Part shown: positions 1-52,316 of the stretch, piece by piece | Layout of the letters: every line of letters begins with the position of its first letter | How positions within the stretch are numbered: the first letter of the stretch is position 1 | DNA from: an uncultured Thiogranum sp. | Lineage (GTDB): Bacteria; Pseudomonadota; Gammaproteobacteria; DSM-19610 | NCBI GenBank assembly: GCA_913053655.1 | Contig: CAJXFW010000002.1 | Coordinates: 1-52,316 of the forward strand | Reading direction: 5' to 3' | DNA length: 52,316 nt | The notes under the pieces: generated by a model | Databases searched by the model: none | Seen by the model: the letters and a program-made list of their open reading frames with translations, nothing else | What the model was told of the DNA's origin: nothing | Program-made: the position numbers and the translations under genes

Positions 1-1289
1 GAAAGAAACTGGCTCTTGGCGCGATTGGCGCCCTCCGCCTCTTCCTTGGCAAGCGCCAGTTTTTCCTGGACCTCTTTGCGTGCGGTAATATCCTGTACGA
101 CACCCAACATGTGCAACGGCCTGCCATTGCCGGCCCGCATCACATCCCCGCGTTCCAACAGCCAGCGGATGGTACCATCCGGCCAGACTACCCGGTGTTC
201 AATATTATAGCCTACGGCGTGCTGCACACAGGCATCCACGGCATCGGTTACCAACTGTCGATCTTCGGGATGCACAGCAGCGAGAAAGTTTTTGTAACTG
301 GTTTCAAGTTTGCCCGCGGCATAACCGAGCAGCGGGCCTATACGCTCCGACCAGTAAAGATCGCCGCTCTCGACATTCCAGTCCCAGGTGCCGATATTGG
401 CAAATTCCTGACTGCGTTGAAGACGGCCTTCATTTGCTTTCAGGCCGGTGATGTCGGTGCGCAGAGAGACGTATTGGTGAGGTCTTCCATTGGCGTCCAT
501 AATCGGGATGATGGTGGAGATTACCCAGTAGTGATCACCGTCTTTGCGGCGATTGCAGATTTCCCCATGCCAGATGTCACCACGACTGATGGTACGCCAC
601 AAATCGCGGAAAAAACTTCGGGGGTGATAGCCGGAATTCAGAGCATTGTGGTTGCGCCCGATGAGATCTTCGCTGCGGTAGCCGCTGGCTTCACAGAACT
701 TGTCGTTGACATAGATGATTGTGCCTGTCGCGTCGGCGACACTGACGATAACGTGCTGATCGACAGCAGTGTGCAATATATCGCGCTCGCTTTGTGCCAA
801 TCGGCATTCAGCATCGCGACAGCGGATGCGTCGGGCACGCCTCGCCCGCAGCTGTACAATCTCCGCCAACTCCCCGGGATGGACAGCTTTATCAAGACAC
901 TCATCCACGCCCTGTTTAAGCGCTGACAGCCGGGACTGCGGGTCATTTTCGTGTGTTAACAGGATAAGTGCTATATTTTCCCACTCTTCATTTCCACGAA
1001 TATCAGCGACCGGATTCAGGCCGCTGTAAGCCGGGATATCGTCGTCCAGCAGCACAAGGTCGGGATCGAAAGAGCGTATCGTTTCGTGAATCTTCGACGG
1101 ATCACATTCCGATTGTGCACGCATGCCGATGGCTTCCAGCTCAGCCATATAGGGGGGCGCTATGTTATTATCGGCGACTATGACCAACACGCGCAATGTT
1201 TCAGAGCGCTCTGGATCAAGCGCGTTCGCAAACCCGGGGTGGTCAACGGCTTCGCGGCTGGTTAGAAAATCCTTGAGCTTGGCAGGCAC
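1..1289 (-). CDS. PAS-domain sensor kinase, 5' part only (runs off the window)
   Basis: The reverse strand is open from a GTG at 1289, preceded by GGAGG at good spacing, to the window edge. The first ~130 residues look like a receiver-type fold, including the segment FDPDLVLLDDDIPAYSGL. A PAS domain follows (SGYRSEDLIGRNHNALNSG), then a PAC-like stretch ending in RTDITGLKANE. A second PAS_3-type domain contains WDWNVESGDLYWSE, and the visible part ends in a coiled coil, KEEAEGANRAKSQF. That coiled coil normally leads straight into a HisKA domain, so the catalytic core should lie beyond position 1. It probably signals together with the hybrid kinase and binding protein upstream on the same strand. 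The ligand is unknown. Confidence 0.85.
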   Translation of the reverse strand, partial: MPAKLKDFLTSREAVDHPGFANALDPERSETLRVLVIVADNNIAPPYMAELEAIGMRAQSECDPSKIHETIRSFDPDLVLLDDDIPAYSGLNPVADIRGNEEWENIALILLTHENDPQSRLSALKQGVDECLDKAVHPGELAEIVQLRARRARRIRCRDAECRLAQSERDILHTAVDQHVIVSVADATGTIIYVNDKFCEASGYRSEDLIGRNHNALNSGYHPRSFFRDLWRTISRGDIWHGEICNRRKDGDHYWVISTIIPIMDANGRPHQYVSLRTDITGLKANEGRLQRSQEFANIGTWDWNVESGDLYWSERIGPLLGYAAGKLETSYKNFLAAVHPEDRQLVTDAVDACVQHAVGYNIEHRVVWPDGTIRWLLERGDVMRAGNGRPLHMLGVVQDITARKEVQEKLALAKEEAEGANRAKSQFL

Positions 1290-1470
1290 TTTACGCCTCC
1301 GGGAGTCATTGCCTCAACAGTATTCGGATTGAAGTACAATCTCCCGACACTCATAATCGTCATTTTCATCATATTTTCAAGTAACGACACCGGCCGACTT
1401 TGCTTTAGCTTTGTTGAGATAAGGCGGAAATGCCGCGTCCGGAATGGGTATTTCCAGGAGCTTAGCCCTA

Positions 1471-3423
1471 CTATCTTTTTATTGTATCTTTGATTGATTT
1501 CAATATATCTGCGACATTAAACGGTTTTATGATGTAACTGACAAACGCGCTTCGTTCTGCTTCCGCAAGGTGTGGAGCCATCGCGTTGGCGGTGACAGCA
1601 ATGACGGGTATGTCCGCTGTTGCGGGATTTTGCTTCAGTTTCCGGAGCGCTTTGTGGCCATCCATACCGGGCAAATTGATATCCATAAGAATCAGATCCG
1701 GCTTTTCCTGCTCAGCCAGTGTAATGCCACGTTCAGCTGTATGTGCCGATATAAACTGCACATTCGGAATCTGTGCAATAATATTTTTCATCAATTCGAG
1801 ATTGGCGGAATTATCCTCAACATACATAACCTTACGTGCTCCCGGGAGGGTTGTGCCTGATTCGTTCTCGGGGTAGTCGCAATCAAGGTTACTTTGGGAG
1901 GCCGTAGCGTCGCGAGATTCCAATACCCTGGCCAGTGGAAGCTCAAACCAGAATGTAGACCCCCGCCCCTCTATGGTGTCAAAGCCAAGATTACCCTTCA
2001 TCAGCTTGATCAGTTCCCTGGAGATCGTCAGTCCGATACCGGTGCCTTCAATTTCACCGGCCTCGGCGCCAAGCCGGGAAAATGGCTTGAACAGGTCGCG
2101 CTGATAGCTGACCGGGATACCTTGCCCGGTATCGCTAACCAGAACCCGGAGAAAGTGCCCGGGTATCTCTTCGAATTCAACGCTTACCCGCCCGCCTTTC
2201 CTGTTGTATTTTATCGCGTTGGAAAGAAAGTTAAGCACCACCTGTTTCAAGCGAACATTATCCGCCCGGACCATGGGCAGTTCTGTGTCCGGGTGCCTGA
2301 TTTCCACGCTGATGTCATTTTCGGCAGCCATCGCCCTGAGCATCTGTACGGAATCATCCACTATTATCCTTACCGAGACATCTTCAATCGACAACGCAAA
2401 ATGGCCGCTCTCGATCTTTGCCAGATCAAGCACGTCATTAATCAGTTCCAGCAGGTGCCTCCCGCCACTGAGGATATACTCTATGGCTTCGCACTGGGCT
2501 TCATTCAATTGATCGGCATCAAGCTCCAGCAACTGGGCGAAACCCATTATGGCATTCAGGGGCGTCCGCAGCTCGTGGCTCATGGAGGATAGAAACACCG
2601 TTTTCGCCCGGTTGGCCGTCTCGGCTTCGTCCTTTGCCGTTGACAGTGCCTCCGTGCGTCGCAGTATCTTGTCCTCAAGTTCCTCGTGAGCATTATGCAA
2701 CTGGAGTTCCCTCTGCTTCAGGTTGTCGACCGACGTTCCGAGATTGGTCTGCATTCTTAACAGGGTATCCGCCAAAATATCTATTTCATCAGGTGCGGCG
2801 TCGCTTTGTTGTTTCTCCAGATCGAGCCGGTCGTCGAGATTATTAATGTTCAGTCTTCCTGCAAATGCCGCCATTTTATGTAGATGGCGAGTAACAAGTT
2901 TATTAAACAGTACGTAGAAAAAAATCGCGATCAGGAATATCTCAATAGCATTAGTACCGAGCACTATCCCGCTATGCTTCAGAATATGCTCATAAATATC
3001 TTCCAGGCTGGCACTGATGTGCATTTCGCCGATAGTAATTAACCGGGATCGATGCAGGTGCTGTAAGGGGAAAGTTGTATGGATAGTGCGCGATACGGGT
3101 TCTGTTCCGTTTGAGACGAATGTGCTCCCGTTTACACGAACTGTCGCATATTCAATGTCCGGCAGTTCTACAATACCCCTGAGGATAGCATTCAGTTGTT
3201 CCTTATCGGCGGTCCAGGCTGCGGCGGCAATACCTCCTATGTAACCCGTTCTAATTTGATCCAGTCGACTGTTGATAGCGCCGACTTCCTGTTTATATTC
3301 GGCATACAATTGAATGCCTGACGCCACAATAGTGACCGACACGCCGAAAAGCACCATATAGAGAATGAGCTTACGCGCTATAGCGCTCTTACCGATATTC
3401 GTGTGTAGCAGCCGGGTGTCCAT
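1471..3423 (-). CDS. Membrane hybrid histidine kinase with C-terminal receiver
   Basis: A 650-residue two-component sensor. A membrane helix at ~18-36 and a second at ~153-176 enclose a periplasmic sensing loop of about 115 residues. A HAMP-like linker and coiled coil (~180-275) follow. HisKA contains SSMSHELRTPLNA with phospho-acceptor H283. The HATPase domain has its N box near 388-406 and G boxes DTGQGI (~431) and GTGIGL (~460). A receiver domain (~530-645) has acidic D536, phospho-acceptor D581 in MDINLPGMDG, and K633. The start lies 5 bp after the stop of the periplasmic binding protein, so the two are almost surely cotranscribed and the binding protein probably feeds this sensor. No dedicated output regulator is visible, which suggests a phosphorelay. 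Confidence 0.92.
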   Translation of the reverse strand: MDTRLLHTNIGKSAIARKLILYMVLFGVSVTIVASGIQLYAEYKQEVGAINSRLDQIRTGYIGGIAAAAWTADKEQLNAILRGIVELPDIEYATVRVNGSTFVSNGTEPVSRTIHTTFPLQHLHRSRLITIGEMHISASLEDIYEHILKHSGIVLGTNAIEIFLIAIFFYVLFNKLVTRHLHKMAAFAGRLNINNLDDRLDLEKQQSDAAPDEIDILADTLLRMQTNLGTSVDNLKQRELQLHNAHEELEDKILRRTEALSTAKDEAETANRAKTVFLSSMSHELRTPLNAIMGFAQLLELDADQLNEAQCEAIEYILSGGRHLLELINDVLDLAKIESGHFALSIEDVSVRIIVDDSVQMLRAMAAENDISVEIRHPDTELPMVRADNVRLKQVVLNFLSNAIKYNRKGGRVSVEFEEIPGHFLRVLVSDTGQGIPVSYQRDLFKPFSRLGAEAGEIEGTGIGLTISRELIKLMKGNLGFDTIEGRGSTFWFELPLARVLESRDATASQSNLDCDYPENESGTTLPGARKVMYVEDNSANLELMKNIIAQIPNVQFISAHTAERGITLAEQEKPDLILMDINLPGMDGHKALRKLKQNPATADIPVIAVTANAMAPHLAEAERSAFVSYIIKPFNVADILKSIKDTIKR

Positions 3424-3428
3424 ATCTC

Positions 3429-4202
3429 TTACTCGACAAGCACTGCAAGTTTGTCATAAAAGATACGCTGATAGGTTCCGTCTTTTTTCATATCGGTGAG
3501 TGTCTGTGCCACCGCCGGTACAAGATCAGCATGTTTTTTGTGCAAGTACATATACAGGGCTCTGGTCGCCAGGGGAGGGCGTAACAACCGGGCGCCGACA
3601 TTCAGACGTTTGTTCCAGTAAAGACCGCTCCAGTGTTCAAACAGAATGATATCGGCTCGTTTGTTTTGTAACAGGCCAAAAAGCTGGGTGGGATTCCTGA
3701 CTCGTGTGCGCTTTTTTGTGTCGCGGACGTTTGTTTCAAATATCTGCCAGCCACTTATATAGGCAACTTCATAGGGTTTGAGGCTCTCCCATCCGTCCAT
3801 ACTGATATCGGTATCCAGGCTGTACGCAACAAATTCGTAGTCAATAATCTTTTCAGGAACACGAATCAGATTCGGGTATTTTTTTTCGAGTCCCTTTATG
3901 CGCGCCATATTTCCGTCATCAATGCCGTCATTGGCAAAAATCAGGGAACGTTGATTGGGCAAAGAGATGAACTCGACATCGATGCCAAGGCGTTTGAATA
4001 TTTCGTTGACAATAAGCGTGTAGAACCCACTACCATCACTGCTTACATAAGGTTCGTTGCCGCCGGAATTGATGACCAGCTTGCGTTTTTCACCCGACCA
4101 GGCCTGGCTTGAGGTGTTAGCCAGCATGAACAGGCACACTGCGACCAGCGCGAATAGCCGATGTGGTTTCAGGCGAGCGGAAAAACGGATACTGTACGCC
4201 AT
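3429..4202 (-). CDS. Periplasmic solute-binding protein (SBP_bac_3-like)
   Basis: An exported protein of 257 residues. The ATG at 4202 has a GGAG element just upstream and gives a signal peptide (hydrophobic core LFALVAVCLFMLA, cleavage near SQAWS). The longer open frame upstream would overlap the divergent gene, so it is rejected as the start. The mature part starts with a typical family-3 binding-protein pattern (KLVINSGGNEPYVSSDGSG) and has a later segment like amino-acid-type receptors (RADIILFEHWSG). No ABC permease or ATPase lies nearby. The partner is the hybrid kinase 5 bp downstream, so a sensing role rather than transport is likely. Ligand unknown. Confidence 0.85.
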   Translation of the reverse strand: MAYSIRFSARLKPHRLFALVAVCLFMLANTSSQAWSGEKRKLVINSGGNEPYVSSDGSGFYTLIVNEIFKRLGIDVEFISLPNQRSLIFANDGIDDGNMARIKGLEKKYPNLIRVPEKIIDYEFVAYSLDTDISMDGWESLKPYEVAYISGWQIFETNVRDTKKRTRVRNPTQLFGLLQNKRADIILFEHWSGLYWNKRLNVGARLLRPPLATRALYMYLHKKHADLVPAVAQTLTDMKKDGTYQRIFYDKLAVLVE

Positions 4203-4283
4203 TTCGGGACTCCGGACTCCGGAAGGCAGGCCTACACCCCCAACTATGGCCATGGTAAATAGTCTCAACAAAAATAACAACTC

Positions 4284-4300
4284 AGGGAGTCTCTGATTAA
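4284..4300 (+). repeat. Solo end of the AGGGAAACTCTGATTAA repeat family
   Basis: AGGGAGTCTCTGATTAA lies in the divergent intergenic region. It matches the end at 41049-41065 except for one base and resembles the terminal inverted repeats of the longer elements at 12865 and 39281. It is probably a decayed or solo end of the same small element. Confidence 0.5.
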
Positions 4301-4360
4301 ATTTCCGACTATGCGATAATATGCCGACTGGTTCGATAGGGAATAGGGGAGGGTCTCTGA

Positions 4361-5350
4361 ATGAAAAACATAGTGATCTGCTGTGATGGAACGGGAAACG
4401 AATACAGTGAGAACAATACCAATGTGATAGAGACCTACACAATCGCCAAGAAAACCGATAAACAGCTTGTCTTTTATGACCCGGGTGTTGGAACGGGCGG
4501 CTGGGAATATATGGAGGGCAAAAAAACCGGCGAAGATTCCCTGAAATCCATGAGTGACAAGGCGACGGGTGAAGGTCTGCAGAATAATGTGAACGATGCC
4601 TATGAGTTTTTAATGGAAACCTATGAACAGGGCGACCGACTGTTTTTATTCGGATTCAGCCGTGGCGCCTTTACCGTACGTTCGTTGGCCGGCATGTTGT
4701 ACAAGGTGGGTTTACTCCCACCTGATAACGATAATCTGATTCCCTATGCGTCGAAACTGTATAACATCGAGGGTAACCTGGATGTAGCTCATGGTTTCCG
4801 TAGCACGTTCTGCAGGCGCTGTCCGGTGCATTTTATCGGTGTATGGGATACGGTTTCCTCCCTGGTTATGAATGCCGGCAAGAAATGGCATGACGGTGCC
4901 CTGAATCCCGAAGTTAAATACGGATATCATGCTCTGGCCATAGACGAGCAACGCAAGGATTTTATGCCTGCACTTTGGCTCGATGCCCCGGCCAATCTCG
5001 CCCCCGGTCAGCTCATTGAGCAGGTATGGTTTGCCGGTGTTCATGCTAACGTGGGCGGATGGTATGACGAACGTGGCCTTTCCAATATTGCGTTGCACTG
5101 GATGCTCAATCACGCAAAAGCGCGGGATTTGCTTATCGATGATACCGAGCTAGGCAAACGAGTCGGGAATCCGGATGATAAACTGTATAACTCACGCACT
5201 GGCCTGTGGAAAATACGCGGCAAGCATATACGCAAGGTTCCTGCCGGTGTAAAGGTTCACAAGAGTGTATTTGATCGAAGGGATAAGCCGGAGAACAAGT
5301 ACCAGCCTAAAAATCTGTTAGCGAAGTCAGAGTATACCGTTATCGGGTAG
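4361..5350 (+). CDS. DUF2235 alpha/beta-hydrolase
   Basis: A 329-residue protein of the DUF2235 family, which includes type VI phospholipase effectors (Tle1-like) and housekeeping homologues. The N-terminus IVICCDGTGNE and the nucleophile elbow GFSRGAFTVRSLAGML are the family hallmarks; the Ser in GFSRG is the predicted nucleophile. The segment HFIGVWDTVSSL and the later AGVHANVGGWY fit the rest of the fold. There is no signal peptide. A strong GGGGAGGG ribosome site precedes the ATG. No VgrG, PAAR or immunity gene is adjacent, so an effector role is unsupported and an intracellular lipase or esterase is equally possible. The 3' end overlaps the convergent neighbour by 11 bp. Confidence 0.85.
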   Translation: MKNIVICCDGTGNEYSENNTNVIETYTIAKKTDKQLVFYDPGVGTGGWEYMEGKKTGEDSLKSMSDKATGEGLQNNVNDAYEFLMETYEQGDRLFLFGFSRGAFTVRSLAGMLYKVGLLPPDNDNLIPYASKLYNIEGNLDVAHGFRSTFCRRCPVHFIGVWDTVSSLVMNAGKKWHDGALNPEVKYGYHALAIDEQRKDFMPALWLDAPANLAPGQLIEQVWFAGVHANVGGWYDERGLSNIALHWMLNHAKARDLLIDDTELGKRVGNPDDKLYNSRTGLWKIRGKHIRKVPAGVKVHKSVFDRRDKPENKYQPKNLLAKSEYTVIG

Positions 5351-7175
5351 ACGGGCTTTCCAGTCGACCCCGAACCTTGTCGGCAAGGACACCGAATTTA
5401 TTGAAAGGGGTTTTATCAGCTACGCGAAGCGCCTTGCTACAGACCCCTTCAGATTCCTTCAGCCTGTTTGTGTCGAGCATCCATTCGCAGGCAAGAAACA
5501 ATGGCGTGGGATTGTTTTTATTGAGTTCAAAAGTTGCAAGTAATGTCTCCAGGGCTTCGTCCTGCCTGCGCATACTCCACAGATAGTGGGCTTGATACAT
5601 CAATACGATCTGGCGGTTGTTGCGGGTAACTGTAGGCAGGGTGTTGATATTTTTAAGCAGGGCCAAAAATAAGTCAGGCGAAAACCTGCATTCATTATCC
5701 AGCCCCATATTTGCGAGATTCGTTAGCTGCATGATGGCGTGGTTGTTCGCCAGGTTCGATTTTTTGATGTCGAGGTTCAATTGCTTATCCTCAAGACTCC
5801 GATTTTCGGCGCAGTCGATATTCAGGTGCTGGAGTCTGACCCCCATGCTGGAGAAGCCTTCAAGTGTACTGTGAGCAAGAGCATATTCTCCCGCGCCTGC
5901 ATATTGTGTTGCCTTTATAGTTGCCAGGCGTTCCGATCGCGGGTGGATTGTTTCCATATAAGTGTAAAGGGTCTCTATAGAGGCCCAGGTTTGCGTTCTT
6001 CCATACGTAACAAGGATAAGCAGGGAGAATATTGCTACGGTAAAGGTGGTGATGACCAGTCGGCTCTTTATGAGGGTGTTTATGCCGGCCGCAGTAGCGA
6101 GAAATATGCCAAACGAAGGCAGGTAGTTGCGGTGCTCATACATTAATTCCAGAGAAAATACTGTTGATTCCATGGCCTGACCAACGAGGAAAAACAGGAT
6201 ACCAAACCCGATTAACGGGTATTTTTTTCTCAGGAAAAAAGGTGCGGTAATCAGCGCAACAACAATAAATATGGAAGGCAGTGTGGTCCAGGGATCCAGT
6301 AGCCCCCGGGATAGAAGCATGTCGTCATGGACGAACCCCATCCGGCTTTGTACAGGAATAAGCAGCATACCGAGATACGCGATAAGCGCGCGACTTTCGG
6401 TGAGCAGTCGTTCTGTCAGGGTGAAGCTGCGGAATGTATAGCCACCGAGTAGCCAATCACTCTTGATGGCCAGAACTGCAACGAGCAACAGGGCTGCGAC
6501 CATAGCAATTCTTGCGAATTGTTGATTGCTGAGCTTTTCCCGGCTAAGGAAAAAGGCCTCGATCAGGACGATGAAAGCCGGTAATAATAATGCGTTTTCC
6601 TTGCTCAGGAGGCCCAGCGGGAAAAGCACCAGCCAGGTGGCGATCTGCATGGGCCAGGCAACAGCCCCTTTTTTCTGACGTTCCCTGGCGATGGTGTAGG
6701 TGAGCATCGCCGCAAAAACAAACAGCGCGGAAAGCTCGGTCATACGTTGTACGGTATACAGGACAGTGCTTACCTGTAGCGGATGCAGTATCCATGCAGC
6801 GGTCACTATAGCGGCGGTGTAGGTGTCCCTGCTGTCGATGCAGCGGATCAGCTTTCCGGTCAGGAAAAAAAGCAGAACCCCGTTGCCCAGATGAATAGCC
6901 AGGTTGGTGGCTTTCCAGTAAAAAAGGCTGTTTCCTGCTAATCCGTTGAGCATAAAACTCAACATGCTAACGGGGCGTTTTAGAAGCCCGCTATCACTCA
7001 AGAGGTTTTGAAGAACCTTGTCCGGGCCGAATTCAGGGCCAAGGATGTTGCCGAGAACGGACATGTCGTCCAGCACAAGCGGTCCGTACAATCCGTCCCG
7101 GTAGATAACAACGCAGACCAGCACGGCAAGCGTGACGAGTAGATAGGGAATAACACGTTGCTGTAGGGAGAGCAT
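5340..7175 (-). CDS. Polytopic membrane protein, GT-C/TMTC-like, with C-terminal helical repeats
   Basis: A 611-residue protein with about ten membrane helices in the first ~400 residues and a soluble TPR-like tail. The first external loop holds LVLDDMSVLGN, an acidic pair where GT-C glycosyltransferases carry their catalytic Asp. Near residue 355 the motif YEHRNYLPSFGIF matches the ERYLYLPS-type segment of TMTC and related membrane proteins. The tail (~400-611) has repeat-like helices with a pattern such as DEALETLLATFELNKNNPTP. A polyprenyl-sugar-dependent glycosyltransferase is inferred; the acceptor is unknown. It starts 9 bp after the ettA stop on the same strand, so it may be read through from ettA. 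Confidence 0.7.
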   Translation of the reverse strand: MLSLQQRVIPYLLVTLAVLVCVVIYRDGLYGPLVLDDMSVLGNILGPEFGPDKVLQNLLSDSGLLKRPVSMLSFMLNGLAGNSLFYWKATNLAIHLGNGVLLFFLTGKLIRCIDSRDTYTAAIVTAAWILHPLQVSTVLYTVQRMTELSALFVFAAMLTYTIARERQKKGAVAWPMQIATWLVLFPLGLLSKENALLLPAFIVLIEAFFLSREKLSNQQFARIAMVAALLLVAVLAIKSDWLLGGYTFRSFTLTERLLTESRALIAYLGMLLIPVQSRMGFVHDDMLLSRGLLDPWTTLPSIFIVVALITAPFFLRKKYPLIGFGILFFLVGQAMESTVFSLELMYEHRNYLPSFGIFLATAAGINTLIKSRLVITTFTVAIFSLLILVTYGRTQTWASIETLYTYMETIHPRSERLATIKATQYAGAGEYALAHSTLEGFSSMGVRLQHLNIDCAENRSLEDKQLNLDIKKSNLANNHAIMQLTNLANMGLDNECRFSPDLFLALLKNINTLPTVTRNNRQIVLMYQAHYLWSMRRQDEALETLLATFELNKNNPTPLFLACEWMLDTNRLKESEGVCSKALRVADKTPFNKFGVLADKVRGRLESPSTR

Positions 7176-7184
7176 GGTGTCCGC

Positions 7185-8849
7185 CTAGTGCAGTCGTTTG
7201 TATTTAATCCGGTGCGGCTGGTTAGCGTCTTCTCCCAGGCGCCGTTTTCGATCTTCCTCGTAGTCCGCGTAGTTGCCTTCAAACCAGACGACTTCGCTGT
7301 CGCCTTCAAATGCCAGGATATGGGTGGCGATTCGATCCAGGAACCAGCGGTCATGTGAAATGACCACAGCACAACCGGGGAAATCCAGCAGGGCTTCTTC
7401 CAGTGCGCGCAGGGTTTCCACGTCGAGGTCGTTGGTAGGTTCGTCGAGTAGTAACAGGTTGCCGCCACTTCTCAGCAGTTTGGCCAGGTGTACGCGGTTG
7501 CGCTCGCCGCCGGACAGGTCGCCAACGCGTTTCTGTTGTTCGGTGCCGTTGAAATTAAAGCGCGATACATAGGCGCGCGAATTCACTTGGTATTTACCGA
7601 CCGCGATGATGTCCTGGCTATCGGAAATCTCTTCCCATACTGTTTTATTGTCGTCCAGTGCGTCGCGGCTCTGGTCGACGCAGGCGATCTGCACGGTTTC
7701 GCCAATGCGCAGTTCACCGTCATCAACCGGTTCGGTGCCGGTCAGCATGCGGAACAGGGTGGTTTTTCCTGCGCCATTCGGTCCGATAATGCCGACGATG
7801 CCACCCTGTGGCAGAGTGAAATTCAGATCGTCCACCAGTAAACGATCGCCAAAACCTTTTTTAACATTATTGGCTTCAATTACCAGGTCACCGAGCCGGG
7901 GTCCCGGTGGAATATAAAGCGCTTTGGTTTCGTTGCGTTTCTGGACATCCTGCGATGAGAGTTCTTCAAAGCGTGCAAGACGCGCCTTGCTCTTGGCATG
8001 CCGGCCCCTGGGACTGCTGCGTACCCATTCCAGTTCTGCCTTCATGGCTTTTCGCCGTGTGCTTTCGCTGCGTTCTTCCTGTTCCAGGCGCGCTTCCTTC
8101 TGCTCCAGCCAGGAAGAGTAGTTGCCCTCCCAGGGAATACCGTGGCCGCGGTCCAGTTCCAGGATCCAGCCGGCGACATTGTCGAGGAAGTAGCGATCAT
8201 GGGTGACGGCGACAACGGTGCCCGGGTATTCAAAAAGGAAACGCTCCAGCCAGGCGACGCTTTCTGCGTCCAGGTGGTTGGTGGGTTCGTCCAGCAACAG
8301 CATGTCGGGTTTTGACAGCAGCAGCTTGCACAGTGCAACGCGGCGTTTTTCACCGCCGGACAGTTTGCTGACATCCGCATCCCAGGGCGGCAGGCGCAGT
8401 GCGTCGGCGGCGACCTCCAGTGTACGATTCAGGTTGTGTCCGTCACTGGCTTGCAGCAGATTTTCCAGTTTGGCCTGCTCGGCGGCCAGCGCATCGAAAT
8501 CGGCATCCGGTTCGGCATACGCGGCATAGACTTCATCCAGACGTGTCTGCGCATCGGTGATCTCGGATAAGGCCTCTTCAACGTTGCCGCGTACGTCCTT
8601 ACTTTCATCCAGCTGGGGTTCCTGCGGCAGATAACCGACCTTGATGCCCTTCTGTGGCCGTGCTTCGCCGTGAATGTCGGTATCGATGCCGGCCATAATG
8701 CGTAGCAGGGTGGATTTACCGGAACCGTTCAGCCCCAGCACACCGATCTTGGCGCCGGGGAAAAATGACAGGGAGATATCGCGCAGGATTTCACGCTTGG
8801 GCGGAACCACCTTGCCGACCTGGTTCATGGTGTAGACGTACTGGGCCAT
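7185..8849 (-). CDS. ettA: Energy-dependent translational throttle protein EttA (ABC-F ATPase)
   Basis: A soluble ABC-F protein of 554 residues, the normal EttA length. Two ABC cassettes are visible. The first has Walker [10 protein letters not shown], signature LSGGEKRR and Walker [16 protein letters not shown]. The second has Walker [10 protein letters not shown], signature LSGGERNR and [12 protein letters not shown]. Between them lies the basic linker [22 protein letters not shown], and the N-terminus [21 protein letters not shown] is typical of EttA. Family knowledge: it binds the ribosomal E site and gates entry into elongation according to ATP/ADP ratio. A divergent promoter region separates it from the deacetylase-like gene. 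Confidence 0.97.
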
Positions 8850-8968
8850 AACGCCTCGCTGCTGTTGATGAAAAAAGGGCTATTATACAGACAGAGGTGG
8901 GCATTCAGTCAGTATTCCGGCGTACTCATGTTAAATTTAGTGGCGACCACTTCGCGACGGGAGACAGC

Positions 8969-9925
8969 ATGGCATCGAGTCCGCTAGCAGTTTATGTCGG
9001 TGAAGCGCTGGCTGCCTATGGTTTTGGTGAGGAACATCCGTTCGGGCCTGACCGCATGTACGCGTTCTGGACACGCATGCAGGCACTCGGTCTGGATAGC
9101 AAGGTGGAGGTTCGGGAACCCGTATCGGCCACGGAAACCCAGATCCTGTGCTTTCAGGAGAAGGACTACCTGGAGCAGGTAAAGAAGCGATCGCTGTCCG
9201 GTTTTGGTTATCTCGATGCTTGTGACACGCCGGCATTTAAGGGCGTCTTTGAGGCTGCCAGTACGGTGGTGGGTACGGTACTCGCGGCGCTGGACGATAT
9301 TCTCAACGCGCGTTGCAGGCAGGCATTTGTACCCATCGCCGGTCTGCACCATGCGCGCCGTGATGCGGCTGCCGGATTCTGTGTATTCAACGATTGCGGC
9401 ATCGCTATCGAGACACTGCGCCGGCAGTATGGAATTCAGCGCATTGCCTATGTTGATATCGACGCCCACCACGGTGACGGCGTGTTCTACAGCTTCGAGG
9501 ATGATGTGGATCTGGTGTTTGTGGACTTCCACGAAGACGGTCGTTACCTCTATCCCGGCACCGGCGCTGTGGAAGAGACCGGTAGCGGTCCTGCCGCCGG
9601 TACCAAGCTGAATATTCCGATGCCACCCGGTGCCGGCGATGAACTCTTCTTCAAGGCATGGGAGCCGGCGGAAGCGTTCCTCGACAAGGCAAAACCGGAA
9701 TTTATCCTGCTGCAATGTGGTGCCGACAGTCTGGCCGGCGATCCTATTACCCATCTGAAATATACGGAAGAGGCGCACCGCCATGCGGCACAACGCCTGA
9801 AACTGCTGGCCGAACGCCATTGCGGTGGAAGACTGCTGGCGCTGGGTGGAGGTGGCTATAACCGCGGGAATCTGGCCCGCGCCTGGACCGCAGTCATAGA
9901 GGCGCTGCTGGGCGAAAGCCACTAA
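8969..9925 (+). CDS. Histone deacetylase / acetylpolyamine amidohydrolase family protein
   Basis: A zinc-dependent deacetylase fold of 318 residues. The ATG at 8969 is chosen because GGGAGA lies just upstream and the family N-terminus begins there ([20 protein letters not shown]). Visible active-site parts are [18 protein letters not shown], zinc ligands in [11 protein letters not shown] and [10 protein letters not shown], and the catalytic Tyr in [11 protein letters not shown]. Bacterial members deacetylate small amines or proteins (AcuC-like). The substrate cannot be read from the sequence. It stands 44 bp before glyA and may share its transcript. Confidence 0.92.
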
Positions 9926-9969
9926 TTCCAGTATCATTCCGCTCCTTTCAGCCTTGCCGGGAAAACCGA

Positions 9970-11226
9970 ATGTTTAGCAAAGATATGACCATCGCCGGGT
10001 TCGACGATGAACTCGCGGCCGCCATCGCCGGCGAAATTCAGCGCCAGGAACAGCACATCGAGTTAATTGCCTCGGAAAATTACGCCAGTCCTCGCGTGCT
10101 CGAGGCGCAGGGCTCTGTTTTAACTAATAAATATGCAGAAGGTTACCCGGGCAAGCGCTACTACGGCGGCTGTGAATTTGTCGATCAGGCTGAGCAGCTG
10201 GCTATCGACCGTGCCAAACAATTGTTCGGTGCCGACTACGCCAATGTACAGCCCCATTCCGGTTCTCAGGCGAACGCGGCGGTCTATCTGGCGCTGTGCA
10301 AGCCGGGCGATACCATTCTCGGCATGAGTCTGGCCGATGGCGGGCATTTGACCCACGGTTCCAAAGTCAATTTCTCCGGCAAGATTTTCAACGCGGTTCA
10401 ATATGGTTTGAACGTGGATACGGGTGAGATTGACTACGATAAGATGGAAGCACTGGCGCTGGAGCACAAACCGAAAGTGGTGGTGGCCGGTTTTTCCGCG
10501 TACTCACGCGTGGTGGACTGGGAGCGCTGTCGCAAGATTGCCGATGCTGTCGGCGCCTTCCTGTTTGTCGACATGGCGCACGTGGCAGGGTTGATAGCCA
10601 CGGGCCACTACCCGAGCCCGGTTGCCATCGCCGATGTCACGACCACCACCACGCATAAAACCCTGCGCGGCCCGCGCGGTGGCCTGATACTGGCGAAGTC
10701 CAACCCGGACATCGAGAAAAAACTGAATTCACTGGTGTTCCCGGGCACCCAGGGTGGCCCTCTGATGCACGTGATTGCGGCCAAGGCTGTGGCCTTTAAG
10801 GAAGCTTTACAGCCGGAGTTCAAGGATTACCAAAAGCGGGTGTTGGCCAACTCGCGCGCTATGGCGAAGGTTTTTATCGAGCGTGGTTACAAGGTGGTAT
10901 CTGGTGGAACCGACGATCACCTGTTCCTGGTGGACCTGATAGACAAGGGTATTACCGGCAAGGAAGCCGACGCAGCACTCGGTGCAGCCTATATCACGGT
11001 TAACAAGAACGCGGTGCCGAATGATCCGCAATCGCCTTTTGTAACCAGTGGTATCCGGGTGGGCACACCGGCGGTCACCACACGCGGTTTCGGTGAGGAT
11101 GAGGTCATACAGTTAGCTGGCTGGATGTGCGATATCATGGATGGTGTTCAGGACCAGTCGATGATCGACGGGGTACGCGGCAAGGTACTGGAAATTTGCC
11201 GGCGGTTCCCGGTTTACAGCGAGTAA
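9970..11226 (+). CDS. glyA: Serine hydroxymethyltransferase
   Basis: PLP enzyme, 418 residues, the usual bacterial length. It interconverts serine + tetrahydrofolate and glycine + 5,10-methylene-THF. Clear family blocks are [48 protein letters not shown] and the PLP-lysine segment [16 protein letters not shown] later block, [19 protein letters not shown], is also typical. The order glyA-nrdR-ribD is standard in gammaproteobacteria. Confidence 0.98.
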
Positions 11227-11234
11227 ATGACCTG

Positions 11235-11753
11235 ATGCGCTGCCCGTTTTGCGGAAGCATGGACACCAAAGTTATCGACTCACGCCTCGCGGGTGAGGGC
11301 GCCCAGGTGCGCCGTCGTCGCGAATGTATTGAGTGCGGAGATCGCTTTACCACCTATGAAAGCGCGGAGCTGGTGATGCCCCGCATTATCAAAAGCGACG
11401 GTTCGCGCGAGCCCTTCAACGAAGACAAGTTACTGACCGGTGTATTGCGCGCACTGGAGAAGCGGCCGGTGGATACCGATAGTGTGGACGCCGCTATTCA
11501 TCACATCAAGCACCGTCTGCAGTCCTGCGGTGAGCGCGAGATCGAATCACGCACGGTGGGTGGATGGGTGATGGAGGAACTGCGCAACCTGGACCAGGTC
11601 GCCTATGTGCGCTTTGCGTCTGTGTACCGCAGCTTCCAGGATGTCAGCGAATTCCGGGATGAAATCGAGCGTCTGGAAAAAGAGCCGACACCCGAGGAAC
11701 GGCGTAACCAGATGCCGCTGCTGTCGGGCGATGAAGATTCGGAGACTGATTGA
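11235..11753 (+). CDS. nrdR: Transcriptional repressor NrdR
   Basis: Zinc-ribbon / ATP-cone repressor of ribonucleotide reductase genes, 172 residues. The start at 11235 gives the conserved N-terminus [17 protein letters not shown], with the second zinc pair in [14 protein letters not shown]. The ATP-cone follows ([20 protein letters not shown]). The tail after ~residue 148 ([19 protein letters not shown]) is an acidic extension a little longer than usual. The gene starts 8 bp after glyA and overlaps ribD by 4 bp. Confidence 0.96.
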
Positions 11754-12877
11754 ACGAGCGGCAACATATGGCACACGCCATCCGTCTGGCCGAGCGCGGG
11801 ATATACAGTACCCATCCCAATCCCAACGTCGGCTGCGTGATTGTCAATCAGGGGGCCGTGGTGGGTATGGGCTGGCACGGGCAGGCCGGTGGTCCGCACG
11901 CCGAAGTCTTTGCTTTGCGGGAGGCCGGTAAAAAGGCGCACGGCGCGGATGTTTTTCTGAGCCTGGAACCTTGCAGTCACCAGGGGCGAACACCGCCCTG
12001 TGCCGATGCACTGGTTGATGCTGGTGTGAAACGGGTCGTGGTTGCCATGCAGGACCCTAATCCATTGGTGGCGGGAAAGGGTCTGGAACGGTTACGCGCT
12101 GCCGGTATTGTGGTTGAAACCGGGTTACTGGAAGCGCAGGCGCAAGCGCTTAACCCCGGGTTTATTTCCCGCATGCAGCAGGCGCGACCCTGGATCAGGG
12201 TCAAGCTGGCCGGCAGCCTGGACGGTCGTACTGCCATGGCTTCCGGTGAGAGCCGCTGGATTACCGGTGATGCGGCCCGCCGTGATGTACAACGACTGCG
12301 CGCACGCAGTTCTGCGATAGTGACCGGTATCGGCACCATACTGGCTGATGACCCATCGATGAATGTGCGCATGGATGCGGCACAGCTGCACGGTGTTGAG
12401 CCGGTACGTCAGCCCTTGCGCGTGGTGCTGGATACACAATTGCGCATGCCGGTGCAGGCGAAGATGCTGTCACTGCCGGGAACTACGCTGATTGTAACCG
12501 GTGTGACAGATGATGAACGCTGGCAGCTGTTGCAACGGACGGGTGCTGAAGTGGTCGCTGTCGAAAAAGCAGGAGGGCATTTGCAGCCGGAGGCCGTTGC
12601 ACGACTGTTGGCCGAACGCGAGATCAACGAAGTACTGCTGGAATGCGGGCCGACACTGGCCGGTGCTTTTTTAAAGGCAGGTCTGGTAGATGAACTTATA
12701 GTTTATATCGCACCGCATATAATGGGTGATTCAGCCCGCGGCCTGTTTCACCTGCCGGGCCTGGAACAGATGCAGGACCGCATCGCGCTGGAATGGCTGG
12801 ATATCCGGCAGGTGGGTGATGCGCTGCGCATAACCGCACGGCCGGAGACAAAACAGGGTGAATCAGGGAAGGTCTGA
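11750..12877 (+). CDS. ribD: Riboflavin biosynthesis deaminase/reductase RibD
   Basis: Bifunctional enzyme, 375 residues. The N-terminal deaminase has the zinc motif HAEVFAL and [15 protein letters not shown]; the C-terminal reductase starts near [17 protein letters not shown]. It converts the pyrimidine product of GTP cyclohydrolase II in two steps. The TTG at 11750 overlaps the nrdR stop as TTGA with GGAG just upstream; an ATG seven codons in (11768) is the alternative. The last residues (GESGKV) are encoded by the left end of a small repeat element that begins at 12865, so the natural 3' end seems to have been replaced by repeat sequence. Confidence 0.96.
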
Positions 12878-12979
12878 TTTACTCGTCATGCCGGCGAAGG
12901 CCGGCATCCAGTGCATTGAATCTCCTGGATTCCGGCCTTCGCCGGAATGACGAAAGATGAATTGTTCTGAGTTTCTCTG
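12865..12979 (+). repeat. REP/MITE-like palindromic element, full copy 1
   Basis: An inner stem pairs CGTCATGCCGGCGAAGGCC with its near complement GGCCTTCGCCGGAATGACG around a short spacer. Outer ends resemble AGGGAAACTCTGA in inverted orientation (12865-12879 and about 12965-12979). The same arrangement occurs at 39281-39394. It fills the ribD-ribE gap and overlaps the last codons of ribD. Confidence 0.8.
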
Positions 12980-13003
12980 GGTTTATTGATGGGTAGAAGC
13001 ACG

Positions 13004-13669
13004 ATGTTTACTGGAATCATACAATCCGTTGGTGAAGTGGCCGCCCTTGAACACAAGGGTGAGGATTTGCGACTGCGGGTTCGTACCGGCAAGCTTGATC
13101 TGGAAACTGTTGCAATCGGTGACAGCATTGCTACCAGCGGTGTTTGCCTGACGGTGGTCGATCTGCCAGGTGACGGGTTCCGGGCCGATGTGTCCGGTGA
13201 AACGCTGGCCTGTACCGGCATTGGTCATCTGAAAGTCGGTGATCGCGTCAATCTTGAGAAAGCGTTGACGCTGGCCACTCCGCTGGGCGGCCACCTGGTG
13301 AGCGGTCACGTTGATGGCGTTGCCGAAGTGGTATCACGGCAGGACGACGGTCGTTCAGTGCGTTTCCGGATGCGCGCACCGGATACGTTAGCGCGTTATA
13401 TTGCCGCCAAGGGTTCAGTCTGTGTGGACGGCGTCAGCCTCACGGTCAATGCCGTGGAGGGTGCGGAGTTTGAGCTGAATATTGTGCCGCACACCCTGGC
13501 AGAGACTACCATTGGCGAGTTTCAGTCCGGACGTATCTTTAACCTGGAAGTGGATATAATAGCCCGTTACCTGGAGCGTTTGCTGCTGGGTACGGAGGTA
13601 TCTACACCGACTGGAGGCATCAGTATGGAACAACTACAGCGCTGTGGTTTTTCCGGTAGTACGGACTAG
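13004..13669 (+). CDS. ribE: Riboflavin synthase alpha chain
   Basis: A 221-residue enzyme that dismutates two 6,7-dimethyl-8-ribityllumazine molecules to riboflavin. The start MFTGIIQSVGEV is the universal family N-terminus. Two lumazine-binding repeats are visible: one begins at residue 1 and the other near residue 97 (GGHLVSGHVDGVAEVV). The motif SVCVDGVSLTVN is typical of the second barrel. No FMN-riboswitch fold was recognised in the upstream gap, which holds the repeat element. Confidence 0.97.
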   Translation: MFTGIIQSVGEVAALEHKGEDLRLRVRTGKLDLETVAIGDSIATSGVCLTVVDLPGDGFRADVSGETLACTGIGHLKVGDRVNLEKALTLATPLGGHLVSGHVDGVAEVVSRQDDGRSVRFRMRAPDTLARYIAAKGSVCVDGVSLTVNAVEGAEFELNIVPHTLAETTIGEFQSGRIFNLEVDIIARYLERLLLGTEVSTPTGGISMEQLQRCGFSGSTD

Positions 13670-13676
13670 GTAAATT

Positions 13677-14792
13677 ATGAAACTAAACGATATCGAAGAC
13701 ATCATTCAGGATTTCCGTGATGGCAAAATGGTCGTCATCATGGATGACGAGGATCGCGAGAACGAAGGCGATCTGATCATGGCGGCTTCCCGGGTGCGGC
13801 CGGAAGATATTAATTTTATGGCAACCCATGGCCGTGGCCTGATTTGCCTGACCCTGACGCAGGAACGCTGTCGGCAACTGTCGCTGCCGTTGATGGTGAA
13901 CGATAGCCAGGATCAGCACTCGACCAGTTTCACGCTTTCCATAGAGGCCGCCGAGGGTGTGACCACCGGCATATCTGCCTACGATCGTGCGCATACCGTG
14001 CGTACTGCGGTCGCTGAAAATGCCCAGCCACAGGAACTGGTGCAACCCGGCCATATCTTTCCGCTAATGGCACAGCCAGGCGGTGTCCTGACACGCGCCG
14101 GACATACCGAGGCCGGGTGCGATCTGGCACGTCTGGCAGGTATGGAAGCTGCTGCCGTTATCGTCGAGATTCTCAACCAAGATGGCAGCATGGCGCGTCG
14201 GCCCGATCTGGAAAAATTTGCGAAACAGCATAAGTTGAAAGTTGGAACTATTGCCGACCTGATCCATTACCGGATTGCTAACGAGAAAAATGTCGAACGG
14301 GTTGCCGAATGCGATCTGCCGACGGAGTACGGTGAGTTCCGTCTGTTTGCCTACCAGGACATTGCCAACAAGGGGCTTCATCTCGCGTTGATGATGGGCG
14401 AGGTGAGCGCCGACCGACCTACACTGGTACGCGTACACGTGCAGAATGCCCTGAGTGACCTGTTCGGGGCACAGATGCAGGACGCTGGCTGGCCGCTACG
14501 CGATGCCATGCGGTGTGTTGCTGACAATGGCGAGGGCGTGGTGGTAGTGCTTGGGCAGCACGAATCACCACGCGACCTGGTGCAGCGTATCCGATTTTAC
14601 GATGAACACGAAAAGAGTGGCGAGCCGGTGGTACGAGAGGAACAACACGAATTACGTACCCATGGAATCGGTGCGCAGATCCTCACCGACCTCGGCGTCA
14701 GGCGTATGCGGGTGTTGAGTGCACCGAAGGTTGTGCACGGGTTGTCAGGTTTCGGCCTGGAAGTGGTCGAGTACGTTGAAGGCAGCAAGTAA
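13677..14792 (+). CDS. ribBA: 3,4-dihydroxy-2-butanone-4-phosphate synthase with degenerate GTP cyclohydrolase II domain (RibBX type)
   Basis: A 371-residue fusion. The N-terminal half is Rib[32 protein letters not shown], and [20 protein letters not shown] with its catalytic residues. The C-terminal half keeps the RibA fold and the late block [17 protein letters not shown]. The zinc/GTP region that normally reads like CLTGDVFGSLRCDCG is replaced by [16 protein letters not shown], with none of the three cysteines. So it should make the four-carbon unit but not open GTP. A separate ribA is expected elsewhere. It sits 7 bp after ribE. Confidence 0.95.
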
Positions 14793-14818
14793 CGATCAAT
14801 CAATGTGGAGTTTTTTAC

Positions 14819-15295
14819 ATGAGTGGTATACAGGAAATTGAAGGCCGGTTAACGCTGCGTGGTGCGCGCATTGCGCTGCTGGTATCCCGTTTTAACAGTT
14901 TCGTGGTGGAGAGCCTGCTGAGCGGTGCCGTAGACACTCTGAAGCGTCATGGCGCGGAAGAGCATGATCTGACTATCATCCGCGTACCGGGTGCCTATGA
15001 GATGCCGATCGCGGCCAAACGGCTGGCAGCTGCCCAGCGTTACGAGGTCATCATTGCACTGGGAGCCGTAATTCGTGGTGGTACGCCACATTTTGAATAC
15101 GTCGCCGGTGAATGTACCAAGGGGCTGTCGTCCGTATCGCTGCAGTACGATATACCGATCGCCTTCGGCGTATTAACGGTGGACAGTATCGAACAGGCTA
15201 TCGAGCGTGCCGGTACCAAGGCCGGCAACAAGGGTGCAGAAGCCGCCATGTCCGCTATCGAAATGGTGAACCTGTTGCGTGAAATCGGGAAATAG
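14819..15295 (+). CDS. ribH: 6,7-dimethyl-8-ribityllumazine synthase
   Basis: A 158-residue enzyme that condenses the four-carbon phosphate with the pyrimidine. Family blocks: [20 protein letters not shown], the substrate motif [14 protein letters not shown], and [17 protein letters not shown] with the conserved His. It lies between ribBA and nusB, the classical gammaproteobacterial order. Confidence 0.97.
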
Positions 15296-15307
15296 AGCGA
15301 TTATCCG

Positions 15308-15784
15308 GTGAAGGCATCTGTAAATCCCCAGGCGGCTCTGCGCACACGCGCCAGGCGTTTTGCCATGCAGGCCTTGTATCAATGGGACCTGTCCGGGAGC
15401 AATCTGAAAGAAATCGAAGTGCAGTTCCTGCAGGACGAGGACTTCTCCAGGGCAGACAAGGATTACTTTCACGAATTGTTGCACGAGGTGCCGGCACGGC
15501 TGGACGAGGTCGAAGCGGCTTTTTCCGGTTACCTCGACCGGTCGGTGCAGGAAATGGATCCGGTGGAACGCGCCGTGCTACGCATGGCAACCTACGAGCT
15601 GATGACGCGCATCGATGTTCCGTACAAGGTCATCATCAACGAGTCCGTTAACCTGACCAAGAAATTTGGCGCCGAGCAAGCTTACAAGTATATCAATGGG
15701 GTACTGGACAAGGCGGCGCGTAGCCTGCGGGCGGTCGAGCACCCGCAGGGCAAGAAGGATGGTAGTGGCTTGCTGAAGCGTTAG
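15308..15784 (+). CDS. nusB: Transcription antitermination protein NusB
   Basis: A 158-residue all-helical factor that binds NusE (S10) and boxA RNA. It begins with a GTG. Typical segments are RTRARRFAMQALYQWDLS, AVLRMATYELMTRIDVPYKV, and INESVNLTKKFGAEQAYKYING near the C-terminus. It starts 12 bp after ribH, consistent with one operon. Confidence 0.96.
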   Translation: MKASVNPQAALRTRARRFAMQALYQWDLSGSNLKEIEVQFLQDEDFSRADKDYFHELLHEVPARLDEVEAAFSGYLDRSVQEMDPVERAVLRMATYELMTRIDVPYKVIINESVNLTKKFGAEQAYKYINGVLDKAARSLRAVEHPQGKKDGSGLLKR

Positions 15785-15810
15785 ATGTCTGAGGGCAGGC
15801 AACGTGACGA

Positions 15811-15929
15811 ATGAAAATACGTAGCAAACTCACGGTGCTGATTTCGTCCAGGGGTGCTACGTAAGCAAACCGCTCAGTGCCGAAGACTTTGATGATTTCT
15901 TAACCAGGCGCACTGCCGATGTGCAGTAA
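15811..15929 (+). pseudogene. Scar of a deleted hybrid sensor kinase (first and last codons joined)
   Basis: An ATG at 15811 opens MKIRSKLTVLIS, the usual first helix of a membrane sensor kinase. After 13 codons the frame breaks at 15851-15864. In another frame, 15855-15929 then encodes CYVSKPLSAEDFDDFLTRR and a stop, a typical end of a receiver domain (Y-x-S-KP motif). The simplest reading is a large internal deletion that removed everything between the start and the end of a hybrid kinase. The fragment is too short to be functional. Confidence 0.6.
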
Positions 15930-16062
15930 CAGGAAGTCCTGCCATCACAAGGACCTGCGGAACGTGCTTATTGCAGCGGCGATCCCGGTATCGAAGGGAA
16001 AAGTGGACGCCATTCTGTTTAACGGCGTGTTGTGCCGGGAGTCCGGTGAGCAGGGTCGGTAG
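15919..16062 (+). CDS. Possible small ORF, 47 residues
   Basis: An ATG frame of 47 residues lies between the kinase scar and thiL and includes AAIPVSKGKVDAILFNGVL. I recognise no family and see no clear ribosome site. It may be further debris of the deleted region rather than a gene. It fills most of the 280-bp nusB-thiL gap. Confidence 0.2.
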   Translation: MCSNRKSCHHKDLRNVLIAAAIPVSKGKVDAILFNGVLCRESGEQGR

Positions 16063-16064
16063 CG

Positions 16065-17033
16065 ATGACGATTTCTGAATTCGATATCATCGAGCGTTTC
16101 TTCAAACGCCGCACGGCGGTGCGTGATGACGTGGTGCTGGGTATTGGTGATGATGCAGCATTGTTACGGGTGCCGGCAGACAGGCAACTGGTGGTAGCGA
16201 TGGATACCCTGCTAGCAGGCCGGCATTTCCCGCCACAGACTTCCGCATTCGACATTGGCTGGAAAGCACTGGCGGTAAACCTGAGCGACCTGGCGGCTAT
16301 GGGCGCCGATCCCGCCTGGGCAACCCTGTCACTGACCCTGCCCTCGGCTGACGAAGTATGGCTGGAGGGTTTTGCTAAAGGGTTGTTCCAGCTGGCCGAA
16401 CGTTACCCGGTTGAACTGGTCGGCGGCGATACCACACGCGGACCCCTGTCAGTGACCGTTCAGCTGCACGGGTTTGTGGAACCGGGTAAGGCACTAAGGC
16501 GTAATACCGCTCGCGCGGGGCAGAAACTGTTTGTAACCGGAACACTGGGTGATGCAGCCTGTGCATTGCAGGCACTCCAGGCAGGCGATAAACCAGATCC
16601 GGATTTGCTGCTGCGGCTGAACCGACCTGAGCCACGGGTGGATTTCGGTCTGGCATTGGCGGGAACGGGTGCCTCAGTGATCGATATTTCAGATGGTCTG
16701 CTGGCGGACCTCGGGCATGTACTGGATGCCAGCCAGTGCGGTGCAACGCTGTGGATTGACCAGCTGCCATGCTCCCCGGCGTTCCAATCGATTGCCGGGC
16801 ACGATGCGCTGACATATCAGTTGTACGGTGGTGATGATTACGAGTTATGCTTCAGCGTAGACGCAGACCAGGTCGAACGGTTGACCAGGCATGCGCAACA
16901 ACAACAGCTGCCTGTGACCGCGATCGGTGTTGTTGAGTCACAAACAGGAATCCAGTGTGTGCACGATGATGACAGACTTTATACACCACAAGGAACCGGT
17001 TTTGACCACTTCAGGGATACAACGGATGGCTAG
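16065..17033 (+). CDS. thiL: Thiamine-monophosphate kinase
   Basis: A 322-residue ATP-dependent kinase making thiamine diphosphate, with an AIR-synthase-like fold. Visible blocks: VLGIGDDAALLRVPADRQL, the Mg/ATP loop MDTLLAGRHFP, KALAVNLSDLAAMGADPAW, the nucleotide motif VGGDTTRGPLSVT, and VIDISDGLLADLGH. nusB-thiL is a standard order, but the usual downstream pgpA is absent here. Confidence 0.96.
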   Translation: MTISEFDIIERFFKRRTAVRDDVVLGIGDDAALLRVPADRQLVVAMDTLLAGRHFPPQTSAFDIGWKALAVNLSDLAAMGADPAWATLSLTLPSADEVWLEGFAKGLFQLAERYPVELVGGDTTRGPLSVTVQLHGFVEPGKALRRNTARAGQKLFVTGTLGDAACALQALQAGDKPDPDLLLRLNRPEPRVDFGLALAGTGASVIDISDGLLADLGHVLDASQCGATLWIDQLPCSPAFQSIAGHDALTYQLYGGDDYELCFSVDADQVERLTRHAQQQQLPVTAIGVVESQTGIQCVHDDDRLYTPQGTGFDHFRDTTDG

Positions 17034-17673
17034 ACGATTACTTGGGGTGCTGTTGTTCTGGCTCGGTTCGATACCGGCCTGGGCCACTATGGATATCCAT
17101 GTTGTTGCGCTGTTCAAGGACCGGGCAGTCGTCATGGTTGATGGCAAGCGCCATATATTGAGGACCGGAGAAGCCAGCCCGGAAGGTGTCAAGCTGGTTT
17201 CGGCGGACAGCGCGGGCGCCGTGTTCGAGTACCGCGGTAAACGTCTGGAAAGGCAGCTTGACGGGCGCGTGCGGGCGGCAGTGAAGAAAAGAGATACGGG
17301 TGACGATGTCCTGGTTTACCGTGACAGCGCAGGCATGTTCCTGACAGTCGGGAGTATTAACGGTCTGCCGGTAAAATTTCTGGTTGATACCGGCGCCACC
17401 TCAGTCGCAATGAACTCAGGTCAGGCCCGCCGGCTGGGTATCGATTTTCATGTGGATGGTGATCCGACCTACGTAAGTACAGCATCCGACGTGGTGAAAG
17501 CCTACAGGGTCAAACTGGATATCGTGAAAGTAGGTTCCATCCAGTTGCGCAATGTTACCGGAGTAGTTTTAGAGGGCGCCCAACCTACGGAAGTCCTGTT
17601 GGGAATGACATACCTGTCCCGTGTAGAGATAATTAACAAGGGCGACCGGCTGATTCTGCGTCGTAAGTACTGA
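17026..17673 (+). CDS. Exported retropepsin-like aspartic protease (clan AA)
   Basis: A 215-residue protein; the ATG at 17026 overlaps the thiL stop by 8 bp. A signal-like helix (RRLLGVLLFWLGSIPAWA) is followed by a short N-domain and a retropepsin domain with FLVDTGATSVAMNS (catalytic Asp in DTGA) and the flap-end block VLLGMTYLSRVEI. It matches the single-domain TIGR02281-type bacterial retropepsins. Target unknown. It stands exactly where pgpA is expected. Confidence 0.85.
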   Translation: MARRLLGVLLFWLGSIPAWATMDIHVVALFKDRAVVMVDGKRHILRTGEASPEGVKLVSADSAGAVFEYRGKRLERQLDGRVRAAVKKRDTGDDVLVYRDSAGMFLTVGSINGLPVKFLVDTGATSVAMNSGQARRLGIDFHVDGDPTYVSTASDVVKAYRVKLDIVKVGSIQLRNVTGVVLEGAQPTEVLLGMTYLSRVEIINKGDRLILRRKY

Positions 17674-17713
17674 ATTCAGCGAATAAAAAACGAATTATTC
17701 GAGCACCTGAGCC

Positions 17714-19360
17714 ATGTCAGATAAACGCATCTACTATCGAAAATTAACCTGGACAGATTTCATCACTATGCTCCTTAATCTGCCGGATATTTGCGTCGCA
17801 TTCGGCCTGCGTGCACTGATTGCGATACTGTTCGTTACGACTGCAATCAGCCAGGCTACGGCAGGAAATGTTGATGTTATCAAGCTTTACAAGGCTAACT
17901 GTGCAGAATGTCACGGTGACAAGCGTCTTGGCGGGATGGGGCCGGCCCTGTTACCCGGAAATCTTCAACGCCTTGGTCACGAGGCAGCCGTTGAAGTCAT
18001 CGGCAGCGGCCGTGCAGCCACCCAGATGCCGGCCTTTAACGGGAAACTGAGCGAAGCGGAAATCAGGGCACTCGCCGAGTACGTGTATACCCCGCCCGAA
18101 GTCCCGCCGATCTGGGGCTTGTCCGAGATAAACGCCAGTCACATTATTTACTACCGGGAGGGCGAACTTCCGGATAAACCGGTCTTCGAAGTGGACGACC
18201 TGCTCAACCTGTTCCTGGTGGTGGAGCTTGGTGATCATCATGTGACCCTGCTGGATGGTGATCGTATGGAGCCCATCCACCGCTTCAAGTCACGTCGTGC
18301 GCTGCACGGGGGGCCCAAGTTTTCGCCAACCGGCCGTTTTGTCTATTTCGCTTCGCGTGATGGCTGGATCAGTAAATACGATATCTATAACCTCAAGCTG
18401 GTAGCCGAGATCCGTGCCGGTATCAATACCCGTAACCTGGCCGCGTCGGCCGACGGCCGTTATGTCATGGTTGCAAATTATCTGCCGCATACCCTGGTAT
18501 TGCTGGATGCCCGTAACCTGGAACCCATCAAACTTTATGCTGTTAAAGATGCTTCAGGCAAGACTTCGCGTGTCAGCGCGGTCTATACGGCGCCGCCGCG
18601 CCACAGTTTTATCGCCGCGCTCAAGGATATCCCGGAAGTCTGGGAGATTTCCTACGCAGATGAGCCACCCGTGGGTTTCGGCAACTGGGTGCATGATTAC
18701 AATAAGGAATCCGGCGAGAATCCCAGGCCGGCACCGTTCCCGGTGCGCCGTATCCGGGTTAACGATTACCTGGATGATTTTTTCTTCGACCCGGACTATA
18801 CAGTGCTGATCGGTGCTTCGCGCGGAGGCAAGGGGCAGGTGGTGAACCTGGATGTGGGCCGGGTCGTGGTGGATGACCTGGGTCTGTCGGGTATGCCACA
18901 CCTGGGTTCGGGTATCACCTGGGAATACCAGGGCAGGCAAGTGCTGGCAACACCAAACCTCAAGGAAAGCAGTGTCAGTGTTATCGATATGAAGACCTGG
19001 AAGACGATCAAGCGTATCAAGACGCTGGGCCCCGGCTTCTTCATGCGCAGTCATGAGAACACACCCTATGCCTGGGTGGACGTCTTTTTCGGACCCAACA
19101 AGGATGTCGTACACGTCATCGACAAGCGTACCCTGAAGATCGTAAAGACACTGCGACCGGCGCCTGGAAAGACCGCTGCACATGTGGAGTTCACCCGGGA
19201 TGGAAAATACGCCTTGCTGAGTATCTGGGATACTGACGGCGCTGTGGTGGTCTACGACGCGGCAACCCTTGAAGAGGTCAAGCGCCTGCCCATGAACAAG
19301 CCTTCGGGCAAATATAACATTTACAACAAAACCCGCTACTCAGCGGGCACCAGCCACTGA
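17714..19360 (+). CDS. nirN: Dihydro-heme d1 dehydrogenase NirN
   Basis: A 548-residue periplasmic cytochrome of the NirS/NirN family. A signal-like helix (~31-50) is preceded by about 30 residues, so the ATG at 17768 is a possible alternative start. The c-type heme motif CAECH is at 63-67, followed by an eight-bladed d1-type propeller. The sequence deviates from NirS around the active site and lacks the NirS segment [15 protein letters not shown], which fits NirN. Known role: the last step of heme d1 synthesis, forming the acrylate side chain before d1 is handed to NirS. It lies upstream of, and is separated from, the nirE box, so it may be read from upstream. Confidence 0.88.
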   Translation: MSDKRIYYRKLTWTDFITMLLNLPDICVAFGLRALIAILFVTTAISQATAGNVDVIKLYKANCAECHGDKRLGGMGPALLPGNLQRLGHEAAVEVIGSGRAATQMPAFNGKLSEAEIRALAEYVYTPPEVPPIWGLSEINASHIIYYREGELPDKPVFEVDDLLNLFLVVELGDHHVTLLDGDRMEPIHRFKSRRALHGGPKFSPTGRFVYFASRDGWISKYDIYNLKLVAEIRAGINTRNLAASADGRYVMVANYLPHTLVLLDARNLEPIKLYAVKDASGKTSRVSAVYTAPPRHSFIAALKDIPEVWEISYADEPPVGFGNWVHDYNKESGENPRPAPFPVRRIRVNDYLDDFFFDPDYTVLIGASRGGKGQVVNLDVGRVVVDDLGLSGMPHLGSGITWEYQGRQVLATPNLKESSVSVIDMKTWKTIKRIKTLGPGFFMRSHENTPYAWVDVFFGPNKDVVHVIDKRTLKIVKTLRPAPGKTAAHVEFTRDGKYALLSIWDTDGAVVVYDAATLEEVKRLPMNKPSGKYNIYNKTRYSAGTSH

Positions 19361-19405
19361 CGGGGTCCGGGTTAGCCCACCTTCACCTTACACTCCTGTA
19401 AACCC

Positions 19406-19419
19406 TTGACCTATGTCAA
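19406..19419 (+). promoter_or_regulatory. FNR/DNR-type box upstream of nirE
   Basis: TTGACCTATGTCAA is a perfect TTGAC-N4-GTCAA inverted repeat. Its centre is about 98 bp before the nirE start, leaving room for a class II promoter and a leader of ~55 nt. It would drive nirE-nirC-nirF-nirDL-nirG-nirH-nirJ under low oxygen or NO. Confidence 0.8.
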
Positions 19420-19510
19420 GGACAGCAAAAACAGCCACCCCCAATATGAGTCCATAAAACCGGGACCGAGGGGCGTGCATCACGGCCGCCGGGCATTCAG
19501 GAGGCGTCGT

Positions 19511-20290
19511 TTGGGAAAACCGGCAAAAATCTATCTGGTGGGTGCGGGACCCGGTGATCCGGACCTGCTCACGGTAAAAGCCCAGCGTTTGATCCAGACG
19601 GCGGACACGGTTGTCTATGACCGGCTGGTGTCGCGTGAAATCCTCAACCTGATACCCGATTCGGTATCGCGTGTGTACGTCGGCAAGGTGACCAATCGCC
19701 ATACACTCAGCCAGCAGGAAATCAACGCGCTGCTGGTGAAACTGGCCAGGAAGCATCAGCGTGTGGTGCGTCTGAAGGGCGGAGACCCTTTCATTTTCGG
19801 CCGCGGCGGTGAAGAGGCGCTGGCACTGGCACGCAACGGTATACTTTTTGAAGTGGTGCCGGGGATTACCGCCGCGCAGGCTTGCGCCGCTTATGCGGGT
19901 ATACCTCTGACCCATCGCGGCCTCGCCCGGGGCGTGCAATTCGTGACCGGGCATTGCAAGGACAACGAGGCGTTGGTGCTTGATCCGGCGGCATTGTCGG
20001 ATACCGGGCAGACATTGGTGATCTATATGGGCCTCGCCCACCTGCCGCAGATTGTTTGCGATCTTGTTGATGCCGGTCGGTCCGCAGATACCCCGGCAGC
20101 AGTTATCGAGCGCGGTACCACACCACGCCAGCGACATATCGTTACGACCCTCGGCGAATTGCCGCAGGTTGTTGAACAACAGACCATTTTATCGCCAGCC
20201 ATATTGATTATCGGGCCGGTCGTTACCCTGGCGGAGGAGCTGGAGTGGTTTATGCCCTGGGCGCAGGAAGTGGAACTCAAATATGCCTAG
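19511..20290 (+). CDS. nirE: Uroporphyrinogen-III C-methyltransferase (heme d1 type)
   Basis: A SAM-dependent methyltransferase of 259 residues that makes precorrin-2, the first committed step toward heme d1. The TTG start at 19511 is preceded by AGGAGG at ideal spacing. The longer open frame would begin inside the FNR box and is rejected. Motifs: VGAGPGDPDLLTVKA, VVYDRLVS, RLKGGDPFIFGRGGEEA and PGITAAQACAAYAGIPLTHR. It overlaps nirC by 8 bp. Confidence 0.95.
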   Translation: MGKPAKIYLVGAGPGDPDLLTVKAQRLIQTADTVVYDRLVSREILNLIPDSVSRVYVGKVTNRHTLSQQEINALLVKLARKHQRVVRLKGGDPFIFGRGGEEALALARNGILFEVVPGITAAQACAAYAGIPLTHRGLARGVQFVTGHCKDNEALVLDPAALSDTGQTLVIYMGLAHLPQIVCDLVDAGRSADTPAAVIERGTTPRQRHIVTTLGELPQVVEQQTILSPAILIIGPVVTLAEELEWFMPWAQEVELKYA

Positions 20291-20603
20291 GACGCTTGTG
20301 TTTCTCGCTCTGTGCGCATTAGCAACGTCTACCACGGCGGCAGCTGTCAGTGCGGAGCGCCAGACCGAGTTACGCGATCTTGTCCACCAGGACTGTGGCG
20401 CCTGCCACGGCATGCGCCTGACCGGTGGACTGGGTCCGGCACTAACGTCACAGGCATTGCAAGGCAAGAGTCATGATTTCCTGTTTGTGACCATCAGCGA
20501 AGGACGGCCCGGAACACCCATGCCGCCGTGGCGAACGCAGCTTACCGAACAGGAAATCAACTGGATCGTCGATTACCTGAAGACGCCGGAGGAAAGCCCG
20601 TGA
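20283..20603 (+). CDS. nirC: Small periplasmic cytochrome c NirC
   Basis: A 106-residue monoheme cytochrome with a signal peptide (LVFLALCALATSTTAAA) and one heme motif CGACHG near residue 38. The likely Met ligand lies in GTPMPPW. It matches cytochrome c55X/NirC of nir clusters, which can pass electrons to NirS and supports d1 maturation. It overlaps nirE at the start and nirF by 4 bp (GTGA), so expression is coupled. Confidence 0.9.
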   Translation: MPRTLVFLALCALATSTTAAAVSAERQTELRDLVHQDCGACHGMRLTGGLGPALTSQALQGKSHDFLFVTISEGRPGTPMPPWRTQLTEQEINWIVDYLKTPEESP

Positions 20604-21769
20604 GATCTTTCCTTGTGGCGGTCTTCACCTTCCTTTTTATTGCCGGTGCTGCGGCCGCAGAGTTGCGTGGCACGGGTGATCTCGGTGTGGTGATAGAACG
20701 CGCCAACGGCAAGCTGCTGGTCGTGGAGCACAGCGGTAACAGCCGTCTGGCCGAGGTCGAAGGACTCGGCGACCTGTCCCACGCGACCGTCGTATTTTCA
20801 CGCGACGAGCGTTACGCCTATGTGTTCGGTCGTGATGGCGGCCTGACCAAAGTCGACATTCTGAAGGGCCGCATCGTGAAGCGGGTGATGCAGGCCGGTA
20901 ACAGCATTGGTGGTGCTATCTCCCAGGATGGAAGGTGGGTTGCTGTTTCCAACTATGAACCGGGCGGGGTGCGGGTGTTCGATGCCGCTACGCTGGAGAT
21001 GGTGGCTGATGTACCCGCTGAGTATGCTCCGGGCAAGTTTTCCAAAACGGTGGGTCTGGTGGACGCGCCCGGCAATCAGTTTGTTTTCAGCCTGTACGAC
21101 GGTGACCAGATCTGGCTTATGGATATGGCGGATCCGCATAAACCCCGCATTAAACGTTTCGAAAATATCGGCAGGGCCCCTTACGATGCCCTGATTACAC
21201 CGGACGGGCGTTATTACATCGCCGGCCTGTTTGGCGAGGACAGTATGGCGCTGCTGGACCTATGGCACCCGGAACAGGGCGTACGGAAAATACTCAAGGG
21301 GTATGCCGCACACGAAGAAAAATTGCCGGTATACAAAATGCCCCACCTCGAAGGCTGGGCGATGGCAGGTGACGAGGCTTTCGTGCCTGCCGTGGGCCAG
21401 CACAAGGTGCTGGTGATGAATGCTGGCAGCTGGCAGCAGCAGGCAGCGATTGATGTGCACGGCCAGCCAATATTCGTTATAGCGCGACCCGACGGTCGCC
21501 AGGTGTGGGTGAACTTCGCTTATCCGGACAATGACACGGTGCAGGTCATCGATGTCGAGTCCCGTCGCATTATAAAAACGCTGAAGCCCGGTAAAGCGGT
21601 ACTGCACATGGAATTTACCCCGCGTGGCGAGAATGTCTGGCTATCGGTACGTGACGAGAACCGTATCGACGTTTATGACACCAGTACCCTGAAGCGTGTG
21701 AAGTCGCTTCAGGCAAATAAACCGAGCGGCATTTTTTTTACTGACCGCGCACACAAGATCGGGTTGTGA
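20600..21769 (+). CDS. nirF: Heme d1 biosynthesis protein NirF
   Basis: A 389-residue d1-type propeller without a c-heme domain. The GTG at 20600 overlaps the nirC stop and gives a signal peptide (SFLVAVFTFLFIAGAAAA). No lipobox Cys is visible, unlike the Pseudomonas lipoprotein form. Blades include YAYVFGRDGGLTKVDI, PDGRYYIAGLFGEDSMALLD and LHMEFTPRGENVWLSV. Known role: a late periplasmic step, proposed as a dehydrogenase-like reaction on the d1 precursor. Confidence 0.93.
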   Translation: MRSFLVAVFTFLFIAGAAAAELRGTGDLGVVIERANGKLLVVEHSGNSRLAEVEGLGDLSHATVVFSRDERYAYVFGRDGGLTKVDILKGRIVKRVMQAGNSIGGAISQDGRWVAVSNYEPGGVRVFDAATLEMVADVPAEYAPGKFSKTVGLVDAPGNQFVFSLYDGDQIWLMDMADPHKPRIKRFENIGRAPYDALITPDGRYYIAGLFGEDSMALLDLWHPEQGVRKILKGYAAHEEKLPVYKMPHLEGWAMAGDEAFVPAVGQHKVLVMNAGSWQQQAAIDVHGQPIFVIARPDGRQVWVNFAYPDNDTVQVIDVESRRIIKTLKPGKAVLHMEFTPRGENVWLSVRDENRIDVYDTSTLKRVKSLQANKPSGIFFTDRAHKIGL

Positions 21770-22773
21770 CCATGGAAGCAATGGTTGAAAAACTGCTCAA
21801 TGATTTCCAGCGTAATTTCCCGCTGGAGCCGATGCCGTTTGAGCAGATCGCGCAGCGCCTGAATACCAGCTCCGAGCAAGTGCTGCAAACGCTGAAAGAC
21901 TTGCAGAAAAGAGGTGCCGTAAGCCGTGTCGGGCCCGTGTTCCAGCCCAACACAGTGGGTGCCAGTACTCTGGTCGCCATGTCGGTAGCGGCCAGCCAGC
22001 TGGACCGTGTTGCTGCAATCATCAACCAGTTTCCCCAGGTCAATCACAACTACGAGCGTGAACACCATTACAATCTGTGGTTTGTAGTCACAGCCGAAAA
22101 CGTTTCGGCACTGGGCACAACGCTCAGGGAGATTCAACTGGAAAGTGGACACCGGGCGCTCTCGTTACCGCTGGTCAGGAATTATCACATTGACCTGGGT
22201 TTCCACATGAACCTTGATCGCCAACATGATATTGCTGTGGTATCGGATGGCTGCGATGAGCCCGAAATTCATTTTGAACGTGAAATGTTGCTGGGTGATG
22301 CAGAGGGTCTCATTGAAGTTATTCAGGCCGGTTTGCCACTGGTTGCACGGCCGTATCAGGCCATCGCAAATCGCCTGGGTTATTCCGAACAGGCTGTGAT
22401 CGACAAGCTGCGCAACATGATCGATGCCGGCATCATCAAGCGGCTTGGGGTTGTGGTACGTCATCACGAACTGGGTTATCACGCCAACGCCATGGTGGTG
22501 TGGGACGTGCCCGGTGAACAGGTCGATAAACTGGGGCACCAGCTCGGGCAGCAGGATTGTGTGACCTTGTGCTATCAGCGGCCGCGGCGTCTTCCGGACT
22601 GGCCGTATAACCTGTTCTGCATGGTACATGGCCGAGACCGTGATGATGTGCTGGCCTGTATTGCGCGTATGGTGGACGGGCTTGGTCTGGATGTGATTCC
22701 GCACACGGTTTTGTTTAGCCGAAAGCGTTTCAAACAGCGTGGTGCGCGATACCGGGGGCATCTCAATGGATGA
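21766..22773 (+). CDS. nirDL: Fused siroheme decarboxylase NirD-NirL
   Basis: A 335-residue protein made of two Lrp/AsnC-like units. Unit 1 (~1-150) is NirD-like (VSRVGPVFQPNTVGASTLVA, NHNYEREHHYNLWFVV). Unit 2 (~165-325) is NirL-like (RLGVVVRHHELGYHANAMVV, DWPYNLFCMVHG). The complex with NirG and NirH decarboxylates siroheme at C12 and C18. The GTG at 21766 overlaps the nirF stop; the ATG at 21772 is also possible. Natural NirDL fusions are known in other denitrifiers. Confidence 0.93.
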   Translation: MTMEAMVEKLLNDFQRNFPLEPMPFEQIAQRLNTSSEQVLQTLKDLQKRGAVSRVGPVFQPNTVGASTLVAMSVAASQLDRVAAIINQFPQVNHNYEREHHYNLWFVVTAENVSALGTTLREIQLESGHRALSLPLVRNYHIDLGFHMNLDRQHDIAVVSDGCDEPEIHFEREMLLGDAEGLIEVIQAGLPLVARPYQAIANRLGYSEQAVIDKLRNMIDAGIIKRLGVVVRHHELGYHANAMVVWDVPGEQVDKLGHQLGQQDCVTLCYQRPRRLPDWPYNLFCMVHGRDRDDVLACIARMVDGLGLDVIPHTVLFSRKRFKQRGARYRGHLNG

Positions 22774-23209
22774 GCTTGACCGCCGCATCATCAACCGGTT
22801 GCAGGGCGGTTTTCCAGTCTGCGAGTGCCCGTTTCTGGAAGCGGCGGAGCTGCTGGGTACTACGGAAAGTGAACTGATAGCGCGGATACAGTGCATGCTG
22901 GACGATGGACGGTTGACGCGTTTCGGTCCCCTGTATCACGCCGAGAATATGGGTGGTGCCCTGAGTCTGTGTGCCATGAAAGTGCCCGCCGGAAGCTTTG
23001 ATGAAAGGGCGGAGCAGGTCAATGCGTTCCCTGAGGTCGCGCATAACTACCAGCGCGATCACGAGTTGAACATGTGGTTTGTGCTGGCGACGGAAACACC
23101 GGAGCAGCTTGATGAGTGTCTGCACGAGATCGAAAAAACTACCGGCCTGCCGGTGATAAACCTTCCCAGAAAGGAAGAATTCTACGTCGGGCCGCACTTC
23201 AAGGTGTAA
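22766..23209 (+). CDS. nirG: Siroheme decarboxylase subunit NirG
   Basis: A 147-residue Lrp/AsnC-like protein; the ATG at 22766 overlaps the end of nirDL. An HTH-like N-part (MDELDRRIINRLQGGFPV) is followed by the ligand domain with TRFGPLYHAENMGGALSLC and AHNYQRDHELNMWFVLA. The conserved His-containing HNYxRxHxxNMWF block marks the NirD/NirG side of the complex. Despite the regulator fold it acts as an enzyme subunit. Confidence 0.92.
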   Translation: MDELDRRIINRLQGGFPVCECPFLEAAELLGTTESELIARIQCMLDDGRLTRFGPLYHAENMGGALSLCAMKVPAGSFDERAEQVNAFPEVAHNYQRDHELNMWFVLATETPEQLDECLHEIEKTTGLPVINLPRKEEFYVGPHFKV

Positions 23210-23212
23210 CGC

Positions 23213-23707
23213 ATGAGTATGAGTGCTGATGATCTGGTACAGCTGGACAGACGCATCGTATTGGCAACCCAGGCCGGGCTGCCACTGGATGCCCGACCCT
23301 ACCACCGGCTGGCCTCTGAGCTGGGCGTGGAACCCGATGTAGTGATGGAGCGTTTCCGCATCATGCTGGATGACGGGCGTATCCGGCGTATCGGCGTGGT
23401 GCCAAACCATTACCGGCTGGGCTACTCGGTTAATGCCATGTCAGTCTGGGATGTGCCGGATGGAAATATAAAGGCGATTGGCAAAAAGGTCGGCGCGCTG
23501 GATATAGTCAGCCATTGTTACCACCGGCCCAGGCACCCGCCCGACTGGCCCTACAACCTGTTCGCCATGGTGCATGGACATAGCCAGGAAGAGGTGCGCT
23601 ACAAGATTGAGCGGATTGCGCGACTACTGGGCGATAAGGTTCGCCGGCACGACGTGTTACTCAGTACACGCATCCTGAAAAAGACAGGATTGAGAATCGG
23701 CAACTAG
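23213..23707 (+). CDS. nirH: Siroheme decarboxylase subunit NirH
   Basis: A 164-residue Lrp/AsnC-like protein of the NirL/NirH side: RRIGVVPNHYRLGYSVNAMS, CYHRPRHPPDWPYNLFAMVH. It starts 3 bp after nirG. It resembles the second half of NirDL, so the operon carries two D/G-like and two L/H-like units in all. Confidence 0.92.
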   Translation: MSMSADDLVQLDRRIVLATQAGLPLDARPYHRLASELGVEPDVVMERFRIMLDDGRIRRIGVVPNHYRLGYSVNAMSVWDVPDGNIKAIGKKVGALDIVSHCYHRPRHPPDWPYNLFAMVHGHSQEEVRYKIERIARLLGDKVRRHDVLLSTRILKKTGLRIGN

Positions 23708-23709
23708 TC

Positions 23710-24921
23710 ATGTTCCGGCTATCACAATATATGCAGGAGCTGAAAACGCCGCTGACCAACCCTCAGCGACGTACCCCTCCGGGGCCGGTGGTCATCTGGA
23801 ACCTGATTCGCCGCTGCAACCTGACCTGCAAGCACTGTTATTCCATTTCTGCCGATATCGATTTCCCGGGCGAGCTGAACACACGGGAAGTGTTCGATGT
23901 TATGGACAATCTGCGCGCGTTCGGGGTGCCGGTACTGATCCTGTCAGGCGGCGAACCCCTGTTGAGGCCGGACATCTATGACATCTCGCAGCGTGCAAAG
24001 GACATGGGTTTCTATGTCGGATTGTCCACCAACGGTACCCTGATCGATGAGCAAAATATTGGCCGGATCGCCGCGCTGGGTTACGACTATGTGGGGATCA
24101 GCATTGACGGTATCCGCGAAACCCATGATCGTTTTCGCCGGAAGCAGGGCGCCTTCGACGCTTCCATGCACGCCATCAGGTTATGCCGAAACGCCGGTAT
24201 CAAGGTGGGTATGCGTTTCACACCGACCCGGGATAATGTGCAGGAACTCCCCCTGTTGCTGGATCTCATGGACAAGGAGGATGTCAACAAGCTATACGTA
24301 TCGCACCTGAACTACGCCGGGCGCGGTAACCGCAACCGGCGGTCGGATGTTGTGCATAAAACCACCCGCTCGGTTATGGATCTTTTATTCGATGCCTGCT
24401 GGTCCGACATTCAGGTGGGTCGCCGGCGTGAATTTGTCACTGGCAATAACGATGCGGACGGTGTTTATCTGCTGCAATGGGTGAAGCGCAATGTCCCGCA
24501 ACAGTATGGGTACATGCACCAGCGCCTGACCCAGTGGGGCGGGAATTCGTCCGGTGTGAATATTGCCAACATTGACAATCTTGGTAACGTCCACCCGGAC
24601 ACCTTCTGGTGGAATTACAATCTTGATAATGTGAAAGAACGGCCATTCTCTGAAATCTGGATGGATACCCGTGATCCGCTGATGGCGGGCCTGAAAGCTT
24701 CACCCCGTCCCCTGAAAGGGCGTTGCCGGGTGTGCAGATACCAGGATATGTGTGGCGGCAACACCCGGGTGCGTGCCTTCCAGCTCACCGGTGATCCCTG
24801 GTGGGAAGATCCCGCCTGTTATCTGGATGATGAAGAGCTGGGCATCTGCGCAGCGGACTATGCGCATGACAAGCCGGAAGATATGGCACTGGAAACGCGC
24901 GTCATCCGGCATGCCGGTTAA
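23710..24921 (+). CDS. nirJ: Radical SAM enzyme NirJ
   Basis: A 403-residue radical SAM / SPASM-type protein. The SAM cluster motif CNLTCKHCY holds C36, C40 and C43. LSGGEPLLRPDIYD and STNGTLIDEQNI follow. The C-terminal auxiliary cluster region has CRVCRYQDMCGGN and a later Cys in WWEDPACYL. Known role: replaces the propionates on rings A and B of didecarboxysiroheme on the way to the d1 oxo groups. It is the last gene of the run. The 220-bp stretch after it holds no gene or clear terminator that I can see. Confidence 0.95.
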   Translation: MFRLSQYMQELKTPLTNPQRRTPPGPVVIWNLIRRCNLTCKHCYSISADIDFPGELNTREVFDVMDNLRAFGVPVLILSGGEPLLRPDIYDISQRAKDMGFYVGLSTNGTLIDEQNIGRIAALGYDYVGISIDGIRETHDRFRRKQGAFDASMHAIRLCRNAGIKVGMRFTPTRDNVQELPLLLDLMDKEDVNKLYVSHLNYAGRGNRNRRSDVVHKTTRSVMDLLFDACWSDIQVGRRREFVTGNNDADGVYLLQWVKRNVPQQYGYMHQRLTQWGGNSSGVNIANIDNLGNVHPDTFWWNYNLDNVKERPFSEIWMDTRDPLMAGLKASPRPLKGRCRVCRYQDMCGGNTRVRAFQLTGDPWWEDPACYLDDEELGICAADYAHDKPEDMALETRVIRHAG

Positions 24922-25144
24922 ATAAAGCCTTTATCCCGGGAATCGAGGTTATTACCTGAATCGCCCCGTCCTCTGTAATTCAGCCGATATCCCTGAGTGG
25001 TGTCTATACGGTGTAAGCAGACCTTCGGTTTCAGTCGTTGAACTGGCACAATAGGCTAATGGCTTCTTTGACCGTCCTTACCGAACACGGGTTATTCATC
25101 CTGCAAAGGGAATTTGCATGTTAATTAACAAGGAGAAGTTGAAA

Positions 25145-26140
25145 ATGAAAGACGAAATTATTATTTATCAGGAAAAAGGGCAGCTGGTCGAGGTGCGATT
25201 AGATAGTGCCCAGGATACTGTCTGGTTAAGCCAAAAACAGATGGCCAAGCTATTTAGTAAAGATGTTCGCACTGTTAATGAGCATATCAAGAATCTATTT
25301 GCGGAAGGTGAGTTGGAGCGTGAGCCAACTATCCGGGATTTCCGGATAGTTCGACAAGAGGGTGCGCGACAAGTTACGCGCGAAATCGAACACTATAATC
25401 TAGATGTTATTATTTCCGTAGGTTACCGTGTTAAATCCCAGCAGGGTACACGCTTTCGCCAGTGGGCCACCCGCGTATTGCGCGAGCACCTGACCCAGGG
25501 CTGGACCCTTAACCAGCAGCGCTTCGAGGCCAATGCAAACGAACTGGAAGCGGCGCTTGCGCTGGTTCGCAAGGCGGCGCAGAGTCCGACGCTCAGTAGC
25601 GACGGTGGTCGTGGATTGGTGGAAATCGTTTCCCGATATGCCCAAACTTTCCTGTTGCTGCAACGCTACGATGAAGGGCTACTGACCGAACCCTACGTCC
25701 AGGCCGGTGGTCAGTTGCCTTCGGTCAAAGAGGCTCGTGCTGCGCTAGCCGGTTTGAAGGCTGAATTGATCGCCCGTGGCGAAGCGACAGCGCTGTTTGC
25801 ACAAGAGCGTGAGGATGGGTTGGCCTCCTTGCTCGGTAATCTGGATCAGTCGGCTTTTGGTAAACCGGCCTATCCCTCTATCGAGGCCAAGGCGGCCCAC
25901 CTGCTCTATTTCATCATCAAAAACCATCCGTTTACCGATGGCAACAAGCGCAGCGGTGCCTATCTGTTCGTCGATTTTCTTAATCGCAACGGGCGCCTGT
26001 TCGGAAGAGACAAGCAGCCGGTCATCAATGACATTGGCTTGGCCGCATTGACCCTGCTGGTGGCGGAGTCGAACCCGGTCAACAAGGGAACCATGATTCG
26101 TCTGATAATGAATATGCTAACCGTGGGAGTCGTTAATTAA
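25145..26140 (+). CDS. RhuM-Fic fusion protein
   Basis: 331 residues from the ATG at 25145, which has AGGAG ten bases upstream; an ATG at 25118 is the alternative. The N-terminal ~120 residues match RhuM/virulence-type proteins (WLSQKQMAKLFSKDVRTVNE, LDVIISVGYRVKSQQG, FRQWATRVLREH). The C-terminal half is a Fic/Doc domain with HPFTDGNKRSGAYLF, the AMPylation loop with its His. A target and an antitoxin are not visible. The first ~330 bp are more AT-rich than the rest, as if the 5' part had been acquired separately. Confidence 0.9.
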   Translation: MKDEIIIYQEKGQLVEVRLDSAQDTVWLSQKQMAKLFSKDVRTVNEHIKNLFAEGELEREPTIRDFRIVRQEGARQVTREIEHYNLDVIISVGYRVKSQQGTRFRQWATRVLREHLTQGWTLNQQRFEANANELEAALALVRKAAQSPTLSSDGGRGLVEIVSRYAQTFLLLQRYDEGLLTEPYVQAGGQLPSVKEARAALAGLKAELIARGEATALFAQEREDGLASLLGNLDQSAFGKPAYPSIEAKAAHLLYFIIKNHPFTDGNKRSGAYLFVDFLNRNGRLFGRDKQPVINDIGLAALTLLVAESNPVNKGTMIRLIMNMLTVGVVN

Positions 26141-26178
26141 TCAGGGGTCCCTTAGGTTAAAACTTTTGAGTTCACGGT

Positions 26179-27138
26179 TTATCGTTTTGACGCGCTGGGT
26201 TTTCGCGTTTTACGTACTTTGGGCCGAATACAGCTCAGCTGTGAGGCTGCAATGGCATTTTTTACCACGTCGATGACCTTGGGTCGCGGGAACGTTGCCC
26301 GCCATGCTAATGCCACCACGCGGCAGGGAGACGGGTTTGAAAAGCGACGGATGGCCAGCAGACGCTGGGAGTAGCGGTCCGCACCTGCAGCGGTGCAGGG
26401 CAGTACGGTAAGGCCCATGCCAGAGGCAACCATGTGGCGGATGGTTTCCAGTGAACTGCCCTCGGCGGTATATACCGGGTTGCTCTCGCGGGTCGCTTTG
26501 GGTGCGCAGGCCGGGCAGGCCTCGATAACCTGGTCGCGGAAGCAATGACCGGCACCCAGCATCAGGATGGTTTCGTCCTCCAGGTTTTTGCAGCGCAGGG
26601 TCTTCCGCGCTGTCAGCGGATGAGAGGCGGGCAGCAGGATCACGAAAGGCTCTTCGTACAGGGGCAGGGTAAGGATATTCGGTTCGTCGAATGGCAGTGA
26701 TATTACGATGACATCCAGATCCCCCTGCTTGAGTTTTTCCGCCAGTGCCGCGGTGTAGTTTTCCTCCACGATAAGCGGCATCTTTGGCGCACGTTCGTTC
26801 AGGTTTGGAATCAGGTCGGGAAACAGGTAGGGGCCAATGGTGTAAATTGCGCCGATACGCAGCGGGCCGGCCAGCTGGTCGCTTTCGGCACTGGCAACCT
26901 GGCGCACTGACTGAACGGCTTCCAGTGCCTGTTGTGCCTTTTCCACTACACGTTCGCCGGCAGGTGTCACCCTGACTTCGTGACTGGCACGCTCGAACAG
27001 TACCACCCCGAGCTCTTGTTCCAGTTTTTTTACCGCTACGCTCAATGTCGGCTGGCTGACAAAGCAGGCGGCAGCGGCGCGACCGAAATGACGTTCATGC
27101 GCAAGCGCGACCACATAGCGCAATTCTGACAGGTTCAT
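26179..27138 (-). CDS. oxyR: Hydrogen peroxide sensor-regulator OxyR
   Basis: A 319-residue LysR-type regulator. The ATG at 27138 is preceded by AGGAG. The HTH is at ~1-60 (AAAACFVSQPTLSVAVKKLE). The redox pair falls at C199 (GAGHCFRD) and C208 (EACPA), the same numbers as in E. coli OxyR. It is divergent from the di-heme peroxidase gene, with a matching ATAG-N7-CTAT half-site in the gap. It likely regulates itself and the peroxidase module. Confidence 0.95.
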   Translation of the reverse strand: MNLSELRYVVALAHERHFGRAAAACFVSQPTLSVAVKKLEQELGVVLFERASHEVRVTPAGERVVEKAQQALEAVQSVRQVASAESDQLAGPLRIGAIYTIGPYLFPDLIPNLNERAPKMPLIVEENYTAALAEKLKQGDLDVIVISLPFDEPNILTLPLYEEPFVILLPASHPLTARKTLRCKNLEDETILMLGAGHCFRDQVIEACPACAPKATRESNPVYTAEGSSLETIRHMVASGMGLTVLPCTAAGADRYSQRLLAIRRFSNPSPCRVVALAWRATFPRPKVIDVVKNAIAASQLSCIRPKVRKTRKPSASKR

Positions 27139-27153
27139 CAAAGACTCCTATCG

Positions 27154-27168
27154 ATAGACGCTGGCTAT
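27154..27168 (+). promoter_or_regulatory. Candidate OxyR half-site in the oxyR-ccp gap
   Basis: ATAGACGCTGGCTAT fits the OxyR core ATAG-N7-CTAT, though the inner T and A of the E. coli consensus are not kept. It lies 16 bp before the oxyR start codon, suited to autorepression, and 79 bp before the peroxidase start. Confidence 0.55.
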
Positions 27169-27246
27169 TACAACACCTGGCAAATGCAATTGGCAACATT
27201 GCAAGACCCCGTCTAGGCTTCTTGTCGAGTCAACGGAGGGTTACCA

Positions 27247-28353
27247 ATGATGATAAAACTTGCCATTGCGCTGCTGTTTACCGGGGTGGCGGGCAGTCTG
27301 TCAGCCGCGCCACTGGGCCTGCCACCGGTGCCGATACCGGAAAATAATCCACAGACAGCTGCTAAGATCGCGCTGGGCGACAAGTTGTTTCACGATGCCC
27401 GTTTCAGTGCCGACGGTAAGGTGAGCTGTTCGACCTGCCACTCACAGGCAAAGGCGTTTACCGATAATCTGCCGGTCTCAAAGGGTTTCAACGGCCTGAC
27501 CGGGACCCGCAATGCGCCGACGGTGATTAACGCTGCCTACATGAAGACACTATTCTGGGACGGCCGGGAGCCGGATCTGGAGGGCCAGTCAAAGCAACCA
27601 CCCATCAACCCGGTTGAAGGCGGTCTGCCGGACCACAAACCGCTGCTGGCCGTTATCCGCAAGGACCGGGATTACGTAAGGGCATTCAGGGGTGTGTTTG
27701 GTGTTGCTGCCGATGCGATCAGTATGGATCACGTTGCCATGGCCATTGCGAGTTTCGAGCGCACCATCGTGGCCGGCGATTCGCCTTTTGATCGCTATTA
27801 CTACGCCGGTGACAAAAAGGCGATGACTGCGGCGCAGATCCGTGGCCTGGCCATCTTTACCGGAAAAGGGCGTTGTGTGTCCTGTCATACCATTGAGCAG
27901 ACACAGGCGTTGTTTACGGATAACCGTTTTCACAATATCGGTATCGGGTTCAAAAAGATCCATGGCAGGGAGGCGCAGACTGCCGAACAGTTCCTGCGGG
28001 CCAAACGCAAGGGCGCTGATGTGGATGTCACGGTGCTGACAAAGCAAACCATGTCAGAGCTGGGGCGTTTCGCAGTGACGGAAAACATTACCCAGGTGGG
28101 CGCTTTCAAAACGCCGACCCTGCGCAACGTCGACAAGACCGAACCCTACATGCACGACGGCAGTCTTGCGACGCTGGAAGAAGTGGTTGATTTTTACAAC
28201 AACGGTGGACGCGTGAAGGAAACCGATCCGGTGTCCGGCTTTCTCAGTGGCGGTATTCGCCCGCTGGGTCTGAGCAAGGGCGAAAAGAAGGATCTGGTCA
28301 AGTACATGGAAGCGCTGACCAGCCCCGATCTTGAACGGTTCACGAAACGCTGA
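27247..28353 (+). CDS. Di-heme cytochrome c peroxidase (CcpA/MauG family)
   Basis: A 368-residue periplasmic enzyme with a signal peptide (ALLFTGVAGSLSA) and two c-hemes: CSTCH at 61-65 and CVSCH near residue 210. The segment EPYMHDGSLATLEEVVDFY is the C-terminal signature. Family role: reduces H2O2 to water with electrons from small cytochromes. It is divergent from oxyR and followed 10 bp later by a metallophosphoesterase and then a monoheme cytochrome, which could be its donor. Confidence 0.93.
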   Translation: MMIKLAIALLFTGVAGSLSAAPLGLPPVPIPENNPQTAAKIALGDKLFHDARFSADGKVSCSTCHSQAKAFTDNLPVSKGFNGLTGTRNAPTVINAAYMKTLFWDGREPDLEGQSKQPPINPVEGGLPDHKPLLAVIRKDRDYVRAFRGVFGVAADAISMDHVAMAIASFERTIVAGDSPFDRYYYAGDKKAMTAAQIRGLAIFTGKGRCVSCHTIEQTQALFTDNRFHNIGIGFKKIHGREAQTAEQFLRAKRKGADVDVTVLTKQTMSELGRFAVTENITQVGAFKTPTLRNVDKTEPYMHDGSLATLEEVVDFYNNGGRVKETDPVSGFLSGGIRPLGLSKGEKKDLVKYMEALTSPDLERFTKR

Positions 28354-28363
28354 GGAGAGTACC

Positions 28364-29437
28364 ATGCATGATAACAGTCGTCGAAAATTTCTGAAACAGG
28401 GTGGCGCGCTGCTGGCTGCCGGTACGCTCTCCATCAGCGTGGTCGAGCTGGCATTTGGTAAAGGCAGTGAAGACAGGTTCACCTTTGCCTATATTTCCGA
28501 TTCGCACATCACCCAGATCAAGGGTAACAGGTTTGTGCGCAACTGGGATCGCGGTTTGATTCGTGCGGTGGCGGAAGCCAACCTGCTGGATCCACGCCCG
28601 GACTTCGTGTTCTATGGGGGCGATATCGCCCAGCTGGGCAAGCCCGAGGAGATTGATCACGGCCTGGAGATGCTCGCCGGTCTGCGTGGCAAGGTTCACT
28701 ATGTGATGGGCGAGCACGACTACTACCTCGATCTCGGTGACTACTGGCGCAAGCAGCTGGGGCCGGATCACTACAGCTTCGATCACAAGGGTGTGCACTT
28801 CGTGGTGCTGAACAGCATTCTCACCCACGAGAACTGGATGCACCGCAAGTGGGATTCCGGCATGGATCGCATGAAGCAGATGGCGCGGCTTGATAACCCG
28901 AATGGCCAGCCCTTCATGGTCGGTGATACCCAGCGTGACTGGTTGAAGAAAGACCTGGAAAAGGTCAGCAAGAACACCCCGATTGTGGTGTTTTCACACT
29001 CACCGTTGCAGAAGATCTACAAGGGCTGGAATTTCTGGACCGATGATGCCGAGCAGGTACAGGCGCTGCTCAAGCCGTTTGACAAGGTGACCGTATTGTA
29101 CGGGCACGTTCACCAGATCCAGACCAACCAGATCGGTAATATCAGTTTCCAGTCGGCGATGGCGACCGCGTGGCCCTGGCCGTATCCCGCGACTTACAAA
29201 CAACAGGCCAGCTACATGCCAAAGTTGACTGTTGACATGAACCGCGCCGATCCTTTTTTTGAGCGCGATGCGACCGGTTGGCAGTTTATCGATGTGCACA
29301 GCGGCCGGGTGGACGTGAATTACCTGCTGCCGGACAACACCAACCGCACCGTGGCGTTTGATGAGAAGGCCGGACATCCCGTTGATACGAAGTACCAGGC
29401 CGAGGTAAATCGTATTCCACCCCAGAAGCATTATTGA
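28364..29437 (+). CDS. Tat-exported calcineurin-like metallophosphoesterase
   Basis: A 357-residue protein. The ATG at 28364, after GAGGAG, gives a twin-arginine signal (SRRKFLKQGGALLAAG). Metal-site blocks are visible in order: FAYISDSHITQ, VFYGGDIAQLG, VMGEHDYY, VVFSHSPLQK and VLYGHVHQIQ. Tat export fits a metal loaded in the cytoplasm. The substrate is unknown. It lies between a peroxidase and a cytochrome c in one apparent operon. Confidence 0.9.
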   Translation: MHDNSRRKFLKQGGALLAAGTLSISVVELAFGKGSEDRFTFAYISDSHITQIKGNRFVRNWDRGLIRAVAEANLLDPRPDFVFYGGDIAQLGKPEEIDHGLEMLAGLRGKVHYVMGEHDYYLDLGDYWRKQLGPDHYSFDHKGVHFVVLNSILTHENWMHRKWDSGMDRMKQMARLDNPNGQPFMVGDTQRDWLKKDLEKVSKNTPIVVFSHSPLQKIYKGWNFWTDDAEQVQALLKPFDKVTVLYGHVHQIQTNQIGNISFQSAMATAWPWPYPATYKQQASYMPKLTVDMNRADPFFERDATGWQFIDVHSGRVDVNYLLPDNTNRTVAFDEKAGHPVDTKYQAEVNRIPPQKHY

Positions 29438-29452
29438 GCAGAGGAGCCACTG

Positions 29453-29869
29453 ATGACATACAGAAAAACATACCGTACCCTGCTGGCTGCCGCGTCTATG
29501 TTGATGGTGGTGCAGACAGCGCCGGTGCAGGCCGACGAATTCTCAGATGAAGACCTGGCGCGCTGGCAACAGGAATACCTGTCGGTGGTCGGTCAGGGCG
29601 ATAAGCTGTTCCACGGCGGACTGTCCAGTAAAAACACCGTATCCTGCGATCAGTGTCATCCCAACGCCGCTAACACGCACCCGGAAACCTACCCGAAGTT
29701 TCAACGACAACTTGGACGCGTGGTTGCGCTATGGGAGATGATCAACTGGTGTATCCAGAATCCGCTGGAAAGCGAACTGCTGGCCGCGGATGATCCGCGC
29801 ATGATTGCCTTGCAGGCGTATATCGTCGAGGAACGCAGGGGTGCAGTGCTGGAACCCGGAAAACACTAG
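29453..29869 (+). CDS. Exported monoheme cytochrome c
   Basis: A 138-residue protein with a signal peptide (cleavage near VQADEF) and one heme motif CDQCHP near residue 63. The stretch ALWEMINWCIQNPLESELL resembles the Cys-ligand region of SoxA/TsdA-type cytochromes, so a His/Cys heme is possible but unproven. It is the last gene of the peroxidase-phosphoesterase operon and is closed by a terminator that begins at its last base. Confidence 0.85.
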   Translation: MTYRKTYRTLLAAASMLMVVQTAPVQADEFSDEDLARWQQEYLSVVGQGDKLFHGGLSSKNTVSCDQCHPNAANTHPETYPKFQRQLGRVVALWEMINWCIQNPLESELLAADDPRMIALQAYIVEERRGAVLEPGKH

Positions 29870-29892
29870 GGGAGCGCCAAGCCCCCGTTTTT
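29869..29892 (+). terminator. Intrinsic terminator after the peroxidase operon
   Basis: GGGG, spacer AGCGCCAAG, then CCCC and GTTTTT. It starts at the last base of the cytochrome stop codon. The stem is short, so strength is moderate. Confidence 0.6.
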
Positions 29893-29900
29893 CCCTACCG

Positions 29901-30143
29901 TCAGAATTTTCGGATATAGAAATGATATTCCCCGTTTGCCTCAGAAGTCTCGACCAATTCATTACCCGACTGTTTACAAAAAAGCGGGAAGTCGTTGGCG
30001 GATCCAGAATCGGTTGCGATGATGTGCATCACCTGTCCGGGTTGAAGATCCCGCATCCCTTTTTTTGCTTTTAGGATGGGCAGAGGGCAATTAAGGTTAC
30101 GTGCATCGATTTCACAATCTGCTTTGGTTGCTACATTAGGCAT
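29901..30143 (-). CDS. TusA/SirA-family sulfur-carrier-like protein
   Basis: 80 residues from the ATG at 30143, which follows a GGGGGG-rich ribosome site. DARNLNCPLPILKAKKGM carries the family CPxP motif, whose Cys bears persulfide in sulfur trafficking. The rest (HIIATDSGSANDFPLFCKQS) is typical. No dsr, hdr or rhodanese partner is in the window. TusA-like proteins also occur near respiratory gene clusters with unclear roles. Confidence 0.88.
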   Translation of the reverse strand: MPNVATKADCEIDARNLNCPLPILKAKKGMRDLQPGQVMHIIATDSGSANDFPLFCKQSGNELVETSEANGEYHFYIRKF

Positions 30144-30286
30144 AAAAATCCCCCCTGGGAGGTTTATATGGCACATCAATGGTGACTGATGCGTATTTCG
30201 TTACCTTCAGCTCGCTATATCGGTCGAATACCCGGTTACTTTACCTCACTATTCCGAGGATTGATCAGTGCCGGCAGATCGTCAAT

Positions 30287-30511
30287 TTAATCCAGCGCCG
30301 GTCCCAGAATGAACTCTACAGGTTCAAAACCGTGGTCTTCCAGGCTTGCGGCTATCTCTTCCCACGCATAATCCGGATTATCTTCCTCTATATTTGCGAT
30401 GAGGCCGGTTACGTGGCGGTAAGCTTCGTGTTGTTCGAATTCATCGGGGACGCGAACCAGCCGGATATCGGTGGCCTGGCTGGCCGGTAAGATCATGAGT
30501 ACATCGCTCAT
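30287..30511 (-). CDS. Small acidic protein of unknown function
   Basis: 74 residues, with GGAG upstream of the ATG. It contains RLVRVPDEFEQHEAYRHVTG and ends in FEPVEFILGPALD. Soluble, no metal motif. I do not recognise the family. It lies between the TusA-like gene and heme A synthase on the same strand, so it is probably cotranscribed with them. Confidence 0.65.
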   Translation of the reverse strand: MSDVLMILPASQATDIRLVRVPDEFEQHEAYRHVTGLIANIEEDNPDYAWEEIAASLEDHGFEPVEFILGPALD

Positions 30512-30543
30512 AAGAGGCTCCAGATATCTTTGTTAACCGCAAG

Positions 30544-31521
30544 TCACGGATGTACCGGGGTTACGGTGGGTGTCAGTAAATGATAGAGATTAACGACTGC
30601 CAGTAACAGCAGTGCAGCCATTGCATTGTGGGCTGTCACCAACAGCAGAGGCAGTTCGGTGAGTACTGCTGTCATACCCAGTCCTGCCTGTACTATCAGA
30701 AAAACAAGTATGCTGATGGCTGTGTTGCGCAGACGGTTGTTCTGCTTCAAAGCCCTGAGGGCCAGCCAGCCGAGGTACAGGAGTGTGAACAGCGCGCCCA
30801 GTCGGTGTGCCATGTGCACGGTTTTCTGCATGCTGCCGGTGATAACCCTGCCCTGATCATCCGTGCCAAGCGCATTGAACAGGTCGAAGCCGTGCACGAG
30901 ATTGGTGATGGATGCCCAGTCACCGTTGCAACCGGGTAACGTTGTACAGGACGGTCCGGCAAAATCAGCACTGGTGACAGCGCCCAATGCTATCTGCACA
31001 GTCACGACCAGCAGGCCCAGCAGTGCCCAGGGCTTTAATGCCGTCGCTGCATGGTCGCTGGTATCTACGACTTCCACCGCGCGCTGGCTCATCCACCACA
31101 GCAATGCGAGCATTGTCATACCGCCGAGCAGGTTGCCAAATGTGACGGCCGGTATATCCGGTGATGGCGTGCTGACTCCCAGAACTGACAGAAATACGGT
31201 CAGGGCGAAGACTAACAGCGGCACGCCAGGGCCAACACCGCGCGGGCGTCCTCCACGCAGGGACAGGTAGGTGATGGCAACAACAACCAGGCCCAGCAGA
31301 CTCGCCGTAAAGCGGTGTACAGCACCGGCAGTGGTGTTCGGTACCAGGCCATGGTCACGGGTAGCAGGGAGTTGTCCAAAACAGCCCGGCCAGTTTTCGC
31401 AACCCAGGCCGATGCTTTCAAGGCGCAGGTAGGCACTCAACAGGACAGCTGCCAGTGTCAGTACTAATGCCAGAAAAACAAGAGAGGTGTAAAGGATGCC
31501 GGTTTGTGTTCTGTCTGTCAT
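30544..31521 (-). CDS. ctaA: Heme A synthase CtaA/Cox15
   Basis: A 325-residue membrane enzyme with about eight helices that converts heme O to heme A. The ATG at 31521 is preferred because the 22 residues before it are not membrane-like. The paired cysteines in LGCENWPGCFGQ (C41, C47) and the His region NTTAGAVHRFTASLLG are the family marks, with a second Cys pair in PSCTTLPGCNGDW. Its partner ctaB lies 14 kb away beside the CuA oxidase. It is divergent from the CuB-less oxidase-like gene. Confidence 0.93.
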   Translation of the reverse strand: MTDRTQTGILYTSLVFLALVLTLAAVLLSAYLRLESIGLGCENWPGCFGQLPATRDHGLVPNTTAGAVHRFTASLLGLVVVAITYLSLRGGRPRGVGPGVPLLVFALTVFLSVLGVSTPSPDIPAVTFGNLLGGMTMLALLWWMSQRAVEVVDTSDHAATALKPWALLGLLVVTVQIALGAVTSADFAGPSCTTLPGCNGDWASITNLVHGFDLFNALGTDDQGRVITGSMQKTVHMAHRLGALFTLLYLGWLALRALKQNNRLRNTAISILVFLIVQAGLGMTAVLTELPLLLVTAHNAMAALLLLAVVNLYHLLTPTVTPVHP

Positions 31522-31694
31522 AGGCCGGGCGCTGTCGTTGCGGGTACGGGGTTCCTGTTTAATACACAGGCTGGATGCAAATGTCAAAAAAGCAGGCTGG
31601 TGGTTTTATTTTCTAATCGTTATAGTCCCTTGTCAGCATTAAAGACAGTATTTTGCAGTTGTCGGTTTCCATCGAGTGAGCAGTTAAATCCATT

Positions 31695-33068
31695 ATGCAT
31701 GAAGATTACATATTAGTTGTGCCCACCGGAAGTCGTCGTCGCCTGGGCATGGGCTGGCTGTGGCTGGGAGTAGTGGCGCTATTAGGTTCGGGTCTGTTTT
31801 CCCTGCTGCTGGTACTTTCCCGGACGCCGTATATCCAGGATATCATTCCATGGATTGATTTTTTTCATACCGCGCTGGTTGTACATGTGGACCTGTCGGT
31901 GCTGGTCTGGTTTCTGGCTTTTGGTGGTGTGCTCTGGAGTCTTAATTCCACCCCGCGTTTCATGGCGCTCGGCTGGTCTGCGCTGGTATTTGCCGGGCTG
32001 GGTGCTGCGCTTGTGTTTGTGGTGCCATTTCTGGGGCCCGGCAACCCGCTCATGAGCAACTATATCCCGGTATTGCAGACACCTTTATTTACAGTAGCAT
32101 TACTGGGGTTTGGTTTTGGTATAAGCCTGCTCGTATTGCGTAGCATGGTCGCTAATCCACGGGTCGGGATGCGCATGGAAGGGGCGGGCGCATTGCGCTT
32201 TGGTTTGAATACCGCGGCCGTGTCGGCTGCAATGGCCGTATTGGCTTTTGCCTGGTCATACCTGGCGATCCCCGACTCTATGACGGGGAAAGCGTATTTC
32301 GAACTGCTTTTCTGGGGTGGCGGCCATATGCTGCAATTCACCTATACCCTGCTTATGCTGGTAGCCTGGCTGTGGCTGGCATCTGTCTCCGGTGTTCGCT
32401 TGCCACTGAGCCCGCGGGTAGTGCTGATTCTGTTTGTATTCGGGCTGGTGGCCGTGTTTATGGCGCCGCTGATCTATTATTCCTACGCGGTTACCTCCGC
32501 TGAACACATTAAGCTGTTTACCTGGCTCATGGCCTATGGCGGCAGCCTGGCGCCGGTACCTCTGAGTCTGGCGGTATTTTATGGCCTGCTGCGGAGTTCC
32601 CCGGTATCCGGACCACAACTGCCTTTGCGTTCAGCCCTGTGGACCTCCATGATTCTTTTCGGTATCGGAGGCGGTATCGGTTTCTTGATCCACGGCAGTA
32701 ACGTTACTATTCCTGCGCATTATCATGGCTCCATCGTGGGCGTTACGCTGGCCTTTATGGGCCTGACGTACGATTTGCTGCCACGCCTGGGCTATGCCCG
32801 GCCAAACACGAGGCTGGCCACCATACAGCCCTATATCTATGGCGGTGGTCAGCTGTTACACGTACTGGGGCTGGTGTGGTCGGGTGGCTACGGTGTGCAG
32901 CGCAAGGTGGCAGGTACAGAGCAGGCGCTTGACGGTATGGAAAAGATTGTTGCCATGGGATTGATGGGCTTCGGGGGGTTGATCGCTATCATTGGCGGCT
33001 TGCTATTCCTGGTGATCGTATTGGTGGTTATGTTTAAAGGATCCCGGGCGCAGAAGGACGCAGCCTGA
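31695..33068 (+). CDS. Heme-copper-oxidase subunit I-like protein lacking the CuB histidine pair
   Basis: A 457-residue, ~12-helix protein of the heme-copper superfamily. The low-spin heme ligand is H64 (or H58) in FFHTALVVHVDLSVLVWF. H211 in WGGGHMLQF matches the first CuB/FeB histidine. The helix that should carry the His-His pair reads MAPLIYYSYAVTSAEH, with Tyr261-Tyr262 at the aligned place. Both heme ligands of the late helix are kept (IPAHYHGS, H342/H344). So two hemes are likely but a normal CuB site is not. No Tyr stands at H+4. It precedes a small membrane protein, nirI and nirS. Role unknown; NO or redox sensing or electron transfer are options. Confidence 0.8.
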   Translation: MHEDYILVVPTGSRRRLGMGWLWLGVVALLGSGLFSLLLVLSRTPYIQDIIPWIDFFHTALVVHVDLSVLVWFLAFGGVLWSLNSTPRFMALGWSALVFAGLGAALVFVVPFLGPGNPLMSNYIPVLQTPLFTVALLGFGFGISLLVLRSMVANPRVGMRMEGAGALRFGLNTAAVSAAMAVLAFAWSYLAIPDSMTGKAYFELLFWGGGHMLQFTYTLLMLVAWLWLASVSGVRLPLSPRVVLILFVFGLVAVFMAPLIYYSYAVTSAEHIKLFTWLMAYGGSLAPVPLSLAVFYGLLRSSPVSGPQLPLRSALWTSMILFGIGGGIGFLIHGSNVTIPAHYHGSIVGVTLAFMGLTYDLLPRLGYARPNTRLATIQPYIYGGGQLLHVLGLVWSGGYGVQRKVAGTEQALDGMEKIVAMGLMGFGGLIAIIGGLLFLVIVLVVMFKGSRAQKDAA

Positions 33069-33301
33069 TGCCACAATCACAATCCCCGCGCAGTTTGCTA
33101 ACGATGGCTGAAACCGGGGGACAAAACGATAACGCTGTTACAGGCATTCCGGAGCCGGCCCCGGGTGCGGAGGCAGCAGCGATCCATGATGGGCGCGAAG
33201 ATTTAACGGCTTTCTTTACCGTGGGGGTGATCGTTGATGTATTACTGGTGACGGCCTTCCTGTACTGGGCCGTTGGGCAATGGCGTAAGACGAAGAAATA
33301 G
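33068..33301 (+). CDS. Small single-helix membrane protein
   Basis: 77 residues, starting inside the stop of the oxidase-like gene. A disordered, charged N-terminus is followed by one helix (FFTVGVIVDVLLVTAFLYWAV) and a basic tail. Probably an accessory subunit of the upstream protein. Family not recognised. Confidence 0.7.
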   Translation: MPQSQSPRSLLTMAETGGQNDNAVTGIPEPAPGAEAAAIHDGREDLTAFFTVGVIVDVLLVTAFLYWAVGQWRKTKK

Positions 33302-33309
33302 TTGACCGG

Positions 33310-33323
33310 TTGATTTAAATCAA
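33310..33323 (+). promoter_or_regulatory. FNR/DNR box upstream of nirI
   Basis: TTGATTTAAATCAA is a perfect palindrome and an exact FNR consensus (TTGAT-N4-ATCAA). Its centre is about 82 bp before the nirI start, suited to a class II promoter near -41.5. Confidence 0.9.
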
Positions 33324-33397
33324 GGACAGGAGAACCTGGTTGGCGTCTGATCGAATGGGTTGCTGACGGGTCTTCGTACAGAGTGCCGGATTCACCT

Positions 33398-34993
33398 ATG
33401 ATGAATCATCCATTCGCTATTTTTCACCGGTATTTTTTCCGTGCACCGGTGTGGTTCGCCGTATGGGTGCTGGTTGTTACCGGAGCGATTAATACGGCTT
33501 GCGCCGACCCTGTTCACGATCTGGCTATGAAGTATTTTCCGCAGGCAGACCGGGTCGGGGAATTTGAAGGTGAGCCACTCGCCGCACCGGTCCATGCGGG
33601 TGAGCGGTTGCTGGGCTATGTGCTGCGTACCACGGACATTGCGCCCATCCCGGCCTATTCCGGGCAGCCGATTACCCTGCTCGTCGGTATTGGCCTTGAT
33701 GGCCGGATCAGCGGCCTTGAGATCATAAAACACTCTGAACCCATACTGGGTGCCGGGGTCTCTGAGAGAGATCTGAGGCGCTATGTTGATCAGTATCACG
33801 GTATATCGGTACGTGAACGGGTAAAAATGGGCGGTGCACAGCGCGCAGGCTATGTGACAATAGATGGGATTACCGGTGCCACCATTACCGCGATGGTCAT
33901 GAACGCAACGGTTATGAAATCCGTCAAAAAAGTCGCTAAGTCACGCGGCATACCTTTGTCCGCCGGTGTGCCGGTGCAGACAGATGGGCATGCTGCATCA
34001 CCGGCAGGCCGGCAAACTCCGGCCTGGTGGCTGGGTGAGACAAGCGAGCCTTTCTGGGTATTTGCGTGGCATGAGCGCGCGTGGCAGATAGCGGTGTTGT
34101 CTGTCGCGCTCGGTATTCTGGTTTTTATCCTGCTGTTCCAGGACTGGCTGACCCGCCGGCCGAAGCTGTTGCGGTATATCCGTATCGGCTACCTGCTTTT
34201 CACCCTGTTTTTTATTGGTTGGTACACACTCGCCCAGCTTTCAATTATTCACGTGTTGACCTTTATCAATTCCATTCTGCACCAGTTCAGCTGGGAGGCG
34301 TTCCTTGTCGACCCCCTGATATTTATTTTATGGGGGTTTGTGGCGTTGACACTGCTGTTGTGGGGGCGCGGCGTGTATTGCGGCTGGCTGTGTCCGTTCG
34401 GTGCTTTGCAGGAATTGATTCATAAACTCGCCCAGCGTTTAAAAATCCCTGACCACCAGTTTTCGGCGGTCGTACACGAGCGGCTGACGGCAGTAAAATA
34501 CGTCATCTTTGTCGCGCTGTTCGGTCTATCGCTGCAATCCATCGGCTACGCGGCCAGGGCCGCCGAAGTGGAGCCATTTAAAACGGCCATTGTGGTGCAC
34601 TTCAACCGGGGCGGTATTTTTCTTGTCTATGCCCTTGGGTTGCTTGTGATCGGAGTATTCAACCGCAAGTTCTTCTGTAAGTACCTCTGTCCACTCGGGG
34701 CGGCTCTGGCGATTCCGGCGCCGCTGCGAATCTTTGACTGGCTGCGGCGGCGCAAGGAATGTGGCCGGCCCTGCCAGATCTGTGCCAGGCAGTGTGAGGT
34801 ACAGGCCATTCGGCTTACCGGTGAAATTAACCCCAACGAGTGTCACTACTGTCTGGATTGTCAGGTGACTTACTGGGACGATCGTCAGTGCCCGCCGCTA
34901 TCGGAAAAACGCATCAGAAGAGAAAAAAGCAGGGCAGCGCTGGATAAAATGCGCGCCACACAGCCGAAAACCCCTGGTTCCCCGGAAAAATAG
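33398..34993 (+). CDS. nirI: NirI/NosR-family flavin and iron-sulfur membrane protein
   Basis: About 531 residues. A signal helix is followed by an FMN-binding domain (IDGITGATITAMVMNA, the Thr of GATxT being the flavin site). About five membrane helices follow. Polyferredoxin-like CxxxCP motifs lie in YCGWLCPFGA and CKYLCPLGA, and the Cys-rich end has CGRPCQICARQC and CHYCLDCQ. It is shorter than typical NosR. No nosZ is in the window and nirS is next, so NirI is preferred; NirI is needed for nirS expression or activity in Paracoccus. A GTG at 33383 is an alternative start. Confidence 0.85.
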   Translation: MMNHPFAIFHRYFFRAPVWFAVWVLVVTGAINTACADPVHDLAMKYFPQADRVGEFEGEPLAAPVHAGERLLGYVLRTTDIAPIPAYSGQPITLLVGIGLDGRISGLEIIKHSEPILGAGVSERDLRRYVDQYHGISVRERVKMGGAQRAGYVTIDGITGATITAMVMNATVMKSVKKVAKSRGIPLSAGVPVQTDGHAASPAGRQTPAWWLGETSEPFWVFAWHERAWQIAVLSVALGILVFILLFQDWLTRRPKLLRYIRIGYLLFTLFFIGWYTLAQLSIIHVLTFINSILHQFSWEAFLVDPLIFILWGFVALTLLLWGRGVYCGWLCPFGALQELIHKLAQRLKIPDHQFSAVVHERLTAVKYVIFVALFGLSLQSIGYAARAAEVEPFKTAIVVHFNRGGIFLVYALGLLVIGVFNRKFFCKYLCPLGAALAIPAPLRIFDWLRRRKECGRPCQICARQCEVQAIRLTGEINPNECHYCLDCQVTYWDDRQCPPLSEKRIRREKSRAALDKMRATQPKTPGSPEK

Positions 34994-35013
34994 CGGTTTC
35001 CGCACCCCGTTGA

Positions 35014-36843
<1,830 letters not shown>

Positions 36844-36864
36844 TCCGGTCTATACAGAAACCAG

Positions 36865-36900
36865 CGGGAAGGGGGTTATTATTCTCCTCTTCCCGTTTTT
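36865..36900 (+). terminator. Bidirectional terminator between nirS and hemerythrin
   Basis: Stem CGGGAAG / CTTCCCG with a 17-nt loop, followed by TTTTT on the plus strand. It sits between convergent genes and can serve nirS. Confidence 0.8.
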
Positions 36901-36906
36901 CTCAGT

Positions 36907-37374
36907 TCAGATATCCCACTTTCTGTTCGTCCTCGACATGTCGAATTCATCGAGTTGCCGTGAAATATCTTCGCGTTTGGCCTCCAGAATATGACTCGCC
37001 ATGGGCAGAAAGATATCTTCTTCCTTTTCATGATGTTTTATCATCTGTTTTTCCAGGTGGACCAGGCATTCAAGAACGTGGTCCGAGTCCCTGGTTTTGA
37101 TGACCCGCGACATATCCGTAACAAGACGTACGATGTGGTCGTGTTCTTCTCGCAGTGCGCCTGTCGGCCCCTGCGGCGCATGTGTCTCGGCTTCGTAGGC
37201 TGGATACAGTACCTCCTCTTCCAGGGCCATATGCCGTTTCAGGTGTGTGACCATTTTCCTGAACAGCAGATCGGCAGTCTTCCAGTCCTCGATTTCAATG
37301 GCTTCGGTACACCGGGAAAGGAGGTTCTCATACAGCGAGTGTTCGTGTACCAGCCAGTTTTCGGTGCTGCTCAT
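36907..37374 (-). CDS. Hemerythrin HHE-domain protein 1
   Basis: 155 residues, four-helix HHE fold. Iron ligands are suggested by WLVHEHSLYENLL, HLKRHMALEEEVLYP, LREEHDHIV and MIKHHEKEEDIFLP. Such proteins bind O2 or NO, or protect iron-sulfur clusters. It is convergent with nirS. A 12-residue leader ORF ends over its start codon, suggesting coupled translation. Confidence 0.92.
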   Translation of the reverse strand: MSSTENWLVHEHSLYENLLSRCTEAIEIEDWKTADLLFRKMVTHLKRHMALEEEVLYPAYEAETHAPQGPTGALREEHDHIVRLVTDMSRVIKTRDSDHVLECLVHLEKQMIKHHEKEEDIFLPMASHILEAKREDISRQLDEFDMSRTNRKWDI

Positions 37375-37409
37375 TGATTCTGTCGCTCCGGAGATCGCAT
37401 ATCGTCCAT
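37371..37409 (-). other. Candidate 12-residue leader ORF before the hemerythrin
   Basis: An ATG at 37409 with GGAGG six bases upstream opens MDDMRSPERQNQ. Its TGA overlaps the hemerythrin ATG as ATGA. The hemerythrin's own upstream signal is weaker (GGAG at 12-15 nt), so the leader may load ribosomes. Confidence 0.4.
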
Positions 37410-37554
37410 GAGAATCCTCCGGGCCGGAGTAGTCAAGGGGGTAGAATTGTATTTGTAAGCTTAATTTACGAGAATACAGAGTGTCACGCAGGCTGTCAGG
37501 GAAACGATTCGCGGGAACCCATAGTCTGGCCGGGTTCGGAGAGCATAAACTAAG

Positions 37555-37953
37555 ATGAAAAAATTCCTGACTAGTCTAACTGTGTCACTGCTCCTGCTGA
37601 CCGGATGCAGTCAGGAGGGTGTACAGCCGCCAGCTGAAACAAGCGCATTTATTGAAGAGTTGAAGGCCGATGGCGTGGACGGGTCTCTGCTGGTAAGAGC
37701 ACCTTTCAATGCGGATATGGAATACGTTGCGGAATATACCGTAGCAAGGTATGCGAGTACGCGTATTATTTCCCTGTTCAAATTCAAAGATGCTGAAAAA
37801 GCGCAAGTGAATCTGCAGAAATCCCTGACGAATGACAAACTATCCGGTCAGGCTGTCAATGGAAGGTTTGTTTTAGCGGTGACTTTTCATCCCCCGGACG
37901 AAGCGGCGGTGGAAAAAATAAAGGCGCTTTTCCTGGCGCACGAGTTTGAATGA
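37555..37953 (+). CDS. Small lipoprotein of unknown function
   Basis: 132 residues with a type II signal peptide and lipobox LLLTGCSQ, so it should be membrane anchored on the periplasmic side. The rest is a compact alpha/beta-like domain (YTVARYASTRIISLFKFKDA) without recognisable motif. Its last codons overlap the next gene by 4 bp. Confidence 0.75.
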   Translation: MKKFLTSLTVSLLLLTGCSQEGVQPPAETSAFIEELKADGVDGSLLVRAPFNADMEYVAEYTVARYASTRIISLFKFKDAEKAQVNLQKSLTNDKLSGQAVNGRFVLAVTFHPPDEAAVEKIKALFLAHEFE

Positions 37954-38714
37954 TGAAACGGACTCGCCTGCTGTTGGTGTTGTTTGCCCTGGCCGTTACG
38001 ATTGCGCTTGTTGCGCTTCTGGTGATGCCGGAACGTAACGCAGCGCAGGACTGGGAAAAGCGCAAGCCCCGTTTCCAGGAAGCAGCGTTGCGGGCCGAGC
38101 CACTGATCCTGGCAATCAGCGCGTATACTTCCGCCATCGGACATTCGCCGACAGCGTTTGACGACATTGTTCCGGAGTATCTGGAAAAGCTGCCTGCTAC
38201 CGGGCTACGAGGATGCGGCAGTTTCGAGTATCGGTCTCTCACGCATAAACTGGGGTCAATTGTGTGGTATGACCTGGGTTCGAGACAGGGTCGGCCCTGG
38301 TCCGGGCAGAGTAGATACAGTGATGGTGATCCTGATCACGCTATTCTGGCATTCGCCCTGGATGCTGAGGGGAAAATTACCAGCGCCCTGATCGACCGGA
38401 TGCCGAAGGGCAGCGAACCGGAGGAATTCGAGTCAGCAGGCTGGAGGAAAAAGGAAAACCGCATCGGCATGGCGCTGGCACTGTCCGATACTTATCGGTT
38501 ATACGGTATGCCCGCAGACGTGTTTGAATCCCTGCTGGGGCCACCCGACGGGAGCCGGCTTGTGCAGGGCGCAGCCTGGGAATTACGTATCAATTGTCCA
38601 ACCGGATTGTTGAACCACGATGCTTTTGTTTACTGGCCCACACAGAAGTACCCGCAGCATTTGTATGGCGGGTACACAGAGCCCATTGGTGGATGGGTCT
38701 ATGTCCACAGCTAG
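37950..38714 (+). CDS. Membrane-anchored periplasmic protein of unknown function
   Basis: 254 residues. One N-terminal helix (LLLVLFALAVTIALVALLVM) is followed by a soluble domain with a pilin-like start (EPLILAISAYTSAIGHSPTAFDD). The end has WELRINCPTGLLNHDAFVYWP. It is translationally coupled to the lipoprotein. No family recognised; pseudopilin or GspG-like ancestry is only a guess. Confidence 0.7.
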   Translation: MMKRTRLLLVLFALAVTIALVALLVMPERNAAQDWEKRKPRFQEAALRAEPLILAISAYTSAIGHSPTAFDDIVPEYLEKLPATGLRGCGSFEYRSLTHKLGSIVWYDLGSRQGRPWSGQSRYSDGDPDHAILAFALDAEGKITSALIDRMPKGSEPEEFESAGWRKKENRIGMALALSDTYRLYGMPADVFESLLGPPDGSRLVQGAAWELRINCPTGLLNHDAFVYWPTQKYPQHLYGGYTEPIGGWVYVHS

Positions 38715-38750
38715 CACTCTGCCAAAGTTGTATTGATGAATATATTCACT

Positions 38751-38802
38751 TGTAGGAGCGGGCTTTGCCCGCGAAAAATTCGCCACCAAGGTGGCTCCTA
38801 CA
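38751..38802 (+). repeat. REP element of the TGTAGGAGC family
   Basis: TGTAGGAGCGGGC and GGTGGCTCCTACA face each other around GCGAAAAATTCGC. This is the common short palindromic family of gammaproteobacterial genomes. It shares the outer TGTAGGAGCGG with the larger palindrome at 43241-43311. Confidence 0.8.
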
Positions 38803-38829
38803 TCCGTCAATGTTAATCGGAGGTACACC

Positions 38830-39282
38830 ATGTTTGGTTTCAAGAGTTCCGCTGCCAAAGATGATTCGCATTGTCTATTGAAAGAAGTGGGTCTGGCAAC
38901 GCTCAACAAACAGCACCTGCGCCTGGCGAGTTACGCCGTGGAATTCAGCCAGATCGTGGATGAGTTGTCGGCCCGGGAACCCGTCAATGAGGACTGGCGC
39001 CGTATTGACGCGTTGTTCAGCAAGATCACACGATTCGTAGCCACACATTTCTCGGAGGAAGAAGAGTTGATGCGCAAGTACGATTACCCGGACTATGTCG
39101 CACACAAGAAACTGCACGATAAATTCTCCGCCGAGATGCGCAAGATGCAGGCGGAGATCAATAACCGGAATATCAAGTTCAAAAAGAAAATGAGCAGCCT
39201 GCTCTGGGACTGGCTGTACCATCATATCAACGAGATCGATTACCGGTACAGGGAGTTCTTCCTGAGCAAGGGATTAAGCTAA
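38830..39282 (+). CDS. Bacteriohemerythrin (hemerythrin 2)
   Basis: 150 residues from the ATG at 38830, after CGGAGG. It has the classic pattern NKQHLRLASYAVEF, THFSEEEELMRKYDYPDY, AHKKLHDKFSAEM and WLYHHINEIDYRY, giving five His plus carboxylate ligands for a di-iron O2/NO site. It stands alone between two repeat elements. Confidence 0.93.
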   Translation: MFGFKSSAAKDDSHCLLKEVGLATLNKQHLRLASYAVEFSQIVDELSAREPVNEDWRRIDALFSKITRFVATHFSEEEELMRKYDYPDYVAHKKLHDKFSAEMRKMQAEINNRNIKFKKKMSSLLWDWLYHHINEIDYRYREFFLSKGLS

Positions 39283-39394
39283 GGAAACTCTGCTCAATTC
39301 GTCATACCGGCGAAGGCCGGTATCCAACTCATTGAAGCCACTGGATTCTGGCATGCGCCAGAATGACGGAAACCGAATTGATCAGAGTTTCCTT
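39281..39394 (+). repeat. REP/MITE-like palindromic element, full copy 2
   Basis: Outer ends AAGGAAACTCTG (39281) and CAGAGTTTCCTT (ending 39394) are perfect inverted repeats. Inner arms CGTCATACCGGCGAAGGCC and a diverged partner ending GAATGACG enclose a short spacer. Same design as 12865-12979. The left end lies at the stop codon of the bacteriohemerythrin. Confidence 0.85.
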
Positions 39395-39408
39395 ATGGAC
39401 GCTCTGAA

Positions 39409-40407
39409 TTAATCGCTGCTGGTCAGGTGTTTACCCAGGCCGATCAGCGATTCGACTGGTCGAGATATTTCACCCAGGTTATAAATACCCGAATGGAACG
39501 ATGCTCCAACCGGTCTGTTTTCAGAATCTGTATTGATAGCAATATAAAGCGTGCCGCTGTTTCCCTCGCTATCGTTAAACCGGATTTCAGCACAGCGTCG
39601 ATTGCCGCAGGCAACAGGTGCGTCCGGCCATATCACCATACTGCGAGGCGGCAGTACGGACTCAAGCCAGTCCTCCAGACTGATTGCATCCATACCTTTC
39701 TCCAGTAGCGACATTGGCAGTGAGCGGATGGTATCCGGATCCAGTCTCTGCCCGTCAGATCCAACGGTATCCACATGCCACACGGCACCGTTATTGCTGG
39801 TTTGGACACGCAGCGATTCAACACCCTTGAAAGTCGGTGAGTTGGCGGTAAAGCTGACCTGGCCCTTGCCGGTTACATGGATCTGCTCATAGCGTGGTGC
39901 GCGGTCTCCTTCGAAATCGTAGTAACGGCAGTCGGCCGGGTCATTGGGCGCACAGGCATCCGGTTTCTCCGCCGGGTTGATCAGGTCCTGCGGCAAGCGG
40001 CCCGGATCCCAGTTGATAAAATGTCCACAGGCATCAAAGCTGATATTGAAGATATTCGTTTTCGCAATCAGCGTGTGATCATCAAATACCTTATAAGCAT
40101 CCTTGACCCTGAGCGCGGCATCTTTTGCACGCTTGCTGTCCAGAGCATCTACCGTGCCCAGCATGCGCCAGCCGGCGTCCTGCTGTTCGTGTGGCGGCGC
40201 GTTTGTGGTGTTTTCTGACTGGCACATCACAACGGCGTGCTCACCCAGTTGCTTGAATGGGATATTGCGGTAATAACGCACCACTTTCAGCTTGAATTTC
40301 GGTCCGTCATAGAACACATATTCATCCAGTCGCCGGTTGGGGTTTCCGCAAGCGGCGAGCAGGGCACAAAGGGTCAGGATATAAACCAGGTGGGCAATTT
40401 CCTTCAC
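39409..40407 (-). CDS. Lipoprotein of unknown function
   Basis: 332 residues from the GTG at 40407, which overlaps the SirB stop (GTGA). A signal peptide with lipobox LLAACGNP follows, then a large soluble part with several Cys (FDACGHFINWD, CAPNDPADC, VACGNRRCAEIRF) that may form disulfides. Family not recognised. The long open frame upstream is read-through of the SirB gene in another frame and is rejected. Confidence 0.75.
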   Translation of the reverse strand: MKEIAHLVYILTLCALLAACGNPNRRLDEYVFYDGPKFKLKVVRYYRNIPFKQLGEHAVVMCQSENTTNAPPHEQQDAGWRMLGTVDALDSKRAKDAALRVKDAYKVFDDHTLIAKTNIFNISFDACGHFINWDPGRLPQDLINPAEKPDACAPNDPADCRYYDFEGDRAPRYEQIHVTGKGQVSFTANSPTFKGVESLRVQTSNNGAVWHVDTVGSDGQRLDPDTIRSLPMSLLEKGMDAISLEDWLESVLPPRSMVIWPDAPVACGNRRCAEIRFNDSEGNSGTLYIAINTDSENRPVGASFHSGIYNLGEISRPVESLIGLGKHLTSSD

Positions 40408-40775
40408 GACAGTACCAGGGGGTTTTTGGTGATCGCCACAGCGGCGATATAGAAAAAGCAGAGCTGGGCGGTAATCCATGCACTTATCCGGATGGTCTTT
40501 GTCTTTCCGTACGTCAGTGCCAGCATGCCAAGACCAATATAGAGAAACAGAGCCACGACCTTGGTCGTCAACCAGGCGTGTACAAAGGGGTACTGATAGA
40601 GGCTCACAGATAGAATGATTGCGCTGGCAAGCAGTATGGTGTCGATTACCGGAGGCACCCGTTTGGTCCACTTGTGCTGCAAAAGATCCGAATCAGAAAT
40701 CATCCATATACCACGGATAAAAAACAGGATAAAGGTGGCAATCACGCTGGAAACGTGGACATATTTTGCTATCAC
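40404..40775 (-). CDS. SirB-family membrane protein
   Basis: 123 residues, four membrane helices. The conserved parts YVHVSSVIATFILFFIRGIW and VPPVIDTILLASAI mark the SirB2 family. Biochemical role unknown; it is often found near respiratory genes. Confidence 0.88.
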   Translation of the reverse strand: MIAKYVHVSSVIATFILFFIRGIWMISDSDLLQHKWTKRVPPVIDTILLASAIILSVSLYQYPFVHAWLTTKVVALFLYIGLGMLALTYGKTKTIRISAWITAQLCFFYIAAVAITKNPLVLS

Positions 40776-40808
40776 TGAATCAGGCTCCGTTGTGGTATTC
40801 TTTTGAAA

Positions 40809-41069
40809 ATGGAAATGCTCTATTACGCGGTCGCGGCCATATCTCTTTATCTGGTTTCAGACTGGATTCTCAACCGGATCGAAATCAGACGCGGTGAGCG
40901 TTTTGAAAACCGTACGTTGATATTTTTCGCAATTATACTCGTCTTGTCAGTGAGTCTCTTCAACCTGATTCAGTATCTGCAACCGGTTCCGGAACCTGCT
41001 GCTCCTGTAACAGACATGCAGACCGGGCAGGTGACAGGGAGTGTAACTAGGGAGGCTCTGATTAAGTAA
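40809..41069 (+). CDS. Small two-helix membrane protein
   Basis: About 86 residues, from the ATG at 40809. Helices MLYYAVAAISLYLVSDWIL and IFFAIILVLSVSLFNLIQYL are followed by a Pro-rich segment. The last codons (REALIK) are encoded by an end of the AGGGAAACTCTGATTAA repeat, so the C-terminus is probably acquired. Function unknown. Confidence 0.6.
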   Translation: MEMLYYAVAAISLYLVSDWILNRIEIRRGERFENRTLIFFAIILVLSVSLFNLIQYLQPVPEPAAPVTDMQTGQVTGSVTREALIK

Positions 41070-41088
41070 AGGTTTCCGTCATTTCAAG
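41049..41088 (+). repeat. Truncated copy of the palindromic element
   Basis: AGGGAGGCTCTGATTAA (41049-41065) followed by TTTCCGTCATTTC, which resembles the outer end plus the edge of the inner arm of the elements at 12865 and 39281. It supplies the stop codon of the small membrane protein. Confidence 0.6.
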
Positions 41089-41125
41089 TTGTGATCATTG
41101 ACAGGACTCTGTGGAAATCAGGCGT

Positions 41126-41629
41126 TCACTTGATAATAAACTTGCCGGTTTCGGAGTTAAAATTGACCACCAGGAGTTGGGTCGGTTTCAGGGTTACCGC
41201 TTCCTCATCAGTGTACGTAGGGCCTTTTACGCGCACATTGTCATTCATCTGTACGGCCAGCGTATGTTTCCCTGCGGATACCTTGGCGCTACGGTAGATA
41301 TCGACACCCAGGTCACTGTAAAGGCCTGGTGCACGAGCAACTTCTTCAAGCAGCGGTTTACCGTCCAGTAGCAGTTTTACCGTGACGGGTGAGCGCTCGC
41401 GCGGGCAGTCCAGGGGGGCGCGCATATTGGGCGGTAGCCTGGCCAGTTCCTGTTGGGACAGTTTGCGGCATTCTTCAACGCGTTTACCGGCATGGGAAAA
41501 CGCCACCGTAATAACCGCCTGGTCCGGCTGAAGTTGCCGGTAAGGTGGCGCGGTGGAGAAATACCATATCAGCAGCATGAACAGGGTATAGTTCAGCGCC
41601 TGCAAAGGGTAACGCAGGATCTTAATCAT
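41126..41629 (-). CDS. Membrane-anchored periplasmic protein of unknown function
   Basis: 167 residues. One N-terminal helix (LNYTLFMLLIWYFS) precedes a beta-rich domain with SPVTVKLLLDGKPLLEE and AGKHTLAVQMNDNVRV, which look like Ig-like strands. It overlaps the cytochrome b fusion gene by 8 bp and ends the minus-strand oxidase cluster. Probably a dedicated accessory factor. Family not recognised. Confidence 0.75.
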   Translation of the reverse strand: MIKILRYPLQALNYTLFMLLIWYFSTAPPYRQLQPDQAVITVAFSHAGKRVEECRKLSQQELARLPPNMRAPLDCPRERSPVTVKLLLDGKPLLEEVARAPGLYSDLGVDIYRSAKVSAGKHTLAVQMNDNVRVKGPTYTDEEAVTLKPTQLLVVNFNSETGKFIIK

Positions 41630-43163
41630 TGGATACCGGCTCTTCCTGCTTCAGTGTGGCAATGTCATGCTGGAATTCAGCAAGCTTGCGGCGCAGCCTG
41701 GCAGTGTCGGTTTCAGCGGCCCGGTATACGGTGATGCGGTCACGTTTTGCGCGTTGTCGGAGTACCGGTTTGCGTCCGCCCTCTAAACGCTGGTCCAGCC
41801 AGGCATTACCCAAACGGTAGTAACAGTCACCGGTGCGGCATCCAGTGATAAACACGCCGTCGGCGCCGTGTCTTTGTGCATACTCGACCAGTGTCGGCGG
41901 GATCATTCCCGTGCAGTAAAGGCTCAGCACGGCGACGTCCTGTGACTGGAATTCTTTAATATCGACAGCATTGTCACAGCCGAACAGGATGATGCGGGTA
42001 TCGCCCTTGAGTCCGGCCAGCGCGGCATGGGTGCGTGTGCGGACTTCATCAATCGGGAAGTCGGGCATATCGATACCGGTTTCAAGTGTCTTCCGCGCGT
42101 GCCGGAAGGGATTGGAGGAATGGCAGGAACCGACGCAGATACCACAGGCGGCGCACAGAACGGGATTGACGACAACTTCGTTTTCCCAGCGCTCCCCGTC
42201 AGTTCGTGCCTGAACCGAAATGGCATCGAAGGGGCAATCTTCGGCGCACTGGCCACAGCCGTTGCACTGATCGAGGTGAACTTCGGCCGCACTCCCGGTT
42301 TTTTTGGGTGGCAGCCACGGCATCAGCATCAGTAGCAGGGTAATACCCGTTGTCAGTATCCAGACCTGGTCCGGCGGCCATTTGTCGAGCAGCGGATAGA
42401 CATTGAGGTAGAACCAGTCGAGATTCAGCACCGCCGGTACCCGGCTAAGATCCGCCGGACCGTGACTGGTCGCCGGCGCCAGCAAGGACGTTGTCAGCAA
42501 GGCCAGGAAGCTGCCCACGGCCAGGCCTCGGGGGGCACTGATCCCGACGTGGGAAAGCCGCTTGACGTGAATCCAGAGGGCAAAGATCAATAATATCGGC
42601 TGTCCCAGCAGGTGCAGGAAGCCCATCAGGGTAAACAGCCGGTCGGTGAGCCGCCCCGCCAGAAAATCACGCGCCATGGAGCCCGACATCACCGGCAGCG
42701 AGTCCATGAGCCGGGCGGAGAGCGTTGCAACGTACAGCCCCAGTTCGTCCCACACCAGCCAGTAGCCGGTTATACCCAGAGTGATAACGAACCAAAGGGT
42801 TGGCACGCCGGTAAACCAGGACCACCAGCGGAAGCCACGGTAGCGGTCCAGGGCGAACTCACGGAACATATGCAGCAGGATAGTGACCACGGCGGCATCC
42901 GAGGCGTAGCGGTGCAGGCTGCGCATAATTCCGCCCGCATACCACTGTTGGCGGGTCATGTACTCTACCGAAGTATAGGCGCCGTGAATGCTGGTGTTGA
43001 AAAAGATAAACAGGTAGAGGCCGCTGACCAGCACGATCCAGAAGAAGAAAAAGGTCAGCGTTCCCAGGTGATAGAGCGGGTTCCAGTCCGGACCGAAAGA
43101 AAAACTGAACCATCTCTCGAGCAGAAGGTAACTGCGCTTGATGGGATTAACGCGTTTGTTCAC
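41622..43163 (-). CDS. Cytochrome b / 2x[4Fe-4S] ferredoxin / MvhD-type fusion protein
   Basis: 513 residues from the GTG at 43163; a longer frame begins inside a palindrome and is rejected. The N-terminal ~215 residues are a bc1/b6-type cytochrome b: H84 and H98 in one helix (H-x13-H) and a second pair in the helix ending FALWIHVKR. Two ferredoxin motifs follow (CNGCGQCAEDCP, CAACGICVGSC). A C-terminal MvhD/HdrD-like domain has FGC, YCTGM and GCRTGDC cysteines. It should move electrons between quinol, hemes b and an iron-sulfur chain. Context suggests service to the adjacent heme-copper enzyme. An FNR box lies upstream. Confidence 0.88.
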   Translation of the reverse strand: MNKRVNPIKRSYLLLERWFSFSFGPDWNPLYHLGTLTFFFFWIVLVSGLYLFIFFNTSIHGAYTSVEYMTRQQWYAGGIMRSLHRYASDAAVVTILLHMFREFALDRYRGFRWWSWFTGVPTLWFVITLGITGYWLVWDELGLYVATLSARLMDSLPVMSGSMARDFLAGRLTDRLFTLMGFLHLLGQPILLIFALWIHVKRLSHVGISAPRGLAVGSFLALLTTSLLAPATSHGPADLSRVPAVLNLDWFYLNVYPLLDKWPPDQVWILTTGITLLLMLMPWLPPKKTGSAAEVHLDQCNGCGQCAEDCPFDAISVQARTDGERWENEVVVNPVLCAACGICVGSCHSSNPFRHARKTLETGIDMPDFPIDEVRTRTHAALAGLKGDTRIILFGCDNAVDIKEFQSQDVAVLSLYCTGMIPPTLVEYAQRHGADGVFITGCRTGDCYYRLGNAWLDQRLEGGRKPVLRQRAKRDRITVYRAAETDTARLRRKLAEFQHDIATLKQEEPVSND

Positions 43164-43240
43164 GGTGTCAATCTCTCGGGCTGCATAATGGCGGGTGTCG
43201 TTATTCGCCAGGCCTCTCGACCCCGGGGTTCCGGACAACA

Positions 43241-43311
43241 CCTGTAGGAGCGGTCTCCTGACCGCGACAGCCGCTTCAGGAGAATCGCGGTCAGGAGACC
43301 GCTCCTACAGG
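43241..43311 (+). repeat. Perfect 27-bp inverted repeat, REP family
   Basis: Arms 43241-43267 and 43285-43311 are exact reverse complements with a 17-nt loop. The outer part, CCTGTAGGAGCGG, belongs to the same family as 38751-38802. It lies in the leader between the FNR box and the start of the cytochrome b fusion gene. Confidence 0.9.
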
Positions 43312-43344
43312 TATTCAGGTTAAACAACCGGGTGCCGACTGTCC

Positions 43345-43358
43345 TTGATATATCTCAA
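43345..43358 (-). promoter_or_regulatory. FNR/DNR-like box before the cytochrome b fusion gene
   Basis: On the minus strand TTGAGATATATCAA, one mismatch from TTGAT-N4-ATCAA. It overlaps the stop codon of the SCO gene. Its centre is ~188 bp before the fusion gene start. Confidence 0.6.
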
Positions 43359-44206
43359 GTACGTGCCGAACGCTGACTATGCCTGATTTCGCGTATCAGG
43401 AGAATGATACCAGTGAGAATAATGGATGCGCCTATAGCCATACCGATAAACAGGGAATAGTCAAAATAGTAGGCATCCCGCGCCGGATCGTAACTGGTGC
43501 AGAAAAAGTGTATTTTGTCTATCAGTTCGGAGAGCAGGGTCTGGTTCGGCCTGGGTCTTCCAAGCACCAGTTCCTTGAGCGGCTCTACCAGTAACGGAGT
43601 GTCAAATACTTCTCCGTATACCTGTCGGTAGACACGCCCCTCGGCATCGATCACCGTGGCCTGTGTGATGTGGTCGAAGCCATTGGGTGAAGAGAAAAAT
43701 TCGAATCCCAACTCCTTGCTCAAGGCCTTGATAGTGTCCGGGCTGGCACTGAGCAGTCGCCAGCCACCGGTATCTATACCCTGCTTCCTGGCAAACTGGA
43801 GCATCGCCTGCGGGCTGTCGTTATAGGCGTCGAAGCCCAGCACGGCCACGTTGAAGCTGTCTTTCCCCAGTGCTGCGCGGGCTTTGTCGACCACTTTGGC
43901 GAGGTGGCGGGTGGTCATGGGACAGGTATGGTAGCAGCTGGTATAGATCATGCTCAGTACCAGCGGCTTGCCGCGCAAGTCGTCTATGGACAGGGCATGG
44001 CCCTTCTCGTCGGTCAGGGAGTAGTTGCTGAGCAGGTTGCCGATAGCGTCCTGGCTGCGTTGCAGCGCTTCCTTGTGCTGGAAGTTCTTGATCGCATCCA
44101 GCTGCTGATTTCCGCCTGTTGGCCCGGTCGCTGCGTTGGCCAGGTGGAAAAATGCTGCACAGAAAAAACCCAGTAGCAGGGCAGAAGGCTTTGATGAATA
44201 GTGCAT
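43355..44206 (-). CDS. SCO1/SenC-family copper chaperone
   Basis: 283 residues from the ATG at 44206. A signal helix (LLLGFFCAAFFHLANA) leads to a thioredoxin-like domain with the copper motif YTSCYHTCPMT (C91, C95) and a later His in DHITQATVID. A C-terminal helix (IGMAIGASIILTGIILL) gives an extra anchor. Role: delivers copper to the CuA site of subunit II. It follows ctaB in the oxidase cluster; senC also accompanies the norSY genes of nitrifiers. Confidence 0.9.
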   Translation of the reverse strand: MHYSSKPSALLLGFFCAAFFHLANAATGPTGGNQQLDAIKNFQHKEALQRSQDAIGNLLSNYSLTDEKGHALSIDDLRGKPLVLSMIYTSCYHTCPMTTRHLAKVVDKARAALGKDSFNVAVLGFDAYNDSPQAMLQFARKQGIDTGGWRLLSASPDTIKALSKELGFEFFSSPNGFDHITQATVIDAEGRVYRQVYGEVFDTPLLVEPLKELVLGRPRPNQTLLSELIDKIHFFCTSYDPARDAYYFDYSLFIGMAIGASIILTGIILLIREIRHSQRSART

Positions 44207-44246
44207 GTTCAGGTGCCCTGGCGGCGAATGATGTCGCCCTACGTTA

Positions 44247-45158
44247 TCAGCCAATCAGCTGGGCGTCGAGCACGGCAAATACCAGCAACACGGCCAATTG
44301 AACCAGCGAGGCGAAAAAGGCGCGCATGCCATTCTTCGGTGAGGTGTCCAGTACCAGCAGCAGACTGCGGTAGATAAAATATCCGCCGCCGATGAGGGCG
44401 CCGACCAGGTAAAGCCAGCCGAGGCCGAAGAAAAATGGCAAAATCGACATACCCGTCAGCAACAGCGTGTTACCCAGTACTGCTTTAGCTGCGGTCGCGT
44501 CGCCAACCTTTACCGGTAGCATGGGTACACCGACAGCTTCGTAGTCTTTATGCCGTGCAATGGCCAGGCTCCAGAAATGGGGAGGCGTCCACAAAAACAG
44601 CACCATGGCCAGGATAACGGGTACCGGCCCCAGACCGGGATCGACCACGGCTGCGCCCGCGAGTACGGCGAAACTGCCCGCGGCGCCACCGATCACAATA
44701 TTGAACGACGTGCGGCGTTTCAGCCACACGGTATAGACGACGGCATAAAAGAAGGCGCCCAGAAAGATATACAGGGCGGCCATGCCGTTGAGTAGCCAAC
44801 CGGCTGTGCCTACACCGATCAGCAGCATAGTGCCGATTAACAGCAGCCACCAGCGGCTGTGTGCGAAGGCGCCGGTTACAAAGGGCCGGTCATTGGTGCG
44901 GCGCATGCGTGCATCAATGTCGACTTCATAGTACTGGTTGAACGCACCCGCGCTGCCGGCTGCCAGCAATACAGTGAGCGCCAGAACCAGCACCTGCCAG
45001 GCGGGGACCGCCTGTCCGGGTGTCACCAGAAGGGTCACCACTGAAGTGAGTGCCATGACCACGCCAATACGGAGCTTGAAGAGATTGGACAGCTGTTTAA
45101 GCATTGTCGACCAATCAAGTTGCTGTGTTAAGGCGGCATCTGCGTAGAGTCTTTGCAT
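44247..45158 (-). CDS. ctaB: Protoheme IX farnesyltransferase (heme O synthase)
   Basis: 303 residues, UbiA fold with about eight to nine helices. The Mg/diphosphate motif NQYYEVDIDARMRRTNDRPF is present, and a second motif lies near ARHKDYEAVGVPMLPV. It attaches farnesyl to heme B, giving heme O, which CtaA can turn into heme A. Its place beside the oxidase implies that the enzyme uses heme O or A. Confidence 0.95.
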   Translation of the reverse strand: MQRLYADAALTQQLDWSTMLKQLSNLFKLRIGVVMALTSVVTLLVTPGQAVPAWQVLVLALTVLLAAGSAGAFNQYYEVDIDARMRRTNDRPFVTGAFAHSRWWLLLIGTMLLIGVGTAGWLLNGMAALYIFLGAFFYAVVYTVWLKRRTSFNIVIGGAAGSFAVLAGAAVVDPGLGPVPVILAMVLFLWTPPHFWSLAIARHKDYEAVGVPMLPVKVGDATAAKAVLGNTLLLTGMSILPFFFGLGWLYLVGALIGGGYFIYRSLLLVLDTSPKNGMRAFFASLVQLAVLLVFAVLDAQLIG

Positions 45159-45193
45159 AGTTGCGTATCCGTAAAATCAAAGCGGGGCGAAGG

Positions 45194-45223
45194 GCGGGGC
45201 GAAGGTATTTACCTCCACCCCGC
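45194..45223 (-). other. Intercistronic hairpin between subunit I and ctaB
   Basis: GCGGGG and CCCCGC enclose an inner stem AGGT/ACCT. No strong U-run follows on the minus strand, so attenuation or RNA processing is as likely as termination. Confidence 0.45.
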
Positions 45224-45243
45224 ACGGGCTTTAATCCGCGGCT

Positions 45244-46968
45244 TTAGCTGAGTGGCCAGACAGATGCCAGATACTTCCAGTTGATGAAGTAATACACGAC
45301 AAAGGAGACCAGCAGCAGCATCGCCAGGACAAAGGTTCCCGGCGCTTCAAAGCCTGCCGAGCCGTGCTCTTCAACCGGTGCTGCCATGGGCAGTATTTCA
45401 GGCTCTGCCATGTAGTTGTCGGAGGACAGCGGTACGCCGAAGCTCTGTAGCAAACCGGCCGATGGCTCCAGCTTCTTGCCGAACACGATTGAACCCACGG
45501 TGATGAGCAGGTAGGCGCCACCACCGATGACCGCAATGACGGCACCGATACCGGAGATTCCCATCATGGTGTAGGCCATGCCCGGGTAATCGTATGTCAG
45601 TGCCGCACCGGCAAAGGTCATGTCCGCAGAACGTCGTGCGACACCCATGGTACCTGCACCCATCATAAACAGGATCAGGATGGTCATGCCACCCCCAAAC
45701 AGGTAAGGCTGCCACTTGGCCAGCGTGGGCAGAATCATCTTGCGCCGGAACAGGACCGGGATCAGGAAGAAGGTCAGACCCATGAATGTCAGGGTGGTGC
45801 CTACCGCTACCGTGGCGTGGAAGTGAGCCGGGACATAAATGGTGTTATGGATGATCAGGTTGATCTGCTCCGTACCCATGACAACGCCCGTGATGCCGCC
45901 GATAAAGCCGAAAATGATGATCGAGATAAAGGTGGACGAAAACACCGGGTTATCCCAGGGCGCCTTGCGCAGCCATTCGAATATGCCGCGGGTGTAGCCC
46001 TTCGCGCGTTGCGCGACTTCCATGGAGCCCGGCACTGTCAGACCGTGGATCATGCTGGCCAGAACCGCCAGGTACATGGCGTAACTGGTATTGAATATCT
46101 TCCATTCGGAACTAACCCCCGGATCCACCAGGATGTGGTGGGCGCTGGCCAGCTGCAGGAAAAAGATGTAGAGCAGGAAAGCGAAACGGCTCACTTTCTC
46201 CGACATCGGACGTGCGCCGAATACCAGCCCGGCGACCAGGTACCAGACCGACACATGCGCCGCAACATTGATCTGCTGGGATGAATGCCCCATAGCCCAC
46301 CAGATGATGCGGTACATTTCCGGATCGATATGGCTGATATAGCCGATTGACCACAGGAAAGTCGGAACCAGGATGATGGCACCACTGGCAATGGTAAATA
46401 CCGCAATGATGGCGGCCGTCATGGCCCCGAAGGTGACCAGGGGAATGGAACCTTCATAGGTGTGCTCGTCTTTGGCGATGACCAGCGTACCAAAAAATAC
46501 GAAGCAGCCGATCAGGGCGCCTACCGCAAACAGAATCAGGCCCAGGTAAAAATGCGGTGCTGCCTGCATGGGCACATAGGAGGTCATCATGACACTGGAG
46601 TTACCCTGAAAGACGGCTGTATTGGTTGTAACCGCCCCGATAACCATCAGGGCGAACCCCAGCCAGGCCCATCGAGGTGCGGCCAGCCGACACCTCAGCA
46701 GTGTCGATGACGCAAAATAGAGAATGGCGATTTCGAAGAAAATGACCCAGAACAGCAGCGCATCGATGCCGTGTGCCGTCAGGAACATGTAGAACTGGCT
46801 GGCGGGCAACAGATGCACCGCGGGCCAGCGCGTCAATGCGACGCCAAGCGCCAGCAGGCCGGCCACCAGCAGGGAGACAGCCGCAGCAACCGCGTGGACC
46901 TTCATCAGGCTTTCCGCGTTTTTATCGAAAAACAGGCCCGTGTCGGGGCAAAGTCTAAAATTAGACAT
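45244..46968 (-). CDS. Heme-copper oxidase subunit I with Gln in place of the active-site Tyr; candidate NO reductase (NorY/eNOR-like)
   Basis: 574 residues, ~13-15 helices, starting right after the subunit II stop. Ligands: low-spin H66 (FLTAHGIDALLFW); first CuB/FeB His H228 in WWAMGHSSQQINVAAH; His pair H277-H278 (ASAHHILVDPG); H382 and H384 (VPAHFHATV). At H228+4, where oxygen reductases of the A and B types carry the cross-linked Tyr and cNOR carries the FeB Glu, this protein has Gln232. That argues against an ordinary oxidase. With CuA subunit, senC and ctaB it resembles the sNOR (norSY-senC) and eNOR groups. NO reduction is inferred, not shown. Confidence 0.85.
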   Translation of the reverse strand: MSNFRLCPDTGLFFDKNAESLMKVHAVAAAVSLLVAGLLALGVALTRWPAVHLLPASQFYMFLTAHGIDALLFWVIFFEIAILYFASSTLLRCRLAAPRWAWLGFALMVIGAVTTNTAVFQGNSSVMMTSYVPMQAAPHFYLGLILFAVGALIGCFVFFGTLVIAKDEHTYEGSIPLVTFGAMTAAIIAVFTIASGAIILVPTFLWSIGYISHIDPEMYRIIWWAMGHSSQQINVAAHVSVWYLVAGLVFGARPMSEKVSRFAFLLYIFFLQLASAHHILVDPGVSSEWKIFNTSYAMYLAVLASMIHGLTVPGSMEVAQRAKGYTRGIFEWLRKAPWDNPVFSSTFISIIIFGFIGGITGVVMGTEQINLIIHNTIYVPAHFHATVAVGTTLTFMGLTFFLIPVLFRRKMILPTLAKWQPYLFGGGMTILILFMMGAGTMGVARRSADMTFAGAALTYDYPGMAYTMMGISGIGAVIAVIGGGAYLLITVGSIVFGKKLEPSAGLLQSFGVPLSSDNYMAEPEILPMAAPVEEHGSAGFEAPGTFVLAMLLLVSFVVYYFINWKYLASVWPLS

Positions 46969-46974
46969 GTCTCA

Positions 46975-47517
46975 TCACTCCTTCACGTAGATTCTGCCGA
47001 GCATGGTGCTATGCCCGATACCACAATATTCGTTACACACCACCCCATATGTACCTGCCACATCGGGCGTGATGTTCAACACCATTTCGTAGCCGGGAAT
47101 AACCTCCATGTTGATGTTGACGGGTTGCAGGGAAAAACCGTGCTGCCAGTCCATGGAGGACAGATGCAGGCGATAGGTTTTGTCTTTTTCCAGTTCCAGG
47201 ATGGGCCACCATTGCCACAGTCGCGCCAGCATGTAGACATCGCTGCCGGCCGGCGGGGCGACAACGGGGATCTGCTGATCGGTTTCGGTACGCACGGTGT
47301 ACTTGTCGATCATGGCCTGGACCTTGGGGCCATACTGGGCCGGTGTGGTCTTGTAGGCCTCGTTGGACAGGTTCTGCTTCCCGAAGACATGCCAGTACGG
47401 CATCATAAAAAACAGAATCAGGCACCAGGTGAGAGCGATGGCGATCCAGACGATCTCCTGACGACCAACGGGTTCATTCCACCAGATGCGCTGGGCAGGC
47501 GGTAAATAAGTGGTCAT
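46975..47517 (-). CDS. Heme-copper oxidase subunit II with CuA site (NorS-like)
   Basis: 180 residues. One membrane helix (~22-40) anchors a cupredoxin domain. The CuA ligands are complete: H126 (SMDWQHGF), C161, E163, C165, H169 and M172 in CNEYCGIGHSTM. No fused cytochrome c domain. It takes electrons from a periplasmic cytochrome and passes them to subunit I. The single-helix form and small size match B-type oxidases and NorS-like proteins. Confidence 0.92.
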   Translation of the reverse strand: MTTYLPPAQRIWWNEPVGRQEIVWIAIALTWCLILFFMMPYWHVFGKQNLSNEAYKTTPAQYGPKVQAMIDKYTVRTETDQQIPVVAPPAGSDVYMLARLWQWWPILELEKDKTYRLHLSSMDWQHGFSLQPVNINMEVIPGYEMVLNITPDVAGTYGVVCNEYCGIGHSTMLGRIYVKE

Positions 47518-47544
47518 AGCTGGGTTCTCCTCCCTGGGAGTTAA

Positions 47545-47709
47545 TTATGGGGCAATGGGTACAGTGACGATTTCCATAATCCCCCAGATAATGTAGAAAA
47601 CTGCGGGCATTGCGACGCCGATGAAAAGCAGAAGGAACGGGTTTTCCAGCAGGGACTGCATCGCGGGGATACGTTCTTCGTCGGGGTTATTATCATCTGG
47701 ATCAGCCAT
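47545..47709 (-). CDS. Small single-helix oxidase subunit
   Basis: 54 residues from the ATG at 47709, after AAAGGAG. An acidic N-terminus (ADPDDNNPDEERIP) is followed by one helix (PFLLLFIGVAMPAVFYIIWG). It resembles the tiny IIa/CbaD subunit of B-type oxidases and is the first gene of the cluster, 27 bp before subunit II. Confidence 0.75.
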   Translation of the reverse strand: MADPDDNNPDEERIPAMQSLLENPFLLLFIGVAMPAVFYIIWGIMEIVTVPIAP

Positions 47710-47802
47710 GAATTTCTCCTTTGCGAGGGTCTTTGTTACGGGCAGCCTTATCAAAATGCGACCAGCCTGGCGCAATCATCCAGAATACTTATCGATGCAT
47801 CA

Positions 47803-47816
47803 TTGATGCAGATCAA
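47803..47816. promoter_or_regulatory. FNR/DNR box between the oxidase cluster and hemerythrin 3
   Basis: TTGATGCAGATCAA matches TTGAT-N4-ATCAA exactly. It is ~100 bp from each divergent start (47709 minus, 47912 plus), so it may serve both. Confidence 0.85.
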
Positions 47817-47911
47817 ATGGTCCAAGCTTTTTCATATTAAAATTTATCGCCCCGGCGTTTAGCATGCGCAGGCGGTCAGTCTTTTAACGTAGCCGGAAAG
47901 GAATACCCTTA

Positions 47912-48355
47912 GTGAAAATCAGTGAATTTTTCAGTGCACAGCATCGGGCCTGCGACACGGCGTTTGAGAAAATGGAAGAGGCTATCAGTGGTGATGACTG
48001 GCCACTGGCCGAATCCTTATTCGACGAACTGAGCCAGGATACTCAGCAACACTTCTCGAACGAGGAACAGGGGTTGTTCCCTTTATTCGAGGAAAAGACC
48101 GGTATGCAGGCTGGACCCACGCAAGTGATGAGGGGTGAACACGTCGAACTCAGGGAACTACTGCAACGCATAGGCGATGCCGTACGGGGTAAGGATCAGG
48201 ATGAGGCGCTGGGGACGGCGGAAACCTTTTTTCTTTTCCTGCAACAGCACAACGTCAAGGAGGAGCAGGTGCTGTACCCGATGGCGGATCAGGCGCTGCA
48301 AGGGTCGTTGCAGGAGTTGTCCGACAAAGTGCCGGGCTTTGAAGCTTCGGAATAG
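47912..48355 (+). CDS. Hemerythrin HHE-domain protein 3
   Basis: 147 residues with a GTG start after AAAGGA. HHE pattern: FFSAQHRACDTAF, TQQHFSNEEQGLFPLFEE, MRGEHVELRELL and LQQHNVKEEQVLYPMAD. Likely iron-based NO or O2 binding. It is divergent from the candidate NO reductase and shares its FNR box. Its stop is directly followed by a norD fragment in the same frame. Confidence 0.92.
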   Translation: MKISEFFSAQHRACDTAFEKMEEAISGDDWPLAESLFDELSQDTQQHFSNEEQGLFPLFEEKTGMQAGPTQVMRGEHVELRELLQRIGDAVRGKDQDEALGTAETFFLFLQQHNVKEEQVLYPMADQALQGSLQELSDKVPGFEASE

Positions 48356-48424
48356 TCGCTGATGTTGATTCTGACCGATGGCAAACCCGCCGACATCGAT
48401 TGCAAAGATCCTAAGCTGTACATA
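48356..48424 (+). pseudogene. norD-type VWA-domain fragment
   Basis: Directly after the hemerythrin stop, in the same frame, 23 codons read LMLILTDGKPADIDCKDPK and then YI. LTDGKPxDID is the hallmark of the VWA domain of NorD (and of the related CbbO). Upstream and downstream parts of the gene are missing: the left break is at the hemerythrin stop and the right break is within a few bases of the end of the TPR-ATPase gene. It cannot encode a working protein. Confidence 0.65.
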
Positions 48425-48427
48425 TCA

Positions 48428-50917
48428 TCAGTCGCCAACAGCTTCGCGACCCACAGTTTCACTTCGAATTTTATTCATCTCTTTTCTTACATCTATCGCT
48501 ACTTCGAGAACCTCGGCAGGCGCACGCACTTTCTCACCCATCTCTTGGCGCAGCGCAACGATCAACGGTCGCTGCATATCAGCTTTGCCAGTATCGGATT
48601 CCAGGATTTCCACTAAGCGACCGGCACTAAGACCTGCTCCATACAAGTGCAAGGTAACATTGTAAAAATCCCACAATAAATCAGCATTGATACTTGGTAG
48701 CCGGCGATACCAATCTACATATAGATCTGTAACATCAGCGTGATTACCCATAAGGCCACTACTCAATGCCACCGACTTTGCTACTTGTATTTGCAACTCA
48801 ATAGAACTCTCGCTGGCATAACGCCTAACAATCTCTGCGTAACTTTCGAGCGCCTCATCCGCACGTTCCAACCTGCCTAGCACTATACCACGATTGAACA
48901 GTGCTTTGGCGATGTGTTCTTTAAGAGCTGGCTCTTCGATTTTACCAAAACGTTCAATCACCTCAGTATAACTTTCGATTGCTTCGTCTGCTCGATCTAG
49001 CAGATCTAACACGAAACCATGATTGAACAGCGCACTAGCGACGGTTTCTTTAAGAGCTGGCTCTTCGGCTTTACCAAAACGCTCAACCACCTCAGTATAA
49101 CTTTCGAGCTCCTCATCCGAACGTTCCAACCTGCCTAGTGCCGCACCACGATTGAACAGCGCACTGGCGACCAGTTCTTTAAAGGCTGGCTCTTTTGCTT
49201 TACCAAAATACTCAACCACCTTAGTATAACTTTCGAGTGCCTCATTTACTCGCTCCAGCTGATCTAGCACTACACCACGATTGAACAGTGCCTTGGCGAC
49301 GTGTTCTTTAAGAACTGGCTCTTTGGCTTTACCAAAACGCTCAACCACCTCAGTATAACTTTCGAGTTCCTCATCCGCACGTTCCAACCTGCCCAGCACT
49401 ACACCACGATTGAACAGCGCACTGGCGATATGCTCTTTAATGGCTAACTTTTCGGCTTCGCCAGAGCGTGCGATGACTTCTTCGTAATATACAAGCGACA
49501 AAGTGAAGTCCAACTGGTCATAAGCTTTATTCGCCAAAAACATCCTATGCTGCAGCCAATTTCCAGTATCAGCGTCCTCTCCCAACAAATCCTGGCAATC
49601 TTCAAAGGACATGTGCACCATCAGGCGCTCGCACGCTGTATCGTCCGAACGTATGGCCAACTGCATGCCCCGCTTGAGCGCTGGAGCCTCGCGAGATTCT
49701 TCTAGCATAGTCGTTGCAATAGACTGGAATTCGGAATCTGTATAAAAGACAGCCATAAACATCACCAGTCCTTGTACTACTGCTGCCTCATTACGTTCAC
49801 GTCTCAGCTTGTAATAGATGCTGTGAAGACGCTCGGTCGCACAGTAGTATTTTCTTTTTCCTTCCGGTTTTACGCTAACCGCTCCTCGACTAACAAGGCG
49901 GCGAAGTAGAGAGGAAGTCGGTCGTATATCCATACGTGCTCGTTGTGCCACCTCTCTTGCGGTAACTGCCTGCCACAGATCAAGAACTGCGGTATACACG
50001 CGTCGTTCCTTTGGAGGTAAGGCTTCCAGGTGACCACGAAAGTATTCGGTATGATCATCAATCAAGCTGACTAACTCTTCCATTAGTTGTCGCATGGAAT
50101 GGTGGCGAGAGAAACTTGCGACAAAAATCAGTAAACGTGGACTGCCGCCAGTAAGAATTTCCAGGGGTTTTATTTCCTTTGTCGCAATAGATCGGCCGGT
50201 CGCGATCTGCCATAGTTGTTGGCACTCTTTTGTATCCAGCGGGGGTAATGCAATTTCTCGAAACAGCTCAAAAAAAGCCTGATCTACCTCCAATAAACCT
50301 TCGAAACGGCTGGTAGCACTAGCTACCAGCATGATGCGTGGCTCGGTCTGCAGGACCTTTCGCAATTTCCAGCCGAAGTTCTTGTCGGCATCGCTTGTCA
50401 GGTCTTGCAAATTTTCAATCATCAGCACCAACTGCCGGTTCAGCGAATCGGCTACCTCCAGCACGGCAGCACGGGCACGTTGCTCGAGCTGTGTGTCATC
50501 CAAAATTGATGCCAAATCAGCATGTGTGTTTCGTAGTGCTTCAGCTCTGCCCGGATCGGTATCACTTAGCGTATTTGCCAGATGCAGCAGACACTCCAAC
50601 CAGAAATCGGCAATCCCTAGCACTTCCATGCTTTCTTCCGCGAAGCGAACTGGCAACAGCCAGTCAGACAGCTTGGACTCCCGTCGCAGCTCTGCGGCTA
50701 CTCTGGCCAATAACATGGTTTTACCTCGCCCTCTGGGCGCCACTACTAAAAGATGCTGGTTAGATTCTGAACTTAGATTTTCTTTAAGAATCTCTATAAC
50801 AGTTTCGAACTGATGACGGCGAACCACAAACTGGCGAACGATTTCCTCATCGCTCTGCATAGCGCCGGGATTGAATTTACGCAAAGTAGCAGCGCGGGTT
50901 ATCGAAGCGTTCATCAT
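48428..50917 (-). CDS. P-loop ATPase with C-terminal TPR-like repeats
   Basis: 829 residues. An AAA-type ATPase at the N-terminus has Walker A VVAPRGRGKTMLL (~58-70) and a Walker B-like LVLMIENLQDL (~165), then a winged-helix-like region (~320-370). The C-terminal part contains five 43-residue helical repeats with consensus KALFNRGVVLxxLERxDE and ESYTEVVERFGKAxEPA. The architecture recalls STAND-type regulators, with repeats sensing a ligand. It starts 1 bp after the upstream ATPase gene, so the two form a unit. Its base composition is more AT-rich than that of the denitrification genes. Confidence 0.85.
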   Translation of the reverse strand: MMNASITRAATLRKFNPGAMQSDEEIVRQFVVRRHQFETVIEILKENLSSESNQHLLVVAPRGRGKTMLLARVAAELRRESKLSDWLLPVRFAEESMEVLGIADFWLECLLHLANTLSDTDPGRAEALRNTHADLASILDDTQLEQRARAAVLEVADSLNRQLVLMIENLQDLTSDADKNFGWKLRKVLQTEPRIMLVASATSRFEGLLEVDQAFFELFREIALPPLDTKECQQLWQIATGRSIATKEIKPLEILTGGSPRLLIFVASFSRHHSMRQLMEELVSLIDDHTEYFRGHLEALPPKERRVYTAVLDLWQAVTAREVAQRARMDIRPTSSLLRRLVSRGAVSVKPEGKRKYYCATERLHSIYYKLRRERNEAAVVQGLVMFMAVFYTDSEFQSIATTMLEESREAPALKRGMQLAIRSDDTACERLMVHMSFEDCQDLLGEDADTGNWLQHRMFLANKAYDQLDFTLSLVYYEEVIARSGEAEKLAIKEHIASALFNRGVVLGRLERADEELESYTEVVERFGKAKEPVLKEHVAKALFNRGVVLDQLERVNEALESYTKVVEYFGKAKEPAFKELVASALFNRGAALGRLERSDEELESYTEVVERFGKAEEPALKETVASALFNHGFVLDLLDRADEAIESYTEVIERFGKIEEPALKEHIAKALFNRGIVLGRLERADEALESYAEIVRRYASESSIELQIQVAKSVALSSGLMGNHADVTDLYVDWYRRLPSINADLLWDFYNVTLHLYGAGLSAGRLVEILESDTGKADMQRPLIVALRQEMGEKVRAPAEVLEVAIDVRKEMNKIRSETVGREAVGD
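48801..49445 (-). repeat. Five tandem 129-bp units encoding 43-residue repeats
   Basis: The coding strand repeats a 129-bp unit five times with high identity (for example the plus-strand string CCTCAGTATAACTTTCGA recurs). Each unit encodes two helices. The period of 43 is longer than the 34 of classical TPRs. High DNA identity suggests recent unit duplication or gene conversion. Confidence 0.85.
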
Positions 50918-50918
50918 T

Positions 50919-52169
50919 TTACTTCTTCGCTAATTCCGCTTTGTTTAAACGATCACATAGTGGTTGATAGTGCCCACGATATCGGGCGCACCACCAATCT
51001 TTTAAAAGACGAGACTCAAATCGATATTGATCTTCCTCCTGGCATAAGTACCCATCATGCTGCAAGACATCAAGCACTTCAGTAATACGCTCTTGTACAT
51101 CTTCAATTAACGGGTTATATAACCGTACCAGACAGGCGCTTGCCTGTTCATCGAAATAGTTTTGTACTGCCGCCTCTGTAAGAATTTCCATCGCTACTTC
51201 GTGGGAGTTTTCATCCAAGCCCTCACGGAGTCGTTTTTCGTAATGTGCAAGATCGTTCTGCCCCGAGGGTCCGAGCATCCCGTTGTTATAAAGCCGTTCT
51301 ACATCTGCAAGGGATATCTGACCATGTTCATGCATGACGGCATCCTCGCGTAGGCGAGTGAAAAATGACTGGACATGGTGGGGGATGCCAATACCCAGCA
51401 ACTCGTAGACTTCTTTGGGCACTCCAGACTCGAGCTTTATACCGTAGTTATTCGCCAAAGTATGAAAGCACTGTATGCTCGTTTCTTCATCCCATGGCCC
51501 AACTCGAAACGGCGGCTCAAGGTGGTTTATTCTGTCGGAAAGACCAAGACGCCGTACCAGAGGTTCCAGGCCAATACTACCGGACACCAGAATGACCAGA
51601 CGACCATCTGAATGTGTTTGTAACTGACGACGAAACCAACCAAGAAAATGTTCTACCTTAGCCTTGCCTTCTTCGTGCTTGAGTAAGCAAGTGAGGAATA
51701 TCGGCAATTCATCAATCACGAGCAGAACACGTTGTTTATGATTAGCACAACTGGCGAAAAGTTCGTCACCCCGGCTTTTCCACGAACCGGCATTCAGCCC
51801 AGCCCGGATCTTGAGTTTAAAATCGTAGGCGCTGAGCTCCTCGATACTTTCGGTAAAACAGTTTCGCATCTTCTCAGCAAATCGGTTCAGCAGTCCTCGC
51901 ACGGGATGTCCGGCCTCTACAATTTCAGCAATCAGATCTTCCGGGGTTTCTGCATCTTCCACGTCTGCAAAGAGAAAGGCCCAGCCGTCTTCTTCCAGAC
52001 GCCGCCCCAATTCGCGAGCGATGCTGGTCTTGCCCATGCGCCGCTGACCTGTAAGCAACACATGGTTACCGTCTTTTACCCGCGACCTGAGCAGGTCCAG
52101 TTCATGCCGTCTGTTGAAGAAGTCGCTTCCAACTACCCATCGCCCAGTGGCCGATTTCATCTTTGTCAT
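50919..52169 (-). CDS. AAA ATPase of the archaeal-ATPase (ATPase_2) type
   Basis: 416 residues. It opens with FFNRRHELDLLRSRV, then Walker A LLTGQRRMGKTSIAREL (~38-54) and a Walker B-like VLLVIDELPIFL (~155). A sensor/arginine region and a C-terminal winged-helix-like tail (YLCQEEDQYRFESRLLKDWW) follow, typical of the family. Function in bacteria is mostly unknown. It is the promoter-proximal gene of the two-ATPase unit, under the double-operator promoter at 52187-52243. Confidence 0.85.
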   Translation of the reverse strand: MTKMKSATGRWVVGSDFFNRRHELDLLRSRVKDGNHVLLTGQRRMGKTSIARELGRRLEEDGWAFLFADVEDAETPEDLIAEIVEAGHPVRGLLNRFAEKMRNCFTESIEELSAYDFKLKIRAGLNAGSWKSRGDELFASCANHKQRVLLVIDELPIFLTCLLKHEEGKAKVEHFLGWFRRQLQTHSDGRLVILVSGSIGLEPLVRRLGLSDRINHLEPPFRVGPWDEETSIQCFHTLANNYGIKLESGVPKEVYELLGIGIPHHVQSFFTRLREDAVMHEHGQISLADVERLYNNGMLGPSGQNDLAHYEKRLREGLDENSHEVAMEILTEAAVQNYFDEQASACLVRLYNPLIEDVQERITEVLDVLQHDGYLCQEEDQYRFESRLLKDWWCARYRGHYQPLCDRLNKAELAKK

Positions 52170-52186
52170 GGCAACACCCCATTATA

Positions 52187-52243
52187 TTCAACAGATTTGT
52201 TGAATCGTATCTTAAACAAAACTGTTGTCAACAAATTTGTTGA
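52187..52243 (-). promoter_or_regulatory. Promoter flanked by two palindromic operators
   Basis: On the minus strand a -35 TTGACA (52226-52231) and a -10 TACGAT (52204-52209) are spaced by 16 bp. One operator, TTCAACAGATTTGTTGAA (52187-52204), covers the start region. The other, TCAACAAATTTGTTGA (52228-52243), is a perfect palindrome over the -35. Their centres are 40 bp apart. This looks like a tightly repressed promoter; the repressor gene is not in the window. Confidence 0.75.
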
Positions 52244-52316
52244 AATTACGATGATGGGGTTTTATTAACATTACTGGGTAAAATTATTCGATGAGATGTA
52301 ATATGCACGCAACTCC

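What the first reader, a model, noticed from the sequence alone, without database searches (positions are those of the whole stretch)
31695..33301. Heme-copper-oxidase-like protein that lost the CuB His-His pair, upstream of nirI-nirS
Aligned to the other subunit I in this window, the His277-His278 pair corresponds to Tyr261-Tyr262, while the low-spin and late-helix heme ligands (H64 or H58, H342, H344) and one metal His (H211) remain. A two-heme protein without an ordinary binuclear centre, paired with a small one-helix protein and followed by FNR-driven nirI and nirS, does not fit any enzyme I can name. It could be a heme-based NO/O2 sensor, an electron-transfer subunit, or a new reductase.
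Basis: partly seen in the sequence, partly recalled or inferred. Interest (0 to 1): 0.8.

Follow-up and report, generated by a model that had tools for sequence, protein, structure and literature searches.

The report
Oxidase-like protein without its copper site
This gene encodes a relative of the respiratory oxygen- and nitric-oxide-reducing enzymes that has lost its copper-holding histidines across a whole, widespread family; because its genes keep turning up beside heme-modifying and oxidase-building genes, it is probably a helper that handles heme or electrons rather than a gas-consuming enzyme.

Summary
Confirmed: window:31695-33068 encodes a 457-aa, 12-helix heme-copper-oxidase (HCO) fold protein ("COX*") in which the helix-VII CuB His-His pair is Tyr261-Tyr262. 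It keeps H64, H211, H342 and H344. This is not decay of one copy. No homologue (126 rows aligned) has a His pair there, while H211, Q214, H342 and H344 are invariant. Tyr261 is common; the second Tyr is not. COX* forms one fully supported clade with a very long stem, sister to eNOR. The other subunit I in the window is an eNOR.

The nirI-nirS neighbourhood is a local rearrangement. In most homologues COX* ends an eNOR operon (subunits II, I, CyoE, SCO, cytochrome b-FlpD, a small protein, COX*). Without eNOR it sits beside aa3-oxidase genes and/or heme A synthase (CtaA/COX15), whose gene abuts or overlaps it in several genomes. A second clade, mostly with a C-terminal TPR domain, follows multiheme cytochrome-ResB-CcsA genes.

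Best reading: a CuB-less diheme membrane protein auxiliary to HCO and cytochrome maturation (heme handling or electron supply), not a NO/O2 reductase or a nir sensor. Fold and loss are well supported; heme binding is inferred from ligands, function from gene neighbourhoods only.

The parts
31695..33068 (+). COX*: CuB-less heme-copper-oxidase-fold protein, 457 aa, 12 predicted TM helices
31884..31886 (+). codon of H64 (low-spin heme ligand; 84/85 homologues)
32325..32327 (+). codon of H211 (helix VI, CuB-ligand position; 126/126), followed by invariant Q214
32475..32480 (+). codons of Y261-Y262, at the CuB His-His position of helix VII
32718..32726 (+). codons of H342-Y343-H344 (helix X, high-spin and low-spin heme ligand positions; both His 126/126)
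33068..33301 (+). one-helix protein overlapping the end of COX*; homologues near COX* in a subset of loci, sometimes on the opposite strand
30544..31587 (-). CtaA* (COX15-CtaA family), divergent from COX* across about 107 bp; lacks the Glu of ExxHR (AGAVHR) and has Asn for the helix-IV His
33310..33323 (+). exact FNR-type box between the one-helix gene and nirI
33383..34993 (+). NirI/NosR-like FMN and 4Fe-4S membrane protein (local neighbour)
35071..36843 (+). NirS, cytochrome cd1 nitrite reductase (local neighbour)
45244..46968 (-). eNOR subunit I (intact HH; GHSSQQ with Gln at the cross-linked Tyr position); clade sister to COX*
46975..47517 (-). eNOR subunit II (CuA cupredoxin)
47545..47709 (-). 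eNOR one-helix subunit, same kind as in Defluviimonas, Thermomicrobium and Thermus; not the COX*-adjacent protein
44247..45158 (-). CyoE/CtaB heme O synthase of the eNOR operon
43355..44254 (-). SCO1/SenC copper chaperone of the eNOR operon
41622..43241 (-). cytochrome b - ferredoxin - FlpD fusion of the eNOR operon; its homologue is near COX* in most eNOR loci
41126..41629 (-). membrane-anchored protein of unknown family; its homologue usually directly precedes COX* in eNOR operons

Best explanation
COX* is a member of a previously unnamed, CuB-less clade of the heme-copper oxidoreductase superfamily. It keeps the 12-helix fold, the bis-His low-spin heme site (H64/H344) and the proximal His of the second heme (H342), but cannot build a heme-copper or heme-iron catalytic pair. 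It most likely binds two hemes, with the invariant H211 as a possible distal ligand of the second. It works as an auxiliary membrane protein for the maturation of heme-O/A enzymes: it would receive, hold, pass on or reduce heme, or supply electrons, next to CtaA-family and CyoE proteins, in organisms that assemble eNOR or aa3 oxidase. In a second clade it would do so next to ResB-CcsA cytochrome c synthases, usually with a TPR domain. Shown here: the fold by model, the family-wide loss, ligand conservation, clade and gene linkage. Inferred: heme occupancy, hexacoordination, heme handling.
For: Family-wide absence of the His pair with invariant H211, Q214, H342, H344. Confident AF2 model (pLDDT 90.4, pTM 0.93) whose best PDB matches are ba3, cbb3, aa3/bo3 and cNOR. 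One clade at 100 SH-aLRT, stem 2.15, sister to eNOR. Usual place in the eNOR operon with CyoE and SCO. CtaA/COX15 within 2 kb in about 46 of 134 loci in every relative orientation, including overlapping or abutting same-strand pairs (L182, L186, L187, L189) and divergent CtaA-COX* pairs with no oxidase gene detected in 12-19 kb (L169, L170, L175, L180, L181). aa3/CyoE/SURF1 neighbours in eNOR-negative genomes. Clade 2 in multiheme cytochrome-ResB-CcsA-COX* operons, several with a C-terminal TPR. CtaA in 27 of 29 COX* genomes against 152 of 246 others; one exception, G269, carries the ResB/CcsA-linked type.
Against: No biochemistry. CtaA, CyoE and SCO cluster with oxidases anyway, so part of the linkage could reflect an oxidase-associated respiratory role. 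A CuA-type COX2-like protein is encoded next to COX* in L182 and L158, which suits electron transfer. The CtaA homologue next to COX* in the window lacks the catalytic Glu and one heme His, so heme A synthesis is not what it does there. Some COX* genes stand beside rpoH with none of these partners nearby. eNOR occurs without COX* in 5 of 25 genomes.
Confidence: 0.45

Rival explanations
1. COX* is a diheme b electron-transfer subunit of the respiratory chain, passing electrons between quinol, the cytochrome b-FlpD protein, or CuA/cytochrome c and eNOR, oxidase or multiheme cytochromes; H211 and H342 would make the second heme a low-spin relay.
For: Keeps both heme ligand sets; operon with cytochrome b-ferredoxin-FlpD protein and CuA subunit; CuA-type COX2-like gene adjacent in L158 and L182; clade 2 follows multiheme cytochromes.
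Against: Does not explain the one-to-one pairing with CtaA/COX15 away from oxidase genes, nor ResB-CcsA and TPR in clade 2; eNOR occurs without COX* in 5 of 25 genomes and COX* is not beside the eNOR genes on the Defluviimonas, Thermus and Thermomicrobium plasmids.
Confidence: 0.27
2. COX* is a membrane heme-based NO/O2 sensor or gas buffer controlling denitrification or oxidase genes.
For: A five-coordinate heme on H342 without CuB could bind NO or O2; nir, eNOR and aa3 contexts; rpoH beside it in three loci.
Against: No output domain in clade 1, no conserved regulator next to it; CtaA/CyoE/SCO and CcsA/ResB neighbours are not regulatory; no FNR box on its own promoter.
Confidence: 0.1
3. COX* is a copper-free gas reductase (NO, nitrite or O2) with a single-heme active site.
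For: HCO fold, eNOR sister clade, CuA partners in some loci.
Against: HCO reductases known to me use a second metal held by three His; two of those three are gone in every homologue; a separate intact eNOR is present.
Confidence: 0.08
4. A catalytically dead duplicate of eNOR on its way to being lost (degenerate copy).
For: Two CuB ligands missing; eNOR in the same genome.
Against: Intact, conserved and widespread: 519 of 583 scanned matches are relatives; 25 of 252 high-quality genomes of the class sample carry it; deep stem and invariant residues.
Confidence: 0.02

Closest known systems
eNOR, Gln-type nitric oxide reductase subunit I (PF00115)
   Same: Sister clade in the tree; same operon in many genomes; Gln at H+3 of the helix-VI His shared; heme ligands kept
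   Different: eNOR has CuB His-His and Gln at H+4; COX* has neither, lacks about 8 residues before helix X, and is about 115 aa shorter
B-family (ba3-type) oxygen reductase subunit I
   Same: Closest solved fold (TM 0.70); next group out in the tree
   Different: No CuB pair, no cross-linked tyrosine, 16-19% identity over the structural alignment
Surf1, Cox11/CtaG, CtaM and other oxidase assembly factors
   Same: Encoded with oxidase and heme A genes; PMC9145763 states that how heme A reaches subunit I is unknown and that more factors are expected
   Different: No homology: COX* has the oxidase fold itself; no assembly role has been shown
CcmF and CcmI (cytochrome c maturation; from own knowledge)
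   Same: Heme-binding membrane protein plus TPR module in a cytochrome c synthase setting, like clade-2 COX* with ResB-CcsA
   Different: Different fold; only the setting is similar
CtaA type 1.1 variant with E57K and H123N (PMC8239418, Table 1)
   Same: The CtaA* next to COX* lacks E57 and has Asn at H123; that table lists Acidiferrobacteraceae and Accumulibacter
   Different: The paper does not, in the passages read, link the variant to eNOR or to an oxidase-like partner

Membership tests
Heme-copper oxidoreductase superfamily (PF00115) | Pfam COX1 match above curated cut-off | tested here: met
   41.4 bits against 34.8; 44.9 bits
Heme-copper oxidoreductase superfamily (PF00115) | 12-helix subunit-I fold | tested here: met
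   AF2 pLDDT 90.4 with the expected helices; ba3, cbb3, aa3 and cNOR best matches
Heme-copper oxidoreductase superfamily (PF00115) | Bis-His low-spin heme and proximal His on helices II and X | tested here: met
   H64 124/126, H342 and H344 126/126
Heme-copper oxidoreductase superfamily (PF00115) | Three His for CuB/FeB (helix VI His plus helix VII His-His) | tested here: not met
   Helix VI His kept, His-His absent in all COX* rows; so filed as a CuB-less sister clade, not as a functional HCO
eNOR | Gln at the cross-linked Tyr position (PMC8756737) | tested here: not met
   COX* has GHxxQF: Gln at H+3, mostly Phe at H+4; eNOR has GHSSQQ
eNOR | Falls inside the eNOR clade | tested here: not met
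   Separate clade with a long stem
NO or O2 reductase | Gas reduction activity | not testable with these tools
   Needs protein
cNOR/qNOR | FeB site: three His plus conserved Glu | tested here: not met
   His pair absent in every COX* row; Glu not examined separately
Oxidase/heme maturation factor (functional class) | Conserved gene linkage to CtaA, CyoE, SCO or CcsA-ResB | tested here: met
Oxidase/heme maturation factor (functional class) | Loss lowers heme content or assembly of the oxidase | not testable with these tools
   Needs a mutant
nir gene cluster member | Travels with nirI/nirS | tested here: not met
   NirS within 10 kb in 22 of 134 loci; association in eNOR-negative genomes p = 0.07

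The most novel reading that the evidence does not exclude
A clade of the heme-copper superfamily has given up gas reduction and become a heme-handling partner of heme A synthase and of cytochrome c synthase: a pseudo-subunit I that takes newly made heme o/a, or reduces it, and hands it to the real subunit I of eNOR or aa3. In eNOR organisms it is paired with a CtaA homologue that has itself lost its catalytic Glu.
Probability: 0.3. Interest if true: 0.88.

Novelty: new variant of a known kind. Interest (0 to 1): 0.7.

Why it matters
The His-His pair is the signature of the superfamily that carries out aerobic respiration and NO reduction. A deep, widespread clade that lost it while keeping every heme ligand is unexpected. 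Such genes match the general oxidase-subunit-I family, so genome surveys that count subunit I genes may over-count oxidases or NORs. Its pairing with heme A synthase bears on an open question in the field: how heme A, once made by CtaA, gets into subunit I, or what feeds electrons to these steps. It also gives a reason to look for unusual hemes in eNOR.

Tried and rejected
sNOR identity for the window's other subunit I, considered first because of its SCO/SenC neighbour: rejected, since the Tyr position is Gln (eNOR), not Asn. A nir-cluster function: rejected as general. Homology of the COX*-adjacent one-helix protein to the eNOR small subunit: judged by eye different. phmmer of COX* alone against the PDB found nothing; the profile found only a B-type oxidase at 5e-5. 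Plasmid tblastn with COX* found nothing. Literature searches found no paper describing a CuB-less subunit I clade; the 2024 PNAS survey of NOR families by Murali and co-workers (recalled, not read) is not held, so I cannot say whether it mentions these genes. AF2 coordinates are not exposed, so the H211-H342 distance could not be measured. Helices are from AF2/DSSP. No dN/dS was run.

Full report
Observation. The ORF at 31695-33068 encodes 457 aa and matches Pfam COX1 at 41.4 bits (cut-off 34.8) but no NCBIfam model. The genome has five PF00115 genes. From their sequences, one is A-type and two are cbb3-type; the other two, COX* and P0002, are in this window. Aligned to P0002 (45244-46968 -) and to A, B and C family proteins, H64 falls on the helix-II low-spin ligand, H211 on the helix-VI CuB His, H342/H344 on the helix-X pair, and Y261-Y262 on the CuB His-His (P0002 H277-H278). 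AF2 with 76 homologues gives pLDDT 90.4 and pTM 0.93 with the expected helices; Y261-Y262 end helix VII at residue 263. Foldseek's best PDB matches are ba3 (TM 0.70), cbb3, aa3/bo3 and cNOR.

The loss is a family trait. A genome-collection scan confirmed 519 relatives among 583 pattern matches. In an 85-row alignment His-His occurs in none; residue 261 is Tyr in 82 and residue 262 is Leu in 49, Tyr in 24. With divergent copies added (126 rows, of which a few are repeats and one is an eNOR that slipped in, L118), H211, Q214, H342 and H344 are invariant, H64 is kept in 124, R403 and K404 in 123-124. A subclade has a single His at 261 and a few members have an unrelated HH further on. None rebuilds the pair.

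Relatives. The tree of 52 HCO proteins puts all COX* in one clade (SH-aLRT 100, stem 2.15 changes per column), sister to eNOR (95), then the B family. It is a quick tree and the stem is long, so the exact sister is less sure than the clade. P0002 is eNOR by the published criterion: Gln where oxygen reductases have the cross-linked Tyr (GHSSQQ). COX* shares Gln at H+3 but mostly has Phe at H+4, and its loop before helix X is about 8 residues shorter.

Neighbourhood. The window order (CtaA*, COX*, one-helix gene, FNR box, nirI, nirS) is local. In 80 loci the common order is eNOR II, eNOR I, CyoE, SCO, cytochrome b-ferredoxin-FlpD, the 41126-like protein, COX* (eNOR is labelled sNOR in those scripts); NirS is near in 22 of 134 loci. 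In a sample of 275 genomes of the class, COX* occurs in 29, eNOR in 25, both in 20 (odds ratio 107), whereas with eNOR-positive genomes removed the COX*-NirS link is weak (p = 0.07). These tests ignore phylogeny. COX* genomes without eNOR place it next to aa3 clusters (L108, L110, L111), to CtaA/CyoE (L115), or next to rpoH (L109, L114). G157, which has eNOR, carries a second, divergent copy behind an aa3-type gene (L117).

Link to heme A synthase. CtaA/COX15 lies within 2 kb of COX* in about 46 of 134 loci (a few loci overlap), downstream or upstream, on either strand. In L182, L186, L187 and L189 COX* and a canonical CtaA abut or overlap on the same strand. In L169, L170, L175, L180 and L181 they form a divergent or overlapping pair with no oxidase gene detected in 12-19 kb. 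CtaA is present in 27 of 29 COX* genomes against 152 of 246 others. The exceptions are G261, where COX* is split over contigs, and G269, whose COX* belongs to the ResB/CcsA-linked clade.

The window's CtaA is a pseudo-CtaA. It has AGAVHR where the catalytic motif is ExxHR and Asn for the helix-IV heme His, while the C-terminal heme His pair remains. The same is true of most CtaA homologues in gammaproteobacterial eNOR/COX* clusters, whereas the COX15-type partners elsewhere keep all residues (residue roles from PMC12808453). A variant with E57K and H123N is listed in PMC8239418. The genome has a second, canonical CtaA on another contig.

Second clade. L149-L156 and L160, and L112 in the class sample, carry COX* at the end of an operon of multiheme cytochrome c, ResB and CcsA (some cut by contig ends). 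Most of these proteins continue past the oxidase fold into TPR repeats, confirmed by Pfam in L151, L153 and L157; L157 has the TPR but not the operon. This is the setting of a dedicated cytochrome c synthase.

Mechanism. Shown: HCO fold by model, conserved heme ligands, loss of two of three CuB ligands in the whole clade, linkage to heme O/A synthesis, oxidase assembly and cytochrome c synthesis. Inferred: two hemes are bound; without a second metal the second heme may be capped by H211; the protein holds, reduces or passes heme, or supplies electrons, during maturation of eNOR, aa3 or multiheme cytochromes. I prefer maturation to a plain electron-transfer role, because the shared partners of the two COX* clades are heme-processing enzymes rather than one electron donor or acceptor. 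The CuA-type neighbours in L158 and L182 keep electron transfer alive as the main rival.

Limits. No structure coordinates, heme data or mutants. The one paper most likely to have touched on eNOR operons was not available.

Noticed in passing
window 30544-31587 (-): CtaA homologue lacking the catalytic Glu (E57) and one heme His (H123 to Asn); its kind is common in eNOR/COX* clusters and may make or handle a different heme or act as a non-catalytic partner.
   Followed up: partly
window 41622-43241 (-): Fusion of a cytochrome b6-like membrane domain, ferredoxin domain and FlpD/MvhD domain in the eNOR operon, conserved across lineages and doubled in Gallionella-like loci (second copy after COX*). 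An unusual candidate electron-input module for NO reduction.
   Followed up: partly
window 41126-41629 (-): Membrane-anchored protein without any Pfam or NCBIfam family that sits between the cytochrome b-FlpD gene and COX* in most eNOR operons; about 50 homologues.
   Followed up: no
window 47545-47709 (-): Unannotated one-helix protein directly upstream of eNOR subunit II, with counterparts in Defluviimonas, Thermomicrobium and Thermus: probably a third eNOR subunit.
   Followed up: partly
window 33068-33301 (+): One-helix protein overlapping COX*; homologues near COX* on the opposite strand in several loci (L055, L076, L095), so the pairing survives rearrangement.
   Followed up: partly
L149-L156, L160, L112: Conserved operon multiheme cytochrome c - ResB - CcsA - COX*, often with TPR: probably a dedicated cytochrome c synthase with a CuB-less oxidase-fold subunit.
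   Followed up: partly
window 17714-19360 (+) and 19406-24921 (+): NirN-like cd1 protein (best PDB match 6rtd) followed by NirE, NirF, NirDL, NirG, NirH and NirJ heme d1 genes.
   Followed up: partly
window 36907-37374 (-), 38791-39282 (+), 47912-48355 (+): Three hemerythrin-like genes around nirS and eNOR (the third judged from its sequence only), one next to the exact FNR-type box at 47803 upstream of the eNOR operon; possible NO-binding or repair proteins.
   Followed up: no
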